This document shows positions 1 to 64,000 of a stretch of 64,000 bases of DNA, piece after piece. This stretch comes from Platanthera guangdongensis (taxonomy: Eukaryota > Streptophyta > Magnoliopsida > Asparagales > Orchidaceae), in contig CM077155.1 in NCBI GenBank assembly GCA_039583875.1, positions 8,792,043 through 8,856,042 on the forward strand, given 5' to 3'. The notes beneath the pieces were generated by a model that did no database searches, was not told where the DNA came from, and saw only the letters and a list, made by a program, of their open reading frames with translations. Both the position numbers and the translations under genes were made by a program. Positions within the stretch are counted from its first letter, which is position 1, and each line of letters starts with the position of its first letter.

Positions 1-613
1 CACAGTTTTATAGTGGTTCCCCAAGTGATGGGTGCATCCACTTTCCACCTTCGGCTATCTAGCAGTATACTAGATTCGGCCTAACTTCCTTCTTCCTTCT
101 CAGATCCTCAGATCTTACAACTCAGAACCCTGAATGGTTCCTACAACTCAGACTTCAGCAAGTCCTACAGCTCAGATTCTCTCAAAGAATCCTACCTCAG
201 AGTGAGTTCACACTCCTACAACTCAGGCACAAAGGCCCTACATCAGCCTCTTCCACAGGCCTACAACTCAGAGATATTAATCCCCTATCTCAGGCACTCG
301 GCCCTAACTCAGCCTTTATAATTTAGGCTTAAAACTAAGAGATATTAATCCCCTACCTCAGGCACTCAGCCCTACCTCAGCCTTTATAATTTAGGCTTAC
401 AACTCAGATCTATAATAGATCCTACAGTAAATTGATAATAGAAACGAATATATCCTTCACCCAGGTAGAGAGAGAAAGGGATGAAGGTTTCTTGATCAGT
501 TCTTGATAGAACAGATAACTTTAGAATCAACTTGTCTTAGCTTCTTCAAAGTTTCTTAAATTTGAACAAAGTAGGGATGATCTTCTTGTGAAGTGGAGTT
601 GATCCTCAATCCA
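1..613 (-). repeat. 3' part of a SIRE-type Copia LTR (family A'), cut by window edge
   Basis: Read on the minus strand, this stretch follows the R/U5 half of the Copia A LTR (compare 30330-30860). It has the same run of short phrases built on 'ctgagttgtag' and 'gcctgaggtaggg', the motif 'aggccgaatctagta' and the closing 'ggaaccactataaa'. Similarity fades near 613. It diverges from A by many substitutions, so it is a related family rather than a recent copy. It is probably the missing 3' part of the A' LTR whose 5' end is at 43953-44272, with the Tat Gypsy element between. An independent A' insertion cut by the window edge is the alternative. Confidence 0.75.
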
Positions 614-720
614 GCTTTCTTCTTCTTTTCAGAATTAAATCCCGTACTGTGCTTTTATTGCTTTCTCTTTTTCTCTGCGCTTCTCTCCTTTTCTACTCGC
701 GCCCGTCTTCTTTTGCGAGC

Positions 721-1353
721 ATGGGCAAGACCAACCCCGACGCTGATGGCTGCAGCAAGTGCGCCCAGCATTTTACCGATTACTGCTTCTTCGAGGGGCA
801 TACCAGTGAGGAGGAGCTCGCAGAGTTCGAGGCAGAATATGTGCCGCCTGGTTTCAAGGCGCGCCGGCCGAGGCAAGGGGAGGCCATCAATACCTTCTAC
901 GACAACGAGCTCGCCTTCCCCATCTCTCACTTTGAGGTGGGGTTGCGCCTCCCCCTCTGGCCGGAGATCCGGCAAATTTTGAAGTACTATGGTGCGGTAC
1001 CTGCGCAGCTAAACTCCAACACCATCGCCATGATGGTGGCATTCACGAGCTACCTCCTGCGAGAGAGGATAGAGTTCAACCTGGCAATGTTCAGGAAACT
1101 TTTCTCTTATAAGGCGACGCCGGACTGGGTCACTTACTTCGGCGGCTCACTGATCAAAGTTCGCGAGATCGCGAACAAGCACCATAACTGGATGACCAGG
1201 ATCGCCTTTATCAAGGGAGATCTCGGCAACATCCCGTACTCTCCACAGTAGAAAGGCGAGGAGGTCTACTGCCCGCCGTCCGTATCTGGCAACGATGCCG
1301 AGCTCCACAAATACTTCCTCCAGAAGGATTTCGAGGTCGCCTACCTGCAAAGG
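721..1353 (+). pseudogene. Tat Gypsy antisense extra ORF, N-terminal part
   Basis: Reading from the ATG at 721 (MGKTNPDADG), about 176 codons run to a TAG at 1249, and the same frame continues to 1353, where Copia B is inserted. The protein has the look of the 'putative gypsy-type transposon' domain of plant databases: the segment around 'FEVGLRLPLWPEIRQILKYY' followed by 'PAQLNSNTIAMMVAF' and an 'MFRKLF' helix. It is encoded opposite to the gag-pol of the Tat element (minus strand, 13648-18378), the arrangement known for antisense extra ORFs in several plant Tat elements. Its molecular role is unknown. The frame resumes at 10396. An upstream ATG at 649 would add 24 residues but lies in low-complexity sequence. 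Broken by one stop and by the Copia B insertion. Confidence 0.75.
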
Positions 1354-2206
1354 TGAAAGTACACCTAGTGTCAACTACCTTCACCTATGGGGGGGAATAG
1401 GTGACGTGCAGCATTTTTGCGGAATTAAAATTGTACCTGCACACGAAAATAAAACAGCACAACAAAGAGAGTACACAAGCTATTTATAGTGGTTCCCGGA
1501 TTTGGGTACATCCACTTTCCCCCTTCGACCTATCTCCCAACAAGGGACGACTCGGTCTCTTCACCAACAGGATTGAAATCCAATCCTTGCACTATCGGAA
1601 GGAACCCTTCCACACGTAGGAGACAACACTCCCATAACACGGGTTGCACCCAACCCTTACAACTCGGAACCAACGTTCCTTTACAACAAAAATGAACTAG
1701 AATGTACAAGAAATACAAACTACTTTTGTAGACTAAGGTGTCCCTCTTCGTTGACGACGTGTTCTTGAAGTCCACGAAGAGTCCACAACCCTAGATCTCT
1801 CTTGGAGAGAATCTCCCTGGAACCGGCGGCGGCAAAGAGGGCGGCGGCTTGATTCACGGGATCGGCGGCGACAACGGTGTGCGGCTGCTGTACTTTGGAG
1901 ATTCCAACTTCGTAGCAAAGCAAGCAAGGTCTTCCAACGGTCACACTAGGATCGGTCGTCTCGATCGATTCGGACGGGGAAGGTTTTCCCGATCAACAAA
2001 TCAAGAGACAAGGGATCTCTGGTTAGACGCGTGAGACGCTACGCTTGGCTAAGCTTCTGTCGCCGGAAGATCAGGAAGAATCGCGATCAAAAGCGGCGAC
2101 TAACTAGCACGAGCGGCGACGGCGGCGGCGGAGCAGTTTCGCGATGTTAGGTCAAGATCGTTGCTCGACTTCTTTCTGTGTGTCTTCACTGTTTAAAAAT
2201 ACGCGT

Positions 2207-2216
2207 GTATTTATAC
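2207..2216 (-). promoter_or_regulatory. TATA box of Copia B 3' LTR
   Basis: On the minus strand the sequence is GTATAAATAC, about 120 bp downstream of the motif array. The equivalent box in the 5' LTR is at 9665-9674 and would drive gag-pol. Confidence 0.6.
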
Positions 2217-2330
2217 ACAAGTATACTCCTAAATGACCGTTGTGGGTCCCACCAGAAGAAACCCTAGATCCGGTTTAAAACAGTGCCAGCGGCAAAGTCC
2301 GGTCCAGTGGGATCCAGAAAAATGCCCAAG

Positions 2331-2600
2331 TCAAAATCGGCGAGAATCGAAGGTGATTCTCGTCGAATCGTCGAGAATCAAAGGTGATTCTCGACGATTC
2401 GGCGAGAATCAAAGATGATTCTCGTCGAAGTTGACTTGGTTGCACGCACTATTTTCGCCGGAAGGAGACGGCGAGAATCGGCTAGCTGATTCTCGACGAT
2501 TCGGCGAGAATCACTAGTGATTCTCCCCGAATCGGCGAGAATCACTTGATGATTCTCACCGAATCGGCGAGAATCACTTGGTGATTCTCGTCGATTAACA
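2331..2600. repeat. Copia B motif array (GGCGAGAATC / GATTCTCG)
   Basis: At least a dozen half-sites of GGCGAGAATC and its complement GATTCTCGNCG are packed in alternating orientation, forming overlapping palindromes centred on CpG. Spacers are 'acttggt' or 'aaaggt' like. The same array is in the 5' LTR at 9797-10055, with a slightly different number and order of units. Confidence 0.85.
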
Positions 2601-2931
2601 CTTAGATGATTTTTCGTCTATCCGCCCATGGACTGCTCTTTGACTCATCCTTGCTCCTTGTCTGCTCTTGCAATATCACAGCCCTGTACTTGAAAATAAG
2701 TACACTCCAATAGAGAGAGTACACGTAGGCCAACACACTGATCTGCTCAACGAGAGATTACGTCGTACAGACCCGTGTATATTGACCTACTGCACCCTGA
2801 CATTGGTGTGCACTTAGCGTGGAATAACTGCAAGCACAACTTGAAATATTTTGTCAAATACATTGTCTATTTACCTTAGCTTGTTCAGGGGCTTCTTCAA
2901 ATCAGGTACGTTGTGGATACAATACCCAACA

Positions 2932-2946
2932 ATCTCCCCCTATTTG
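2932..2946 (-). other. Copia B polypurine tract
   Basis: On the element strand a purine run ending GGGGGAGAT directly abuts the LTR start TGTTGGG. It is identical in form to the tracts of Copia A (29132-29141) and C (40686-40695). Confidence 0.85.
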
Positions 2947-3254
2947 AAGAAGCCTAAACCCTACAAGCTAAGGTGAATAAAGCGTGTGGGAATGAAAAAC
3001 ATAACCTTGAAATTGAGTTGAGAGAGATATTCATTACCGATACCAATTTCTTGCGAGCAAACTTTGGAGCCACCTTTTGGAGCCACCTTAGCCTTAGCCA
3101 AGAGGGTAATCTCCCCATTTTCAGCTTCTGCAAATCTGGGTCTGTAGCATTTGACCCCTTGCTCCCCCTCAGGTCTTGCACCTGTGCTCACACTTGAGTA
3201 TCTGGCAGACGCTCCCCCTGGATGCACAAGCCTGGAGCTGTGGTAGTCTTCATT

Positions 3255-6200
3255 CCTCATAGTTTAGCATCCCCAATTCAGTTTTGAAGAGACTGAACTT
3301 GGCTTCGTCTAAGGGCTTTGTGAATATATCTGCAATCTGCTTGTCCGTGGGGACATAACAGAGAGAGATGTCCTTGTTCTCCACGTGCTCCCGAATGAAG
3401 TGGTAGCGCACTTAAATATGCTTCGTTCTGCTGTGCGATACCGGATTGTTGGCAATTGCAATTGCACTGGAGGAGTCACAGTACATAGGTACTTCCTTGA
3501 ACTGAAGGTCGTAGTCGGCTAACTGGTTTCTGATCCATAGGAGTTGTGCGCAACAGCTGCCTGCCGAGATGTACTCAGACTCTGTTGTGGAGGTAGCTAC
3601 ACAATTCTGCTTCTTGTTGTTCCATGAGATAAGCCTTCTTCCGAGGAATTGACATGTCCCGGAAGTGCTTTTCCTATCATCCCTACTCCCTGCAAAATCA
3701 GCATCTGAAAAACCTATTAGCTCGACATCATTGTTTCTCGGGTACCACAAGCCAAGATTGGGAGTACCTTTAAGGTATCTTAGAATTCGCTTTGCAGCGA
3801 CATAGTGAGATTCCTTAGTGTTCACCTGATATCGGGCACAGACACATGTGGAGAACATGATATCCGGTCTACTGGCAGTAAGGTAGAGCAGGGATCCAAT
3901 GATGCTTCTGTATTTGGTTTCATCGAAAGGTTTACCTTTCTCATCCTTATCTAGAAACATAGTGGATCCCATTGGAGTCCTCATGGAGGTTGCATTCTCC
4001 ATACCGAATTTCTGGAGGAGTTCATTTGTGAACTTCGTCTGAGAGATGAAGATTCCATCCTCAGACTGTTTCACTTGAAGTCCCAAGAAATACTTTAGCT
4101 CTCCCATACTGCTCATTTTAAACTTTCCTTGCATAAGTTTAGAAAACGTTTTGCAAAGATTGTTGTCCGTTGAGCCGAATATAATGTCATCGACATAGAT
4201 TTGCACCAACAAAATCTTGTCTTTGACTTCCCTGAGAAACAATGTCTTATCTATTTTACCTCTAGAGAACTTGTTCTCAAGAAGAAAACTAGATAAAGTC
4301 CCATACCAAGCTCGTGGAGCTTGTTTTAAACCATAGAGAGCTTTATTAAGAAAATATACATGATTGGGATAAGTAGGATTGACAAAACCTGGGGGTTGAG
4401 CGGCGTATACTTCCTCTTTCAGGTCTCCGTTCAAGAATGCTGATTTCACATCCATTTGATAGACGGTGAATCCTTTGTGCGAAGCATACGCTAGGAACAA
4501 TCTGATTGCCTCGAGCATTGCTACTGGTGCGAAGGTCTGGTCGAAGTCAATCCCCTCCTCCTGTCTGTAACCTTGAGCCACCATCCTTGCCTTGTTCTTT
4601 ATGATGACACCATGTTCATCCAGTTTGTTTCTGAAAATCCACTTGGTTCCAATCACATTCTGCTTGTGTGGTCTGGGAACCAGCGTCCAAACGTTGCAAC
4701 GTTCGAATTGATGTAGTTCATCTTGCATGGCCAGAATCCATGCCGCATCTTTGTTCGCCTCGTCGAACTTCTTTGGCTCAACCTGTGACAGGAAGCTAAG
4801 ATGCAAAATTTCGTTAATAGTACCTCTTTGAGTTCTGACACCGACACTAGGATCTCCGATGATTTGATCTCTAGGGTGATCCCTCACATGTCGGAGCTCT
4901 ATAAGTCTGGCGTCTGGAGCTTCGACTACTTCTTGAGCTTCTCCTTCTTCTAAGAGATTTGTTCCATTTTGATCTTCAACATTCCCAGATGACGTGGAGG
5001 TGGAAACTTTGATGTACTTAGGAGCTTCATCTTTAGCTGTCTCATCGAGATCCAGCTGTTCAAGTCGTGCACCTGCATCTTCAAGAATACTACTGGAAGA
5101 ATTGCTGTTAAGCAAACTTCCTTCATCAAATACAACATTAATTGATTCTTCTACCACTAGAGTTTTCTTATTGAAAACTCTATATGCCCGACTGTGGGAA
5201 CTATAGCCCATGAATATGCCTTCGAAGCATTTTTCACCAAATTTAGTATGCGGGTACTTCCCATTATTCAGTACATAGCATCTGCAACCAAAGATCCTCA
5301 AGTAGGACATGGTTGGTTTCCTGCCTCTCAGTAGCTCATAAGGCGTCTTACGATGATGCTTGTTGATCAATGCTCAGTTTTGTACATGACAAGCTGTATT
5401 GACAGCCTCTGCCCAGAAGTATTCTGGGAGAGAAGCGTCTTTCAACATTGTCGTGCAGGCTTCAATGAGAGTTCTATTTCTCCTCTCCGCAACTCCATTT
5501 TGCTGAGAAGTGCGCGGGGAGGAAAACTCATGAAAGATACCTTGTTCTTCACAAAACTCTGTCACAGCACCAGATTCGAATTCTGTTCCATGGTCACTTC
5601 TGATTTTGACCACTGGGCAGTTAAATTCGTTCTGAACCTGCTTGACAAAACTAGTGAAGATGTCAAACGTATCCGACTTTCGTTTTAAGAAGAACACCCA
5701 TGTAAACCGAGAATGATCATCAACTATCACTAGCGGATAGGACTTGCCTCCCAAGCTATGAACTTGCATTGGACCAAACAAGTCCATATGTAGAAGGTAC
5801 AGCCATCGGGAAGAGACTTTGTCTGCAATGCTCTTAAAGGTAGCCCGAGTCTATTTGCCCATCTGGCATGCAGGACAGGGGCTATCTTTGATGCACTTGA
5901 TAACGGGAGCATCCCTTACTAAGTTTTTAGAAAACAACATACTAATTGTTTTGAAATTAATATGTGCCAATCTCTTGTGTCATTGTTCACAAAGAGATGC
6001 ACTGCCTGTTGCCACAAGGCATACGGGGGTAGATGAATCTAAACTGAGAAAATTTAAGCAGAAGATATTTCTGCTCCTAATGTCTGTTAATACCATCTCA
6101 GAAGAGGCACATGAAATTATCAGACATTTATCCTTGCAGAACTTAACGTCATAACCTTTGTCACATAACTGACTTACACTGATCAGGTTATGGTTTAACC

Positions 6201-6417
6201 CTTCAACATAAGCCACGTCGGTGATAGAGATTATACCGTTGGAAATCATACCGTAACCTCTGGTGACTCCACAATCTGACCCCCCAAAGATGACTTTGGG
6301 TCCATTCTCGACGGGAGTGTAATCACGCAGTAGGCTTCTTGTCCCAGTCATATGCCGAGAGCATCCACTGTCCAAGTACCATATTGGCGTTTTGGTGGCC
6401 TTTGGACATTCCTGCAA
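3255..6417 (-). pseudogene. Copia B pol (protease, integrase, RT, RNase H), with stops
   Basis: One reading frame runs from 6417 leftward. The protease has 'YLDSGCSRHMTG' with its DSG catalytic triad. The integrase has GAG-pre-integrase 'HKRLAHI' and zinc-binding 'CPACQMGK', then a core with 'DLFGPM', 'RSDHGTEFE' and 'QQNGVAERRNRT'. The linker is '[11 protein letters not shown]', the RT box '[11 protein letters not shown]', and the RNase H shows 'GFSDADFAG', 'STTESEY' and 'CDSSSAIAI'. In-frame stops interrupt it near 5978 (TGA for the W of 'WHKRLAH'), 5849 (TAG for Q), 5372 (TGA, probably CGA) and 3410 (TAA). No large indel is visible and all catalytic motifs survive, so damage is light. The end near 3255 follows 'ADIFTKPLDEAK'. 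Confidence 0.92.
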
Positions 6418-6424
6418 AACAAAA

Positions 6425-8716
6425 TCAATTTCCCTTAGGAACCCAATCGAACTTGGGTCCTAGATTCTTGGTTAGCATACTCCCCCTCGGTTGGTTAACC
6501 CTACGAGTGGTCGGCCTCGCATTGCTAACATAGGGAGTCTCGTGATACCTTGGATTAAACCAATAATCCACGGCAAAGTGACCGACTTTGCCACAGCACC
6601 AACAGTCAAATCTGTTGTACCTCTTCCTAGGCTCCTGCTTTACCCTAGAAATGGTGGGTACAGCCGGGGCCTTGGATCTGGAGGTGAAGGCCTCATAGTG
6701 ATTGCAGTCACATGACTTCTTCACCTTCTGTTCCTTCAGTACAACAGGCTTGGCTCTTGGTGTCTGCTTTCCATTATGGCCGCTAGAGAATTGACCATAA
6801 TTTCCCATGTGGATTTCCTCATAAGGTGCCTTGAAGGCACTCTCACCGAAGTTGCGGGGAAAAGTCCAACCATCATATCAGCTCTTTGGCTTTGCAACCG
6901 AGGGCCGGAAATGATGACCAAAGGTTGCTTCAAAATCATGTTGGTTGCAAGGAAAGCTAGGCTTTCTGAACGCAACAGGACTGAGCGGAGCCTTTCCCTT
7001 TTCAGCAGCAGAGGCCTTCTTGGTAGCCTTATTCTTCCTCTGGTTCCTGTTTCTCCTGGATGATGAACCAGATACCCCTACATGCCCCAAGCCAGCTCCT
7101 TTGGCCTGAGCAGAGAAGGTATCTACAACTGGAAGAACTGTTTTTGGCATAGAGAAGCTCTTGACGATCTTACTTTCTGCCGCAAGTTGTTCTTCCAACT
7201 TGTCGACTTCCTCCTGCTTAAGATCAAGGAGCTTAAGAGACTCCGAATGCTTTGAAGTCAGGTCAAGGTGCTCCTGTCGGAGAGAAATCAAACTGGTGAT
7301 CTCTTCCCTTAGGGAGACACTCTCACCCTTAAGGAATTTCACTTCCTTTTTCTCAGCCTTCAATCACTTACGGCACTCCTCGAAAGTGTTGAGCAGAAGC
7401 TCATACTTCTCGAGGAGCTCCGCCTCACGGGCCGAAAGGCTATCCTCAGGGTCATCATCCTGAGACTCAGGATCAGATTCAGAGTCGGAGAGAGGGGTGT
7501 GAGCTTTTACCTTCCCAGTAAATGGGGGGCATTCTCCTTCTGAGTCGGAGCGACCCACCAGCCCGAAGTAGGCTTCCTCATCATCACTGGAGTCTGTGGA
7601 ATCAGACTCACTCAGTATCTTTGGCCTTTCGGCGATGTAGCTCCGCTCTTTCTTCTTATCTCTAGAGGATTTGTGCTCCTCTCCTTTCCCTTTTTCTCTC
7701 TTGCCTTGATAGTAGTCGGCCACGACGTGTCCTGGCTTATTGCATCCAAAGCAAATAATGTCAGAGGAGCGATGTTTGTTCGGTTTAGAAGCATACCTGT
7801 CAGAAGAATAATTTTTCTTCTGATGCCTGGAGGAGGAGCCGTCTTTCTTTCTTTGATTCCTCATCTTGAGGAACTTCTTGAATTCTCGGGTGATGAGGGA
7901 GAAATCCTCCTTAGACAGCTCTGAGCTGGAGGAGCATGGCTCGGAGTCCTCCTCCTCATCCTTTTTCCTGGCACGGTATGAAACCGCACCCTTGCCTTTT
8001 CTGGAGTGAATGGCTTTTAGAGCCACAGTCTTTTCTTTGGCTGCAGCCTTCTCTGCTTCTTCTTCTACTTTCCTGGTGTTCAGTTGAAGCTCATAGGACA
8101 TCAGCTTCCCAAACAGAATTTGCGGGTCTGTTTCAGCTAGTCTGCCAAACTCTCGGATGGCGCAGATCTTTGTGTCCCATTCCTTAGTAAGGGACCTAAG
8201 GAATTTATCATTGAGTTCACCATTAGTGAACACTCTTCCGTACCCTTTGAGGGCATTGACAATCTTGAGGAAGTTCTCGAAGGTGACTCCGATCTCTTCC
8301 TTAGGCCCTTGTCTGAAGGCCTCATATTTCTGGTTCAGGAGGGATCTACGATCATCCCTCACTTCATCAGTGCCCTCCATTAGGATGATCAGGCAATGTC
8401 AGATCTCCTTTGCTGTCCTGCAGTTGCAGAAGTTCTGCATCATTGAGTCATCAACCGCGCTGACCAGAATGTTCTGCGCCTTCTTGTCAAGTCCCACTAG
8501 CACCATCTCGTCCTTGTCCATTTCAGAAAGTTTCTTCGGCACTTTCTTGGTAGGATCAATGGTGGAGACCTTAGTGGGGACATAAGGTCCCTCCTCCACG
8601 ATCATAAAGAGTCGAGGATCAACTGCTTCCATGTAGAACCAGATCCTTTCCTTCCAGATAGGAAAGTTGATCCTGGTGCACACTGGGATCTTGCCTGTGT
8701 ACTTGAGCCCGTCCAT
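6425..8716 (-). pseudogene. Copia B gag, with stops
   Basis: The start is placed at the ATG at 8716 (MDGLKYTGK), about 90 bp after the PBS. The capsid part contains 'FPIWKERIWFYMEAVDPRLF' and 'NDKFLRSLTKEWDTKICAIR', the UBN2-type Copia gag. A Lys/Ser/Glu-rich stretch and a coiled coil (about 7100-7450) follow. There are two zinc-knuckle-like motifs, 'CFGCNKPGHVVADY' and 'CWCCGKVGHFAVDY'; in both the last Cys of CCHC is Tyr. Stops lie near 8397 (TGA for W), 7365 and 6877. Gag ends just before pol, which is in another frame, so Pol would need frameshifting or splicing. Confidence 0.88.
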
Positions 8717-8790
8717 GGTAGATGTTTTCCTTCTTCTTGACACTAGCGGCAGGATTCTACTCAAGGTGTTAACCTTTTTGATGAGAAACC

Positions 8791-8806
8791 TCCCTCTGAT
8801 ACCACT
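8791..8806 (-). other. Copia B primer-binding site
   Basis: On the element strand, AGTGGTATCAGAGGGA follows the 5' LTR directly. It contains TGGTATCAGAG, the complement of the initiator tRNA-Met 3' end used by most plant Copia elements. Confidence 0.88.
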
Positions 8807-10390
8807 TGAAAGTCCACCTAGTGTCAACTACCTTCACCTATGGGGGGGGGGGGAATAGGTGACGTGCAGCATTTTTGCGGAATTAAAATTGTACCTGCAC
8901 ACGAAAATAAAACAGCACAGCAAAGAGAGTACACAAGATATTTATAGTGGTTCCCCGATTTGGGTACATCCACTTTCCCCCTTCGACCTATCTCCCAACA
9001 AGGGACGACTCAGTCTCTTCAGCAACAGGATTGAAATCCAATCCTTGCACTATCGGAAGGAACCCTTCCACACGTAGGAGACAACACTCCCACAACACGG
9101 GTTGCACCCAACCCTTACAACTCGGAACCAACGTTCCTTTATAACAAAAATGAACTAGAATGTACAAGAAATACAAACTACTTTTGGAGACTAAGGTGTC
9201 CCTCTTCGTTGACGACGTGTTCTTGAAGTCCACGAAGAGTCCACAACACTATATCTCTCTTGGAGAGAATCTCCCTGGAACCGGCCGCGACAAAGAGGGC
9301 GGCAGCTTGATTCACGGGATCGGCGGCGACAACGGTGTGCGGCTTCTGTACTTTGGAGATTCCAACTTCGTAGAAAAGCAAGCAAGGTCTTCCAACGGTC
9401 ACACTAGGATCGGTCGTCTCGATCGATTCGGACGGGGAAGGTTTTCCCGATTAACAAATCAAGAGACAAGGGATCTCTGGTTAGACGCATGAGACGCTAT
9501 GCTTGGCTAAGCTTCTGTCCCCGGAAGATCAGGAAGAATCGCGATCAAAAGCGGCGAACAACTAGCACGAGCGGCGACGGCGGCGGCGGAGCAGTTTCGC
9601 GATGTTAGGTCAAGATCGTCGCTCGTCTTCTTTCTGTGTGTCTTCACTGTTTAAAAACACGTGTGTATTTATACACATGTATACTCCTAAATGATCGTTG
9701 TGGGTCCCACCAGAAGAAACCCTAGATCCGGTTTAAAACAGTGCCAGCGGCAAAGTCCGGTCCAGCGGGATCCAGAAAAATGCCCAAGTCAAAATCGGCG
9801 AGAATCGAAGGTGATTCTCGTCGAATCGTCGAGAATCAAAGGTGATTCTCGACGATTCGGCGAGAATCAAAGATGATTCTCGTCGAAGTTGACTTGGTTG
9901 CACGCACTGTTTTCGCCGGAATGAGACGGCGAGAATCGGCTAGCTGATTCTCAACGATTCGGCGAGAATCACTTGATGATTCTCACCGAATCGGCGAGAA
10001 TCACTTGATGATTCTCCCCGAATCGGCGAGAATCACTTGGTGGTTCTCGTCGATTAACACTTAGACGATTTTTCGTCTATCCGCCCATGGACTGCTCTTT
10101 GACTCATCCTTGCTCCTTGTCTGCTCTTGCAATATCACAGCCCTGTACTTGAAAATAAGTATACTCCAATAGAGAGAGTACACGTAGGCCAACACACTGA
10201 TCTGCTCAACAAGGGATTACGTCGTGCAGACCCGTGTATATTGACCTACTACACCCTGACATTGGTGTGCACTTAGCGTGGAATAACTGCAAGCACAACT
10301 TGAAATATTTTGTCAAATACATTGTCTATTTACCTTAGCTTGTTCAGGGGCTTCTTCAAATCTGGTACGTTGTGGATACAATACCCAACA
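8807..10390 (-). repeat. Copia B 5' LTR
   Basis: Matches 1354-2931. It differs by scattered substitutions and a longer G tract at 8841-8852. The TATA box (minus) is at 9665-9674 and the motif array at 9797-10055. It would drive gag-pol transcription leftward. Confidence 0.95.
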
Positions 10391-10395
10391 AAAGG

Positions 10396-11938
10396 GGCCT
10401 CAACATGCTTCTCCCTTTCCTACCCAGCGAAGGTATTTCTCTCCCCGTATTGTCGAGCCCGCCTGGTTGTCGAGCTCGCCATATTGTTGTTGAAAGTGCT
10501 CTAACTCTTTCCAAGTTTTTCCTGCAGAGGAGCGGTTGATTCCCGCGAACCCGCCATTTGCGGACCCGGGGTCGCACCCGGACCCCCTAGCTCGCGAGAA
10601 GGCGGCGGCGGCGGCCTGCCGAGATGAGGCGACCTTCTCCCAACCCTCTTCCAGCAGAGGCAGCCTGAGGATGCGGGGCCGAACCCGCCACACCGCCAGC
10701 CATTATCAAAATAGATGAAGAAAGTCGTGCTCGCTCCGCGGGGAAAACAACATCAACAACATCAATCCAGCCCCAAATACATAAGCTCATTTGAGACCAT
10801 CCCCAATGCGTCGCCGGAGAGCCCGCTGAAGGAGATCACCAGCAAAGGGCGGAAGGGCGGCGAGGCTCCTGCTCCCGTGGTAGTAATCTCCCCACCTCCT
10901 TCGGTGAAGAGGGCGGCTCGCGAGCATGGGGCGCCGAAACAACATCCCCTCTTCTGCTTTGGGGGGCGGTAGAAGGACTCGGCGGGCGAGCCCATTGTGC
11001 AGTGGGACGAGTTGGCCCATCGGGTCTCCATCTCCACCTTGCATCCTTCCTGGCATGACCGTGAGCCTGCCACCGGCTATGATTACGCCCTCAGCTTGGG
11101 CCTCTATGGCCGCGAGGATGCCGAGGCCTACAAGAACATGACCCTGCGACAGCTCGGCCATGAGGGTCTGCAGGCCCATCTGTAGGCCATGGAGCTCCAC
11201 CACATGCTGACCCGCCGTAGCTTTGGTCTCAGCAACCAACTCCAAAAAGCCGAGCAGGCTCGCGATGTCACCAAGGACAAGGTCGCCGACCAGTCGAGGT
11301 GGATCAGCATCGCCGAGGGTATCCTCACCCAGGCCTCCGGCGGGTTGGTGAGTATCAGGCTTCTTCCCTCTTTTACTTGAAATATTTTGTGCTGTGAACG
11401 AATTTCCCTCTTTCATCAGGATGCCAAGGCTATCGGGGAGCTGCGGGCTCGCAATGCCGAGCAGGAGGAGGAGATCAGCCAGCTGTGCGCCCGGATTGCC
11501 GAGTTGGAGGGGGCAAATGCGACGCTGAAGGAGGAGAATCAGAACCTCAACCGCGAGGCTCGCCGCCAGGTGGAGATCTTATTCCCGGCCAGCGACGTCG
11601 ACCCTACCCTCCCCTATAAGAGGCCACGGGTCTTTGGCGAGGCCGACCTCATCGAGAGGCTGCGGATCAACTCCATCCAAGCTGCCGAATGCACCCTCCA
11701 AATGATGAAGGACACTGGGGTGCTGGTAGAGGGGTGCGAGGAGATCTCCGCCAAGGACCTGATGTCGAGCTTGTTCCTAGCGACGCCGCCCAGAGAGAAG
11801 GAGGATAGCCTGGATGCGATGTTCGGGAAGGGCTTCCAGGATCAATCGGGCGAAGGGGAGGACCAGTCCGGCGGCGGGGGAGGCTTAAATGTCTATGCTT
11901 TTCTTTTGTTTCCACGCCGAGGCGAGCTCCACCTGTAA
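10396..11938 (+). pseudogene. Tat Gypsy antisense extra ORF, C-terminal part with intron
   Basis: Continues the frame interrupted at 1353 (…YLQR then GLNMLLPFLP) to a TGA near 10537. After frame damage, coding sequence is recognisable again at 10797-10968 and 10997-11347 ('WDELAHRVSISTLHPSWHD', 'MTLRQLGHEGLQAHL'). A 72-nt intron with GT...AG ends follows. The last exon, 11420-11938, has a strong coiled coil ('ELRARNAEQEEEISQL') and ends in a Gly/acidic tail at a TAA. The layout (globular domain, Ser/Pro linker, coiled coil) matches unnamed plant retrotransposon proteins. TAG at 11183 and other breaks make it non-functional here. Confidence 0.7.
11348..11419 (+). other. Predicted 72-nt phase-0 intron in the Tat extra ORF
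   Basis: The donor GTGAGT follows codon TTG at 11345-11347. The acceptor TTTCATCAG precedes GATGCCAAG. Both exons stay in the same frame and the coiled-coil register continues across the junction. The intron itself contains a stop (TGA) in that frame. Confidence 0.6.
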
Positions 11939-11949
11939 ATACCATTATT

Positions 11950-12545
11950 CAATGAAACAAAGATTTTTGATTCCATCCGAGCCATTTTCCCATCTCTTTT
12001 TGTTGTGTCTTGTGTGCCCGCGAGCCCTTCCCCAGGCAACCTTGCATAGACAGGTACTGCGAAGAGGATAGTCATTAGTACGCGCCCGTGAGAGAGTACC
12101 TTGAGTGCTCGGCAATTCCCAGGGCTTCGCCACAGCTCGCTCGCGAGCTGTCCTTGGCCTTCTTAATCAAAAAATCAAACTCACTGAATTTTTCCGAGTA
12201 AAATAAAGCTGGGGCGTGGCCTCTCGGCGGGATCCACCTCCCCTTGGCGATGTCCCAGGGCCTGGCTTGCCAATTCTCAGGATTCGCCCCAGCTTGCTCG
12301 TGAGCTGTCCGTCATCTTATTGATGTGAGACCAAATTCTCTAAATCTTCAAGAGTAAAACATAGTGGGGGGACGAGGTGGCCCGGCGGGACCCGCCTCCT
12401 CTTAGCATGGTCCAAGGCCCCAGCTTGCCGATCTTCTGCCGAGTCCGAGCTGGATTAGCGAGGTCGAACTCGCCCATGCCGAGCTCTCCTCTCTTGGAAG
12501 GGCCAAGTTTGTTAGGTACTACCTGGGGGGTAAGGACTTCCCTGG
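11950..12545. repeat. Tat 3' UTR with two diverged ~165-bp repeats
   Basis: Two diverged tandem copies begin near 12120 and 12285. Each has 'cagctcgctcgcgagctgtcc', an AT-rich middle ending in 'gagtaaaa', and 'cggcgggaccc' followed by 'ccaggccc'-type sequence. No coding potential is seen. Confidence 0.55.
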
Positions 12546-13560
12546 GTGACCTTCAGCCCATCAGCTAGGTGAGAGCCTGACAGCGGGATCTGCTCGAGGC
12601 CGAAGGATGACACCGAGTGACTTCCAGCCCTGCCAGCTAGGTGAGATCCTGACAGCGGGATATGCTCGGGGTCCACTACTAACACCATCGAGTGACTTCC
12701 AGCCCTGACAGCTAGGTGAGAGCCTAACAGCGGGATCTGCTCGAGGTCTAAGGATGACACCGAGTGACTTCCAGCCCTGCCAGCTAGGTGAGAGCCTGAC
12801 AACGGGATCTTCTCGGGGTCCACTATTAACACCATCGAGTGACTTCCAGCCCTGCCAGCTAGGTGAGAGCCTGACAGCGGGATCTGCTTGAGGTCTAAGG
12901 ATGACACCGAGTGACTTCCAGCCCTGCCAGCTAGTTGAGATCCTGAAAGATGGATCTACTCGGGGTCCACTACCGACACCTTCGAGTGACTTCCAGCCTT
13001 GCCAGCTAGGTGAGAGCCTGACAGCGGGATCTGCTCGAGGTCTAAGGATGAAACTGAGTGACTTCCATCCCTGCTAGCTAGGTGAGAGCATGACAACCAG
13101 ATCTGCTCGGGGTCCACTACTAACACCATCGAGTGACTTCCAGCTCTGCCAGCTAGGTGAGAGCCTGACAGCTAGATCTGCTCGAGGTCTAAGGATGACA
13201 CCGAGTGACTTCCAGCCCTGCCAGCTAGGTGAGAGCTTGACAGCGGGATCTGCTCGGGGTCCACTACTAACACCATCGAGTGACTTCCAGCCCTGCCAGC
13301 TAGGTGAGAGCCTGACAGCGGGATCTGCTCGTGGCCCAAGGATGATACCGAGTGACTTCCAGCCCTGCCAGCTAGGTGGGAGCCTGACAGCGGGATCTGC
13401 TCGGGTTCCACTACTAACATCATCGAGTGACTTCCAGCCCTGCCAGCTAGGTGAGAGCCTAATAACGGGATCTGCTCGAGGTCTAAGGATGACATCGAGT
13501 GACTTCCAGCCCTGCCAGCTAGGTGAGAGCCTGACAGCGGGATCTTCTCAGGGTCCAAAT
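12546..13560. repeat. 147-bp higher-order tandem repeat in the Tat 3' UTR
   Basis: The phrase 'gagtgacttccagccctgcc' recurs at 12615, 12690, 12762, 12837, 12909, 12984, 13056, 13131, 13203, 13278, 13350, 13425 and 13497. Spacing alternates strictly 75 and 72 bp, giving a 147-bp dimer. The 75-bp monomer ends 'ggtccactactaacaccatc'; the 72-bp one ends 'ggtctaaggatgacacc'. It lies between the pol end and the antisense ORF, the place where Tat elements are known to carry variable tandem repeats. Both lengths are multiples of three, so long meaningless reading frames stay open on both strands. Confidence 0.95.
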
Positions 13561-13647
13561 TCACTTCACTTCTTCATGCGAGCTCATTGCGACAACATTG
13601 GCATATTAAAGAACTTTCATTAAAAATCAAGGCACAACTTACAAGCT

Positions 13648-14894
13648 TCAATGGAAAAAGCATTTTAATTCGTCACCACTCCAGGTGAGACTTAGGGTCT
13701 CGCCCTCCACATTTTGGAGTCGATACTCCCCTGATCTCAAGGCTTCTTTTACAATGAATGGTCCCTCCCAGTTAGGGTTGAGTTTCCCCACAGTTTCCGA
13801 CCTTCCCGTTGCATCCACTTTCTTTAGCACCAAGTCCCCTTCCGTGAACTTCTTAACTCTGACGTGCTTGTCAAAGTACTTAGACATCCTCCTCTTCACC
13901 TCTTCTTGTCGGACGGCGGAAAGGTCCCGCAATTCTTCCACCATGTCGAGGGAAAGCCGCAGCTCTTCCTCGTTCTCCTCCTGTCATTCTTCCCTGCATT
14001 CCTCGGCCGAAACGACTCGAGGTGTCTGAACTTCAAATTCTACGGGGAGCACTGCCTCGCACTCATGGGAGAGCTTGACGGGGGTCTCTCCTGTAGCTGT
14101 GTAGGGGGTGGTTCTCAGGGCCCAGAGAACTGCGGGAAGCTGCTCCACCCAGCTCCCCTTCAGATTTTCCACCTTCTTTTTCAGGAGGTTGACAATGATC
14201 TTGTTCACGACCTCCACCTGCCCGTTGCTCCTAGGGTGATGGACCGAGGCGAACCTGAGATCGATTCCAAGCTGCTCGCAGAAACTAGTGAACTCAGCGC
14301 TAGCGAACCGAGGTTCGTTGTCCGTGACAATGGCCTGGTGCAGTCCATGGCGGCAGATGATCTCCCCCCAAACAAAGTTTCTGATAACCTGGGAGGTCAC
14401 CTTGGTCAGCGCCTTCACTTCCAACCACTTGGAGAAATAATCGATCATTACTAGGAGGAACCTCCTCTGCCCACTGGCCTGGGGGAACGGTCCAACCAAA
14501 TCCATTCCCCAAATGGCGAAGGGCCAGGGGGCTGTGATACTTTTGAGTCGCTGAGCCGGCTATAGTTGGAGGGGGCAAACAGCTGGCATTTATGGCAACT
14601 TCTTGTGAACTCCATTGCATCATGGCCCAGGGTAGGCCAGAAGTACCCCTGCCTGACAATTCTCCCTTCCAGGGTCCGACTCCCGGAGTGACTCCCACAC
14701 TCTCCGGAGTGAACTTCCTCCAACATTCTTTGCACCTCCCGCTCGGCCACGCAACGAGCCAACATCCCCGAGAGAGTCTTCCTGTATAGCTGCCCATCCT
14801 GGAGAAGGTAGTACGCTGACTTATGCCTGAGCTTCTTCTTATCTACCCCCTTCGGGTACTCTCCCGTGGAGAGGAAGGTTGTGACCGAGTCCAT
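13648..14894 (-). pseudogene. Tat Gypsy integrase
   Basis: The N-terminal HHCC zinc domain is visible as 'HSGECGSHSG' followed by 'CHKCQLFA'. The core has 'MIDYFSKW', 'TDNEPRF' and 'RSNGQVEVVNK', supplying the D-D-E residues. The C-terminal part ('GDLVLKKVDATGRSE', 'PNWEGPFIV') is the usual GPY/F-like end without a chromodomain. There is a frameshift between 14505 and 14451 and a TGA near 13983 before 'QEENEEE'. It follows the aRNase H domain and ends pol; the tandem repeats begin 90 bp beyond. Confidence 0.9.
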
Positions 14895-14906
14895 CCATGA
14901 AGGCTG

Positions 14907-15527
14907 CTAATCTATCTCCATGAGCTCCCCCTCTTCGATGGAGGGGCGTAATAGGTAGGTGATGGTACCCCCCCCCCCCCCCCCCCCCACCCGAGAACAG
15001 TGCTTTGCGAGCTGATCGACCTGCTCATTTTCCTCTCGGGGCATGTGCTGGATGGAAAAAGTTTGGAATGTGCCAATGACCCCCTTTACCTTGGCTAAGT
15101 ATAACGGCATGGTAGGCTCTCTTGCCTCAAACTCCCCGTTGATCTGGGAAGCTACCACCATGGAGTCGGTAAGGACCTCCATGTCCAGCACCCCTAGCTC
15201 CCTATCCAGGCGCAACCATGCTATCACGGCCTCATACTCGGCTTGATTGTTGGTGGTGGGAAAGTGTACCACCACCGTCTGCTTAATTCTAGTCCCTTGA
15301 GGGCTTTCCAAGATCACCCCCACTCCTAGGGAATGTCTCCCCGAGGTGCCATCCACCTTCACCTTCCAAGGAGTCGAATGAGTGAGCTCTTCCTCCGTCA
15401 CATCAATCACATAATCAGCCAAGAAGTCGGCCATTGCTTGAGCTTTGATCGAGAGGCGCGGGACGAAGGAAACCTCAAACTCAGTCAACTCCACCGACCA
15501 CTTGGCCAGCCTGCCAGAATGCTCCAC
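14907..15527 (-). pseudogene. Tat second (archaeal-type) RNase H domain
   Basis: After the regular RNase H comes a second RNase H fold with 'WKVKVDGTSGRHSLGVGVIL', 'TTNNQAEYEAVIAWL', 'EVLTDSMVVASQ' and 'EENEQVDQLAKH'. These supply the four acidic residues (D, E, D, D) expected for catalysis. A second, archaeal-type RNase H is the established hallmark of plant Tat elements. A poly-C run at 14969-14988 encodes a glycine tract just after the domain and is a likely slippage site. Confidence 0.88.
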
Positions 15528-15580
15528 CCGTTAAAGATGTTGCGGAGTGGATGGTCAGTCACCACTCGGATTGCGTGAGC

Positions 15581-16599
15581 CTAGAAATAAGGTCGCAACC
15601 TTCGGGCTGATATGATCAGGGCGAAAGACAGCTTCTCCAAAATTGGATACCGGAGCTCGGACTTCCTCAGGACCCGACTCACGTAGTAAATAGGGAGCTG
15701 CTTCTTCCCCTCTTCCCGAACTAGGATGGAGCTCAAGGCCTCTACCCCGACCTCGAGATACAAAAACAGGTCCTCCCCCTTCTTGGGCCCTTGGAGCAGC
15801 GGAGCCTGGGTCAACTGCATCTTGAGGGCCTGGAATGCCTCCTGCACTCCTTGGTCCATTCAAACCTTTGACTGCCCCTTAGTGTTTTGAAGAAGGGGGA
15901 GCACTTTTCCCCAGCCCGGGAGAGGAACCTACTCAGCCCTGCCAGTTTCCCTATCAGGCGCTGCACCTCCTCGGTGTTCCGTGGCAACCCTAGCTCCATG
16001 ATAGCCTTGACCTTATCAAGATTCGGCTCAACCCCCGCAGGGGTGAGGAGATGCCCCAAGAACTTTCCCCTGCTAGCCCCGAAGACACATTTCAGTGGAT
16101 TCAATCGCATCTTGTACTTGCGCAGGGTATCAAAGGTCTCCGCTAGGTCCTGGAGTTGAGAGTCCACATCCTGACTCTTGATCATGAGGTCATCCATGTA
16201 CACCTCCAGTTTCCTCCCATTTTTCCCTTTGAAGACTCTATCCATCATCTTCTGGTAGGTCGCCCCTGCGTTCTTTAGCCCGAAGGGCATCATTTTGTAA
16301 CAGTAACATCCATCCCCCGTGATGAAGGAGAGATCCTTGACATCCGGGGGGTGCATCCTGATTTGATGATAACCTAAAAAAGCATCTAGAAAACTCATTA
16401 CAGAAAAACAAATGGTTGAGTCAACCAGCGCGTCGATCCGAGGCAAGGGATAACAATCCTTAGGACAAGCTTTATTAAGCAAAGAAAAATCGATACACAT
16501 TCGCCAACGGCCGTCTCCCTTTTTGACCATGACCACATTGGAGACCCAGCCGGGGTATTGGATTTCGGACACGAAGCTGGCCTTGAGAAGCTTTGCCAC
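15581..16599 (-). pseudogene. Tat Gypsy reverse transcriptase and first RNase H
   Basis: The RT fingers and palm include 'WVSNVVMVKKGDGRWRMCID', 'LNKACPKDCYPLP', 'MPFGLKNAGATYQKMMD' and the catalytic 'EVYMDDLMIKS'. 'GKFLGHLLTPAGVEPN' and the connection domain follow, then an RNase H part with 'LFLYLEVGVEALSSILVREE'. A frameshift separates RT (ending near 15811) from RNase H (from 15859). Upstream, the link from the protease runs through an acidic Glu-rich stretch at 16720-17187 in the same frame as RT but with stops between. Confidence 0.9.
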
Positions 16600-16719
16600 T
16601 TCCTATCTGATTGGTTCTGCCAGCTTGTCTGCGGTGGACCTCTACCTTTGTTGGATGGGGTGTATTCCCTGGTCCAGGTTGAGGCGGTGGCAGGCCACAT
16701 CCGCGTCGACCCCCGAAAT

Positions 16720-17702
16720 CTACGCGGCATTCCATGCGAAGATGTCCACATTCTTTTGGATGCACTCCAGCATCCTGCCTTGGTCCTCCGTGGTCAGCCC
16801 TACGCTGACGCGGACCTTCTCCACCCTGCCTCCACGGGTGAGTACCTCCAAATCCACCACTTCCTCTGCAGCCTCCAACCTGGACTGCTCCCTCCATCCT
16901 TCAGTATCCCTCTCCTCCTGGACGGGGACCTCCACCTCCACCTCTTCCTTCACGGCCATCACTTCGGCCATCTCCTCCTGATCTCTTCCTGCCACCTCCT
17001 CCTCTACACAGTTCTCCACCTCCAACTCCTCCCCGCCAGCTTCCTGCTCAGCCTCCTCCATCCTTTGCCCCATCTCCTCGGCTCCCTCCTGCCAAGAGAT
17101 GGAGTTAACTGCGGTGACGTAGCATTCCTGCGCCATATTGGGGTCCCCCCTGACCCTGACCTGAATCCCCTCAGCATTGAACTTCAAGCACTGATGGAAT
17201 GATGAGGGGACTCAGTGGAAGGCGCTGATAAGGGGCCTCCAGAAGATGGCATTGTAGCTGCTGGGGGCATCCACGATGACAAACCTGCAGTTCCTGGACT
17301 GCCCCCCAGGGTGACATGGAGGCCGACTCCTCCCTCCACTTCCTTCCTCTCCCCCGAAAACCCGAACAAGGGTCCATCCGAGGCTAGCACCCTCTTCGCC
17401 TCCACCTTTATCGCATCAAACGCCTTCTTAAAGACGACGTTGACGGAGCTTCCATTGTCAATGAGGATCCGAGAGACGGTAAAATTTTCAATGGCTGCCT
17501 TGATGACCAGCGCATCACAAAATGGATCCTCGTGATCCGGCATGTCACTCCTGGAGAAGGTGATCCTCTCTTCTGGGGGTGGGGTTTGGGATGTGGAGGC
17601 AACACTCCTATGGTACAAGGTGTGGAGGCTCGCCTTCCAGGAAGCCTCGACCCCCACCTCCCCATGGATCACTCTGATCCCTCCTTGGGTCCCAACATCC
17701 AC
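16720..17702 (-). pseudogene. Tat Gypsy protease and acidic linker
   Basis: 'RILIDNGSSVNVVF' is the aspartic protease flap region of Tat elements, with the form D-N-G-S, followed by 'LFGFSGE'. The linker to RT is very rich in Glu and contains 'MLECIQKNVDIFAWNAA', the usual start of the Gypsy RT region. A frameshift near 17185 separates the two parts. Confidence 0.82.
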
Positions 17703-18378
17703 CCGGTCTTCGCAACGGTCCTCCTCTGCCAGACGCAGGACATCTTCGATCCTGACTTCCTGGCGCCCCTACTGTTGCTGCTGCTGTTCCCTGTTCCCTC
17801 TCATTTCAAGGAACTCCGGGCACGTGGCTGTGGCGTGCCCCTCCTCCTGATAGAAGTCTCAATGGGGCAACTCCACCCTAACTTCTCTCCTCCTCCTCCT
17901 TGCTACTCTCCTCCTCTCCCCCATGGATATGGCCATAACCTCTTCTTGATCGGGAGTCCGGGCCTCTGGGCCTGCCTCCAGCCCGGGGGGTGGAATTGAT
18001 CTTGCCCCCCTTGATGGAGATCCCTTCCTTGGTACCCTCTCTATGGTCCCTGCCCTTGCCACTCAGGTCTGCAGCCCAGCCGATGGTCGGTCTCCTGACG
18101 CCCCCACCTAAGCTGCTGCTGCCCCTGAAGCTGTCTCTGCTCCCACTGCTAGGGCTCTCCTCTCCTCTCCTCCTGTCCTCTTCCTCCTCTCAATTCCTTC
18201 CCCTCCTCCGTGGCCCACCTGGCCAGCTTCTGCGCAAACTCCGGGTTTGATGCCTCCCCATCAACTTCTCTCGCCGCCCTCTCCATCAGCTCCTCATAGG
18301 AGAGGGGGGAATTCTCTTCAGCTCCATCCTAATGAATCCCTGTTGCAGGCCCAGGGTGAAGGCCATCATCAAACTATG
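17703..18378 (-). pseudogene. Tat Gypsy gag, C-terminal part (split by Copia C)
   Basis: Reading leftward from 18378, the frame continues directly from the gag part at 42426-43101 once Copia C and one 5-bp target copy are ignored (…EMSG then an 'MMAFTLGLQQGF' helix). The end of gag holds a zinc-knuckle-like 'FYQEEGHATATC' whose first Cys is lost, and a poly-Gln stretch. Stops and frame damage follow. Confidence 0.78.
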
Positions 18379-18475
18379 TGTTGGATCCCTATTTGATTTG
18401 GGCTAGGTTCACTAACTTAGGATGATGCGACCCAACATGTATAGGCAGGGTCATAGTTGTGTCCTAGAGTCTAGG
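18379..18475 (+). repeat. Copia C 5' LTR, first 97 bp
   Basis: Same as 40696-40792 apart from a few changes (TGTTGGATCCCTA, 'gacccaacatgtata'). The LTR is broken at CTAGG by Copia A and resumes at 31001. Confidence 0.93.
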
Positions 18476-20304
18476 TGTTGGGTACATTGGAATATATGTA
18501 CCTGATTTGAAGAAGCCTCACCCTACTCAATGATATACATCAAGGTGTGTTTGATGTACTTTGAGTTTATTTGTGCAGGTTAAGTAACTGCAGGAATGCA
18601 GAAAAGTTTCTAAGTCCATGTGTCGACACCTAGAGGTGAAGTGTCGACACTTATGAAGGCTAGTGTCGACACCTAGAGAAGCTGTGTTGACACTTGGAGT
18701 AATTGTGTCGACACCAGTAAGGCAGAGTCGACACCAGAAGAAAAGTGTCGACACATATAGGCAGTGTCGACACACAGTGAAGAATTGTCTACATAATCAG
18801 TGTCGACACTTAGAGGCAGTGTCGACACCCAGAGAAACTTTGTCGACATCAAAAGTGTCGACACCAGGAGGCTGTGTCGACACTCAGCAAACTTCAACAA
18901 AGTTAAAGTACTTGTGTCGACACAAAGGAGATGTGTCGACACTCAGCAAAGTTTCAACACATGAAGGCATGTGTCGACACAAAGGAGATGTGTCGACACT
19001 CAGCAAAGTTTCAACACAAGAAGATGTGTCGACACAAAGGAGTTGTGTCGACACACAGCAGAATTCCACTAAGTATTAAAGAAGAAGTACTTGTGTCGAC
19101 ACACAGAATCAGTGAAGACACATTCAACAGAAGGCCTGTGTCGACACACAAGATCAGTGTCGACACATTCTGAAGAAGCAGTGTCGAGAAGTTGTTACAA
19201 CAACATAAGGAGTTGTGTCGACACCATCAAGGCTAGTGTCGACACTTAGTCTATTTGTGTCGACACATAATGACTATCTGTCTCGACACTTTCAGACAGT
19301 GACAGAGATTTCAAGAAGTGACTGGATGACTTGACAGCTGCCATTTCAACCGGTCAACTGCAACTGTCAGAGCCGTCAGAAAGTTGTTAGAAACCGGATC
19401 AGCCAGTTATCTTGGAGGAAGACTATTTAAAGAACTTTCTCCTTCAATAGAGAGGGAGATTACAGATTGACAACAATCAATCAAGAGATCTAACGACACA
19501 AAATAAGAAGACCTTCAACAAAAGATCTAAGAAGTAGGAGAGAGAGAGCTCCTTCTAAGAAGAGCAGCTGCTGAACCGGGCTGCTAAGTAAGATTCAGAT
19601 TGAGATCTGAATCTCAAGACAGCAGTTGATTGAAGAACATCTGCAGAGGAGATTCAACCCTACTGTGTTCAAATTCAAGAAGCTTTGAAGAAAGCCAAGG
19701 GTGGTTGATCTCTGTCAAGTTCTTCCAAGAACTCATCAAGAAGCCAGTCAACTCATCTCTCTCTGTCAGAGTTGTGGTTATTCACTTTGTAAACTTTATT
19801 TTTTGTAAGATCCTAAGGGATCTGAGTTGTAAGCCTAAACTATAAAGGCTGAGGTAGGGCTTTTGTGCCTGAGTGTAGGAGATACTATTATCTGAGTGTA
19901 GGCCTTGATTGAAGGCTGAGGTAGGGTTGTTAAGCCTGAGTGTAGGTCTTGTTGAAGACTGAGTGGTAGGGCTTTGTGCCTGAGTTGTAGGAGTGGGGAC
20001 ACTCTGATTTGTAGAAACCTGTTTGGGGTTCTGAGTTGTAAGATCTAAGGATCTGAGAAGAAGTGGAGAAGTTAGGTCGAATCTAGTACACTACTAGATA
20101 GGCGAAGGGGGAAAGTGGATGTACCCAGGCCTTGTGTAACCACTATAAATCCTGTGTGCACTCTGTGTATGTTTGATTGTATGGTTGCTGTGTTGTGATA
20201 ATTGTATAATTGCATTTACTGTACAGTATTTCTGCCTTTAAAGTCAAAAATATAAAGGTCACCTAATCACCCCCCCTCTACGTGATTAGACACTATTACT
20301 TTCA
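18476..20304 (+). repeat. Copia A 5' LTR
   Basis: Pairs with 29142-30995. U3 holds the GTGTCGACAC array (18620-19290). A TATA-like ACTATTTAAAG is at 19422-19432. R/U5 has a run of short phrases on 'ctgagtgtagg' and ends with a C tract and TTTCA. Confidence 0.95.
18620..19290. repeat. GTGTCGACAC palindrome array in Copia A 5' LTR
   Basis: About two dozen copies of the perfect 10-bp palindrome GTGTCGACAC, centred on a SalI-type GTCGAC, plus some one-base variants (tgttgacac, tgtctacat). Spacing is irregular, roughly 15-40 bp, with short A/G-rich spacers such as 'aaaggagat' and 'tcagcaaagttt'. It lies upstream of the TATA-like box, about 135 bp away. Repeated at 29286-29979. Confidence 0.95.
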
Positions 20305-20320
20305 AGTTGTATCAGAGGGA
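20305..20320 (+). other. Copia A primer-binding site
   Basis: AGTTGTATCAGAGGGA directly follows the LTR end. It is the initiator-tRNA-Met type with G-to-T change (TTGTATCAGAG instead of TGGTATCAGAG), which may weaken priming. Confidence 0.78.
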
Positions 20321-20420
20321 CGTTACTCAAAAAAGGACATAACAGTCTGAGTAAGATCCTATAGGCAGAATCAGAATAAACAAGAATCAAGAAAATGGGT
20401 TCTAGTGAGATCACAAAGAG

Positions 20421-22432
20421 TTGGGGTCCATGAAATTGCCAATCTGTAGAAAAGAGATTTTTGGCATTTGGAAAGAGAGGGTTAGACTCTTTATGGAAGC
20501 ATCTGACCCAAGAATATACATCACAGTCAAAGAAGGGCCATATGTGCCAATGAAGATATCCATTCTAGATGCAAATCAGAAAACTCCTAAGAACTATTCA
20601 GAAATGACCAAAGATGAAATCATTCTGGCCACTATGGACAAGAGGGCCCAGAATATTATTGTTAGTGCAATTGATGATGCAACATTTCAGAATTTAATTC
20701 ATTGTAAAACTTCTAAAGAAATGTGGGACACATTAATAGTCTATATGGAGGGATCAGAAGAAGTACGACAAGACAGGAAGTCTTTGTTAAATTAGGAATA
20801 TGAAAGCTTCAGACAAGGAAAGTCTGATAATATTATTGAATGCTACAAGAAGTTCTATAGGATAGTAAATAAATTGATGTCCTATGGAAGAGAATTCAGC
20901 AACTATGAGCTGAATGACAAGTTCTTAAGATCCCTGACTAAGGACTGGGACACCAAGATTTGTGCCATTAGGGAAATGACCAAATTAGCTGATATACCTC
21001 CTCCAACTTTATTTGGAAAACTGTTATCTTATGAGATGCAGTTATTTGTTAGAAAGGAGGAAGAGAAGACTACTAGAGTAGAGCACAAGGAATGATCTGT
21101 GGCCTTCAAAACTGAAGCCACTAGGAAGTATAGAAGCAAGTCTCCATCTCCACCTCAAATAGTTGCTGAGGCTGTGACAGATAATTCAAAAAGCAAGAAT
21201 TCAGATTGCAGTGAAAGTGATGAAGACTTTGCAGCATTCACTAGGCATTTTCAAAAGTTTCTGAAGAAGAAGCAGTGGAGGTCTAAGACTTCCACTTCTC
21301 AACCAAAAGATGACTATTATCAGAAAAGAAAGTCATCAAGGAATGACAGAAGCAGATCCAATCCAAGCAAAGCTACATCTTCAAAGATTGTGTAATATTG
21401 CTGCAATAGATAGGGACATGTAGTGGCTGACTATCCTGAAAAGAGGAAGGGTCAACTGACAAAAAGAAGACTCAGTTTAAGGGCAAAAAGGAAAAGTCCT
21501 TTGTTGCTAAGAAAGACAAAAGTTTGACTGATCAGTCATCTTCAGAAACAGACTCAGAAGCTGAAGCCTATATTGGATTGTTTGCTGAAGAGGATGAAGA
21601 TGAGTTCATGCAGTTAATGAATTCAATTTATGAGCATGAGGACAATCAGTGCAAATGGCTGATGGCCTTATCTAAAGGAGACAAAATCCAGGATCAGCCT
21701 GGACCAAGTAAGGTACAAAGTTGTTCTTCTAGTTCAATTTCTAGTACTGAGTCAGAATCAGATACATCTGCATCAAGTGATGTGGGTGGGTCTGAATCTG
21801 AAGGAGATATTCATCAGTTAATTGATGAATATAGGGACTTATTGCAGGCCTTAAAGAAAAGCAAAACCTTATCCAAAACTCAGGCAAAGGAGATTGCTAG
21901 TCTTAAATTGGCTGCTGCTGATTCAGACAAGTTATTTGATCAGAAACTGAATGAAATAGCCAGGCTGAAGAACATTACTGTTATTCAGATGGGTACTATT
22001 ACATTTAAGAATGATCAAATTAGAAATCTGGAGGCTAGACTTCAGAATGAGAGAGAGATTGTAGCAAGTTTTTCTAAACCAAAATCTGTTTTACCTTTGA
22101 TAGATGAGTTTGTACCTCATAAGTGTAAAACTGGATTGGGGTTTACAAAACCTGCCTGGACAGTTAAGTCCAGATCTAAGGGCAAAGCCCCAGCACTAAA
22201 CAAGAAGGCTGCAAGAGATAATCCAGCCAGGGTTGTACCTAAACAAAGGTACAACAGGTTTGAGTGCCGGTATTGTGGCAAGATAGGCCACTTTGCCATA
22301 GATTGTTGGCACAATTCAAGTGTCAAGGAGAGTAGCAAACTACCTGCTAGAAGAGCTACAGGTAGTTTTGTTAAAAGTCAAACTAACCTGCACCAAGGAC
22401 CCAAGAATTATTTGGGTTCTAAGGTTAAGTAA
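20421..22432 (+). pseudogene. Copia A gag, with stops and frameshift
   Basis: The capsid part 'FGIWKERVRLFMEASDPRIY' and 'NDKFLRSLTKDWDTKICAIR' is close to Copia B gag. Stops lie at 20794 (TAG), 21093 (TGA) and 21393 (TAA), with a frameshift near 21450. The first knuckle is ruined ('GHVVADY', last Cys is Tyr, as in Copia B). The second knuckle, 'CRYCGKIGHFAIDC' near 22265, is a complete CCHC. The part from 21524 has Ser/Asp/Glu-rich and coiled-coil segments, then a basic stretch. Confidence 0.88.
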
Positions 22433-22439
22433 TATGTTT

Positions 22440-25400
22440 TGCAGGTGAGTCCAAGTGACCATGCCCCTATATGATACTTGGACAGTGGATGTTCCAGGCA
22501 CATGACTGGAACTAGGGGGTTGCTGAAGGACTATACACCAATCAAGGATGGTCCTAAAGTTACCTTTGGTGGTTCAGAAAAATGAATCATCAAAGGCTTT
22601 GGTAACATTTCTAGTAACCAAATTACAATTACTCAAGTGGCTCATGTAAAGGGTTTGAAATATAACCTCATTAGCATAAGTCAGCTGAGTGATTTAGGAT
22701 ATGACATCTCATTTGTCAAGAATGGTTGTCATATCAAAAGGTCAAGTGATCAAAAGATCATTCTGATAGGATATAGGAAGAGAAATGTCTATTGTCTTGA
22801 CTTTGTATGTGAGAACAATGTTTCTCCTATTTGTCTTGTAGCTGATGAGAAAGTCTCACATTGTGTTAAATGGCACAAGAGGCTGGCTCATCTTAACTAT
22901 AAGACAATTGGCAAACTCTTTAGCAAAGAGTTAGTGAGTAATGGTTCTCGGGTTAAGTGTATAAAGGATGGGATATGCTCAGCTTGTCAAAAAGGCAAGC
23001 AGGCCAAATAAACCTTTCATAGCCTTGAGAACAAAGATGTTGTGAGGTGTCTATACCTCTTGCATATGGATCTTTTTGGTCCTATGCCAGTTCACAGCCT
23101 AGGTAGGAAGGTCTACACATTTGTGGTTGTAGATGACTGTTCAAGGTTTTCTTGGGTGTTCTTCCTTAGACAAAAATCTGAAACCTCAAGTATCTTATAT
23201 AGTTTGTTAAACAAATTCAGAATGAATTGGACAGTATAGTAGTCAAAATCAGAAGTGACCATGGTACTGAATTTAAGTCTGAAAGTATGACAAAACTGTG
23301 TGAAGAATTTGGAATTTTTCAGGAATTTTCCTCAACAAGAACACCTCAGCAAAATGGTATTGTTGAAAGGAAAAATAGAACCTTGATAGAGGCTGGTAGA
23401 ACCCTTTTGAGTGACACATCCCTCCTAGAATATTTCTGGGCTGAGACAGTAAACACTGCTTGTCATGTGATCAATAGGGCTACTATGAGATTGTGAAGGG
23501 CAGAAAACCAAATTTATCCTATTTCAGGATCTTTGGTTGCAAGTGCTATATCCTTAACAATGGTAAGTCTTATCTAACCAAGTTTGTTGCCAAATCCCAA
23601 GAGGGGATCTTTGTTGGGTACAACAATAATAGTAAGGCTTATAGGGTCTACAACTTGATTACTCAAGTTGTAGAAGAGTCTGTTCATGTAGTTTTTGATG
23701 AAGCTAGACTTATTAACAATGAATTGCCAAGAAGTGTTTGCAGCTCTACAGGTGTAACTGATAAGATGGACAAGCTTACCTTAACAGAAGGTCCTTCTGC
23801 AAGTCAGCAGGTGGAAGATGGTGGTTGTTGTCCAGGGGGAGTACAAGATACTCCTGATGCTGAAGAAGACCAAGAGATGCATCTAAATGAAGAGACTGAA
23901 GGTGTACAACCTGAAGACAGACTGCCTCCAGCAAATAGACACTTAAAGGATCATCCAGCTAATCAAATAATTGGAGATCCCAGACAAGGGGTGCAAACAA
24001 GGAGCAGGAATCTAAGTACAGTTCTTCACTCCAGTTTTCTATCCCAAGTAGAGCCAAAGAAGTTTGAAGAAGCAATCCTAGACCCTCATTGGATTGAAGC
24101 CATGCAAGAGGAGCTGAATTAATTCAAAAGATGCAAGGTCTGGGAGATAGTTCCTAAGCCCAAGGACCACAACATTATTGGAACTAAGTAGATCTTTAGG
24201 AACAAGTTGGATGAGAATGGAATCATCATAAAGAATAAAGCTAGACTTGTTGCAAAGGGATATAGGCAGGAAGAAGGTATTGATTTTGATCAAACCTTTG
24301 CTCCAGTAGCAAGACTGGAAGCAATAAGGATGTTCCTTGCCTATGCAACATATCAAGGATTTAAGGTATATCAAATGGATGTTAAATCAGCTTTTCTGAA
24401 TGGAAATCTGAAGGAAGAAGTCTATGTAGAGCAGCCATCAGGTTTCGTTGATTCTATTAAACCTGATTATGTGTATAGACTTAGGAAGGCTTTGTATGGG
24501 TTAAAACAAGCCCCATGGGCTTGGTATGAAACCCTGTCTAGTTTCCTCATTGAGAATAAATTCTCAAGGGAAAAAATAGACAAGACTCTATTCCTTAGGG
24601 AATCCAGAGGCAAGATTATCTTAGTCCAAATATATGTAGATGACATAATATTTGGGTCTACAGAAAGTAGTCTTTGCAGAAAGTTTGCAAAACTCATGCA
24701 AGGATAATTTGAAATGAGCGGTATGGGGGAACTTAAGTTCTTCTTGGGTCTCCAAGTTAGACAGACTGAAGACGGATTATCCATATGCCAGTCTAAGTTC
24801 ACCCTAGAGTTGATAAGGAAGTATGGTATGGAATCATCCACTACCATGAAAACTCCTATTGGGTCAAGCATGTCTCTAAGCAAAGATGATGGAGGGAAAC
24901 TTGTAGATGAAACTTTGTATAGAGGGATATTTGGCTCCCTACTGTATTTGACTGTTAGTAGACTAGATATCATGTATGCTACATGTGTCTGTGCTAGGTA
25001 TCAAGCTTGCCCTAAAGAATCTCATCTGACAGCAGTCAAAAGGATTTTGAGATATCTTAAGGGCACACTTTATCTAGGCCTTTGGTACCCTAGGAATGGA
25101 GATTTTGTACTGACAGGTTATTCAGATGCAGATTTTGCATGCTGCAAGGAAGATAAGAAGAGTACTACAGGAACCTGTCAATTTCTAGGTGGAAGGCTGG
25201 TGTCATGTAGTTGTAAGAAGCAGACCAGTGTGGCCATCTCCACAGCTGAGTCAGAGTATGTTGCTGCAGGAAGCTGCTGTGCACAACTACTATGGATACA
25301 ACACCAGCTAGAAGATTATGGTATTCAAGTAAGTAGAACACATTTACTTTGTGATTCTACAAGTGCTATTTCTATTGCAAATAATCTTGTCTCACATAGT

Positions 25401-25577
25401 AGGACTAAGCACATAGATATTAAATACCATTTTCTAAGAGAACATGTAGAAAAAGAAGACATTTCCCTAGAGTATGTTAAGACAGATAATCAGTTAGCTG
25501 ATATGTTTACTAAGCCCTTAGATGAAACCAAATTCAATAAGTTTAAAATTGAATTAGGAATGATAAACTTAGAATAG
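22440..25577 (+). pseudogene. Copia A pol (protease, integrase, RT, RNase H), with stops
   Basis: Protease 'YLDSGCSRHMTG' follows a TGA that replaces its W. Integrase shows 'HKRLAHLNYKTIG', 'CSACQKGKQAK', 'RSDHGTEFKSES' and 'PQQNGIVERKNRT'. RT contains '[20 protein letters not shown]' and '[14 protein letters not shown]'. RNase H contains 'GYSDADFACC', '[19 protein letters not shown]' and 'CDSTSAISIAN' and ends with 'ADMFTKPLDETKF'. Stops lie near 22472, 22585, 23009, 24119, 24189 and 24704, with frameshifts near 23230 and 23494. Several stops read as TGG-to-TAG/TGA or CAA/CAG-to-TAA/TAG changes. The stop at 25575 is the genuine end. Confidence 0.92.
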
Positions 25578-25603
25578 TTTAAAAAAAATGGCTAAGTAAA
25601 ATA

Positions 25604-26040
25604 GTGTCGACACACAGAGTTGTCTGTGTCGACACATAGAAGTGGTGTCGACATTTCAGAGAAATGGTGTCGACACAAATAGACAGTAAGTGTCGACACT
25701 TCAGAGAATTAGTGTCGACACATGCAGAGTAGGTGTCGACACAACCAAGGTGGTGTCGACACTTAGGATTTACACAGAATTCGTCGAGTAGAGTCTCGAC
25801 TAAGTGTCGAGCTAAGATATATAATTGTCGACACATATATTCTGTCGACTATATTTGTGTCGACGCATTGTTGTAAAAACATTAGAAGTACATGTCGACA
25901 CTTTTCAACAGTGTCGACACATTTCAAGTATTTTGACGCGCCTTTTCACCTTCGATTTTAGAAAGGTATAAATAGGTCTTCACCATTGTTTGTCGACACG
26001 CTCACCATAGTTTTGAGACCAAACTTGTGTGTCGACATCT
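25604..26040. repeat. GTGTCGACAC array between pol and the extra ORF of Copia A
   Basis: Roughly fifteen copies of the same palindrome as in the LTR, some partial (GTGTCGACA, GTCGAC), fill the 430 bp between the pol stop and the extra ORF start. This segment is not a copy of the LTR: spacers differ. The motif therefore occurs at two functionally similar places in one element. Confidence 0.92.
25967..25974 (+). promoter_or_regulatory. Candidate internal TATA box before the Copia A extra ORF
   Basis: TATAAATA at a distance of 101 bp from the ATG at 26075, embedded in the palindrome array. A pyrimidine/A-rich leader without ATG until 26075, apart from 26027 in the same frame, follows. This would let the extra ORF be transcribed separately from gag-pol. 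Confidence 0.55.
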
Positions 26041-26074
26041 CTCTTCTCTAAATTCAAAATTTCTTCAAACCCTA

Positions 26075-28898
26075 ATGGCGCCCAAGCTCGAAGAGAACAT
26101 TAATGAAGGATATGAGCTCGTGCGACACGCCTTTGATGACGCGGAACCAGAAATCCAAGGTGTGGTAATCCTAGTTGCAGAGACTGGATTAGAGTATCTT
26201 GTATCAGAACCAATCAAGATCTGGAAGAAGGAGGTCCTTGAATTCTTGAGTACAGCTACTCTTGATAAATCTGGACTCAAGATTAAGTCCAAAGTTCATG
26301 AGGCAAAAGTCAAGATTACCCTTAAAAGTCTAAGAAAGATTCTACATCTCCCTAGAACTAAAGAAGAGGAAGATGTACCTGCATCAAAGACAAGGGAGGC
26401 ACTAGAATGGTGTGGTTTAGATTCAAGCCTGAAAATTGGATCAGTTTTCAACAGGAAAGGCATGAACATGCAGGGCAAGTTTTTATCTGAAATAGTAGGC
26501 AAGGTAATTCTGAGCAAGCCTGGTGTGCATGATAGAATTTCAGCTCACATGTTCAGTTTGATGACAAAGATAATTTTCAAACTTAATACTGATTGGTCAA
26601 TAGTCATGTTTGAAAAGATAAAAGAGAGTCTGAAGAAACACAATCTGGGTAGAATTCTGAGTTTATACTTAGCTGGAAGTATTCCTGAAGTGATGAACCA
26701 AGCTGCAGGTTCAAAGATAAACCACATGAGGAGAATGGATGTTAGAATTTTCTCAAGGTGGGATAGAGTATTGACAAAAGAAATTCCTACACCAGAGAAG
26801 GAAACACATCAGAAGAAGAATTAGAAGAAAGCCATTGTGGCTCCAGAATCCTCAAGTAGCTCAGAGGATCAGGTGGCCTTTAGTTCTGATGATGGAGAAG
26901 ATGACAATGCTGGAAAGTCATCAGCAAGACAAGAAGATGCTCAGAGGCAGGGGGAGCTACCATCAGCTAGCCCTATTCACCTGGATCCACTCCAGGGGGA
27001 GTCTCTACATGTAGATGAGCCAACCCAATTAGAGAGTGAAAGGGCTACCCAAACAATTCTAGAGGTAATCACTGAAGTTAATCAATTAAATTTCAATATT
27101 GAGGATGAAGTTCTGACTGAATCATTACATGATGTTGATCAGCATACACAGTCACATAGTCAACCACAAGATGTTGTCATGGAGGACACATCAGTTGCTG
27201 ATAAAGTAGAATCAGTTGCTCCAGAGTTGAGAGATTCTCCTGTACAACCTCAACATGAGTTTACATTAGAAGAGCTGTTCCCTGATCTTTTACAGACTGA
27301 CTTTGAGGGAGAGAAAGCAGCTGTTGAGGGGGAGAAGGTCAATCTTGAGGGGGAGCAAATAGAGGAAACTGCTACAAAAGAGACTGAGGAGCAAAGGAAT
27401 GTTGAGGAACTACCAAGGACTGAGAAGGATTTACCTCCTAGTCCTGAGGACAGGGTAGACATTGCTAGTACATCTTAATCTGAAGATAAAGAGCCTACTA
27501 GAGACAAGAAAAGGAAGTTACAAGTCTTCAAGAGAAGAAGTCAAAGCTACAAGAAAGCTTTACAAACAGTTGCTCCACAACAAGCTCCAACAAATGAATA
27601 TAGTTCCTTGTTGGTGGCTTTGCAAATAAAACTGGATGAGCAAAGAAAAGCTATGAAAACTTATATGGATGAGCACCATAAGGAATTACAATTGTCCTTA
27701 GCTCAAGACATCAAATCTATTAGATTTGAAGTTAATCAACATAAAAAGGAAATGACTGATTATTTCCATAAAGGAGGCAATGCAGTGGTCTATCTGGCTA
27801 CTCATCAAGAGAACATTAAGAAACAGGTTGATGACATGGCAATAAAACAAGGATATGTCCTGGAAAATCAGCTCAGAATGAATGATAATCTGACTGCTTC
27901 TCATAATTCCATTGTCACTGAAATGAAAAATATAGCTACTGCACAGACTGCTGTAACTGCTACTGCCAAAGAAGCCTTTGATAAGAAACTACAAGAGAGC
28001 CTAACTACTGTTAAAACTACCATTGAAGATTCTCAGAAGGCAATTACTGACAAGTTATAAAGGTTAAAACCTTTTTATAAAGATGGAGTTAACTATTTAA
28101 ATGCTCAAATCAGATTCCAAAAGGATGATCTTAGAGATCATATAGAAAGAGAAGTCATAAAGGGGGAGAGGGTATTAGTCAAAGCAGGCTCTGATCATGC
28201 CAAATGGATTTCAAACTCCATCAGAGCTACCCTTGGATATCCACCCTTGTGTGATGATGATAATGTGGCAGAATCTGGGATTAATCCTGCATATTTTGGA
28301 GGAGAACAAGCTGAAGTGGCTCAAGTGATATATCCTCCTGCAGATTTTGACATGATACATCAAGAGGTACAGTCTATGTATAGTCCTCCTGAGGGTAAAC
28401 AAAATGTTATTCTTGAGAAAGTAGTACAGCCTGTGCTAGAGGCAATATTAAAAGAGCAAGAGGCATTACTAAAACAGCAAGAAGCTCAATTATCTAAGAA
28501 GAGGTTCAGAGAGCAGCTGAATTAAGGCCAGACTTTGAGCAATGGAGCCCAACCTCTAGGAATATCATATTAACTGCTTGGAAGGCTGCAAAAGATAATT
28601 TTCTAGAGAGGGGCAAATGGTATTGTGACCAGGAATGGAAAAAGGATGAAGCTAGGCAAGAGGTCATAGTACAATACAGAAGGAAGGCTAAATTAGGGAA
28701 GCTACCTCCTAATGCACAGGAGCCTAGCAAGTATTTCCCTAAGCCTTATCATTATTTTGAGAGACAGAAGATAAGGGCTGAAGAACAGAAAAAGAAAGAT
28801 CTTAAAGGGAAGAAGCCTGCTATGACAATGATGCTCCAGTTCAAGCAAAGATTCAATCTGGAAAGGGCATTGTTATCAAGGAGCCAGAGCAGCCATAG
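26075..28898 (+). pseudogene. Copia A extra ORF after pol (about 930 codons, with stops)
   Basis: A single frame starts at ATG 26075 (MAPKLEEN) and runs to 28525, broken only by TAG 26822, TAA 27476 and TAA 28058. A frameshift near 28497 and a second near 28825 lead to a likely end at TAG 28896. Order: a globular N-terminal domain of about 230 residues ending 'RIFSRW'; an acidic, Ser/Glu/Gln-rich region; a basic 'DKKRKLQVFKRR' that could be a nuclear localisation signal; a long coiled coil (27600-28060); and a Lys/Glu-rich C-terminus with 'GKWYCDQEW'. No signal peptide or convincing membrane span is seen. The N-terminal domain is homologous to that of Copia C (38356-40542) and resembles the 'putative plant transposon protein' group. 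SIRE elements are known for an extra 'env-like' ORF at this place; the look here is of a nuclear or DNA-associated protein. Function unknown. Confidence 0.8.
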
Positions 28899-29131
28899 AT
28901 TAGGATTTTCTTAAGTTTACAACTCTGTAATCTTTTACATTAAAATCAATGTAAACTTTTGATAATGAGACTATTGGAAGTTATAACAAAAAAATGTTTG
29001 ATCTGTTACATTTGTATTCTGTAATGATTGTTTATACATATTTTGTTAAGTATTTACCCTATCATATAATACTGTTTTACATCATACTGTATGGTGTATA
29101 TCATTGACTAAGGGTTATGACTTCTCCAAAT

Positions 29132-29141
29132 AGGGGGAGAT
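29132..29141 (+). other. Copia A polypurine tract
   Basis: AGGGGGAGAT directly before the 3' LTR start TGTTGGG. Confidence 0.88.
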
Positions 29142-30995
29142 TGTTGGGTACATTGTAATATATGTACCTGATTTGAAGAAGCCTCACCCTACTCAATGAT
29201 ATACATCAAGGTGTATTTGATGTACTTTGAGTTTATTTGTGCAGGTTAAGTAACTGCAGGAATGCAGAAAAGTTTCTAAGTCCATGTGTCGACACCTAGA
29301 GGTGAAGTGTCGACACTTATGAAGGCTAGTGTCGACACCTAGAGAAGTTGTGTCAACACTTGGAGTAATTGTGTCGACACCAGTAAGGTAGAGTCGACAC
29401 CAGAAGAAAAGTGTCGACACATACATGCAGTGTCGACACGCAGTGAAGAATTATCTACATAATCAGTGTCGACACTTAGAGGTAGTGTCGACACCCAGAG
29501 AAACTTTGTCGACATCAAAAGTGTCGACACCAGGAGGCTGTGTCGACACTCAGCAAACTTCAACAAAGTTAAAGTACTTGTATCGACACAAAGGAGATGT
29601 GTCGACACTCAGCAAAGTTTCAACACATGAAGGCATGTGTCGACACAAAGGAGATGTGTCGACACTCAGCAAAGTTTCAACACAACAAGATGTGTCGACA
29701 CAAAGGAGTTGTGTCGACACACAACAGAATTCAACTAAGTATTAAATAAGAAGTACTTGTGTCGACACACAGAATCAGTGTCGACACATTCAACAGAAGG
29801 CTTGTGTCGACACACAGGATCAGTGTCGACACATTCTGAAGAAGCAGTGTCGAGAAGCTGTGACAACAACACAAGGAGTTGTGTCGACACCATTAAGGCT
29901 AGTGTCGACACTTAGTCTACTTGTGTCGACACTTAGTCTATTTGTGTCGACACATAATGACTATCTGTCTCGACACTTTCAGACAGTGACAGAGATTTCA
30001 AGAAGTGACTGGATGACTTGACAGCTGTCATTTCAACCGGTCAACTGCAACTGTCAGAGCCGTCAGAAAGTTGTTAGAAACCGGATCAACCGGTTATCTT
30101 GGAGGAAGACTATTTAAAGACCTTTCTCCTTCAACAGAGAGGGAGATTACAGATTGACAATAATCAATCAAGAGATCTAACAACACAAATGAAGAATACC
30201 TTCAACAGAAGATCTAAGAAGTAGGAGAGAGAGAGCTCCTTCTAAGAAGAGCAGCTGCTAAACTGGGCTGCTAAGTAAGATTCAGATTGAGATCTGAATC
30301 TCAAGACATCAGTTGATTGAAGAACATCTGCACAGGAGATTCAACCCTACTGTGTTCAAATTCAAGAAGCTTTGAAGAAAGACAAGGGTGGTTGATCTCT
30401 GCCAAGTTCTTCCAAGAACTCATCAAGAAGCCAGTCAACTCATCTCTCTCTGTCAGAGTTATGGTTATTGACTTTGTAAACTTTATTTTCTGTAAGATCC
30501 TAAGGGATCTGAGTTGTAAGCCTAAACTATAAATGCTGAGGTAGGGCTTTTGTGCCTGAGTGTAGGAGATACTATTCTCTGAGTGTAGGCCTTGATTAAA
30601 GGCTGAGGTAGGGTTGTTTAGCTTGAGTGTAGGTCTTGTTGAAGACTGAGTGGTAGGGCTTTGTGCGTGAGTTGTAGGAGTGGGGACACTCTGAGTTGTA
30701 GGAACCTGTTTGGGGTTCTGAGTTGTAAGATCTGAGGATTTGAGAATAAGTGGAGAAGTTAGGCCGAATCTATTACACTACTAGATAGGCGAAGGGGGAA
30801 AGTGGATGTACCCAGACCTTGGGGAACCACTATAAATCCTGTGTACACTCTGTGTATGTTTGATTGTATGGTTGCTGTGTTGTGATAATTGTAGAATTAT
30901 ATTTATTGTACAGTATTTCTGCCTTTAAAGTCAAAAATATAAAGGTCACCTATTCACCCCCCCCCCCTCTAGGTGATTAGGCACTATTACTTTCA
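29142..30995 (+). repeat. Copia A 3' LTR
   Basis: Pairs with 18476-20304. Differences are scattered substitutions, a small duplication ('cgacacttagtcta' repeated near 29920) and a longer C tract near 30960. The palindrome array is at 29286-29979 and the TATA-like box at 30109-30119. Confidence 0.95.
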
Positions 30996-31000
30996 CTAGG

Positions 31001-32651
31001 CCACGTCCTTAGAGTCAACATCAGATGAACCAGCTATCAACAAGACTATCAGGGACTCAAGACTTAGAAGATTTCAAGACCAAGTAAAATGAGTTCGACG
31101 TTCGTCAAACTCAGGTCGACGAAAGATGTTCTCAGCTCGATGATCTTGAGATATTTCTCTGAGCTGAGCTCGACGATCTTCATTCTCTGATCGATGAAAA
31201 TTGGGATATTTCTTCAACTATCTAAAGTCAGGATAACTCCAAATTATTTGAAGTCCGGCTTCAGACTTTGTTCGACGAACTGGATCCTGAGCTCGATGAA
31301 CTTGGACCTCAACTTCACAAGAACCTTCAGTTAGAAGTCCTCAGGTCGACGAACTTTGTTCATTGGTCGACGAAATCTGGATCCTTTACTTCAGCACCTA
31401 TATTCATGAATTATTTTAAGTCCAGAATAGTTGCTGAACTCCAGTCGACGAAATTACAACCTCAGCTCGACGAACCTCACACAGAAAAAGCAAAGGCTCT
31501 GAAGCATGCAGTTATGTTTTCAGCTCGACGATCTTGGAACTCAGCTCGACGAACAGAAGCTGTCTAGTCAACGAATACAAAATCTCAGTTCGACAAACTA
31601 GTAACTCGGCTCGACGAATTCTGTTATTCGTTCGAATACTCTAGACTTAGTCATTTCCGGCCTTCTGTCCCCATTCCAATGCGGAAATTCCTGAGTAATT
31701 AATGCTCTACATTCTCTGAATGTATCCGTTAGAAGGAGCATTGATTACGGTCTTCTTCAGGAATATTACTTGTCGATTTTCCACGGGACAGTTGAGGAAA
31801 TGATTCAATGTCGATTATTCTCAAGGCGTCAGCATTAATTACCGATGATTCAAATTTTTGAAAAGATATAGAAGCATACAAGATCGATAATCGGCAGTCT
31901 GGAAGAACATACTCAGTCAGAAAAATATAGACGACATAGACTGACTGCAAGAATTCATACAGTAGTAGAAAAGCTTCACACAAAAAATCATACTGAAGCT
32001 TACAGTGACATGCAGTGATCATACCTCCAGGACTTCCAAGGACAACAAAATAACAAATCAGTCAAGAAGCTTTTGCATCACTGCCTGTCAAGAACTCTGA
32101 TTGAAGACCTATCACCCTACAGCAAAGCTTCCAAATCTTCCTGAACCATTCAATATTTCAGGGGGAGCTTTTGCTAAACATCAATCCACTTAAGTTTTCT
32201 CAGTTTTTTGAGAAAGAGAAGACAAAATCACTCTCTTACCCCTCCTGTATAAAGGGTTGTCATCTCCCTTCAAAAGTGATTCCTGGTTGCAAGTCTCCTA
32301 ACCAAAAGACTTGAGTTGGTTTTTGGGGACCTGATCAAAACTCATTAGTGTCAGGCACCTGATCAAAAACCTGAGTGGATTCCTACCAGGGTGGTAGAAG
32401 AGTGGACTACCCAGATTTGGGGAACCACTATAAATTTCTTGTGTCGTCTGGTTGCCTATCTTTTTCTTTTTGTTCTTGCTGTGTGGCTGTGATTAGGTTA
32501 ACTATTTTCCATTTTCCAGTTTCCTAATTACTGCACCTTTTCAGTTTACAGCAAAAGCTGTAACAGCACCTTTATATGGACCTAACAAATTTTAAATATA
32601 CTCTATTCACCCCCCCCCTCTTGAGTATTGTAGACCTAACCCTCACTTTCA
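31001..32651 (+). repeat. Copia C 5' LTR, remainder
   Basis: Continues 18379-18475 after the Copia A insertion and pairs with 40793-42425. It contains the TCGACGAA motif array (31093-31646), a TATA box TGTATAAAGG at 32246-32255 and a C tract close to the end CTTTCA. Confidence 0.93.
31093..31646. repeat. TTCGACGAA motif array in Copia C 5' LTR
   Basis: About twenty sites of the type GTTCGACGAA, GCTCGACGA or the complement TTCGTCGA, often with one-base variants, spaced irregularly over 550 bp. The equivalent array in the 3' LTR is at 40884-41430. Confidence 0.9.
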
Positions 32652-32668
32652 ATTGGTATCAGAGGAGG
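32652..32668 (+). other. Copia C primer-binding site
   Basis: ATTGGTATCAGAGGAGG follows the LTR end; TTGGTATCAGAG is the initiator-tRNA-Met type site. Confidence 0.88.
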
Positions 32669-32768
32669 TTCCCTTGGTTGCACAAGTTAAATCTTGAACC
32701 CAAAGATCCCTTGTTAGATCTACACATCACCTTCATTCACATTTAACTTTTAAAGTAGAAACACAGCC

Positions 32769-34893
32769 ATGACACAGAATAAAGATTATGCAAGAGCCAG
32801 ACCTCCAGTTTGCAACTTGCAAAAGTTTGAAATCTGGAAGGCAAGAATCAAGTTATACATGAATTCTATTGATAAAGATATCTTTGTTTCCATCTTAACA
32901 GGAGTACCTTCACCACCTACAGCTCCTCCAAGTAACTCTACAAATATGATTGCAGTACCTCCTGTAGATTATAATGATGCTTGCAGGAAAGCCAAGATGG
33001 CTGATGCAAAAGCCATGAACATATTAGCACAAATAATGTCTGATGACATTTTCTAGAAGGTTGCTGAGTGCACATCATCAAAAGCCATTTGGGATTCCCT
33101 AAACTAAATGGTTGATGGATCAGCTGATGAAAGGAAGGATAGGAGATCAAATCTCATATGCCAATATGAGAATTTCAAGAAACAGGAAGTTGAAACAGTC
33201 TCAGAGATGTATAATAAATTAAGCTCAATTATTAATGAGCTAAAAACTCTGGACAAGGTCATCACTCTCACTGAAGTGAATGACAAAATTCTGATGTGCT
33301 TCCCAAGCTCATGGGACATAAGAATTTGGCCCATCAAGGAGGCCAGATGCCTAAATGAGATTTTAACTGAATCTCTATTGGGTAAACTAAAGTCTTATGT
33401 GCAGTTAATAAAGACAAGGTAGGCTGCTGAACAAAGAACACCTCCAGCAGCTAGAAGAGAACAGAGCATAGCCTTCAAATCCTCAGAATAATCAAAATCT
33501 TCAACATCAAATGAAGAACTTATAAGTCTCTTGGCTAAGAGATTTTTCAAGATGGCTAGAAAGGACTTCAGAAGAAAGTCATCAAGAAAAGATGACAGAC
33601 CAAAGTATGATAAGACACCAACAAAGGAAGTGGTGTGCTATGGATGCAGGAAGCCTAGAAACTTTCTCTCTGAGTGTCCAGAGAACCAGAAGAAAGAGAA
33701 GAGAAGAAAAATGAAAAGGATTCCAGGAGACAGTACACCAGCAAACCCTCTTCCAGCAAACACAAGAAGAAGGAAAAGGGGTTTGTGGCTGAGACCTGAA
33801 GTGAGACTGAAGAAGAGTCAACATCCTCAAGCTCTAGTGAAGATGAGGAAGAAGAACGAGTAAAGGAGGTTTGCCTCATGGCAATTGATGCCTCAAGAAG
33901 CAACTCAGAAGAAGGAGATTCAGAAAATGAGGAAGCTTCTGAATCAGAAGCTGATCAGGTATTATCATGGTTTGATTATAGTTATGAATCTTTTAAATCA
34001 GATTTTAAAATCATGTGTTTAGATTTAATCAACTCTGAGAAGAAAATCAAACTTCTCAGAGATAAACAAGTTAACTATGATAGCTTAATTTTAAAAAAAC
34101 ACTAAATTAAAAAATGAAATAGACATGTTTAGTGAATAAATCACTCTTCTGAAAGATGAATTAAGTAAAGCAAAATAGCTAGAAGAATCAATAAATGGAA
34201 GAAACAAACAACTAGCAGCAATCACCAACATATCTAATGCTAGATTTAATGGAAGTAAGTTAGGATTAAGTGCATCATCTAGTGAACCACCTATTATTCA
34301 GAAAAACCACGTGTCACAACCCATAAATTTTATTTCTGAGAAAGGAAAGAAGAATACTGATCAAGTATATAAGGTAAATAAAATTCTTGAACAAATTAAA
34401 ACTAAGGACAAAATTGAAAAACATAAAACACCCAATAAAAACAAAGTTCAGCAATTTTTGTCGACCTCAGATCGACGAAAAGGGGCCAGTTCGTCGAACC
34501 CAGATCGACAAACTTTGAACGCCAACTATAGTTATCATTATTCATCTAATTGCGATCGACGAACTTTGTATGGTCTGCTCGACGAACGTGGGGTACAGAG
34601 AATGAACAAGTTCATTCTCTGGGCAGAGATCAACGATCTCAATCCAATTTGTCGAACTCTGATCGACGAACTTACATAAATTCGTCGAATCCAGGAAGAC
34701 TTAGTCAAAACTATAACTTCAACAGAAACTTAAATACTTCTAGGAAACAATTTAATCCATTGGCTGACTGGACCATTCCACCTAGGAGATATCACCCCCT
34801 AGGATATAAATCCCAGCCAGAATTTTCTGTTATTTCTAGTTTCTCTTATCAGCCATACAAAGGGCCCAAGGTAACCTGGATCAAAAATCATTA
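32769..34893 (+). pseudogene. Copia C gag, with stops and frameshifts
   Basis: Starts MTQNKDYARARPPV with 'FEIWKARIKLYMNSIDKDIF', the Copia gag capsid start. Stops lie at 33054, 33105, 33420 and 33489. The zinc knuckle near 33640 reads 'CYGCRKPRNFLSEC': the His of CCHC is Asn. A frameshift occurs near 33715. From 34459 to 34692 the coding sequence is overrun by the element's own TCGACGAA motif. The end is near 34893, just before the protease. Confidence 0.82.
34459..34692. repeat. TCGACGAA motif cluster inside Copia C gag/pro region
   Basis: About nine copies of TCGACGAA/TTCGTCGA or one-base variants lie within 230 bp of apparently coding sequence, which reads through as a low-complexity linker ('DRRTLYGLLDERG'). 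The corresponding region of Copia A and B does not contain it. Confidence 0.8.
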
Positions 34894-34903
34894 ACTGTTT
34901 GTA

Positions 34904-37900
34904 TTGCAGGTGAAAAATTTTCTAGGGGTAAATCAAACTTGGTACCTGGAGAGTGGTTGCTCCAAGCATATGACTGGTAGCAAGGACATCTTATTCAACT
35001 ACAAGTCCAAACTGGGGCCAAAGGTTATCTTTGGTAACTCCAAATTTAGTCAGTCAGAAGGATTTCGAGAAGTAAGAATAGGAGTTGTCACATTCAGAAA
35101 GATGACATATGTAAGTGGACTGAAGCATAACCTCATCTCCATAAGTCAATTATGTGATGATGGTTATCAGGTATACTTTAACCAATCTACTTGCTCTATC
35201 ATTGATAAAAATAACCAAGTTGTTTTAACTGGAAGTAGATAAGGAAACATTTACTTAGTAAATTTTCTTTCTGCCACAACTGATATCCGTTTATTGGATT
35301 TAACTAGTAATCAGAATGACTTATGGCACAAAATACTAGCACATGTAAACCTGAAAAACATTGCTAGGCTATCTAAGCACAACCTTGTTAGAGGTCTACC
35401 TTCTGCTCTATACAAGAAGGAAGGTCTCTGCAGGGCTTGTCAACTAGGCAAGCAAACTAAAACTAGTTTCGAATCAATTAATAAGAGTGATTCACCTATG
35501 ATCTTGTACTTGCTACACTTGGATCTTTTTGGACCCATTATTGTACAAAGCCTAGGAGGGAAATCCTACACTTTAGTTATAGTGGATGACTTCTCCAGGT
35601 TCAGTTGGGTATTCTTTCTGAGAACAAAATCAGATACATTCAAGGTTCTTACAGATTTTCTCAGGACCATACAGATTGATTTCTCTACTCATGTTGCATT
35701 GATCAGAAGTGATCATGGCATAGAGTTTGAGTCTCTTCTTATGCATGCGTTCTGTGAGAAGGAAGGTATTAGGCATTACTTCTCAGCTCCTAGAACTCCC
35801 CAACAAAATGGGATTGCTGAAAGAAAAATAAGACCCTCATTGAAGCTGCACGTACATTGCTTGCTGATGCATACATGCCACTAACCTTTTTGGCAGAGGC
35901 TGTAAGCACTGCAAACTATGTCCTGAATAGGAGTTTAATTCACAAACTGAAGAACAAGACTCCCTATGAATTACTCAAAGGGAAGAGACCTAAAATAAAC
36001 TATTTTAAAGTTTTTGGTTGTACATGTTATATACATAATAACAAGAAGAAATATATTAGAAATTTTGAAGCTAAGGCTGAAGTGGGAGTTTTTCTAGGAT
36101 ACTCCCAAGTAAGCAATGCCTATAGGATATTTAATAAATCAACATTAAAAGTAGAAGATTCAATTCATGTTTCTTTTGATGAAACTAACATGTACTGCAA
36201 GGAGAAAGAAGTTTCTACCAGTAGAAACTTGCAGGTACCCCACTTGTGTGAGACATTGGATGGACTAAATCTCACCCAAGAGGTTCCCACTCATCCCTCT
36301 CCACAAGTCATTGAAGATAGTGAAGAAGATGAAGCTGAAGAACATGAGCCTCAACCAACAGCAAATATAATTCCACAAGAGGAATTTATTCAAAATGCTA
36401 TTGCACAACCAACTCCACCCACTGATTTTGTCACACTTAGGGATCACCCCAGATCTCAAGTAATTGGAGACATATCAGCAGGTGTACAGACAAGGCATCA
36501 ACTCAACCAAGACTTGATGCATGCTTGTTGTCTCTCTCAGGTTGAACCTATAACCATTCATGATGCTGATCAAGATCCCCACTGGATCCTTGCAATGCAA
36601 GAGGAACTAAACCAATTTGAGAGATGTAGAGTTTGGGATTTGGTTCCAAGACCCCAAAACTACCCAGTTATTGGAATCAAATGGGTTTTCAGGAATAAGC
36701 TTGATGCCCAAGGAGTCATTGTGAGGAACAAGGCTAGGCTTGTTGCTCAAGGATATAGGCAAGATGAAGGAATTGACTATGATCAGACCTTTGCACCTGT
36801 TGCAAGGTTGGAAGCTATAAGGATCTTCCTTGCCTATGCAACATTCAAAAGGTTCAAAGTTTTTTAAATGGATGTGAAAAGTGCTTTCTTAAATGGAGTG
36901 TTACAAGAAGAGGTTTATGTAGAACAACCTCCAGGTCTTATTTCTCTAACTTATCCCTCTTATGTTTTTAAATTAAATAAGACTCTTTATGGTCTAAAGC
37001 AAGATGCAAGAGCTTGGTATGAGACATTAGCAAGTTTCTTATTAGTGCATAAATTTATAAGAGGAACTGTAGATAAAACCCTTTTCACTAGACATCATAA
37101 GGACCAAATCTTATTAGTGCAAATCTATGTAGATGACATTATATTTGGCTCTATAGATTCAAAATTGTGCAAGAAGTTTTCTGACCTCATGCACTCAAAA
37201 TTTGAAATGAGTAGCATGGGAGAGCTTTCATATTTCCTTGGTCTCCAAGTGAAATAGCTCCCTGATGACATCTTCATCTCTCAAGCAAACTATGCTAAAG
37301 AACTTCTAAAGAAGTTTGGGATGGATGATGCCTCAGCTAAGAAAACTCCCATGACCACCAATGCTGTTGTGGACTCTGATATACCAGGAAAACCTGTAGA
37401 TCAGAAACTTTATAGGGGTATTGTTGGGTCCCTATTATACCTCACAGCAAGTAGGCCAGATATTATGTTTGCTACATGCCTTTGTGCTAGTTCCAAGTGA
37501 ACCCTAAAGAATCCCATCTAATTTTCTTAAAAAGGATTTTAAGATATATAAAGAGTTATCCTAATCTAGGCCTATGGTATCCTGCTGAATCAGAATTTGA
37601 GTTAACTGGATACTCTCATGCCGATTTTACTGGATGCAGGGTAGATAGAAAAAGTACTTCATGAACTTGTCAGTTCCTGGGTATGAGACTAGTATCATGG
37701 TTTTGTAAGAAGCAAACATCAGTGTCAACATCAACTGCTGAAGCAGAATATATTGCAGCAGGCAGCTGTTGTTCACAGATGCTTTGGATACAAAATCAAC
37801 TTCTAGATTATGGGTTCAACTTAAATAATTCAACCATATTCTGTGATAATACTAGTGTTATAGCCATAGCTGATATATTCACCAAACCTCTGGATGAGAA

Positions 37901-37919
37901 AATCATGCTTTCTTACTAA
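34904..37919 (+). pseudogene. Copia C pol, with stops, frameshifts and an RNase H deletion
   Basis: Protease reads 'WYLESGCSKHMTG': the catalytic Asp of DSG is Glu. Integrase has 'DLWHKILAHVNLKNIARL', 'CRACQLGKQTK', 'RSDHGIEFESL' and '[10 protein letters not shown]', with a frameshift near 35850. RT includes '[20 protein letters not shown]' after a TAA at 36865, and '[14 protein letters not shown]'. There is a TAG at 37255 and a frameshift near 37490. RNase H keeps 'STAEAEYIAAGSCCSQMLW' and 'CDNTSVIAI' but jumps straight to 'ADIFTKPLDE' near 37870, so about 50 residues are missing compared with Copia A. Confidence 0.9.
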
Positions 37920-37970
37920 ATCAGCTGGGAATGATCAATGGAGAAGACTTAGTTTAAGTTCTGTCTGCAT

Positions 37971-38240
37971 TCGACGAATTTTCCAGAGTTCGTCGAACGG
38001 AGTTCGACGAACTAGGGAAAGGTTGAGAGATACTCGTCGAACGGAGATCGACGAACTCTCTGTGAGTGAAACAAGTTTCATTGACCAGCGATCAACGAAC
38101 TTTGCTTCAGAAGATATTCATCGACCTAAGTTCGACGAACCGTCTTCAATTCTTTTGATGAGCTCGACGAATTATTTAACTCTAAACTATTTCGTCGACC
38201 TCAGTTCGAAGAATTAATTTTATTTTTGTGGAACGGAGTT
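37971..38240. repeat. TCGACGAA motif array between pol and the extra ORF of Copia C
   Basis: About a dozen copies of TTCGACGAA/TTCGTCGAAC, also 'gatcgacgaact', precede the extra ORF, in the same position as the GTGTCGACAC array of Copia A. The sequence is not an LTR copy. Confidence 0.88.
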
Positions 38241-38355
38241 TGTCGATTCATATTCTGGAAAACCTTATATCTAGGTTTTCTTCGACCTCCATCCCGCGCT
38301 TTCTGTTCCCTTACACTTGATCGCCGTTTTTGTGTCTTTCTTGCAGGTGATTTCA

Positions 38356-40542
38356 ATGGCGACTCTGGCAAGCAATCTCACAGGAATGAAGTTTGATACA
38401 GGATTTGACGTGGATTTCGATTCATTTCAACATTCCGATCCAATCTTTCTGTATATCTTGGAACTTCTTGAAGAACATGAACTAAAAACCCTGATGACGA
38501 GAAGGATCAAACTGCACAGCATGGAAATCATGGAATGGGTATACACACTATCGCAAACAGAAGAGAATATCATGACGGGCACCATTGCGGGTAACTCCAT
38601 CTCTTTAACCCCCGCCATCTTAACTGAAATCTTTGGATTAAGAAATGGAGAAGTGGACCTCGAGATTGAAGTAGAGGAATCGGATATGATGTTAAACCTC
38701 ATGGAGTATACTGGAGATAATCCTAACAAGCTTTTGAAGAAACACATGTCTGCCCCCTATAAGTTTTTAGCAGACTTAGTTGGCAAGGTATTACTTCGGA
38801 AACACGCTGCCCATGACTATATCACCAAACAATAGTTTTTGGTTATGTGTGAAATCATCAACAAAAAGCCAATTAACTGGGCACAACTTATGTTTGATTT
38901 GATAAAGAAGAAGAACACTAAGAAGGAAGTTTGTTTTGGAAGAATTCTAGGAATCTTCCTACAGGAAAAGGCTGTTGAATCCCTGGTCTCCCAGATCATA
39001 TTCATAAATTCCAGTAAAAGGCTGACATGTGCCTTATTTGGCAGATGGGAGAGGACCATCACTAAGCCCTCTAAGGCTTCCACCTCTTCCACCAAAGCTT
39101 CTGAAGGGACAAGGGTTGTCAAAGCCACTCCCCACCCTGCTGAAGAGAACATTCCTTCCACATCTTCTTTTCCAGCCCCCATTCCAACAACAATAAAATC
39201 CTCAGTCACTCCATCTTTACCAATCACCATCACTGACATTCCCTCCTCCTCCCTTCAGGAAAATCAACCACCCATACCTCTTGAATCCCCTCATGATACA
39301 TACATTTCTACACCACCACAGTCTCCACTTCCCCCACATCTATCTTCCATACCATCTTACATCCTAACATCAGACACCATGATGCTTGATGCCACCCTTC
39401 CATCCCCATCAACATCTAACCTTCACATACCTGACATTCAACCCTCTATTCCATCAATAGTTTCCACCTCTTCCACACCAATTGCACCACCATCTACCAA
39501 TTTCTCATTGGACCCCTCTACCATCTCATCTATCATCACCATCATCACTCCCCTTCTTAAATCACTTATAGCAGAGGTCATTACACCTCTTGCTACCACC
39601 ATTACATCTTTATCTGCCCAAATATCTGCTCTCACTGCTGCCCCCTCCTCAGTCAGGGGCTTGGCCTCCGTTCCCACTGAAACCAGGCAGGGGGAGATTC
39701 CTGATGATGAAGCAGCAGCTACAGCTTCAGAGTCTTCAGCTCCAGCTCTAGCAGATGCCCCAGCTTCACCACCAGCATATACAGCATGTTTAGATAAAGA
39801 TTTGAGTGATTTTATTGATACTGATATGGATGTTAATGAGACTGTTGGTGATTTCATTCTTAATCCCACAGTTAACTTAGAAGATTTGCTGAAAGCTTTT
39901 GATACTGTACATATGCATCTTCTTCCAGCAAACTTCACTAAGCCATATTTGGCTATTATCTCTTATACATCTCCTGTTAGTCCAGCAGTTGCTAAGCAAC
40001 TTTGGGACAACTTTGTACTTCCAGACTATGCAGTCATTCCATCCCCTTCAGAAGCTATTTCAGCACCAATCTTTGTGATGGATGACTCTCCCATGCCAGA
40101 TCTAGATGCATTGATCTTGGCTGACATTGCAGAAGAAACAAAAGCAGTTGAAAGCTCAGTTCAGGTTCCAACTGAAAAACTTATTGTATCTGAGGACATC
40201 TTGAGAGATATATATGCTTTATATGATAATCCTCAGGATTCAGATGATGATGATGATGATGAAGATTCAGATGAAGAAGCTGCTAAGAAAAAGAAGAAAC
40301 TTTTGTCAAAGAAAAGGAAAGACCCTCCTCCTCTTGCTGTTAAGCCAAGCCCAAAGAATGACACTCCATACTATATCCTCCAAAATATTACTCCTTACAA
40401 AGGAATGCCAGCATGGATGTGGTTGTCTAAAAATCAGCAAAAGGAGAAGAAAAGAAGTAGAAGATACTCTCCTCCTCCAGTTCAGAGATATAGAAGAAGA
40501 AGTAACCTTTACATGGTTTTAACTTTTCTGCATTTACTTTAA
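38356..40542 (+). pseudogene. Copia C extra ORF after pol (728 codons, one stop)
   Basis: A single frame from ATG 38356 (MATLASNL) to TAA 40540, interrupted only by TAG 38833 (probably CAG). The N-terminal domain, about 230 residues, shares 'KFLADLVGKVLLRK...HD', 'INWAQLMFD' and the closing 'FGRW' with the Copia A ORF. A long Pro/Ser/Thr-rich region follows, then a hydrophobic/amphipathic stretch (about 39530-39650), an acidic run of Asp/Glu (40240-40285) and a strong basic cluster 'KKKKKLLSKKRK', which looks like a nuclear localisation signal. The C-terminus is Arg-rich. The ATG is preceded by a pyrimidine tract ending TTCTTGCAG, a good splice acceptor, so a spliced subgenomic RNA is likely. 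The hydrophobic stretch is why such ORFs have been called env-like, but no signal peptide is visible. Function unknown. Confidence 0.82.
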
Positions 40543-40685
40543 AACTGCATTATCTGATTAAACAAAGCTCATGTACATATATATATCTGCTGCATGTGTT
40601 AGTAAATATGTGCCAGATATACCTTTTTCTTGCTTTGTTTATCTTTATGTTTTTGTTTTGAGTCTATTAGTGACCTCACCCAAAT

Positions 40686-40695
40686 AGGGGGAGAT
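40686..40695 (+). other. Copia C polypurine tract
   Basis: AGGGGGAGAT directly before TGTTGGATCC, identical to the Copia A tract. Confidence 0.87.
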
Positions 40696-42425
40696 TGTTG
40701 GATCCCTAGTTGATTTGGGCTAGGTTCACTAACTTAGGATGATGTGACCCAACATGTATAGCCAGGGTCATAGTTGTGTCCTAGAGTCTAGGCCAATCCT
40801 TAGAGTCAACATCAGATGGACCAGCTATCAACAAGACTATCAGGGACTCAAGACTTAGAAGATTTCAAGACCAAGTAAAATGAGGTCGACGTTCGTAGAA
40901 CTCAGGTCGACGAAAGACGTTCTTAGCTCGACGATCTTGAGATATTTCTCTGAGATGAGCTCGACGATCTTCATTCTCTGATCGACGAAAATTGGGATAT
41001 TTCTTCAACTATCTAAAGTCAGGATAACTCCAAATTATTCTAAGTCCAGCTTCAGACTTTGTTCGACGAAATGGATCCTGAGCTCGATGAACTTGGACCT
41101 CAACTTCACAAGAACCTTCAGTTAGAAGTTCTCAGGTCGACGAACTTTGTTCATTGGTCGATGAATTCTGGATCCTTTACTTCAACAACTATATTCATGA
41201 ATTATTCTAAGTCCAGAATAATTGCTGAACTCCAGTCGATGAAATTACAACCTCAGCTCGACGAACCTCAGACAGAAAATACAAAGGCTCTAAAGCATGC
41301 AGTTATGTTATCAGCTCGATGATCTTGGAACGCAGCTCGACGAACAGAAGCTGTCTGGTCGACGAATACAAAATCTCAGTCCGATGAACTAGTAACTCAG
41401 CTCGACAAATTCTGTTATTCGTTCGACGACTCCAGACTTAGCCATTTTCGGCCTTCTGTCCCCATTCCAATGCGAAAATTCCTGAGTAATTAATGCTATA
41501 CATTCTCTGAATGTATCCGTTAGAAGGAGCATTGATTACGGTATTCTTCAGGAATATTACTTGCCGATTTTCCACGGGATAGTTGAGGAAATGATTCAAT
41601 GTCAATTATTCTCAAGGCGTCAGCATTAATTACCGATGGTTCAAATTTTTGAAAAGATATAGAAGAATACAAGATCAATAATCGGCAGTATGGAAGAACA
41701 TACTCAGTCAGAAAAACAGAGACGACATATACTGGCTGCAAGAATTCATACAGTAGCAGAAAAGCTTCACAAAAAAAATCATACTGAAGCTTGTAGTGAC
41801 ATGCAGTGATCATACCTCTAGGACTTCCAAGGACAACAAAATAACAAATCAGTCAAGAAGCTTCTGCATCACTGCCTGTCAAGAACTCTGATTAAAGACC
41901 TATCACCCTAAAGCAAAGCTTCCAAATCTTCCTCAACCATTCAATATTTCAGGGGGAGCTTTTGCTAAACATCAATCCACTTAAGTCTTCTCAGTTTATT
42001 GAGAAGGAGAAGACAAAATCACTCTCTCACCCCCTCCTGTATAAAAGGTTGTCATTTCCTGGTTGCAAGTCTCCTAACCAAAAGACTTGAGTTGGTTTTT
42101 GGGGACCTGATCAAAACCCATTGGTGTCAAGCACCTGATCAAAAACCTGAGTGGATTCCTACCATGGTGGTAGAAGAGTGGACTACCTAGATTTGGGGAA
42201 CCACTATAAATTTCTTGTGTCGTCTAGTTGCCTATCTTTTTCTTTTTGTTCTTGCTATGTGGTTGTGATTAGGTTTACTATTTTCCGTTTTCCAGTTTCC
42301 TAATTACTGCACCTTTTCAGTTTACAGCAAAAGCTGTAACAGTACCTTTATAGGGACCTAACAAATTTTAAATATACTTTATTCACCCCCCCTCTAGCGT
42401 ACTGTAGACCTAACCCTCACTTTCA
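40696..42425 (+). repeat. Copia C 3' LTR
   Basis: 1,730 bp, TGTTGGATCC...CTTTCA; pairs with 18379-18475 plus 31001-32651. The motif array is at 40884-41430 and the TATA box TGTATAAAAG at 42039-42048. A roughly 20-bp deletion relative to the 5' LTR lies near 42055. Confidence 0.94.
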
Positions 42426-43101
42426 CTATTGCCTGACATCTCCTGGACCTGAGTAACCTCTTCTTGGAACCGGTCCACGTAGATCCCCAGCGTCTCATTC
42501 AGCCATGCTTGATGTGGAACAGGGACTCCAACTCTTTCTTCCTCCTCTTCGAGGTAGTGAACCTCAGCATGAACCCCCGGCGCAGGTCCTCGAAGCAGTA
42601 GATGGAACTGGCTGGTAGCTGGTGGAACAACTCCCTTGCCTTCTCCTTGAGAGTGATAGCAAAGAGCCGGCACTTGAACCCGTTCAACATCTGCCGGATT
42701 GAAACCACATCCTCGAACCATTGAACGTGCTGGACTGAGTCACCCTTCCCGGTGTAGTAGGACATCTCGGGTTCCCTGAACCCCTTTGGAACTGGAGCCG
42801 AAGAGACCAACTCACTGAAGGGGCTGCCTCCCCCTGCTGGGCGAGCTGGCGAGTCTCGCGAGCCTAGCTCGCCGAACCGGCCTCGGCCTGCCGAGCCAGG
42901 GAATAGCTCACGCCCGGGGAGCTCGCACCCCCGGCCTTCCTCGGCCACCTCCTTCCCAGCTCGCCTGTCGGGGGCATCTTCGCCCAGAGAGTGGGCGTCC
43001 GTGATCTGGGATGCTGGAGTCGAGCACTCGGCCCGCGTGCCAAGTGCGAATTTGACGAGATTCGGCACCTCACTCCTGAAATCCTCGAACATCCTCATCA
43101 C
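42426..43101 (-). pseudogene. Tat Gypsy gag, N-terminal part
   Basis: Starts at ATG 43101 (MMRMFEDFRSEVPNL). A Pro/Ser/Gly/Arg-rich segment is followed by the retrotransposon gag core 'YTGKGDSVQHVQWFEDVV', 'MLNGFKCRLFAITLKEKARE' and 'FHQLPASSIYCFEDLRRGFM'. A one-base change of frame near 42500 is needed to continue as 'VDRFQEEVTQVQEMSG'. It is cut at 42426 by Copia C and continues at 18378. Confidence 0.85.
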
Positions 43102-43202
43102 CGTGGCGAGAGGCGGGGGGGGGGGGGGGTGATTCCGGCCTATCAGATCCCTGACCTGCTGTCATCGGGCTCGCTGAAGCTTTTCTGCACTGACCACACT
43201 CC

Positions 43203-43220
43203 ACGCTCACCGCACCAAAA
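43203..43220 (-). other. Tat Gypsy primer-binding site
   Basis: On the element strand the LTR end is followed by three T residues and TGGTGCGGTGAGCGTGG, which begins with TGG as needed for a tRNA 3' CCA. The tRNA was not identified. Confidence 0.55.
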
Positions 43221-43952
43221 TGTTGAAACTAAAGAACGGACTCCTGTGGAGTTCACCCTTGGGGAAAGGGTGGTCGCGCGCCTACTTCGCTTCTGCAAGC
43301 GAAACAATAAAAGAAACAAGGGGGACCGACCCAAGGGCTCAGCGGGGAGGACCCACCACATACCCGGAAGATCTGAGAGTGCTTCCCCTCCTTAGACAGA
43401 GGCCGAGCTAAGGTACCCTCAGAAAGCACTCGAAACCTGGAGCAGGAGAGCACAGGAAGCATGCCTTCTGGGGTACCCCTTGGGTCCTATTTATAGTTTT
43501 TAGAATCTGAACTACCAATAACCAAACTGAACTGACCTGAAGTTACCAAAAAACCCTTGGTCGGGTCTTCCAACAGCCAAACTCCACTATTTTGAAGGGC
43601 TATGGGCAGACCAGCGGGGGCAAAACAGTAAAAAGTACCTCATAGATTTGGACGAGCTGGGGAGCTTGGCCACCTCAGCGGATCCTGCTCGCCTACTCTT
43701 GTCGAGCTCCTTTGCGAGAGCGCGAGTTGGGGCGGCGAGCTCGCCCATCCGTTGGTCACCATCAGTCGACCTTAGCTCGACGATTCTTGGACTAGCTCGG
43801 CGAATGCCGAGCTCGCGATCAACGAATGCCGAGCTCCCGGTCGACGAATTCCGAGATCAGGCTCGGCTTCTCTACTGCCGAGCTTGCCCACTATCTTCAG
43901 CCTGATTGGTCTGGTTCCTGGCGACCTTACTCGCCGGACACGGGGTTGTACA
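43221..43952 (-). repeat. Tat Gypsy 5' LTR
   Basis: A 732-bp stretch, TGTTGAAACT...TTGTACA on the plus strand, bounded inside by the PBS and outside by A' LTR sequence starting GACAC. On the element strand a TATA box CTATAAATAG is at 43487-43496. U3 carries sites of the GCTCGGCGAATGCCGAGCTC type (43760-43868). No second copy is found at the left end of the element, so the extent rests on structure rather than on an LTR pair. Confidence 0.7.
43487..43496 (-). promoter_or_regulatory. TATA box of the Tat Gypsy 5' LTR
   Basis: CTATAAATAG on the element strand, about 385 bp before the gag ATG and downstream of the CpG-rich motif cluster. Confidence 0.6.
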
Positions 43953-44272
43953 GACACAGTTGTTATCGACTAAGCTTTCTGTGTGTCGACACAAGTCCTG
44001 TGTGTCGACACAGTTGATGTCGACTGATTTTCTGTGTGTCGATACAAGTTCTGTGTGTCGACACAAACTGATTCCTGGTGTCGACACAGCCTTTCTCATG
44101 TGTCGACACAATGCTTCTCAAGTGTCGACACTTGTACTTAGAAAATTTTCCTTGCAATTTCTTAACCTGCACAATGAAACTTAAAACACCACATCAAATA
44201 CACCTTGATGACTATCATTGAGTTAGGTGAGGCTTCTTCAAATCTGGTACACATTTTTCAATGTACCCAACA
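43953..44272 (-). repeat. 5' part of a SIRE-type LTR (family A')
   Basis: On the minus strand it starts TGTTGGGTACATTG at 44272, as Copia A does, with 'gatttgaagaagcctcacc', and runs into at least seven GTGTCGACAC palindromes before stopping at GACAC beside the Tat LTR. It is inserted in the Tekay integrase. Its continuation is probably 1-613. Confidence 0.85.
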
Positions 44273-45094
44273 GAGGATCATTCATCAGTTGTTGGGTATC
44301 AAGTTGAACTTCAGCACGGCTTTTCACCCACAGACAGATGGTCAGACTGAAGGAGTGAATAAGACGATGGAAGATATGCTTCGTATGTGTGTTTTGGATT
44401 TTAATAAAAGTTGGGAGGACCATCTTTTTGTGATTGAGTTCGCGCATAATAACTCTACCAAGCCAGCATTCAGATGGCGCCTTTTGAGGCCCTGTACGGA
44501 AGGAGGTGTCGTACGACGTTGGCTTGGGTAGAAACGGGAGAAACGAAGCTGTACAAATGAAGGGACGTTGATGATGCTACTTCAACGATGCAGTTGATAC
44601 GAGAACGACTACTGATCGCTTAAGATAGGCAAGCTAAGTACTATAATGCCACGAACCAGAATGTGGAGTTTGCGGTGGGCGATTGGGTATACCTCAAGAT
44701 AAATCTGTTTAAGGGTGTATCATGGATTCGACGCTTAAAGAAGCTTAGACCGAGGTATGTTGGGTCTTTTGAGATCTTGGAGCGGATTAGTGAAGTTATC
44801 TGTCGTTTGGCTCACTCGGCGGAGTTGAGCAGTTTGAATGATGTGTTTCACATCTTTGTGTTGCAAAAGGCTATTCAAGATCCTACACAAGTGATTGCTG
44901 TGAATCAAGTGTTGGTCGATAGTGGGTTGACAACGAAGGTCAAGACCATGCGTATCGAGGATGTAGAGGTCAAGCAGTTGCGGAACCAGTTTATTAAAAT
45001 GGTCAAGGTCCTTTGGGACAACGGTGGCCGTGAGGAGCTGTTTTGGGACCGCGAGCAAACTATGAGGGAGGAGTTTCCTGAGCTATTTTCCTAA
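44273..45094 (+). pseudogene. Tekay/Del-type Gypsy integrase end and chromodomain-like tail
   Basis: Starts abruptly at the A' LTR. The integrase core end shows 'STAFHPQTDGQTEGVNKTME' with the catalytic Glu region. After a one-base frameshift near 44465 comes 'QMAPFEALYGRRCRT', then TGA near 44560 and TAA near 44622, then the GPY/F part 'FAVGDWVYLKINLFKG'. The tail 'VLWDNGGREELFWDREQTMR' has the spacing of the degenerate chromodomain of Tekay/Del chromoviruses. All upstream domains are absent, lost or left of the window. Genuine stop at 45092. Confidence 0.85.
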
Positions 45095-45167
45095 GGTAAT
45101 CAGATGTACTATTTACTTTTATTTTTTTCTGTAACGTCAAATTTCTGGACGAAATTTCCTTAAGTGG

Positions 45168-45693
45168 TGTTGAGAACAAAGGTCCAGCGGGATTGGGTGT
45201 GTGTGGGACCGCATATTTGGGCTTCCCCATCGCGTTCCAGGTCTGGGTGTTGACCCCGGTGGGCCCCCCATGTGGCGGAATATCCCCGCCATCCCGTGGA
45301 TGGATTAGTCCCACATCTCCTGCAACGGGTGGTCCTTGGTGTTTATGTACCCCCATCCCCCCTTCCTACTACCTCGGGGTTTTGGGAAGATGTGTGGTGA
45401 CGGGTGGTTTCCACATGGTATCAGAGCCATCCCGCTGCGGGGGTGTGTTGAGAACAAAGGTCCAGCGGGATTGGGTGTGTGTAGGACCGCATATTTGGGC
45501 TTCCCCATCGCATTCCAGGTCTGGGTGTTGACCCCGGTGGGCCCCCCGTGTGGCGGAATATCCCCACCATCCCGTGGATGGATTAGTCCCACATCGCCTG
45601 CAACGGGTGGTCCTTGGTGTTTATGTACCCCCGTCCCCCCTTCCTACTACCTCGGGGTTTTGGGAAGATGTGTGGTGATGGGTGGTTTCCACA
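45168..45693 (+). mobile_element. TRIM: 526-bp miniature LTR element
   Basis: Two 248-bp direct repeats (45168-45415 and 45446-45693, TGTTGAGAAC...TTTCCACA) flank only 30 bp. Those 30 bp begin with the primer-binding site TGGTATCAGAGCC and end with a short GC-rich purine run (GCGGGGGTG). The perfect 5-bp TSD is AGTGG (45163-45167, 45694-45698). The two LTRs differ at about seven positions, under 3 per cent. It has no coding capacity and needs another element's proteins. It split the Tekay polypurine tract region. Orientation follows from the PBS. Confidence 0.93.
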
Positions 45694-45706
45694 AGTGGGG
45701 GAGATT

Positions 45707-47805
45707 TGTAACGCCCCAAATTTTCGAAGATGCTTATCTGGGGGTTACTGCTCGGCGGTAACTATTACCGCGCGGCGATAGCTCCAAGATTTCATCGAGC
45801 ACATCGAGTTCTCGAGAAAATGTCGAGCTCTCGAGAAAGTGGTTACCGCGCGGCGGAAGGTTGTTACCGTGTGGCGGTAGCAGGGGAATTAATTTGGCAG
45901 ACCCCTCGGGAAGCTATCGCCGAGCGATAGTGTTACCGTAGGGGATAGCTGGGTCAATTTAATTGATATGTCTCTCGGGATTTTACTGCACGGCGGTAGA
46001 AGTTAGCGCGCAGCGATAGCAGTGGTAACTGACGCTCTCTATCGCTCGGGGTTAGCATCCTATCGCACGAAGGTAGCGATTCCGAAACAACATGGCCACG
46101 TGTCGGCCTGTGATTGGAGGGTTTGGGCAATACCGCGCAGCGGTAGCTAGTTACCGCGCGGTGGTAGCATCATATATATTCCTGTTTGGCTATTTTCACT
46201 TCATTTCTCTTTTGGATTTGGAGTAGGCTCGTCCTTCTTGGAGGAGAAGCAGTGGCGCAGGAGAGTGATCTCGCCTCCATTGACGTTCGGAAGCTCCGTT
46301 TCGCAAGCCGAGTCCGGATCTGTGGAGGCAAGGTCATTACGGTCGCTTTCATCCGTCTAGATCTTTGGCATGGCACCAAAGAGTGCACAAAGGGTAACGA
46401 TTCTCAACTTGGACATGTGAAGTCATCTTCCTTTTGCATAGGAAACCCTCTACCGCGAGTGTGCGGTGAGTGTGAGGTTTTCGTTTGGGTAGATACGGTA
46501 TATCCCCGTAGTTTTTGCATATAGAGTTCGGAATCGAAGTACGAACATAGTCATGTTGTGTGAAGCCCATCTGGAATGGTTGGTATGCATTGGTGATGTT
46601 TTATTATGCTTGTATTGGCCGGAAAAGACTCTGTGATGGTTGCTTTTCGGGTTTCTCCACGGTAGATTACAGCAGGGAACCTTGGGGACTAACCCCAAGG
46701 AGCACCCAGAAAACTGGGCAGAATCGCATTTCTGTCAGTACCACGCAATGGTAGTGATACCACAGGCGGTAGCTCCTTTGGAGCAGTGATTGTGGCATGT
46801 ATCGTGGAGACACCTGGGGCCAATGGTTTTGGCTTGTGTCGTGGAGACACCTGGGGCCTGAGTTTTGGTGCTGAGTGCATTGAGAGCCCAGCTTGGTGGT
46901 TTGGGAGCCACTTATGTAACATAATGGGGTTATGTAAAGATTGGAGAAATGTGAATGGGGAGGCCTACCTGTATCATGGTAGAATTTGACTGGCGATGTG
47001 AGCAACAGGAAAGGGCTGAACCTACCCAGTAGCTATGTGGTGCATCTATGGGCAGTGTTACCTGTCACAGACATAGTTACGGGTCTTAGGCCATGCGCAG
47101 GCCATAAAGACTACCAAAATGCTCAAAGTTGTTGCCATTTGGAGAACGGTGGTACGTCCCTGGTTATTGTCCGGACACCGAGAATGTGCCCTGAGTGCAC
47201 GGGGTGTGTGGTCGTTCATCCCTAATCCTGTGGTGAAGTGTGCTTAAATTGCGCTTTCATTACTATGTTTGGTTGTGTTAATAATCTGCAGGGAAGGAGC
47301 TCTGCCGTCCCGAGCAGGGGGTGGGGTCGTTATAATTTGGTCAGCTTTAGCTGACCGTTGTTTTGTTTTGCCACCGTTCGGTGGATTGTTCTTGCAGGAA
47401 CAGGTGAGCCAAGTGACAAGTAGCGGGCTAAAGCCCTGATGCTGTGCTGGCCCTCGAAGGCCGGATGTAGTGTTTACTTTTATTTGTTTTCATGTATGGC
47501 CGGCCTGCGTGCCGAAGTATGTAAAACACTTTAATTCAAGCTGAATGTTGTAAGACCTTAAGGCCAAGACTCTTTGTGTATTTGTTATTTCATTCGTGAT
47601 TTGGGCTATAGTGGATATTCTTGATCTGTTATGGGTTCTTCTAAAATATTTAAAAGCTTTCGCTAGAATTATCTGTGTTATGTCTCGAAATTTTGTAATA
47701 GTATTTTGGTATTAATATGTAACTCTGTTGACTGCCCGTGGAATATGGCGTGGGGCCCCGGCCGGACCTTCTGTTATATCGCATGTGACGGATGGGGGTG
47801 TTACA
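45707..47805 (+). repeat. Tekay-type Gypsy 3' LTR
   Basis: Begins TGTAACGCCCC after a polypurine stretch GGGGGAGATT and ends GGGGGTGTTACA, 2,099 bp, with TGTAAC/GTTACA inverted ends. A TATA-like CATATATATT is at 46171. The 3' part, with 'gtggggccccggccggacc' near 47755, matches the inverted LTR at the right edge of the window. Confidence 0.88.
45745..46170. repeat. TACCGCGCGGCGGTAGC motif array in the Tekay LTR
   Basis: About ten variants of TTACCGCGCGGCGGTAGC or its halves (CTATCGC, GCGATAGC, GGTAGC) lie just upstream of the TATA-like box. Two more weak copies are at 46738-46770. Confidence 0.82.
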
Positions 47806-48690
47806 GAACTAAAGGTTTGTGCGCATAGAGTTGTGTGCATGTGTTGTATTTGCATGAATCATGACATAACATTTCACTTCACTTATATTTGCATATAACC
47901 TGACACCCCAACGTATAAATTGGTATAAGACTTTTTATACGATGAGAGCCTTGCAAAAGACCCCTTAACTTATAAGTATGTATGGACACTCATATAAATT
48001 AAGGTTACTTATTTCTTAGTTTACTTTTCATACACTTACTGCTCTACTCTACTTGTTTACAATACTGCTTCCTTATTATAGAACTAATAACTTGCTTTTC
48101 CTTTTATAGTTCTTTTATACATACACCTGCTAGGATAGTTGCCACCTGATTTTTCCACTCTGCTTTGTTGTCTTCCGCTTGCATCCTCCCTGCACAGTGC
48201 CTAGGAGTCGCGAGGGGGTGGGGCGAGGACGATAGTGGCATAGTCTTTATGACTAATGGTCGGTGGACCAAACATTTCAAGGGCTCCAGATGGGAGACAG
48301 GGACCATCAGTAGGAGATGTAGCACTAGCGGAGCTCGGTACACACGGAGGTGGGCCAGTCTAGTACGGGAGCACCAGTCTCTGGCTTCGAGAGTGATGGT
48401 TTTTCTTAGCTTTCGTGAGAGAGTTGTAGTACCGGGCATAAGCTCATTTATATTTCGTACCTTTATTTTCATGTGGACTTTGCTGTGACTTTTGTCATAT
48501 GTTATATGTGATTGTGGATTTTACTAGCCTTACTTGTACTTCTACTTCCTGATGACCTTCAGAGCCGGCAGAATCAGCGTTTTGTAGTGACGACCTTCCT
48601 GTGTGTCAGTGTCACTGCAAAGCGACGGTTCTGGGCGTATGAACCGGTAGCATAGAAAAAAAGGGTCTTACGCAGACTACCTGTTATTTC
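47806..48690. other. Unassigned DNA right of the Tekay LTR
   Basis: AT-rich at first, then more GC-rich after 48180. No reading frame with recognisable similarity, no LTR pair and no tandem repeat seen. The first five bases, GAACT, would be the right target duplication of the Tekay element; the left one is not in view. Confidence 0.4.
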
Positions 48691-49693
48691 AGTACTGAAG
48701 AAAGAACTCTAGCCACAGAACAACAAGCTGCCTGACCGCGAGGTCGACTAGCCGGCAGATCAAGCGGATTGCTGCCACCGAACAGAACAAGCCGCCTAGA
48801 GGCAGACAGCTTATTTGAACTGGGAAGAAGTTGCAGAAGATAAACCGCTTAGCCACAAGCTGTGACCTGCTGTAAACCGTTGTTTGTTTCCCGCAGAGTC
48901 TGCACTATCTCTGACAGCAATCAGATCCAAATTCCTGGCTCTTCAGCGCTATTCGCACAACCTCAACAGCACAAACCGGTCAAACCTCTTCAAACTACAC
49001 AGATATAAAACCCTAACCGCCGCAACTTTTCGTGGGTTGACTTATTGTTCACTCGGTTCCTTTTGATGTGACAGGGGGGTCATATTTATAGGCGCGAAGA
49101 GGAGTGTGTTCATCGCCCTAGACGATATGATAACCGCCCTATTTATTGCGAACAACAAGTGTATCCGCAAAGGCTGTGGATACACACCAGACCGTTGTGA
49201 CTAGCCAGACAAGCCAAACAAGCGGACTCAGCGAGAACCAACCTAGTCCGCCCACTTGTGGACAGCTCCAAACCGCAACAAGCGAGCTCGCAACCAAGTC
49301 GCACAATACAGACTGCTGTCGAGCTCGGCGGATAGAGAAACCAACCCACGCAGGCTGCGCGACCTCCTGGATTAAGCTAACTTGGACTTGGTCCAAATCC
49401 AGACCAAGTCCACACCACCAGACATCCCTGGTGCGAACACAGCACCCGCAGATACAAAACTAGTATGCACAAAATTAGCGAACTCCATAGCCAGCTGCCC
49501 AAACCGGCAACTGAACGGATAACCATCATATCTGCCTGAAAATAACCCGGGGAACAAGCCGCAGAACACTGGCCTACCTAGCGAGTCACCAACTCTGTCT
49601 GGTCAGACCGCCCGGTCTGACCACCAAGCTCACCGAGACTGTCTCCACGGTTCGCCCGAACAGACCGCTCAAGCTGCCAGTTTCACTTCAACA
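48690..49693 (-). repeat. D-family Copia LTR fragment (D')
   Basis: Colinear with the Copia D LTR around the TATA box: on the minus strand CTATAAATAT at 49082-49091 corresponds to CTATAAATAG at 60550-60559. 'ctattgttccctcgg'-like sequence lies just downstream of both, and both are rich in CCGCC/GGCGGAC. The plus-strand right end is CTTCAACA at 49693, matching TTTTCAACA at 61427. No pol lies next to it, so it is a solo LTR or truncated. The left edge is uncertain. Confidence 0.68.
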
Positions 49694-51779
49694 ATTTAAA
49701 CAGGTTCCTGTGTGAATTAGAGTGGACTTGATTCAAAAAATGGATTGAACACACGAATGTTTGATGCGGTTATCCAACCCAAAGTAGATATTACTTGCTC
49801 AGCATTCCTGACAACCGATTTTTTCCTCCCTCAACAACAGGGAACATAAAAGTAAGCACGTGCGATAAAGAAATCGTGAGGGGGGAGGCAAAGCGGTTGT
49901 GTGGGAATCGAGAGTGAGGAGGCACTATGCGCGGAATCGCAAAATAATATGTCAGGAGGTCAGAAATGAGGCTCACGAAGTTGCCCTATATCCATTTCTA
50001 ATGGGAATTCGATCCAATTCCAATTCCGAGTTTCTTTTTGAGGCAGCCGAACAATAGAAATTAGAATTGGCAAATGAATGTCAATTCCGAACCACCAATT
50101 CCGATGAAACAAATGAAATTAGGCCAGGGCCGGACTTTTCTAAGGCCCGGGCTCACACCAGACTGGAAAACTGGGCTTTTCCTGGCCTGGGCACCGGGCG
50201 ATGCAAATGCCCTATACTGAGGCATTGTAAGGCCCTCAAACCTGGGCCTAGCCGGGCTTTTTCCAGACTGAGCCCAGACAACCCCCCGGCCCGGTTTATT
50301 TGAAGACCTCTTAATATATATTGGTTATTTCCCCAATGACAGATGATGATGTCGGTAGATATTAAAGATATACAATAAGTACACAGTCAATTTTAATATC
50401 TAGTAATCAAATTTACATCTTTCTCTATCTTTTTGGTTGTCATCTTGCAAAATATTATTATTGCTTTCTATGCAATATTATGTATGCTCAAAGTTAAGGT
50501 GACCCAGTTCAGGTTATATAACTATACTATTAATGGGTCTCTTTGGTTGAGAGGACGGTTGCAATAAGTTATGGGCTCCGGTTTCCTAGAAGTTTGGCTT
50601 TAATAGATGGCTCATACAGCTAATCATGACAGTACATTGACTGCAATAAGTTATGGGCTTCGCCCGTATCAGTTAATTAATGTAGCTTAAAATAAATACA
50701 ATATTAATTAATCAACTTTAATAAAGTTGATTGGTTGATAGCTTCTCGAAAATACTGATGATATGCCTATTGAAAACATTCCTTGAATAGACCATTGGCA
50801 TGTCTAATCATGACCTAACATAGTAGGTGTAGAATCTCTACTAATAACTTTTTTGAATTTTATGAATTTTCAACATTACTTTTAATTTTTTTGATAGTGT
50901 TATTACTTGAATATACATTATATTTCAATTTTTTTAAAAAATAAATCATATTATATGTCAAATCATTAAATTATAAAAATGAGAGCATAACTGTCAATTT
51001 GAAAATTTCACCAAAACAACTATATATATATATATATATATATACATACGAGTGACAGGCACGGGACTCCGGCCCGATGACCCCGCGCCACAGTACCCCC
51101 CCCCCCCCCCCTACGGCCAAGTGCGACAGTACACACCGCCCCCCCCCCCCCCGCCCCCGGGCTTCGCCCGCACCGACGTTTAAATTTTTTTCCCTAATCT
51201 AATTTAATTAATTCTTAAATTATGAAACGAATAATTATACAAATTAAAAAAAACTGAATGTTGCAAGAGATAAATAAAAGTCATGTTTCATATGTATTTA
51301 GAAGTTGTCATGACATATTGGATAAGGATATTGATTTTCAATTAGGCGTTGCGGGTTCGATTCTCACTCACCACACTTTTAAATACTTTTTTTATTATTT
51401 CTAAAAGTTAGTCCCACACCGTTGGTTAGAGAGTTATATTCACATATAAATTATAGGATCCTAGTTCATAATTGAAATTGGGTTGGCTGTATGACTGGGT
51501 TGGTGGGGAAGAGCGGTAGTGTATTTGTGCGGGCCCGCGTGTTGATGTTTTTTTCATAGTTGTATGGACAACTTAATTTGTAATTTCACATATACTTAGG
51601 ACCCAAGTATTAGGTTTAGGAGCCCTACGAAAGAGTGGAGGGAGGGAGATGCGTTTGACCGACGCCAGCTGAATAATGCATTCAGATCGGACGACCAAAC
51701 TCACTCGAATGAATTTTTATTTCATGAGTTTGATACTTCTATTATAGTGGTAAATATATATATATATATATACATATAG
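49694..51779. other. AT-rich transposon debris without genes
   Basis: 49980-50110 has repeated 'ccaattccga'-like phrases as in small MITEs. 50125-50310 is full of GGCCCGG/CCGGGC, as in some hAT subterminal regions. TA tracts lie at 51018-51042 and 51753-51771, and C tracts at 51098-51112 and 51139-51151. A small hairpin GGGCTTCGCCCG is present. Near 51350 a GGTTCGATTC box resembles a tRNA B box, possibly a SINE or tRNA relic, but no full cloverleaf folds by eye. No coding region supported. Confidence 0.4.
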
Positions 51780-52960
51780 CCACCGACAGTCCTGGGCTCA
51801 TCGTCGTGTACGTCGACGAGGCCAGGGCTGTCAGTGGCCGGCGAGCCCGCAGCCTCCCGCCGCTGCGTTGTAAGTTTGGATTCACCGCAGTGGTGGTCGA
51901 CTTGAATTTGCGCTTGCCGGCAGCGCACGGAATGGCCGGTGGCGACCACTTGTGTGGTCCCCGCCAGTCGGGCTACCACCGCTGGCCCTTAGTTGGTCTC
52001 TGGCGGCCTCCGTTGTGGAACGCGCTTCTTGGAAATGCCGTAGCGGCCGGATCAGATATCAACGCCCTAGATCCTTCATTCACATTTCATTTGTGTTCGC
52101 ATAGGAACACGACCAGGGGCGTAGAGGCACACCCGGACACGTGCTCGGGTCTAAAATTTTGCAGATTTGAACAGGGATTTCATTTCTTCTTTCTGCAACC
52201 AGCGAAGCGGGCGAGCAACGGTAGATCAGTGCCCGAATTCACGCATCTCTGGGCATCTCTAACTACTCTACGAAGAGGACGACAAACTCTACCACCTCGA
52301 CCACTCCACGGCTCGACGTCACAGCTTGAAATGATGGTGCCATAGCTCTCGCGGCCGGCTTTCAGGACTTCCTGATTCCTCAATATTTTTTTACTGTGTT
52401 TGAGAATGTTTACCTAAATCCTTAATTCTTCAATGTTTTAGCCATGTGCCATCAATTTGCCTAGTTTTGTATTCTGACAGGTCTTGCTCTTCTATGTATT
52501 GTGAGATCAGATGTTTCATGTTAGGCCACTCTTGTAGTTTTTTTATTTTTATTCTTTTGGTTACTCACATTAGGTAGTGTTATTACAGCACTTGTAGACC
52601 ATCTTGGTCATATCTCTTACAAGTTCACCACATTTATTTATAGTTTGACACTACCACTTTTCTAAATCTGAGAAGTTTGACACTGGCACTTACACTCTGT
52701 TTGTGGGGACTTATTTTCACCGGTCAAGTAATCACGACAGCATGAACCGAACCTTAATTAAGGCCCAGTTTATGCGGTCGTAACCACTTGACCGGTGAAA
52801 ATAAGTCCCGCCAAACGGGTCTTAGTACTTCAGATTATGCTCAGACCTTTTATTTGACTTTTGTTTTTGTTTTTCAACTAAATTCTTGAATATGATGAAG
52901 TGATAAAGCTTCATGTTTTTGTTGAAAGTAGATCCTTGTATATTCAGTGCAGTCATCGAC
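51780..52960. repeat. 1.1-kb duplicated segment, copy 1
   Basis: From 'aagtttggattcaccgcagt' (about 51871) to 'gactaataatt' this matches 54767-55850 with scattered substitutions and small indels. It includes the left hAT-like end and the foldback at 52691-52823. The first 90 bp are an imperfect inverted repeat of 'cgacagtcctgggctcatcg' around 51810. Confidence 0.85.
52691..52823. repeat. Foldback (MITE-like) palindrome, copy 1
   Basis: Arms GGGACTTATTTTCACCGG and its complement, with further pairing through 'tcaagt' and 'cgacagcat', centred on CCTTAATTAAGG. The whole 130 bp folds into one long hairpin. A second copy is at 55579-55708. Confidence 0.85.
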
Positions 52961-52965
52961 TAATA

Positions 52966-53290
52966 ATTAGATATACTCGAGTGACCTTCTTGGTACTCGA
53001 GTGATATACTCGAGTGATATACTCGAGTGCCCTTCTTGGTACTCGAGTGATATACTCGAGTGACTTTCTTGGTATTCGAGTGATATACTCGAGTGATATA
53101 CTCGAGTGCCCTTTTTGGGACTCGGGTGGTATACTCGAGTGACTTTCTTGGTACCCGAGTGATATATTCGAGTGACCTTCATTGTACTCGAATGATATAC
53201 TCGAGTGCCCTTCTATGTACCAGAGTGATTTACACGAGTGATTTCCTTTTTACCTCTCGAGTACCTGTAACTTGTCTCGAGTGGTCTGCA
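52966..53290. repeat. CACTCGAGTG-type minisatellite
   Basis: About sixteen units of ACTCGAGTGAYATA/ACTCGAGTGNCCTTCTTGGT follow each other with 14-29 bp spacing. The core CACTCGAGTG contains an XhoI-type palindrome centred on CpG. It begins exactly where copy 1 of the 1.1-kb duplication stops matching copy 2. Confidence 0.9.
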
Positions 53291-54316
53291 GTCTTTCTCA
53301 TGTAGTTCATTGCTATTTGCGTTCGAGCGCCTTTTTGAGGGTCAAAGATATGTTGTATGGAAAAATGGTCATCAAATTTGTTCGTCTCGACGAGATCTAC
53401 AACTTTTATGTTGGGCACTTTGTGATTTGAAGGCATCTTGGAGCTCTATTTTTGGTTTTACCGTATCAGCTCTTAAACAATACGTTTTTTTTATATATTT
53501 ATACAAAACATTTTATAAGTACTTATGTATATATATACTCTTATACTTAGATTATTAGAAATCAGAAATAAAACTTCATCTTCTCCAATTTTTTTCTCCC
53601 AAACCAGAGCGGCGTGAGCGAGAGAGAGAGAGAAATATTTTCGTGAATCTTCCGGTGGCCGCCTCCGGTGCTCCAAATCTTCAACCGAGAATAGATCTGG
53701 AAAGCTCTCGTCGAGATCGACGCAATCGCGGTAAACTTTTCCTGTTTTGTGTACCTTTTCCATTTGGGATTTTTGGCCCTAACTTCTATTTTGTCCACTC
53801 TTGTTCAGATTTCGACTTCTCTCGACTCCCTTAGCCCGATCTGGGCGATGTGTGATGGATTGGGGACTTTCTCTGGTAACATCAAGGCAAGTGGCTCCTT
53901 CCCCTGTTTTTTTTGTTTGTTCTCCTTAAGTTTTCATGATAAGATTTTTGTCATATATTATTGTCCCCGTTTCTGCGGCGGTGGCCCTACCCGCTCGCCG
54001 TCGGACAACTCCCGGCGAACCCGCCGGTGGGCGCTTGGCAGGCCGCCGCGGCTCCGCCGCCGGCGACAGAGGAGGGGCGGGAGAAGGGGCAGGTGCGTTT
54101 TCTTTTTTTCTTTTTTATTTAATTATTAATTTAATAATTTATATGTTTTATAATGAATAAAATTATAAAATCATTTTAAATGCTTTTATAATTAAGCTTC
54201 GAGCGTCGGGGGCGGGCGAAGCCCCCAGGGGGTCAAGCGGGCAAAACCCGCTTGATTGCGGGCGAAGCCCACAGCGACGTATCGAGAACGGGCCGAAGCC
54301 CGTTTGAAAAGCTGTG
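53291..54316. other. No gene seen; GC-rich leader-like and AT-rich stretches
   Basis: A GA microsatellite at 53618-53633, a GC-rich patch of CGCCGG at 53980-54080 and a TTTTATTTAA-rich stretch. Then GC hairpins with 'gggcgaagccc' at 54200-54300, similar to the one near 51160 in inverse orientation. These paired hairpins may be ends of a small DNA transposon. No supported reading frame. Confidence 0.4.
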
Positions 54317-55850
<1,534 letters not shown>

Positions 55851-56332
55851 GAAATACTTGCTACCGGATAAAATTTTTTAATGCAAACCAATAGATCAGT
55901 TTGTTTGTTTGCTCAAATATGAAGCACTGTTATTTTTAAAGGTATGTAACCTCTTTGTATTAATTGGCCCACAATCAATAAATTCTTGGGTACATCAAGA
56001 ACATATTGCACACTAAGTTTGTGAACTGTGATGGAGAAATTCTAATATAGTTTAATTTGTTAGTTTGCTTATGAATGTTAATTGTTTTTTATTAGGTTTT
56101 AATTATTGTGCTTTGTGAATTGTGATTGAGAAATTTTATTCAAAATTAGCCTCAATAAACCTAGCTTGCAATAATATATTTTAATTTTTGAAAAAAAATC
56201 AAAAATCTAAAATTTTTACTTGGTGGCCAGATCGGATGAAAATATTGGGTCTGCCACTGAACACGACCATTCATTGCGTTCATGTGCGGTCGTGATCCAG
56301 CCGGAAGAAAGATGTTCCCAGGGAGGTAGGCG

Positions 56333-56427
56333 GCGGCTGCGGGCTCACCGGCCACAGGCCGCCCTGGGTTCATCAGCTTGGTCGCCGACGAACCCAGGGC
56401 GGCCCGTGGCTGGCGAGCTCGCAGCCG
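56333..56427. repeat. 39-bp GC-rich inverted repeat
   Basis: The arms 56333-56371 and 56389-56427 are complementary with about three mismatches (core AGGCCGCCCTGGGTTC), with a loop of about 17 bp. Related sequence occurs at 51825-51855. Confidence 0.8.
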
Positions 56428-56604
56428 CGGCCACCGCTCTGAGAAAAAATTGTTAGCCTCACGACCCACAAGTGATGTACAGAGACACAGAGCGTCTCTA
56501 CATACTTTAGCAAGAGCAGGTTTGGTGTCTGCCGAAAAGAATCCATTTATAATTCGGCTTATGGTGTGGAATGTATTGGTTGAGCATCCTTCAAGGATAT
56601 TTCC

Positions 56605-56720
56605 ATCTGCTCTATTGTAAAAGCATTTAGCAATCTTCGTCCCCAAGAGAGCACTCCTCAACTCCTGCTCTATTGTAAAAGCATTTAGCAATCTTCGTCC
56701 CCAAGAGAGCACTCCTCAAC
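56605..56720. repeat. Tandem duplication of a 57-bp unit
   Basis: The block from 'ctgctctattgtaaaagc' to 'gagcactcctcaactc' occurs twice in direct succession, with no mismatch seen. Such perfect identity suggests a recent event. Confidence 0.9.
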
Positions 56721-56849
56721 TCCATCATAGGAATAGAGCAACTATGGATCTTCCCCCCTTTCACTGCCAAGAACAGCCCATGACTAGCAGTCAGGAACAA
56801 CAGATCCCAAATCCACCAAGGAACATCCTGATTGCTCTGAGTCTGAGCA

Positions 56850-57672
56850 CTGGAGCAAATGTTTGATAGAATTGAAGTTAATCCCTTCTTCTTGTTTATA
56901 CCCTTTGGCTACAAGTATGGCTTTGTTCTTTATAATCACACCATCTTCATGCAGCTTGTTTCTGAAGATCCATTTCGTCCCGATCACATGGTGTCTTTTG
57001 AGTCTTGGTACTAGCTCCCAAACTTTGCACCTCTTGAATTAATTGAGCTCTTCTTCCATTGCAATGATCCATAAAGCGTTTGTATTTGCTTCTTCAAATT
57101 TTTTTGGCTCAATCTGCGAAAGAAAGCTTAAGTGCTAAATTTCGTTAGTTGTACCTCTTCTTGTTCTTACTCCAACACGAAGGTCTCCAATGATTTGATC
57201 AGCTGGATGATCTCTCAAGTGTCTGATCACAGGATTCCTCATGTCCACTATGCCACCAGAAAGTTTTGCTACTTCTGGTGCAACTTCTTTAATTTGATGG
57301 AGCTCTTCATCTTGAAGTTCTTCTTCCACCAGGCTTGAAGTGTTGACTTTGATTGTGCTTGGAGCATCTTCCTTTCCATTTTCTTCCACGCTTAGCCCTT
57401 TTAACTTTGTACCTGTATCTCAAACAAATATACTAGAGGAGCTAATATGAAGCATGTTTCTCTCATCAAATACAACATTAAAACTTTATTCTACCACTAG
57501 AGTTTTTTTATTGAAAATTTTATAAGCTTTACTATGGCTATTATAGGCTACGAAAATACCTTCAAAATATTTTTCACTAAATTTAGTTTTGTAATATTTT
57601 TCATTGTTAAGTACAAAGCATTTGCTACCAAAGTGCATAAAATAAGACAAAGTTGGTTTTTTGTCCTTTAAT
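56850..57672 (-). pseudogene. SIRE-type Copia pol fragment (integrase end to RT start)
   Basis: Read leftward: 'FEGIFVAYNSHSKAYKIFNK', a linker with 'RHLRDHPADQIIGD', then 'SQIEPKKFEEANTNA', '[11 protein letters not shown]' and 'KAILVAKGYKQEEGIN'. This is the same order as residues around 5250-4560 of Copia B. Stops are present (e.g. in 'EEELN*FKRC' near 57040). Both ends are truncated and no LTR is adjacent. Confidence 0.85.
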
Positions 57673-58280
57673 AATTAATGGTGGAACGGTTTTAGAGGTT
57701 CCCAATGATTTCTGGTGGTTAACAACGTTGTTTTTAAGTGAATAAAAAATGAATTTGAATTCAATAATATATTAATCCAACTACCTTTGTATCTCCTGAG
57801 GCTTCTTCTTCCCTTTGGTGACCGACCCCAACAAGTGAGGAGAGAGGGTAAACCTACGAGCATATATTATATCACAGGAAAAAATTAAAAGGGGCATGGT
57901 CAATGGCAAAGTAATGCATGGGAAACGCTAGTAAAACAACTAAGTATGCATAGTTAATAAAAACCTTACAATGATTCGTTAAATCACTTATCAGTCAAAA
58001 GATTCAAAATTTAATTAGAACTGATAGGTCCCCTTAGAACAATGACTCGTTCTATGTAACTACATTACTAATATTTTAATTAGAACTGATAGGACTCCTT
58101 AGAAGCGCTAGACGCACGATATGCATGAGGTGTGGTTATCAGAATAACTCCACTAGCAGCGTAGCTGCTCAGGAGGTAACTGCCAGAGGCCTAACCACTC
58201 CGGACCGGCGGTCACTCGGCCTCGCAGGTTGCACGGCCTCCACCAGTGCCCCCGGTGAGGGCGTGTCCTCCCCGCTGCCC
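57673..58280. other. No gene or clear repeat seen
   Basis: AT-rich with a short duplicated phrase ('tttaattagaactgatagg' near 58010 and 58077). Sequence becomes GC-rich after 58130, leading into the 93-bp repeat. Confidence 0.4.
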
Positions 58281-58284
58281 GATC

Positions 58285-58740
58285 ACGGGCGGAAGCATCT
58301 CATCTTGCCTTTCGCTGGCGCCCCTCCAGGGGCAGGGGCGCCCGAACCGGGCGGCCCTTTGGGCGCCCCGTTGGGGCGATCTGCTCGCAGCCCAAAACTG
58401 GCGGCAAATTCGCCCCGATTGGGGGAGGGCTGCCCCAAATTGGGCGGCCCCTTGGTCGCCTGGTTGGGGCGACCTGCTCTCCGCCCAAAACGTGCGGCGA
58501 TTTCACCCCACATCGAGCAAGGCCGCCACAAATCGGGAGGCCCGTTGGTCGCCCGGTTGTGGAGACCTTCTCGCCACCCAAAATGGGCGGTGATTTCGCC
58601 TCGCCTGCGGCAGAGCCGCCCCAAATCGGGCGGCCCTTTGGCCGCCCGGTTGGGGCGACCTGCACGCTGCCCAAATAGGGTGGCAGTTTTGCCGTCCGAC
58701 CTTTGCTAGGGGCCGCCCGCCCCGTCCGCCGGCCCCTCCC
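58285..58740. repeat. 93-bp GC-rich tandem repeat
   Basis: The phrase 'gttggggcgacctgct' starts units at 58370, 58463, 58556 and 58649, exactly 93 bp apart. Each unit has 'ccgcccaaaa', 'gcggcgatttc' and 'atcgggcggccc'. The period is 31 codons, which explains open frames on several strands. Confidence 0.92.
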
Positions 58741-58926
58741 AGTTGCCGGCATCACCGGACCACTCCTCCCCTCGCGGGAGGGCCAGTTGGATTTTCCGTT
58801 GAGATTTAACTGCTCGGGGTGGTCTCGACATTTTCAAATATATCATGATCCATGTGCCCTGTTTCAGGCGTTTCTATCGCCCGTCTGGTTGTTATCGGGA
58901 AAATTTAACGGAGCCTCTTTGAAATC

Positions 58927-58934
58927 TATAAATA
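58927..58934 (+). promoter_or_regulatory. TATA box of an unidentified LTR-like region
   Basis: TATAAATA preceded by CpG-rich tandem repeats and followed by a C/T-rich leader, the layout of an LTR promoter on the plus strand. Confidence 0.5.
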
Positions 58935-59884
58935 GGCATCGATCCTCCTTCGTTTTCACTCTTTTCTGGCCCCGGAAAATCCTCCTATAAATTTTCTCTC
59001 TCCTCCATTTCTCCTCCCGGTGCGTGCTCCCACACGCGCCTCCTCCATATGCGCTCCCACGCGCGCCGCCTTGTCGCACGTTCCCGGCGCGCCTCTTCCT
59101 TGCGCGCTCCCGCGCAGGCCTCTTCCTTGCGCACTCTTGCGTGTGCCGCTTCCTAACGTGATTCTGCATGCGCCTATGTACGCTCCGCTCTCAAGACCAT
59201 TCCAAGGGCGTCTCGGTGCACTCTGCACTCAAGACCATTCCAAGCTCACCATTGTGAGCTCCACTCACAGGACCGTTCCAAACACACCTCCTTAAGCTCC
59301 GCTCTCAAGATCACTCCAAGTTTGCCCCCACGCACTCTATCCAACCGCGCCTCCTTGCGCTCTGCTTCGAGCCACGTTCGAAACGTCCGACTCTGCAGAA
59401 CAATCTCTGCGAGCACACTTCAACGCCAGTAGTTTACAAGGTAAACTTCAGAGATCGTCGAAGTTCATTTTAACAGCTGAGGTCAATCTTGAACGCGAAA
59501 TTCCTTCTACACTGTCGAAGTCTGTCTTGACTTTCAAAATCCATCACGATTGCCAATGTTCATCTTGACAATCGAAGTCTGCTTAGACTGTCAAAGTCCC
59601 TCTATTCGAAGTCCGTCTTCACGACCAAAATCCACCTAGACCCCCAAAGTCCGTCCAGACGGCGAAAGTCCACCTTGAAGGAGGAAGTCCGCCTTGACAA
59701 TCGAAGGCCGTCCAAACCGCCAAAGTCTGCCTTGACGGCCAAAGTTCATCTTGATGGCCAAAGTCTGTCTTGCCCGCCAAATTTTGTCTCGATAGCCAAA
59801 GTTTGTTTTGACAGTCAATATCGTTGTGACCGCCGAAACCGCCCGCTGTTGATTTTTCTCAAGATTATCAACGAGATAGTCTGA
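58935..59884 (+). repeat. Possible R/U5 of an unidentified LTR, with internal phrases
   Basis: Three sets of diverged repeats lie in order: 'cgcgcctcttccttgcgc' (59030-59160), 'ctcaagaccattccaag' (59190-59320) and 'aaagtccgccttgacggc' (59480-59840). No pol lies downstream on the plus strand, and no second LTR copy is in view, so the assignment is tentative. Confidence 0.4.
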
Positions 59885-59939
59885 TGCCAACTTAATATTC
59901 TCAGAGCTATCAAGATAACACCTTAATCAAGCGGAACTA

Positions 59940-61427
59940 GGAAAGCAAGCTCAAACACCAATTTGCAAGAAGAAGGAACAAACAGATCATATATTTATAA
60001 ACTTCTTTACAGGGCGAGGTATACGTGGCGAGACAAGATTTCGCCAGTACACAAGGAAAAACAGAAAGAAACAAATCAATCCGGGCAGACAGAACTGGAG
60101 ACCTCCGAGACCGCCCATTCTGCCGAAGTCGCCGAGACCGCCCGAACTGCTGCTGCTGGAAGACGAATATAACACGGAGTCCGCCGAGACAGCGAGATCG
60201 CGCGGACACGCCATTATTTGCTGATTGCTGCCGAACTATAGAACTGACCGCCTAACCGCCCGAGTACAGCGGACAGGTAATTGAACTTAGAAAAGTTGAA
60301 GCAGAGAAAACTGACAAGCCGCAGAAGCGACCTGCTGAGACCGCCGATTGAAACCGCAAACTTCACAGATCCTGCCAAAGTCAAAGCCAAACTCCTAGCT
60401 CCACAGTGCTAGCCGCGCAACCTGCAAACAACAACCAGTTAACTCTGATCAAATCACGCGGACAAGAAAACCGAGGCCGCCGGACTTAACCAAGTCTCAA
60501 CTTACTGTTCCCTCAGTTACTGTAGACGTGCCCGGGGGGGGGGGGGGGTCTATTTATAGGCAGGGTGAGAAGTGTGGTCACCACCCTAAGGAATAGAGTC
60601 ACCACCCCAGCTCGCAGCTAGCAAAGCCCAGTCCGCCAAGTCCGCAAGAAATTAGATGGACTTCAAACAACCCGCCAGGAATCAAGGCAAGGTGTCGACC
60701 ACCAGGCAGACTCCTCCGTAGTCTGCACACACTATGCAGACAAGGCAACAACCCGCATAGCCCGCAGCACAGCACCAGTCCGCAACACTATAACACGGAC
60801 AGCCACAACCCAACTGTATAAGTATGCACGTCATATGCGGATATGTCGACAGTCCGCAAAACTCGGGAGTAATGCCTCAGCTCGCCACATGAGTACACAA
60901 CCAACGGGCAGACCGCCCGGTCAACAGCGGACTCTGCGGACACTACGGATACCCTGGACTTGCCACAGAATGTGACCAAGTCCATCAAACCACCAAGAGT
61001 CCGGCGCGAGCTCGGCGGACACGGTGCCAGTCCGCCCGCTCCCAAAGATCACCAACGCCATGCTCAGTTCGCCACATGAATGCGGCTAAAACTCGTCGCA
61101 ACACCGGAGAACTCGGCAAGGCCAATCTCCAAATACAGTCCGCAATAGCAAACTTCGCAGACTCTAACCAAGTCCGCCACACTCCGCGCACTTATCCTAA
61201 AATCCACGTAGTTACTCCATTACCGGCCTATCTACAGAACCGCAGACTGAGCTGAGCACCGCCACCAGACTGCCAGAGCAAGCCGCTCTACTAGAACAGC
61301 AAAGCCACCAAGACCAACCTGGCCAGTCCACCCAGGCCGCAACATCAGACCGCCCAGGCCGTGGACTCAGATCGCTCAGACCGCACAGTGTGCCCCATCA
61401 CCCACTTTCACTTCCTGATTTTCAACA
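59940..61427 (-). repeat. Copia D 3' LTR
   Basis: The right edge, TTTTCAACA at 61427, abuts the polypurine tract; read on the element strand the LTR starts TGTTGAAAATC. A TATA box CTATAAATAG is at 60550-60559 on the minus strand, next to a G tract at 60533-60548. U3 (60600-61400) is packed with AGTCCGC, CAGACCGCCC and GGCGGAC. The left end is not resolved. Confidence 0.72.
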
Positions 61428-63314
61428 CTCCCCCTTGAATTGAGAAGTGGTGATCAAACCCAGCAAACCTCGTAGCTGCTGAAATGGCCCCTTCGACAAC
61501 GACTTCGTGAAGATGTCGCAAAAGTTATTTTCACTCCGAATATGCCCGACCATAAGAGATCCCTCCAACACCTTCTCCCTTAGGAAGTGGTGCTCGATAT
61601 CTATATGCTTCGTTCTTGCATGACAAACTAGATTGTTCACCAGTTTGAGAGCACTTTCATTGTCACCTCGGAGCAGAGTTGGACCTTGCACTTCCTCATG
61701 GATGTCCTCAACTAGCCTCCTTAGCCAAATGGCTTCTCGAGCAGCCAAAGCCAAAGCCTTGTACTCTGCTTCCGTAGTCGAGACGGAGATCGAGTCCTGC
61801 TTCTTGCTACACCACGAGATGCTAGTTGATCTGCAAGTGAAAACATAACCCGAAGTTGATCGTAGATCATCCGAGTCACCACCATAATCAGCATCCGTGT
61901 ATCCTAGCAAAGAAAAGTCCGTAAGGAGCCCTATATCAAAAGTAAACTTGACATACTTCAAGATATTCTTTGCCGCCACCAGATGAGACTTTGTTGACTC
62001 TGTCATAAACTGACTTAATCGGCCAACAACATAAGCAATGTCTGGCCTTGTAATCATTAGATAGATCAAGCTCCCCACTAGAGCTCTGAACACCAAGAGA
62101 TCAGGAAGAATCCATCCTTCATCTCATCGAAGCTTCAGCCTATGATCCAGAGGAGTAGAGCAACTCTCCCCTTCCTTCATGCTGAATCTATTCACAATGA
62201 GATCCGCATATACTTTCTGGTAAATCAGTATTACGCTCTCCTTCATCTCCACTTCGAGACCGAGAAAGTGATGAAGCTCTCCCAAGTCTTTCATCTCGAA
62301 GCGAATAACTAGCTCAGCCGTGAGCCTAGCTACCTCCTCCTCTGAATTTCCTATGATGATCATATCATCAACATACAGCAGGACCAAGACTTGAAGCTCC
62401 CCCTTCTTCTTGATGAATAAGCTTGAATCTGAGTTGGAAGCAAGGTATCCGCAGAATTGGAGGTACCCTGCTATCTTCCCATACCAAGCTCTTGGAGCCT
62501 GCGTCAACCCGTAGAGAGCCTTCCTGAGCTTTCAGACATAGTCCGGATGAACTTCAGAAACAAAACTAAGCGGTTGATCCATGAAGATGTCCTTATCAAT
62601 CTCTCTGTAAAAAAGGCATTCTTTACGTCAAGCTGCTACAACCTCCATCCTTGGCAAGTAGCCAAGGCGATCACCACCCATACCGAAGTCATCTTTACAA
62701 CTGGACTAAATGTCTCCTCATAGTCTTCTCCATACTGTTATGAGAATCCTCGAGCAACAAGGCGAGTCTTTTATCTTTTGATTCTCCCATCAGCCTTCTT
62801 CTTCAACTTGTACTCCCACTTGCAAGTCACTAGAGTAATGCCATCAACCCTGGGCACAAGGTCCTAGGTTTCATTCTTCTTGAGAGCAGAAATCTCCTCC
62901 TTCATGGCATCTTCCCACTCCTTGACTCCAGTGGCCTCATTAAAGTTTGCAGGCTCTCGCTCATCCAGAGGACCTGCAAAAAAACATGAGACAAAGCTCA
63001 CTGTATTCCCATCACAGTATCGAGCTGGTGGCTTGATAGTCCTCTTTGATCTCTGAAGGGTCAGCTCCTTGCTCACCACCTCCATTGCTTCTTCAGGCTC
63101 AGCTCCATTTCCGGGCAAAATTTGAGCAATTCTCCACCCGCCTCCTGAACTAAAGGCCTCTACCCCAGAGCTTGAAGCAATATGAGCTGCTGGTGATACA
63201 ACAATCTCCTCTTGAAGGACTTCAGCAACCACCTTCTGCTCTTCATCAACCTTGCACTCTGATAGCTCAATCGAGCCTCCTCCATATGACGCTAGTTCAT
63301 CAAAGACCACGTCT
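61422..63314 (-). pseudogene. Copia D pol fragment (RT and RNase H), non-SIRE
   Basis: From right to left: a linker with 'SKRTIKPPARYCDG' and 'WEDAMKEEISALKKNET', damaged RT fingers, then RT '[14 protein letters not shown]', catalytic 'LLYVDDMIIIGNS' and 'MKDLGELHHFLGLEVEM'. RNase H follows with 'LVGSLIYLMITRPDIAYVVG', 'GYTDADYGGDSDDLRSTSGY', 'STTEAEYKALALAAREAIWL' and 'DIFTKSLSKGPF'. 'YVDDMIIIG' differs from the '[10 protein letters not shown]' of A, B and C, so this is another Copia lineage. Frameshifts and stops occur near 62110, 62520, 62650 and 62790. The upstream pol is removed by the inverted Tekay-like LTR at 63315. Confidence 0.88.
61428..61443 (-). other. Copia D polypurine tract, overlapping the pol end
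   Basis: On the element strand AATTCAAGGGGGAG runs into the LTR start TGTTGA. The tract codes for the last residues of pol (…QFKGEC) and the TGA stop lies at 61424-61422 within the first bases of the LTR. Confidence 0.8.
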
Positions 63315-64000
63315 TGTAACAACCCCATCCGTTCATATCGTATATCCTAGAAGGTCTGGCCGGGGCCCCACAGTATATCCACAAAACGAGCGGTGAAGTC
63401 ATGGTAGGATATCAGAGTAGCGCAACACACCCTAACACATTGCATTCTAGCGGAAGCCTACACACTATACTTGACCTCCACACCTGAATGTCCAATATAT
63501 AAAAACCCCATATTTTATATATCTCGTAGGAATGTCTTACAATACGTACAATCCAAATAGTTGGCCTTATGGCCTTACATGACTTTCATACAAGTGGCCA
63601 TAAACAATGGCGCGCAGGCTGGCCACATCAAAAAAGACATCACATTTTCCATTTCTCCTAGCCTTCAAGGGCTAGCGGCGGCAGCAATAGCAACAACAGG
63701 GACTTCAGCCCTTAAGCATCCCGCTTGGCTCACCAATAACTGCACAGGGATAGTCCACCCAATGGTGGCAAACAGAGGCAACGGTCAGCAGTCAGCTGAC
63801 CAAATTATAACGACCTACCCCTTCTCTCGGTGCAGCAGTATTCTTCCCTGCAAGCATAGCATTTCACAAGCATATATATATATATATATAGCTCATTAAA
63901 TGTGCACTTACGCACATACATTCCATCACAATCGTTATCCATGCGGCCCAACGATCCGTGCACTCGGGGCATATTCTTGGTGTACCGGCGAACCAGTTGC
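63315..64000 (-). repeat. Tekay-like Gypsy LTR, inverted, cut by the window edge
   Basis: On the plus strand it starts TGTAACAACCCCATCCG, the reverse complement of the end of the LTR at 45707-47805, and continues with 'ggtctggccggggccccac'. Further blocks such as 'agcccttaagcatcccgc' match 47430-47440 inverted. It interrupts Copia D pol. The 5-bp CGTCT at 63310-63314 would be one target copy. Confidence 0.82.

Follow-up and report, generated by a model that had tools for sequence, protein, structure and literature searches.

Palindromic boxes repeated in the LTRs and again upstream of an envelope-like gene have been described for 13 Sireviruses (Bousios et al. 2010, BMC Genomics 11:89, PMC2829016). 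Among these 13 boxed elements, copies in the gap ahead of the extra gene were found in all nine with an envelope-like gene and in none of the four without one; six envelope-bearing Sireviruses without boxes are also mentioned (PMC2829016). The boxes ahead of the envelope-like gene were taken as support for an internal promoter, an idea credited there to Peterson-Burch and Voytas 2002, but conclusive identification of this promoter was not achieved (PMC2829016). In MASiVEdb, the ENV-like gene is regarded as possibly no true envelope gene (PMC3414828). Among the matches listed in a search of the open-licence literature, we found no later identification of an internal TATA box in Sireviruses, nor of an extra-ORF product that binds the boxes.

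Accessory genes are also known from other elements, and several of their features recur in the Copia A element of Platanthera guangdongensis described here. The gene23 of the maize Gypsy element Grande lies between pol and the 3' LTR and is reported to have its own promoter and a nuclear product (PMC7264820), features that are present or proposed for Copia A; by contrast, gene23 is antisense and its element is a Gypsy, whereas the extra ORF of Copia A is in the sense orientation of a Copia element and has the LTR motif repeated ahead of it (PMC7264820, Vicient and Casacuberta 2020). VANDAL elements likewise combine family-specific arrays of short motifs in noncoding DNA with an accessory ORF (Hosaka et al. 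2017, PMC5735166). VANDAL is, however, a DNA transposon, VANC21 binds YAGTATTAY (a nine-base, non-palindromic motif in tandem repeats), and VANC proteins cause methylation loss (PMC5735166). The aORF of sunflower Athila (PF20167) resembles the Copia A gene in being an accessory ORF that is somewhat similar to PF20167 and includes a basic stretch of nuclear-targeting type (PMC11728184), but the matches obtained here, at 12-22 bits, fall far under the Pfam cut-off of 45. A 2026 sunflower paper asks, citing VANC, whether the extra ORFs of Tork and Athila shape methylation (PMC12844716).

The window, by which we mean the whole 64,000-nucleotide stretch that was analyzed, comes from the large, LTR-element-rich genome of P. 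guangdongensis (21 chromosomes, PMC9023349). Copia A spans 18476 to 30995 on the plus strand and is flanked on either side by CTAGG (18471-18475 and 30996-31000), a target duplication of 5 bp. Its 5' LTR (18476..20304) and 3' LTR (29142..30995) are ~95% identical by BLAST, and the element was inserted into the 5' LTR of the related Copia B on the same strand. The 3' LTR of Copia B (40697..42425) carries a TCGACGA array. A third element, Copia C, occupies 1354-10391 on the minus strand, and a diverged, reverse-oriented LTR fragment of Copia A type carries a box array at 43983..44131. BLAST self-matches also revealed a tandem repeat at 12546-13557, with a unit of ~147 bp or half that.

Copia A belongs to the Sireviruses. 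The PPT AGGGGGAG, a Sirevirus hallmark, was found at 29132, ~10 bp 5' of the 3' LTR, and further copies of AGGGGGAG were located upstream at 26949, 26994, 27327, 27348 and 28161. Both AGGGGGAG tracts and the TATCAGAG primer site are hallmarks common to Copia A and Copia B. The primer-binding junction characteristic of Sireviruses, CA-ATTGG-TATCAGAGC, was present with deviations, as CAATTGGTATCAGAGG in Copia B and CAAGTTGTATCAGAGG in Copia A; the last base differs in both elements, and in Copia A the spacer differs as well. Close to the 3' end of its LTR, near 20270, Copia A carries caccccccctct, recognized by eye as the C-rich integrase signal of Sireviruses.

The palindrome GTGTCGACAC was detected 59 times in the window compared to 0.02 occurrences expected, a count reached by 0 of 100 shuffled sequences. 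Of these exact boxes, 22 are in the 5' LTR and 23 in the 3' LTR of Copia A, where they form U3 arrays (18620-19289 and 29286-29976) like the repeated U3 palindromes of Sireviruses; six are in the LTR fragment at 43983-44131, and the remaining eight are in the gap between pol and the extra ORF. Together with six boxes that carry one mismatch, these eight give the gap 14 boxes at 25604-26038, and the recurrence of the LTR array in this gap was thus correctly reported in the initial annotation. By contrast, no box was found in the gag-pol region (20305..25579) or the ORF region of Copia A even when one mismatch was allowed. The distal array of the gap (25604..25762) consists of seven exact boxes and one with a single mismatch, spaced in steps of 19-23 bp (mean 21.3, or about two helical turns), a regularity equaled by 1 of 20000 random placements. 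It is followed by a degenerate cluster at 25793..25920 that includes one exact box, at 25911. In the 3' LTR, a candidate TATTTAAA was noted at 30111, ~135 bp past the last box (29967-29976). Throughout the 4.25-Gb genome, two boxes exactly 9 bp apart were counted 297,702 times and the reversed pattern 0 times.

This layout had been presented in the initial annotation as new; it is the one already known from Sireviruses (Bousios et al. 2010, PMC2829016), and what our sequence analysis appears to add is evidence for an internal promoter. Shared with the Sirevirus RM boxes are the high copy number of the palindromes in U3 and in the gap that separates pol from the extra gene, the use of one motif per element, the CpG richness and the restriction of gap copies to elements in which the extra gene exists. 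The core differs, as it is TCGA here (GTGTCGACAC in Copia A, TCGACGAA in Copia B) and no CGG-CCG was found. Among the published boxes, Tnd-1 ACAATCGATTGT is the one listed exception without CGG-CCG, and the Vitis box CGGTCGACCG is centered on TCGA (PMC2829016). A further difference is the conserved TATA box seen here, together with box cores located at the expected transcription start and downstream of it. Judged by its sequence, Copia A is a further member of the Sirevirus box system, distinguished by another core and by a conserved TATA.

The initial annotation had also stated that the spacers between the boxes differ from LTR to gap. This proved true of the best-matching spacers, which were no closer than shuffled ones (166 of 500 shuffles as good), but over all pairs the gap and LTR spacers were slightly closer than shuffled (10 of 500 shuffles as good). 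When the diverged LTR fragment, which ends at 44272, was compared to Copia A, identity was 0.85 in the box columns, 0.43 in the array spacers and 0.86 in the LTR start ahead of the array. Thus, the boxes outlive the sequence that intervenes between them. TCGACGA-like sites were seen by eye at 43755-43850, in another repeat region that adjoins this fragment.

The boxes also differ from the coding sequence in CpG content. In Copia A, observed/expected CpG is low in the gag-pol (0.04) and ORF (0.06) regions compared to the gap (1.25) and the LTRs (0.42-0.45); the corresponding values for Copia B were 0.15, 0.15, 1.71 and 0.65-0.68. The same contrast was found in 30 copies of the Copia A subfamily (1.15 in the 480 bp upstream versus 0.20 in the first 740 bp of the ORF) and in 30 copies of a diverged subfamily, A2 (0.92 versus 0.26), and suggests long-term maintenance of the boxes. 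The LTR pairs were used to test if, since insertion, CpGs inside boxes had changed less often than those outside. In Copia A, 2 of 26 box CpGs had changed compared to 6 of 13 others (p 0.0098), where the 2 include one site, changed differently in each LTR, that was assigned by eye. No significant difference was obtained for Copia B (8/31 versus 8/22, p 0.55, one double-change site omitted) or Copia C (1/13 versus 14/95, p 0.69). Because significance was limited to Copia A, protection of box CpGs after insertion was rejected as a general property and is not claimed.

The extra ORF of Copia A begins at 26075, and its first open piece (26075..26824, plus strand) encodes 249 residues with homologues in Platanthera. 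A putative internal TATA box, TATAAATA, is located upstream at 25967..25974 on the plus strand, at the distance of 101 bp (last base to ATG) given in the initial annotation. It is the sole full match to TATAWAWR, the TATA consensus used for scoring, on the plus strand of the 8.8-kb Copia A interior; matches to this consensus are present in ~3.9% of 150-bp stretches on the plus strand of the window. Two promoter-proximal boxes follow: TTGTCGACAC (box 1, 25990..25999), at the expected transcription start, and GTGTCGACAT (box 2, 26029..26038), inside the putative 5' leader. With its start placed from the position of the TATA box, this leader would run from 25998 to 26074 on the plus strand; it is 61% pyrimidine over 26000-26074 and has no ATG, whereas 128 ATGs would precede the ORF in a full-length leader that starts at ~19456. 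Because its frame closes at 25973, within the TATA box, the extra ORF is no extension of pol.

Conservation of this arrangement was examined in two sets of copies from the same genome. The A set comprised 30 copies, that of the window included, from the best of 150 scored among 103,000 first-look candidates for the ORF; the A2 set comprised 30 of 106 scored among 87,456 candidates, found with the diverged relative P0002 as query. The A copies were the best-scoring 30, and neither set is a random sample. Of the 30 A copies, 29 have an exact TATAAATA 107-110 bp upstream of the ATG, as do 26 of the 30 A2 copies; TATA[AT]A was found at this distance in 29 of 30 copies of each set. The GTCGAC core was retained near -83 (box 1) in 25 A and 26 A2 copies, and near -44 (box 2) in 27 and 29, respectively. 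Since the A copies are close relatives, conservation within this set says little. Between A and A2, the TATA segment (identity 0.80), box 1 (0.67) and box 2 (0.89) were more alike than the two spacers between them (0.26 and 0.24); identity was 0.50 in the rest of the leader, 0.685 in the sequence just upstream and 0.66 at the ORF start. For box 1 the core persists, although the whole 10-mer is within two mismatches of the motif in only 1 of 30 A2 copies. The motif was also found downstream of the A2 ORF, past a TGTTGG, in all three stretches examined; this TGTTGG was taken as the LTR start and the region as the 3' LTR.

A gene model of P. zijinensis, P0005, joins pol to the ORF via a peptide that resembles a translated promoter. 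When this 24-residue peptide was compared to the window, 14 of 24 codons were compatible at 25965; the next best position in the window gave 7, and the best of 100 shuffled peptides gave 9 within the gap. Of the 14 compatible codons, 13 lie on the TATA segment, on box 1 and its right flank or on box 2, and one lies in a spacer. The back-translation appears consistent with the same arrangement of TATA and boxes in P. zijinensis, and is no proof of the letters.

Copia B provides a parallel case with a motif of its own. Its gap array (37971..38246) is composed of TCGACGA/TCGTCGA and variants, and gap and LTR arrays share one motif, TCGACGAA/TTCGTCGA, that is different from that of Copia A. The extra ORF (38356..40542, plus strand; one in-frame stop, at 38833) is homologous to that of Copia A, with 24% and 32% identity in two pieces. 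A TATA-like TATATCTA lies at 38266..38273 on the plus strand, 90 bp upstream of the ATG; in a set of 21 B copies (the window copy and the next 20 of 150 scored), this position is occupied by TATATCTA in 20 and by TATATATA in one. The Copia B TATA is non-canonical. Just 5' of the ATG is a pyrimidine-rich, splice-acceptor-like TCTTTCTTGCAG (38335..38346, plus strand), and TTGCAG is present at -15 in 18 of the 21 copies. Among the first 16 of 93 copies scored for P0004 (the related B2 set), a TATA-like pattern was found at the matching place in 3, and TGCAG was located no more than 20 bp from the ATG in 11. Two of these 16 copies (L096 and L101) have no gap array and no TCGA, with an observed/expected CpG of 0. 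A further array of Copia B, near the end of gag at 34458-34690, includes ten sites of TCGACGA/TCGTCGA and variants, in part at 14- and 19-bp steps.

The LTRs of Copia C, on the minus strand, carry palindromes of GATTCTCG and CGAGAATC, with 12 exact half-sites at 2341-2590 and 10 at 9799-10034. In its interior, no exact half-site was found, nor was any ORF of at least 150 residues between pol and the 3' LTR. Across the three elements of the window, Copia A and Copia B have both the extra ORF and box copies ahead of it; in Copia C neither was found at these limits, which fits the published rule that links gap boxes to the extra gene.

Based on these results, the extra ORF of Copia A probably has its own internal promoter, and the other explanations were weighed against this reading. 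One alternative is that the ORF is expressed from a spliced RNA initiated in the LTR, the mode predicted for certain env-like genes of plant Gypsy elements, with the array serving as an enhancer or in another role; as a general account this is unlikely. It is favored by the TTGCAG and TGCAG kept near the ATG in B and B2 copies, but in Copia A a loose pattern derived from the splice-acceptor consensus had just two matches within 25900-26074 (25901 and 25956), each of them 5' of the TATA box. A search for the donor pattern gave one site in the leader and gag of Copia A, at the gag-pol junction (22442), and none in 32100-34950 of Copia B. Splicing would moreover leave the conserved TATA and box cores unexplained. 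Predicted splice acceptors are described for BAGY2 and Athila (Bousios et al. 2010, PMC2829016). A spliced RNA is a live rival for the B clade, where the TATA box is non-canonical, its pattern is rare in B2 and TTGCAG/TGCAG is kept. The gag-pol TTGCAGGTG was also considered as a splice site and rejected, as the reading frame runs through it.

It is highly improbable that the palindromes act as RNA or DNA structure, for example as hairpins in read-through RNA from which small RNAs are made, instead of as sites for protein binding. One strand of the array folds at -79.8 kcal/mol compared to a shuffle mean of -43.4 kcal/mol (z -10.4), and maize Sirevirus palindromes and small RNAs were reportedly studied by Bousios in 2016. 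A stable fold is no test, however, because any run of identical palindromes would fold in this way, and structure alone explains neither the fixed distance of the TATA box nor the boxes kept amid near-random spacers. Still less credible is an array that arose as a functionless by-product of tandem repeat expansion or of exchange between LTR and interior. Tandem arrays do grow easily, longer duplicated units were seen within the LTR arrays, and gap and LTR spacers are slightly alike over all pairs; by contrast, the best-matching spacers are no closer than shuffles, boxes survive as spacers approach random, CpG-rich boxes persist next to CpG-poor coding sequence, and each of the elements A and B shows its own motif in LTR and gap alike.

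With an internal promoter as the preferred explanation, TATAAATA at 25967 would be an RNA polymerase II core promoter element that sets the transcription start near 25997-26000, and the transcript would consist of a short, ATG-free leader followed by the extra ORF. One sequence-specific factor would bind the U3 array of the LTR as well as the array at 25604-25920 and the boxes at 25990 and 26029, and would thereby place the genomic and ORF promoters under joint control; activation, repression and autoregulation are all conceivable roles for the boxes located at the expected start and past it. An internal promoter that shares its factor with the LTR had been proposed in the initial annotation. 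The TATA box and box cores kept in A and A2, the P0005 peptide, the ATG-free leader and the closed frame all lend support to the internal promoter, and we infer from these sequences, their positions and their conservation over two subfamilies that transcription may start at this site, that a factor may bind and that control may be joint. A factor common to LTR and gap can be fairly inferred because A, A2 (three stretches) and B each use one motif in both places. The conserved TATA would give the internal-promoter hypothesis a specific, testable candidate in a very abundant family. A search of Rfam with 25500-26200 at gathering thresholds gave no match.

The product of the extra ORF was also examined. 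In Copia A, the first open piece is followed in the ORF frame by three more, with stops at 26822, 27476 and 28058 and a final stop at 28523. Protein searches at E up to 0.01 gave matches to Platanthera proteins alone, and a search of viral contigs returned no relatives of the ORF and one paired-box match, in L001. When eight proteins or pieces of the extra ORFs were scanned with Pfam, six matched PF20167 (Transposase_32) at 12.1-22.2 bits, compared to the cut-off of 45, and two were unmatched. Other Pfam matches (MethyTransf_Reg and NELF-A_N for pieces of A, YL1 for B) were weak, below cut-off and discarded. The lone solved-structure match, to a diadenosine tetraphosphate hydrolase (E 0.047 with a 4-row profile, searched at E up to 1), was not believed. 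AlphaFold models of the first 249 residues were unusable, with a mean pLDDT of 43.6 (6 rows) or 46.9 (9 rows). By hydropathy scan, no transmembrane segment was detected in the four open pieces of Copia A (top 19-residue mean of 1.23), and the top means of the Copia B ORF, 1.23 and 1.67, were borderline. An envelope role for the ORF product is not supported. A nuclear role is plausible from the sequence; a basic stretch, KKRKLQVFKRR, is present in the Copia A ORF and is nearly alike in P0001 (KKRKLMVFKRR).

In the initial annotation, a feedback circuit like that of VANC had been suggested in case the ORF product binds the motif; the domain searches and structure models gave this idea no direct support. 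By analogy to VANC, the ORF product might be a nuclear DNA-binding regulator of its own element, with the family-specific boxes of the LTR and of its own start site as targets, a tentative reading that we consider unlikely. Such a protein would control genomic transcription as well as its own supply, and might enable the element to resist silencing. If the ORF product does bind the boxes, the 'envelope-like' gene would be a self-encoded regulator, an LTR retrotransposon would have a VANC-like circuit, and some Sirevirus 'envelope' genes would be recast as regulators. Protein and motif would also be expected to change together between families. In the elements compared here, A and A2 have related ORFs and a common motif, and the ORF of Copia B, 24-32% identical to that of Copia A, is associated with another motif.
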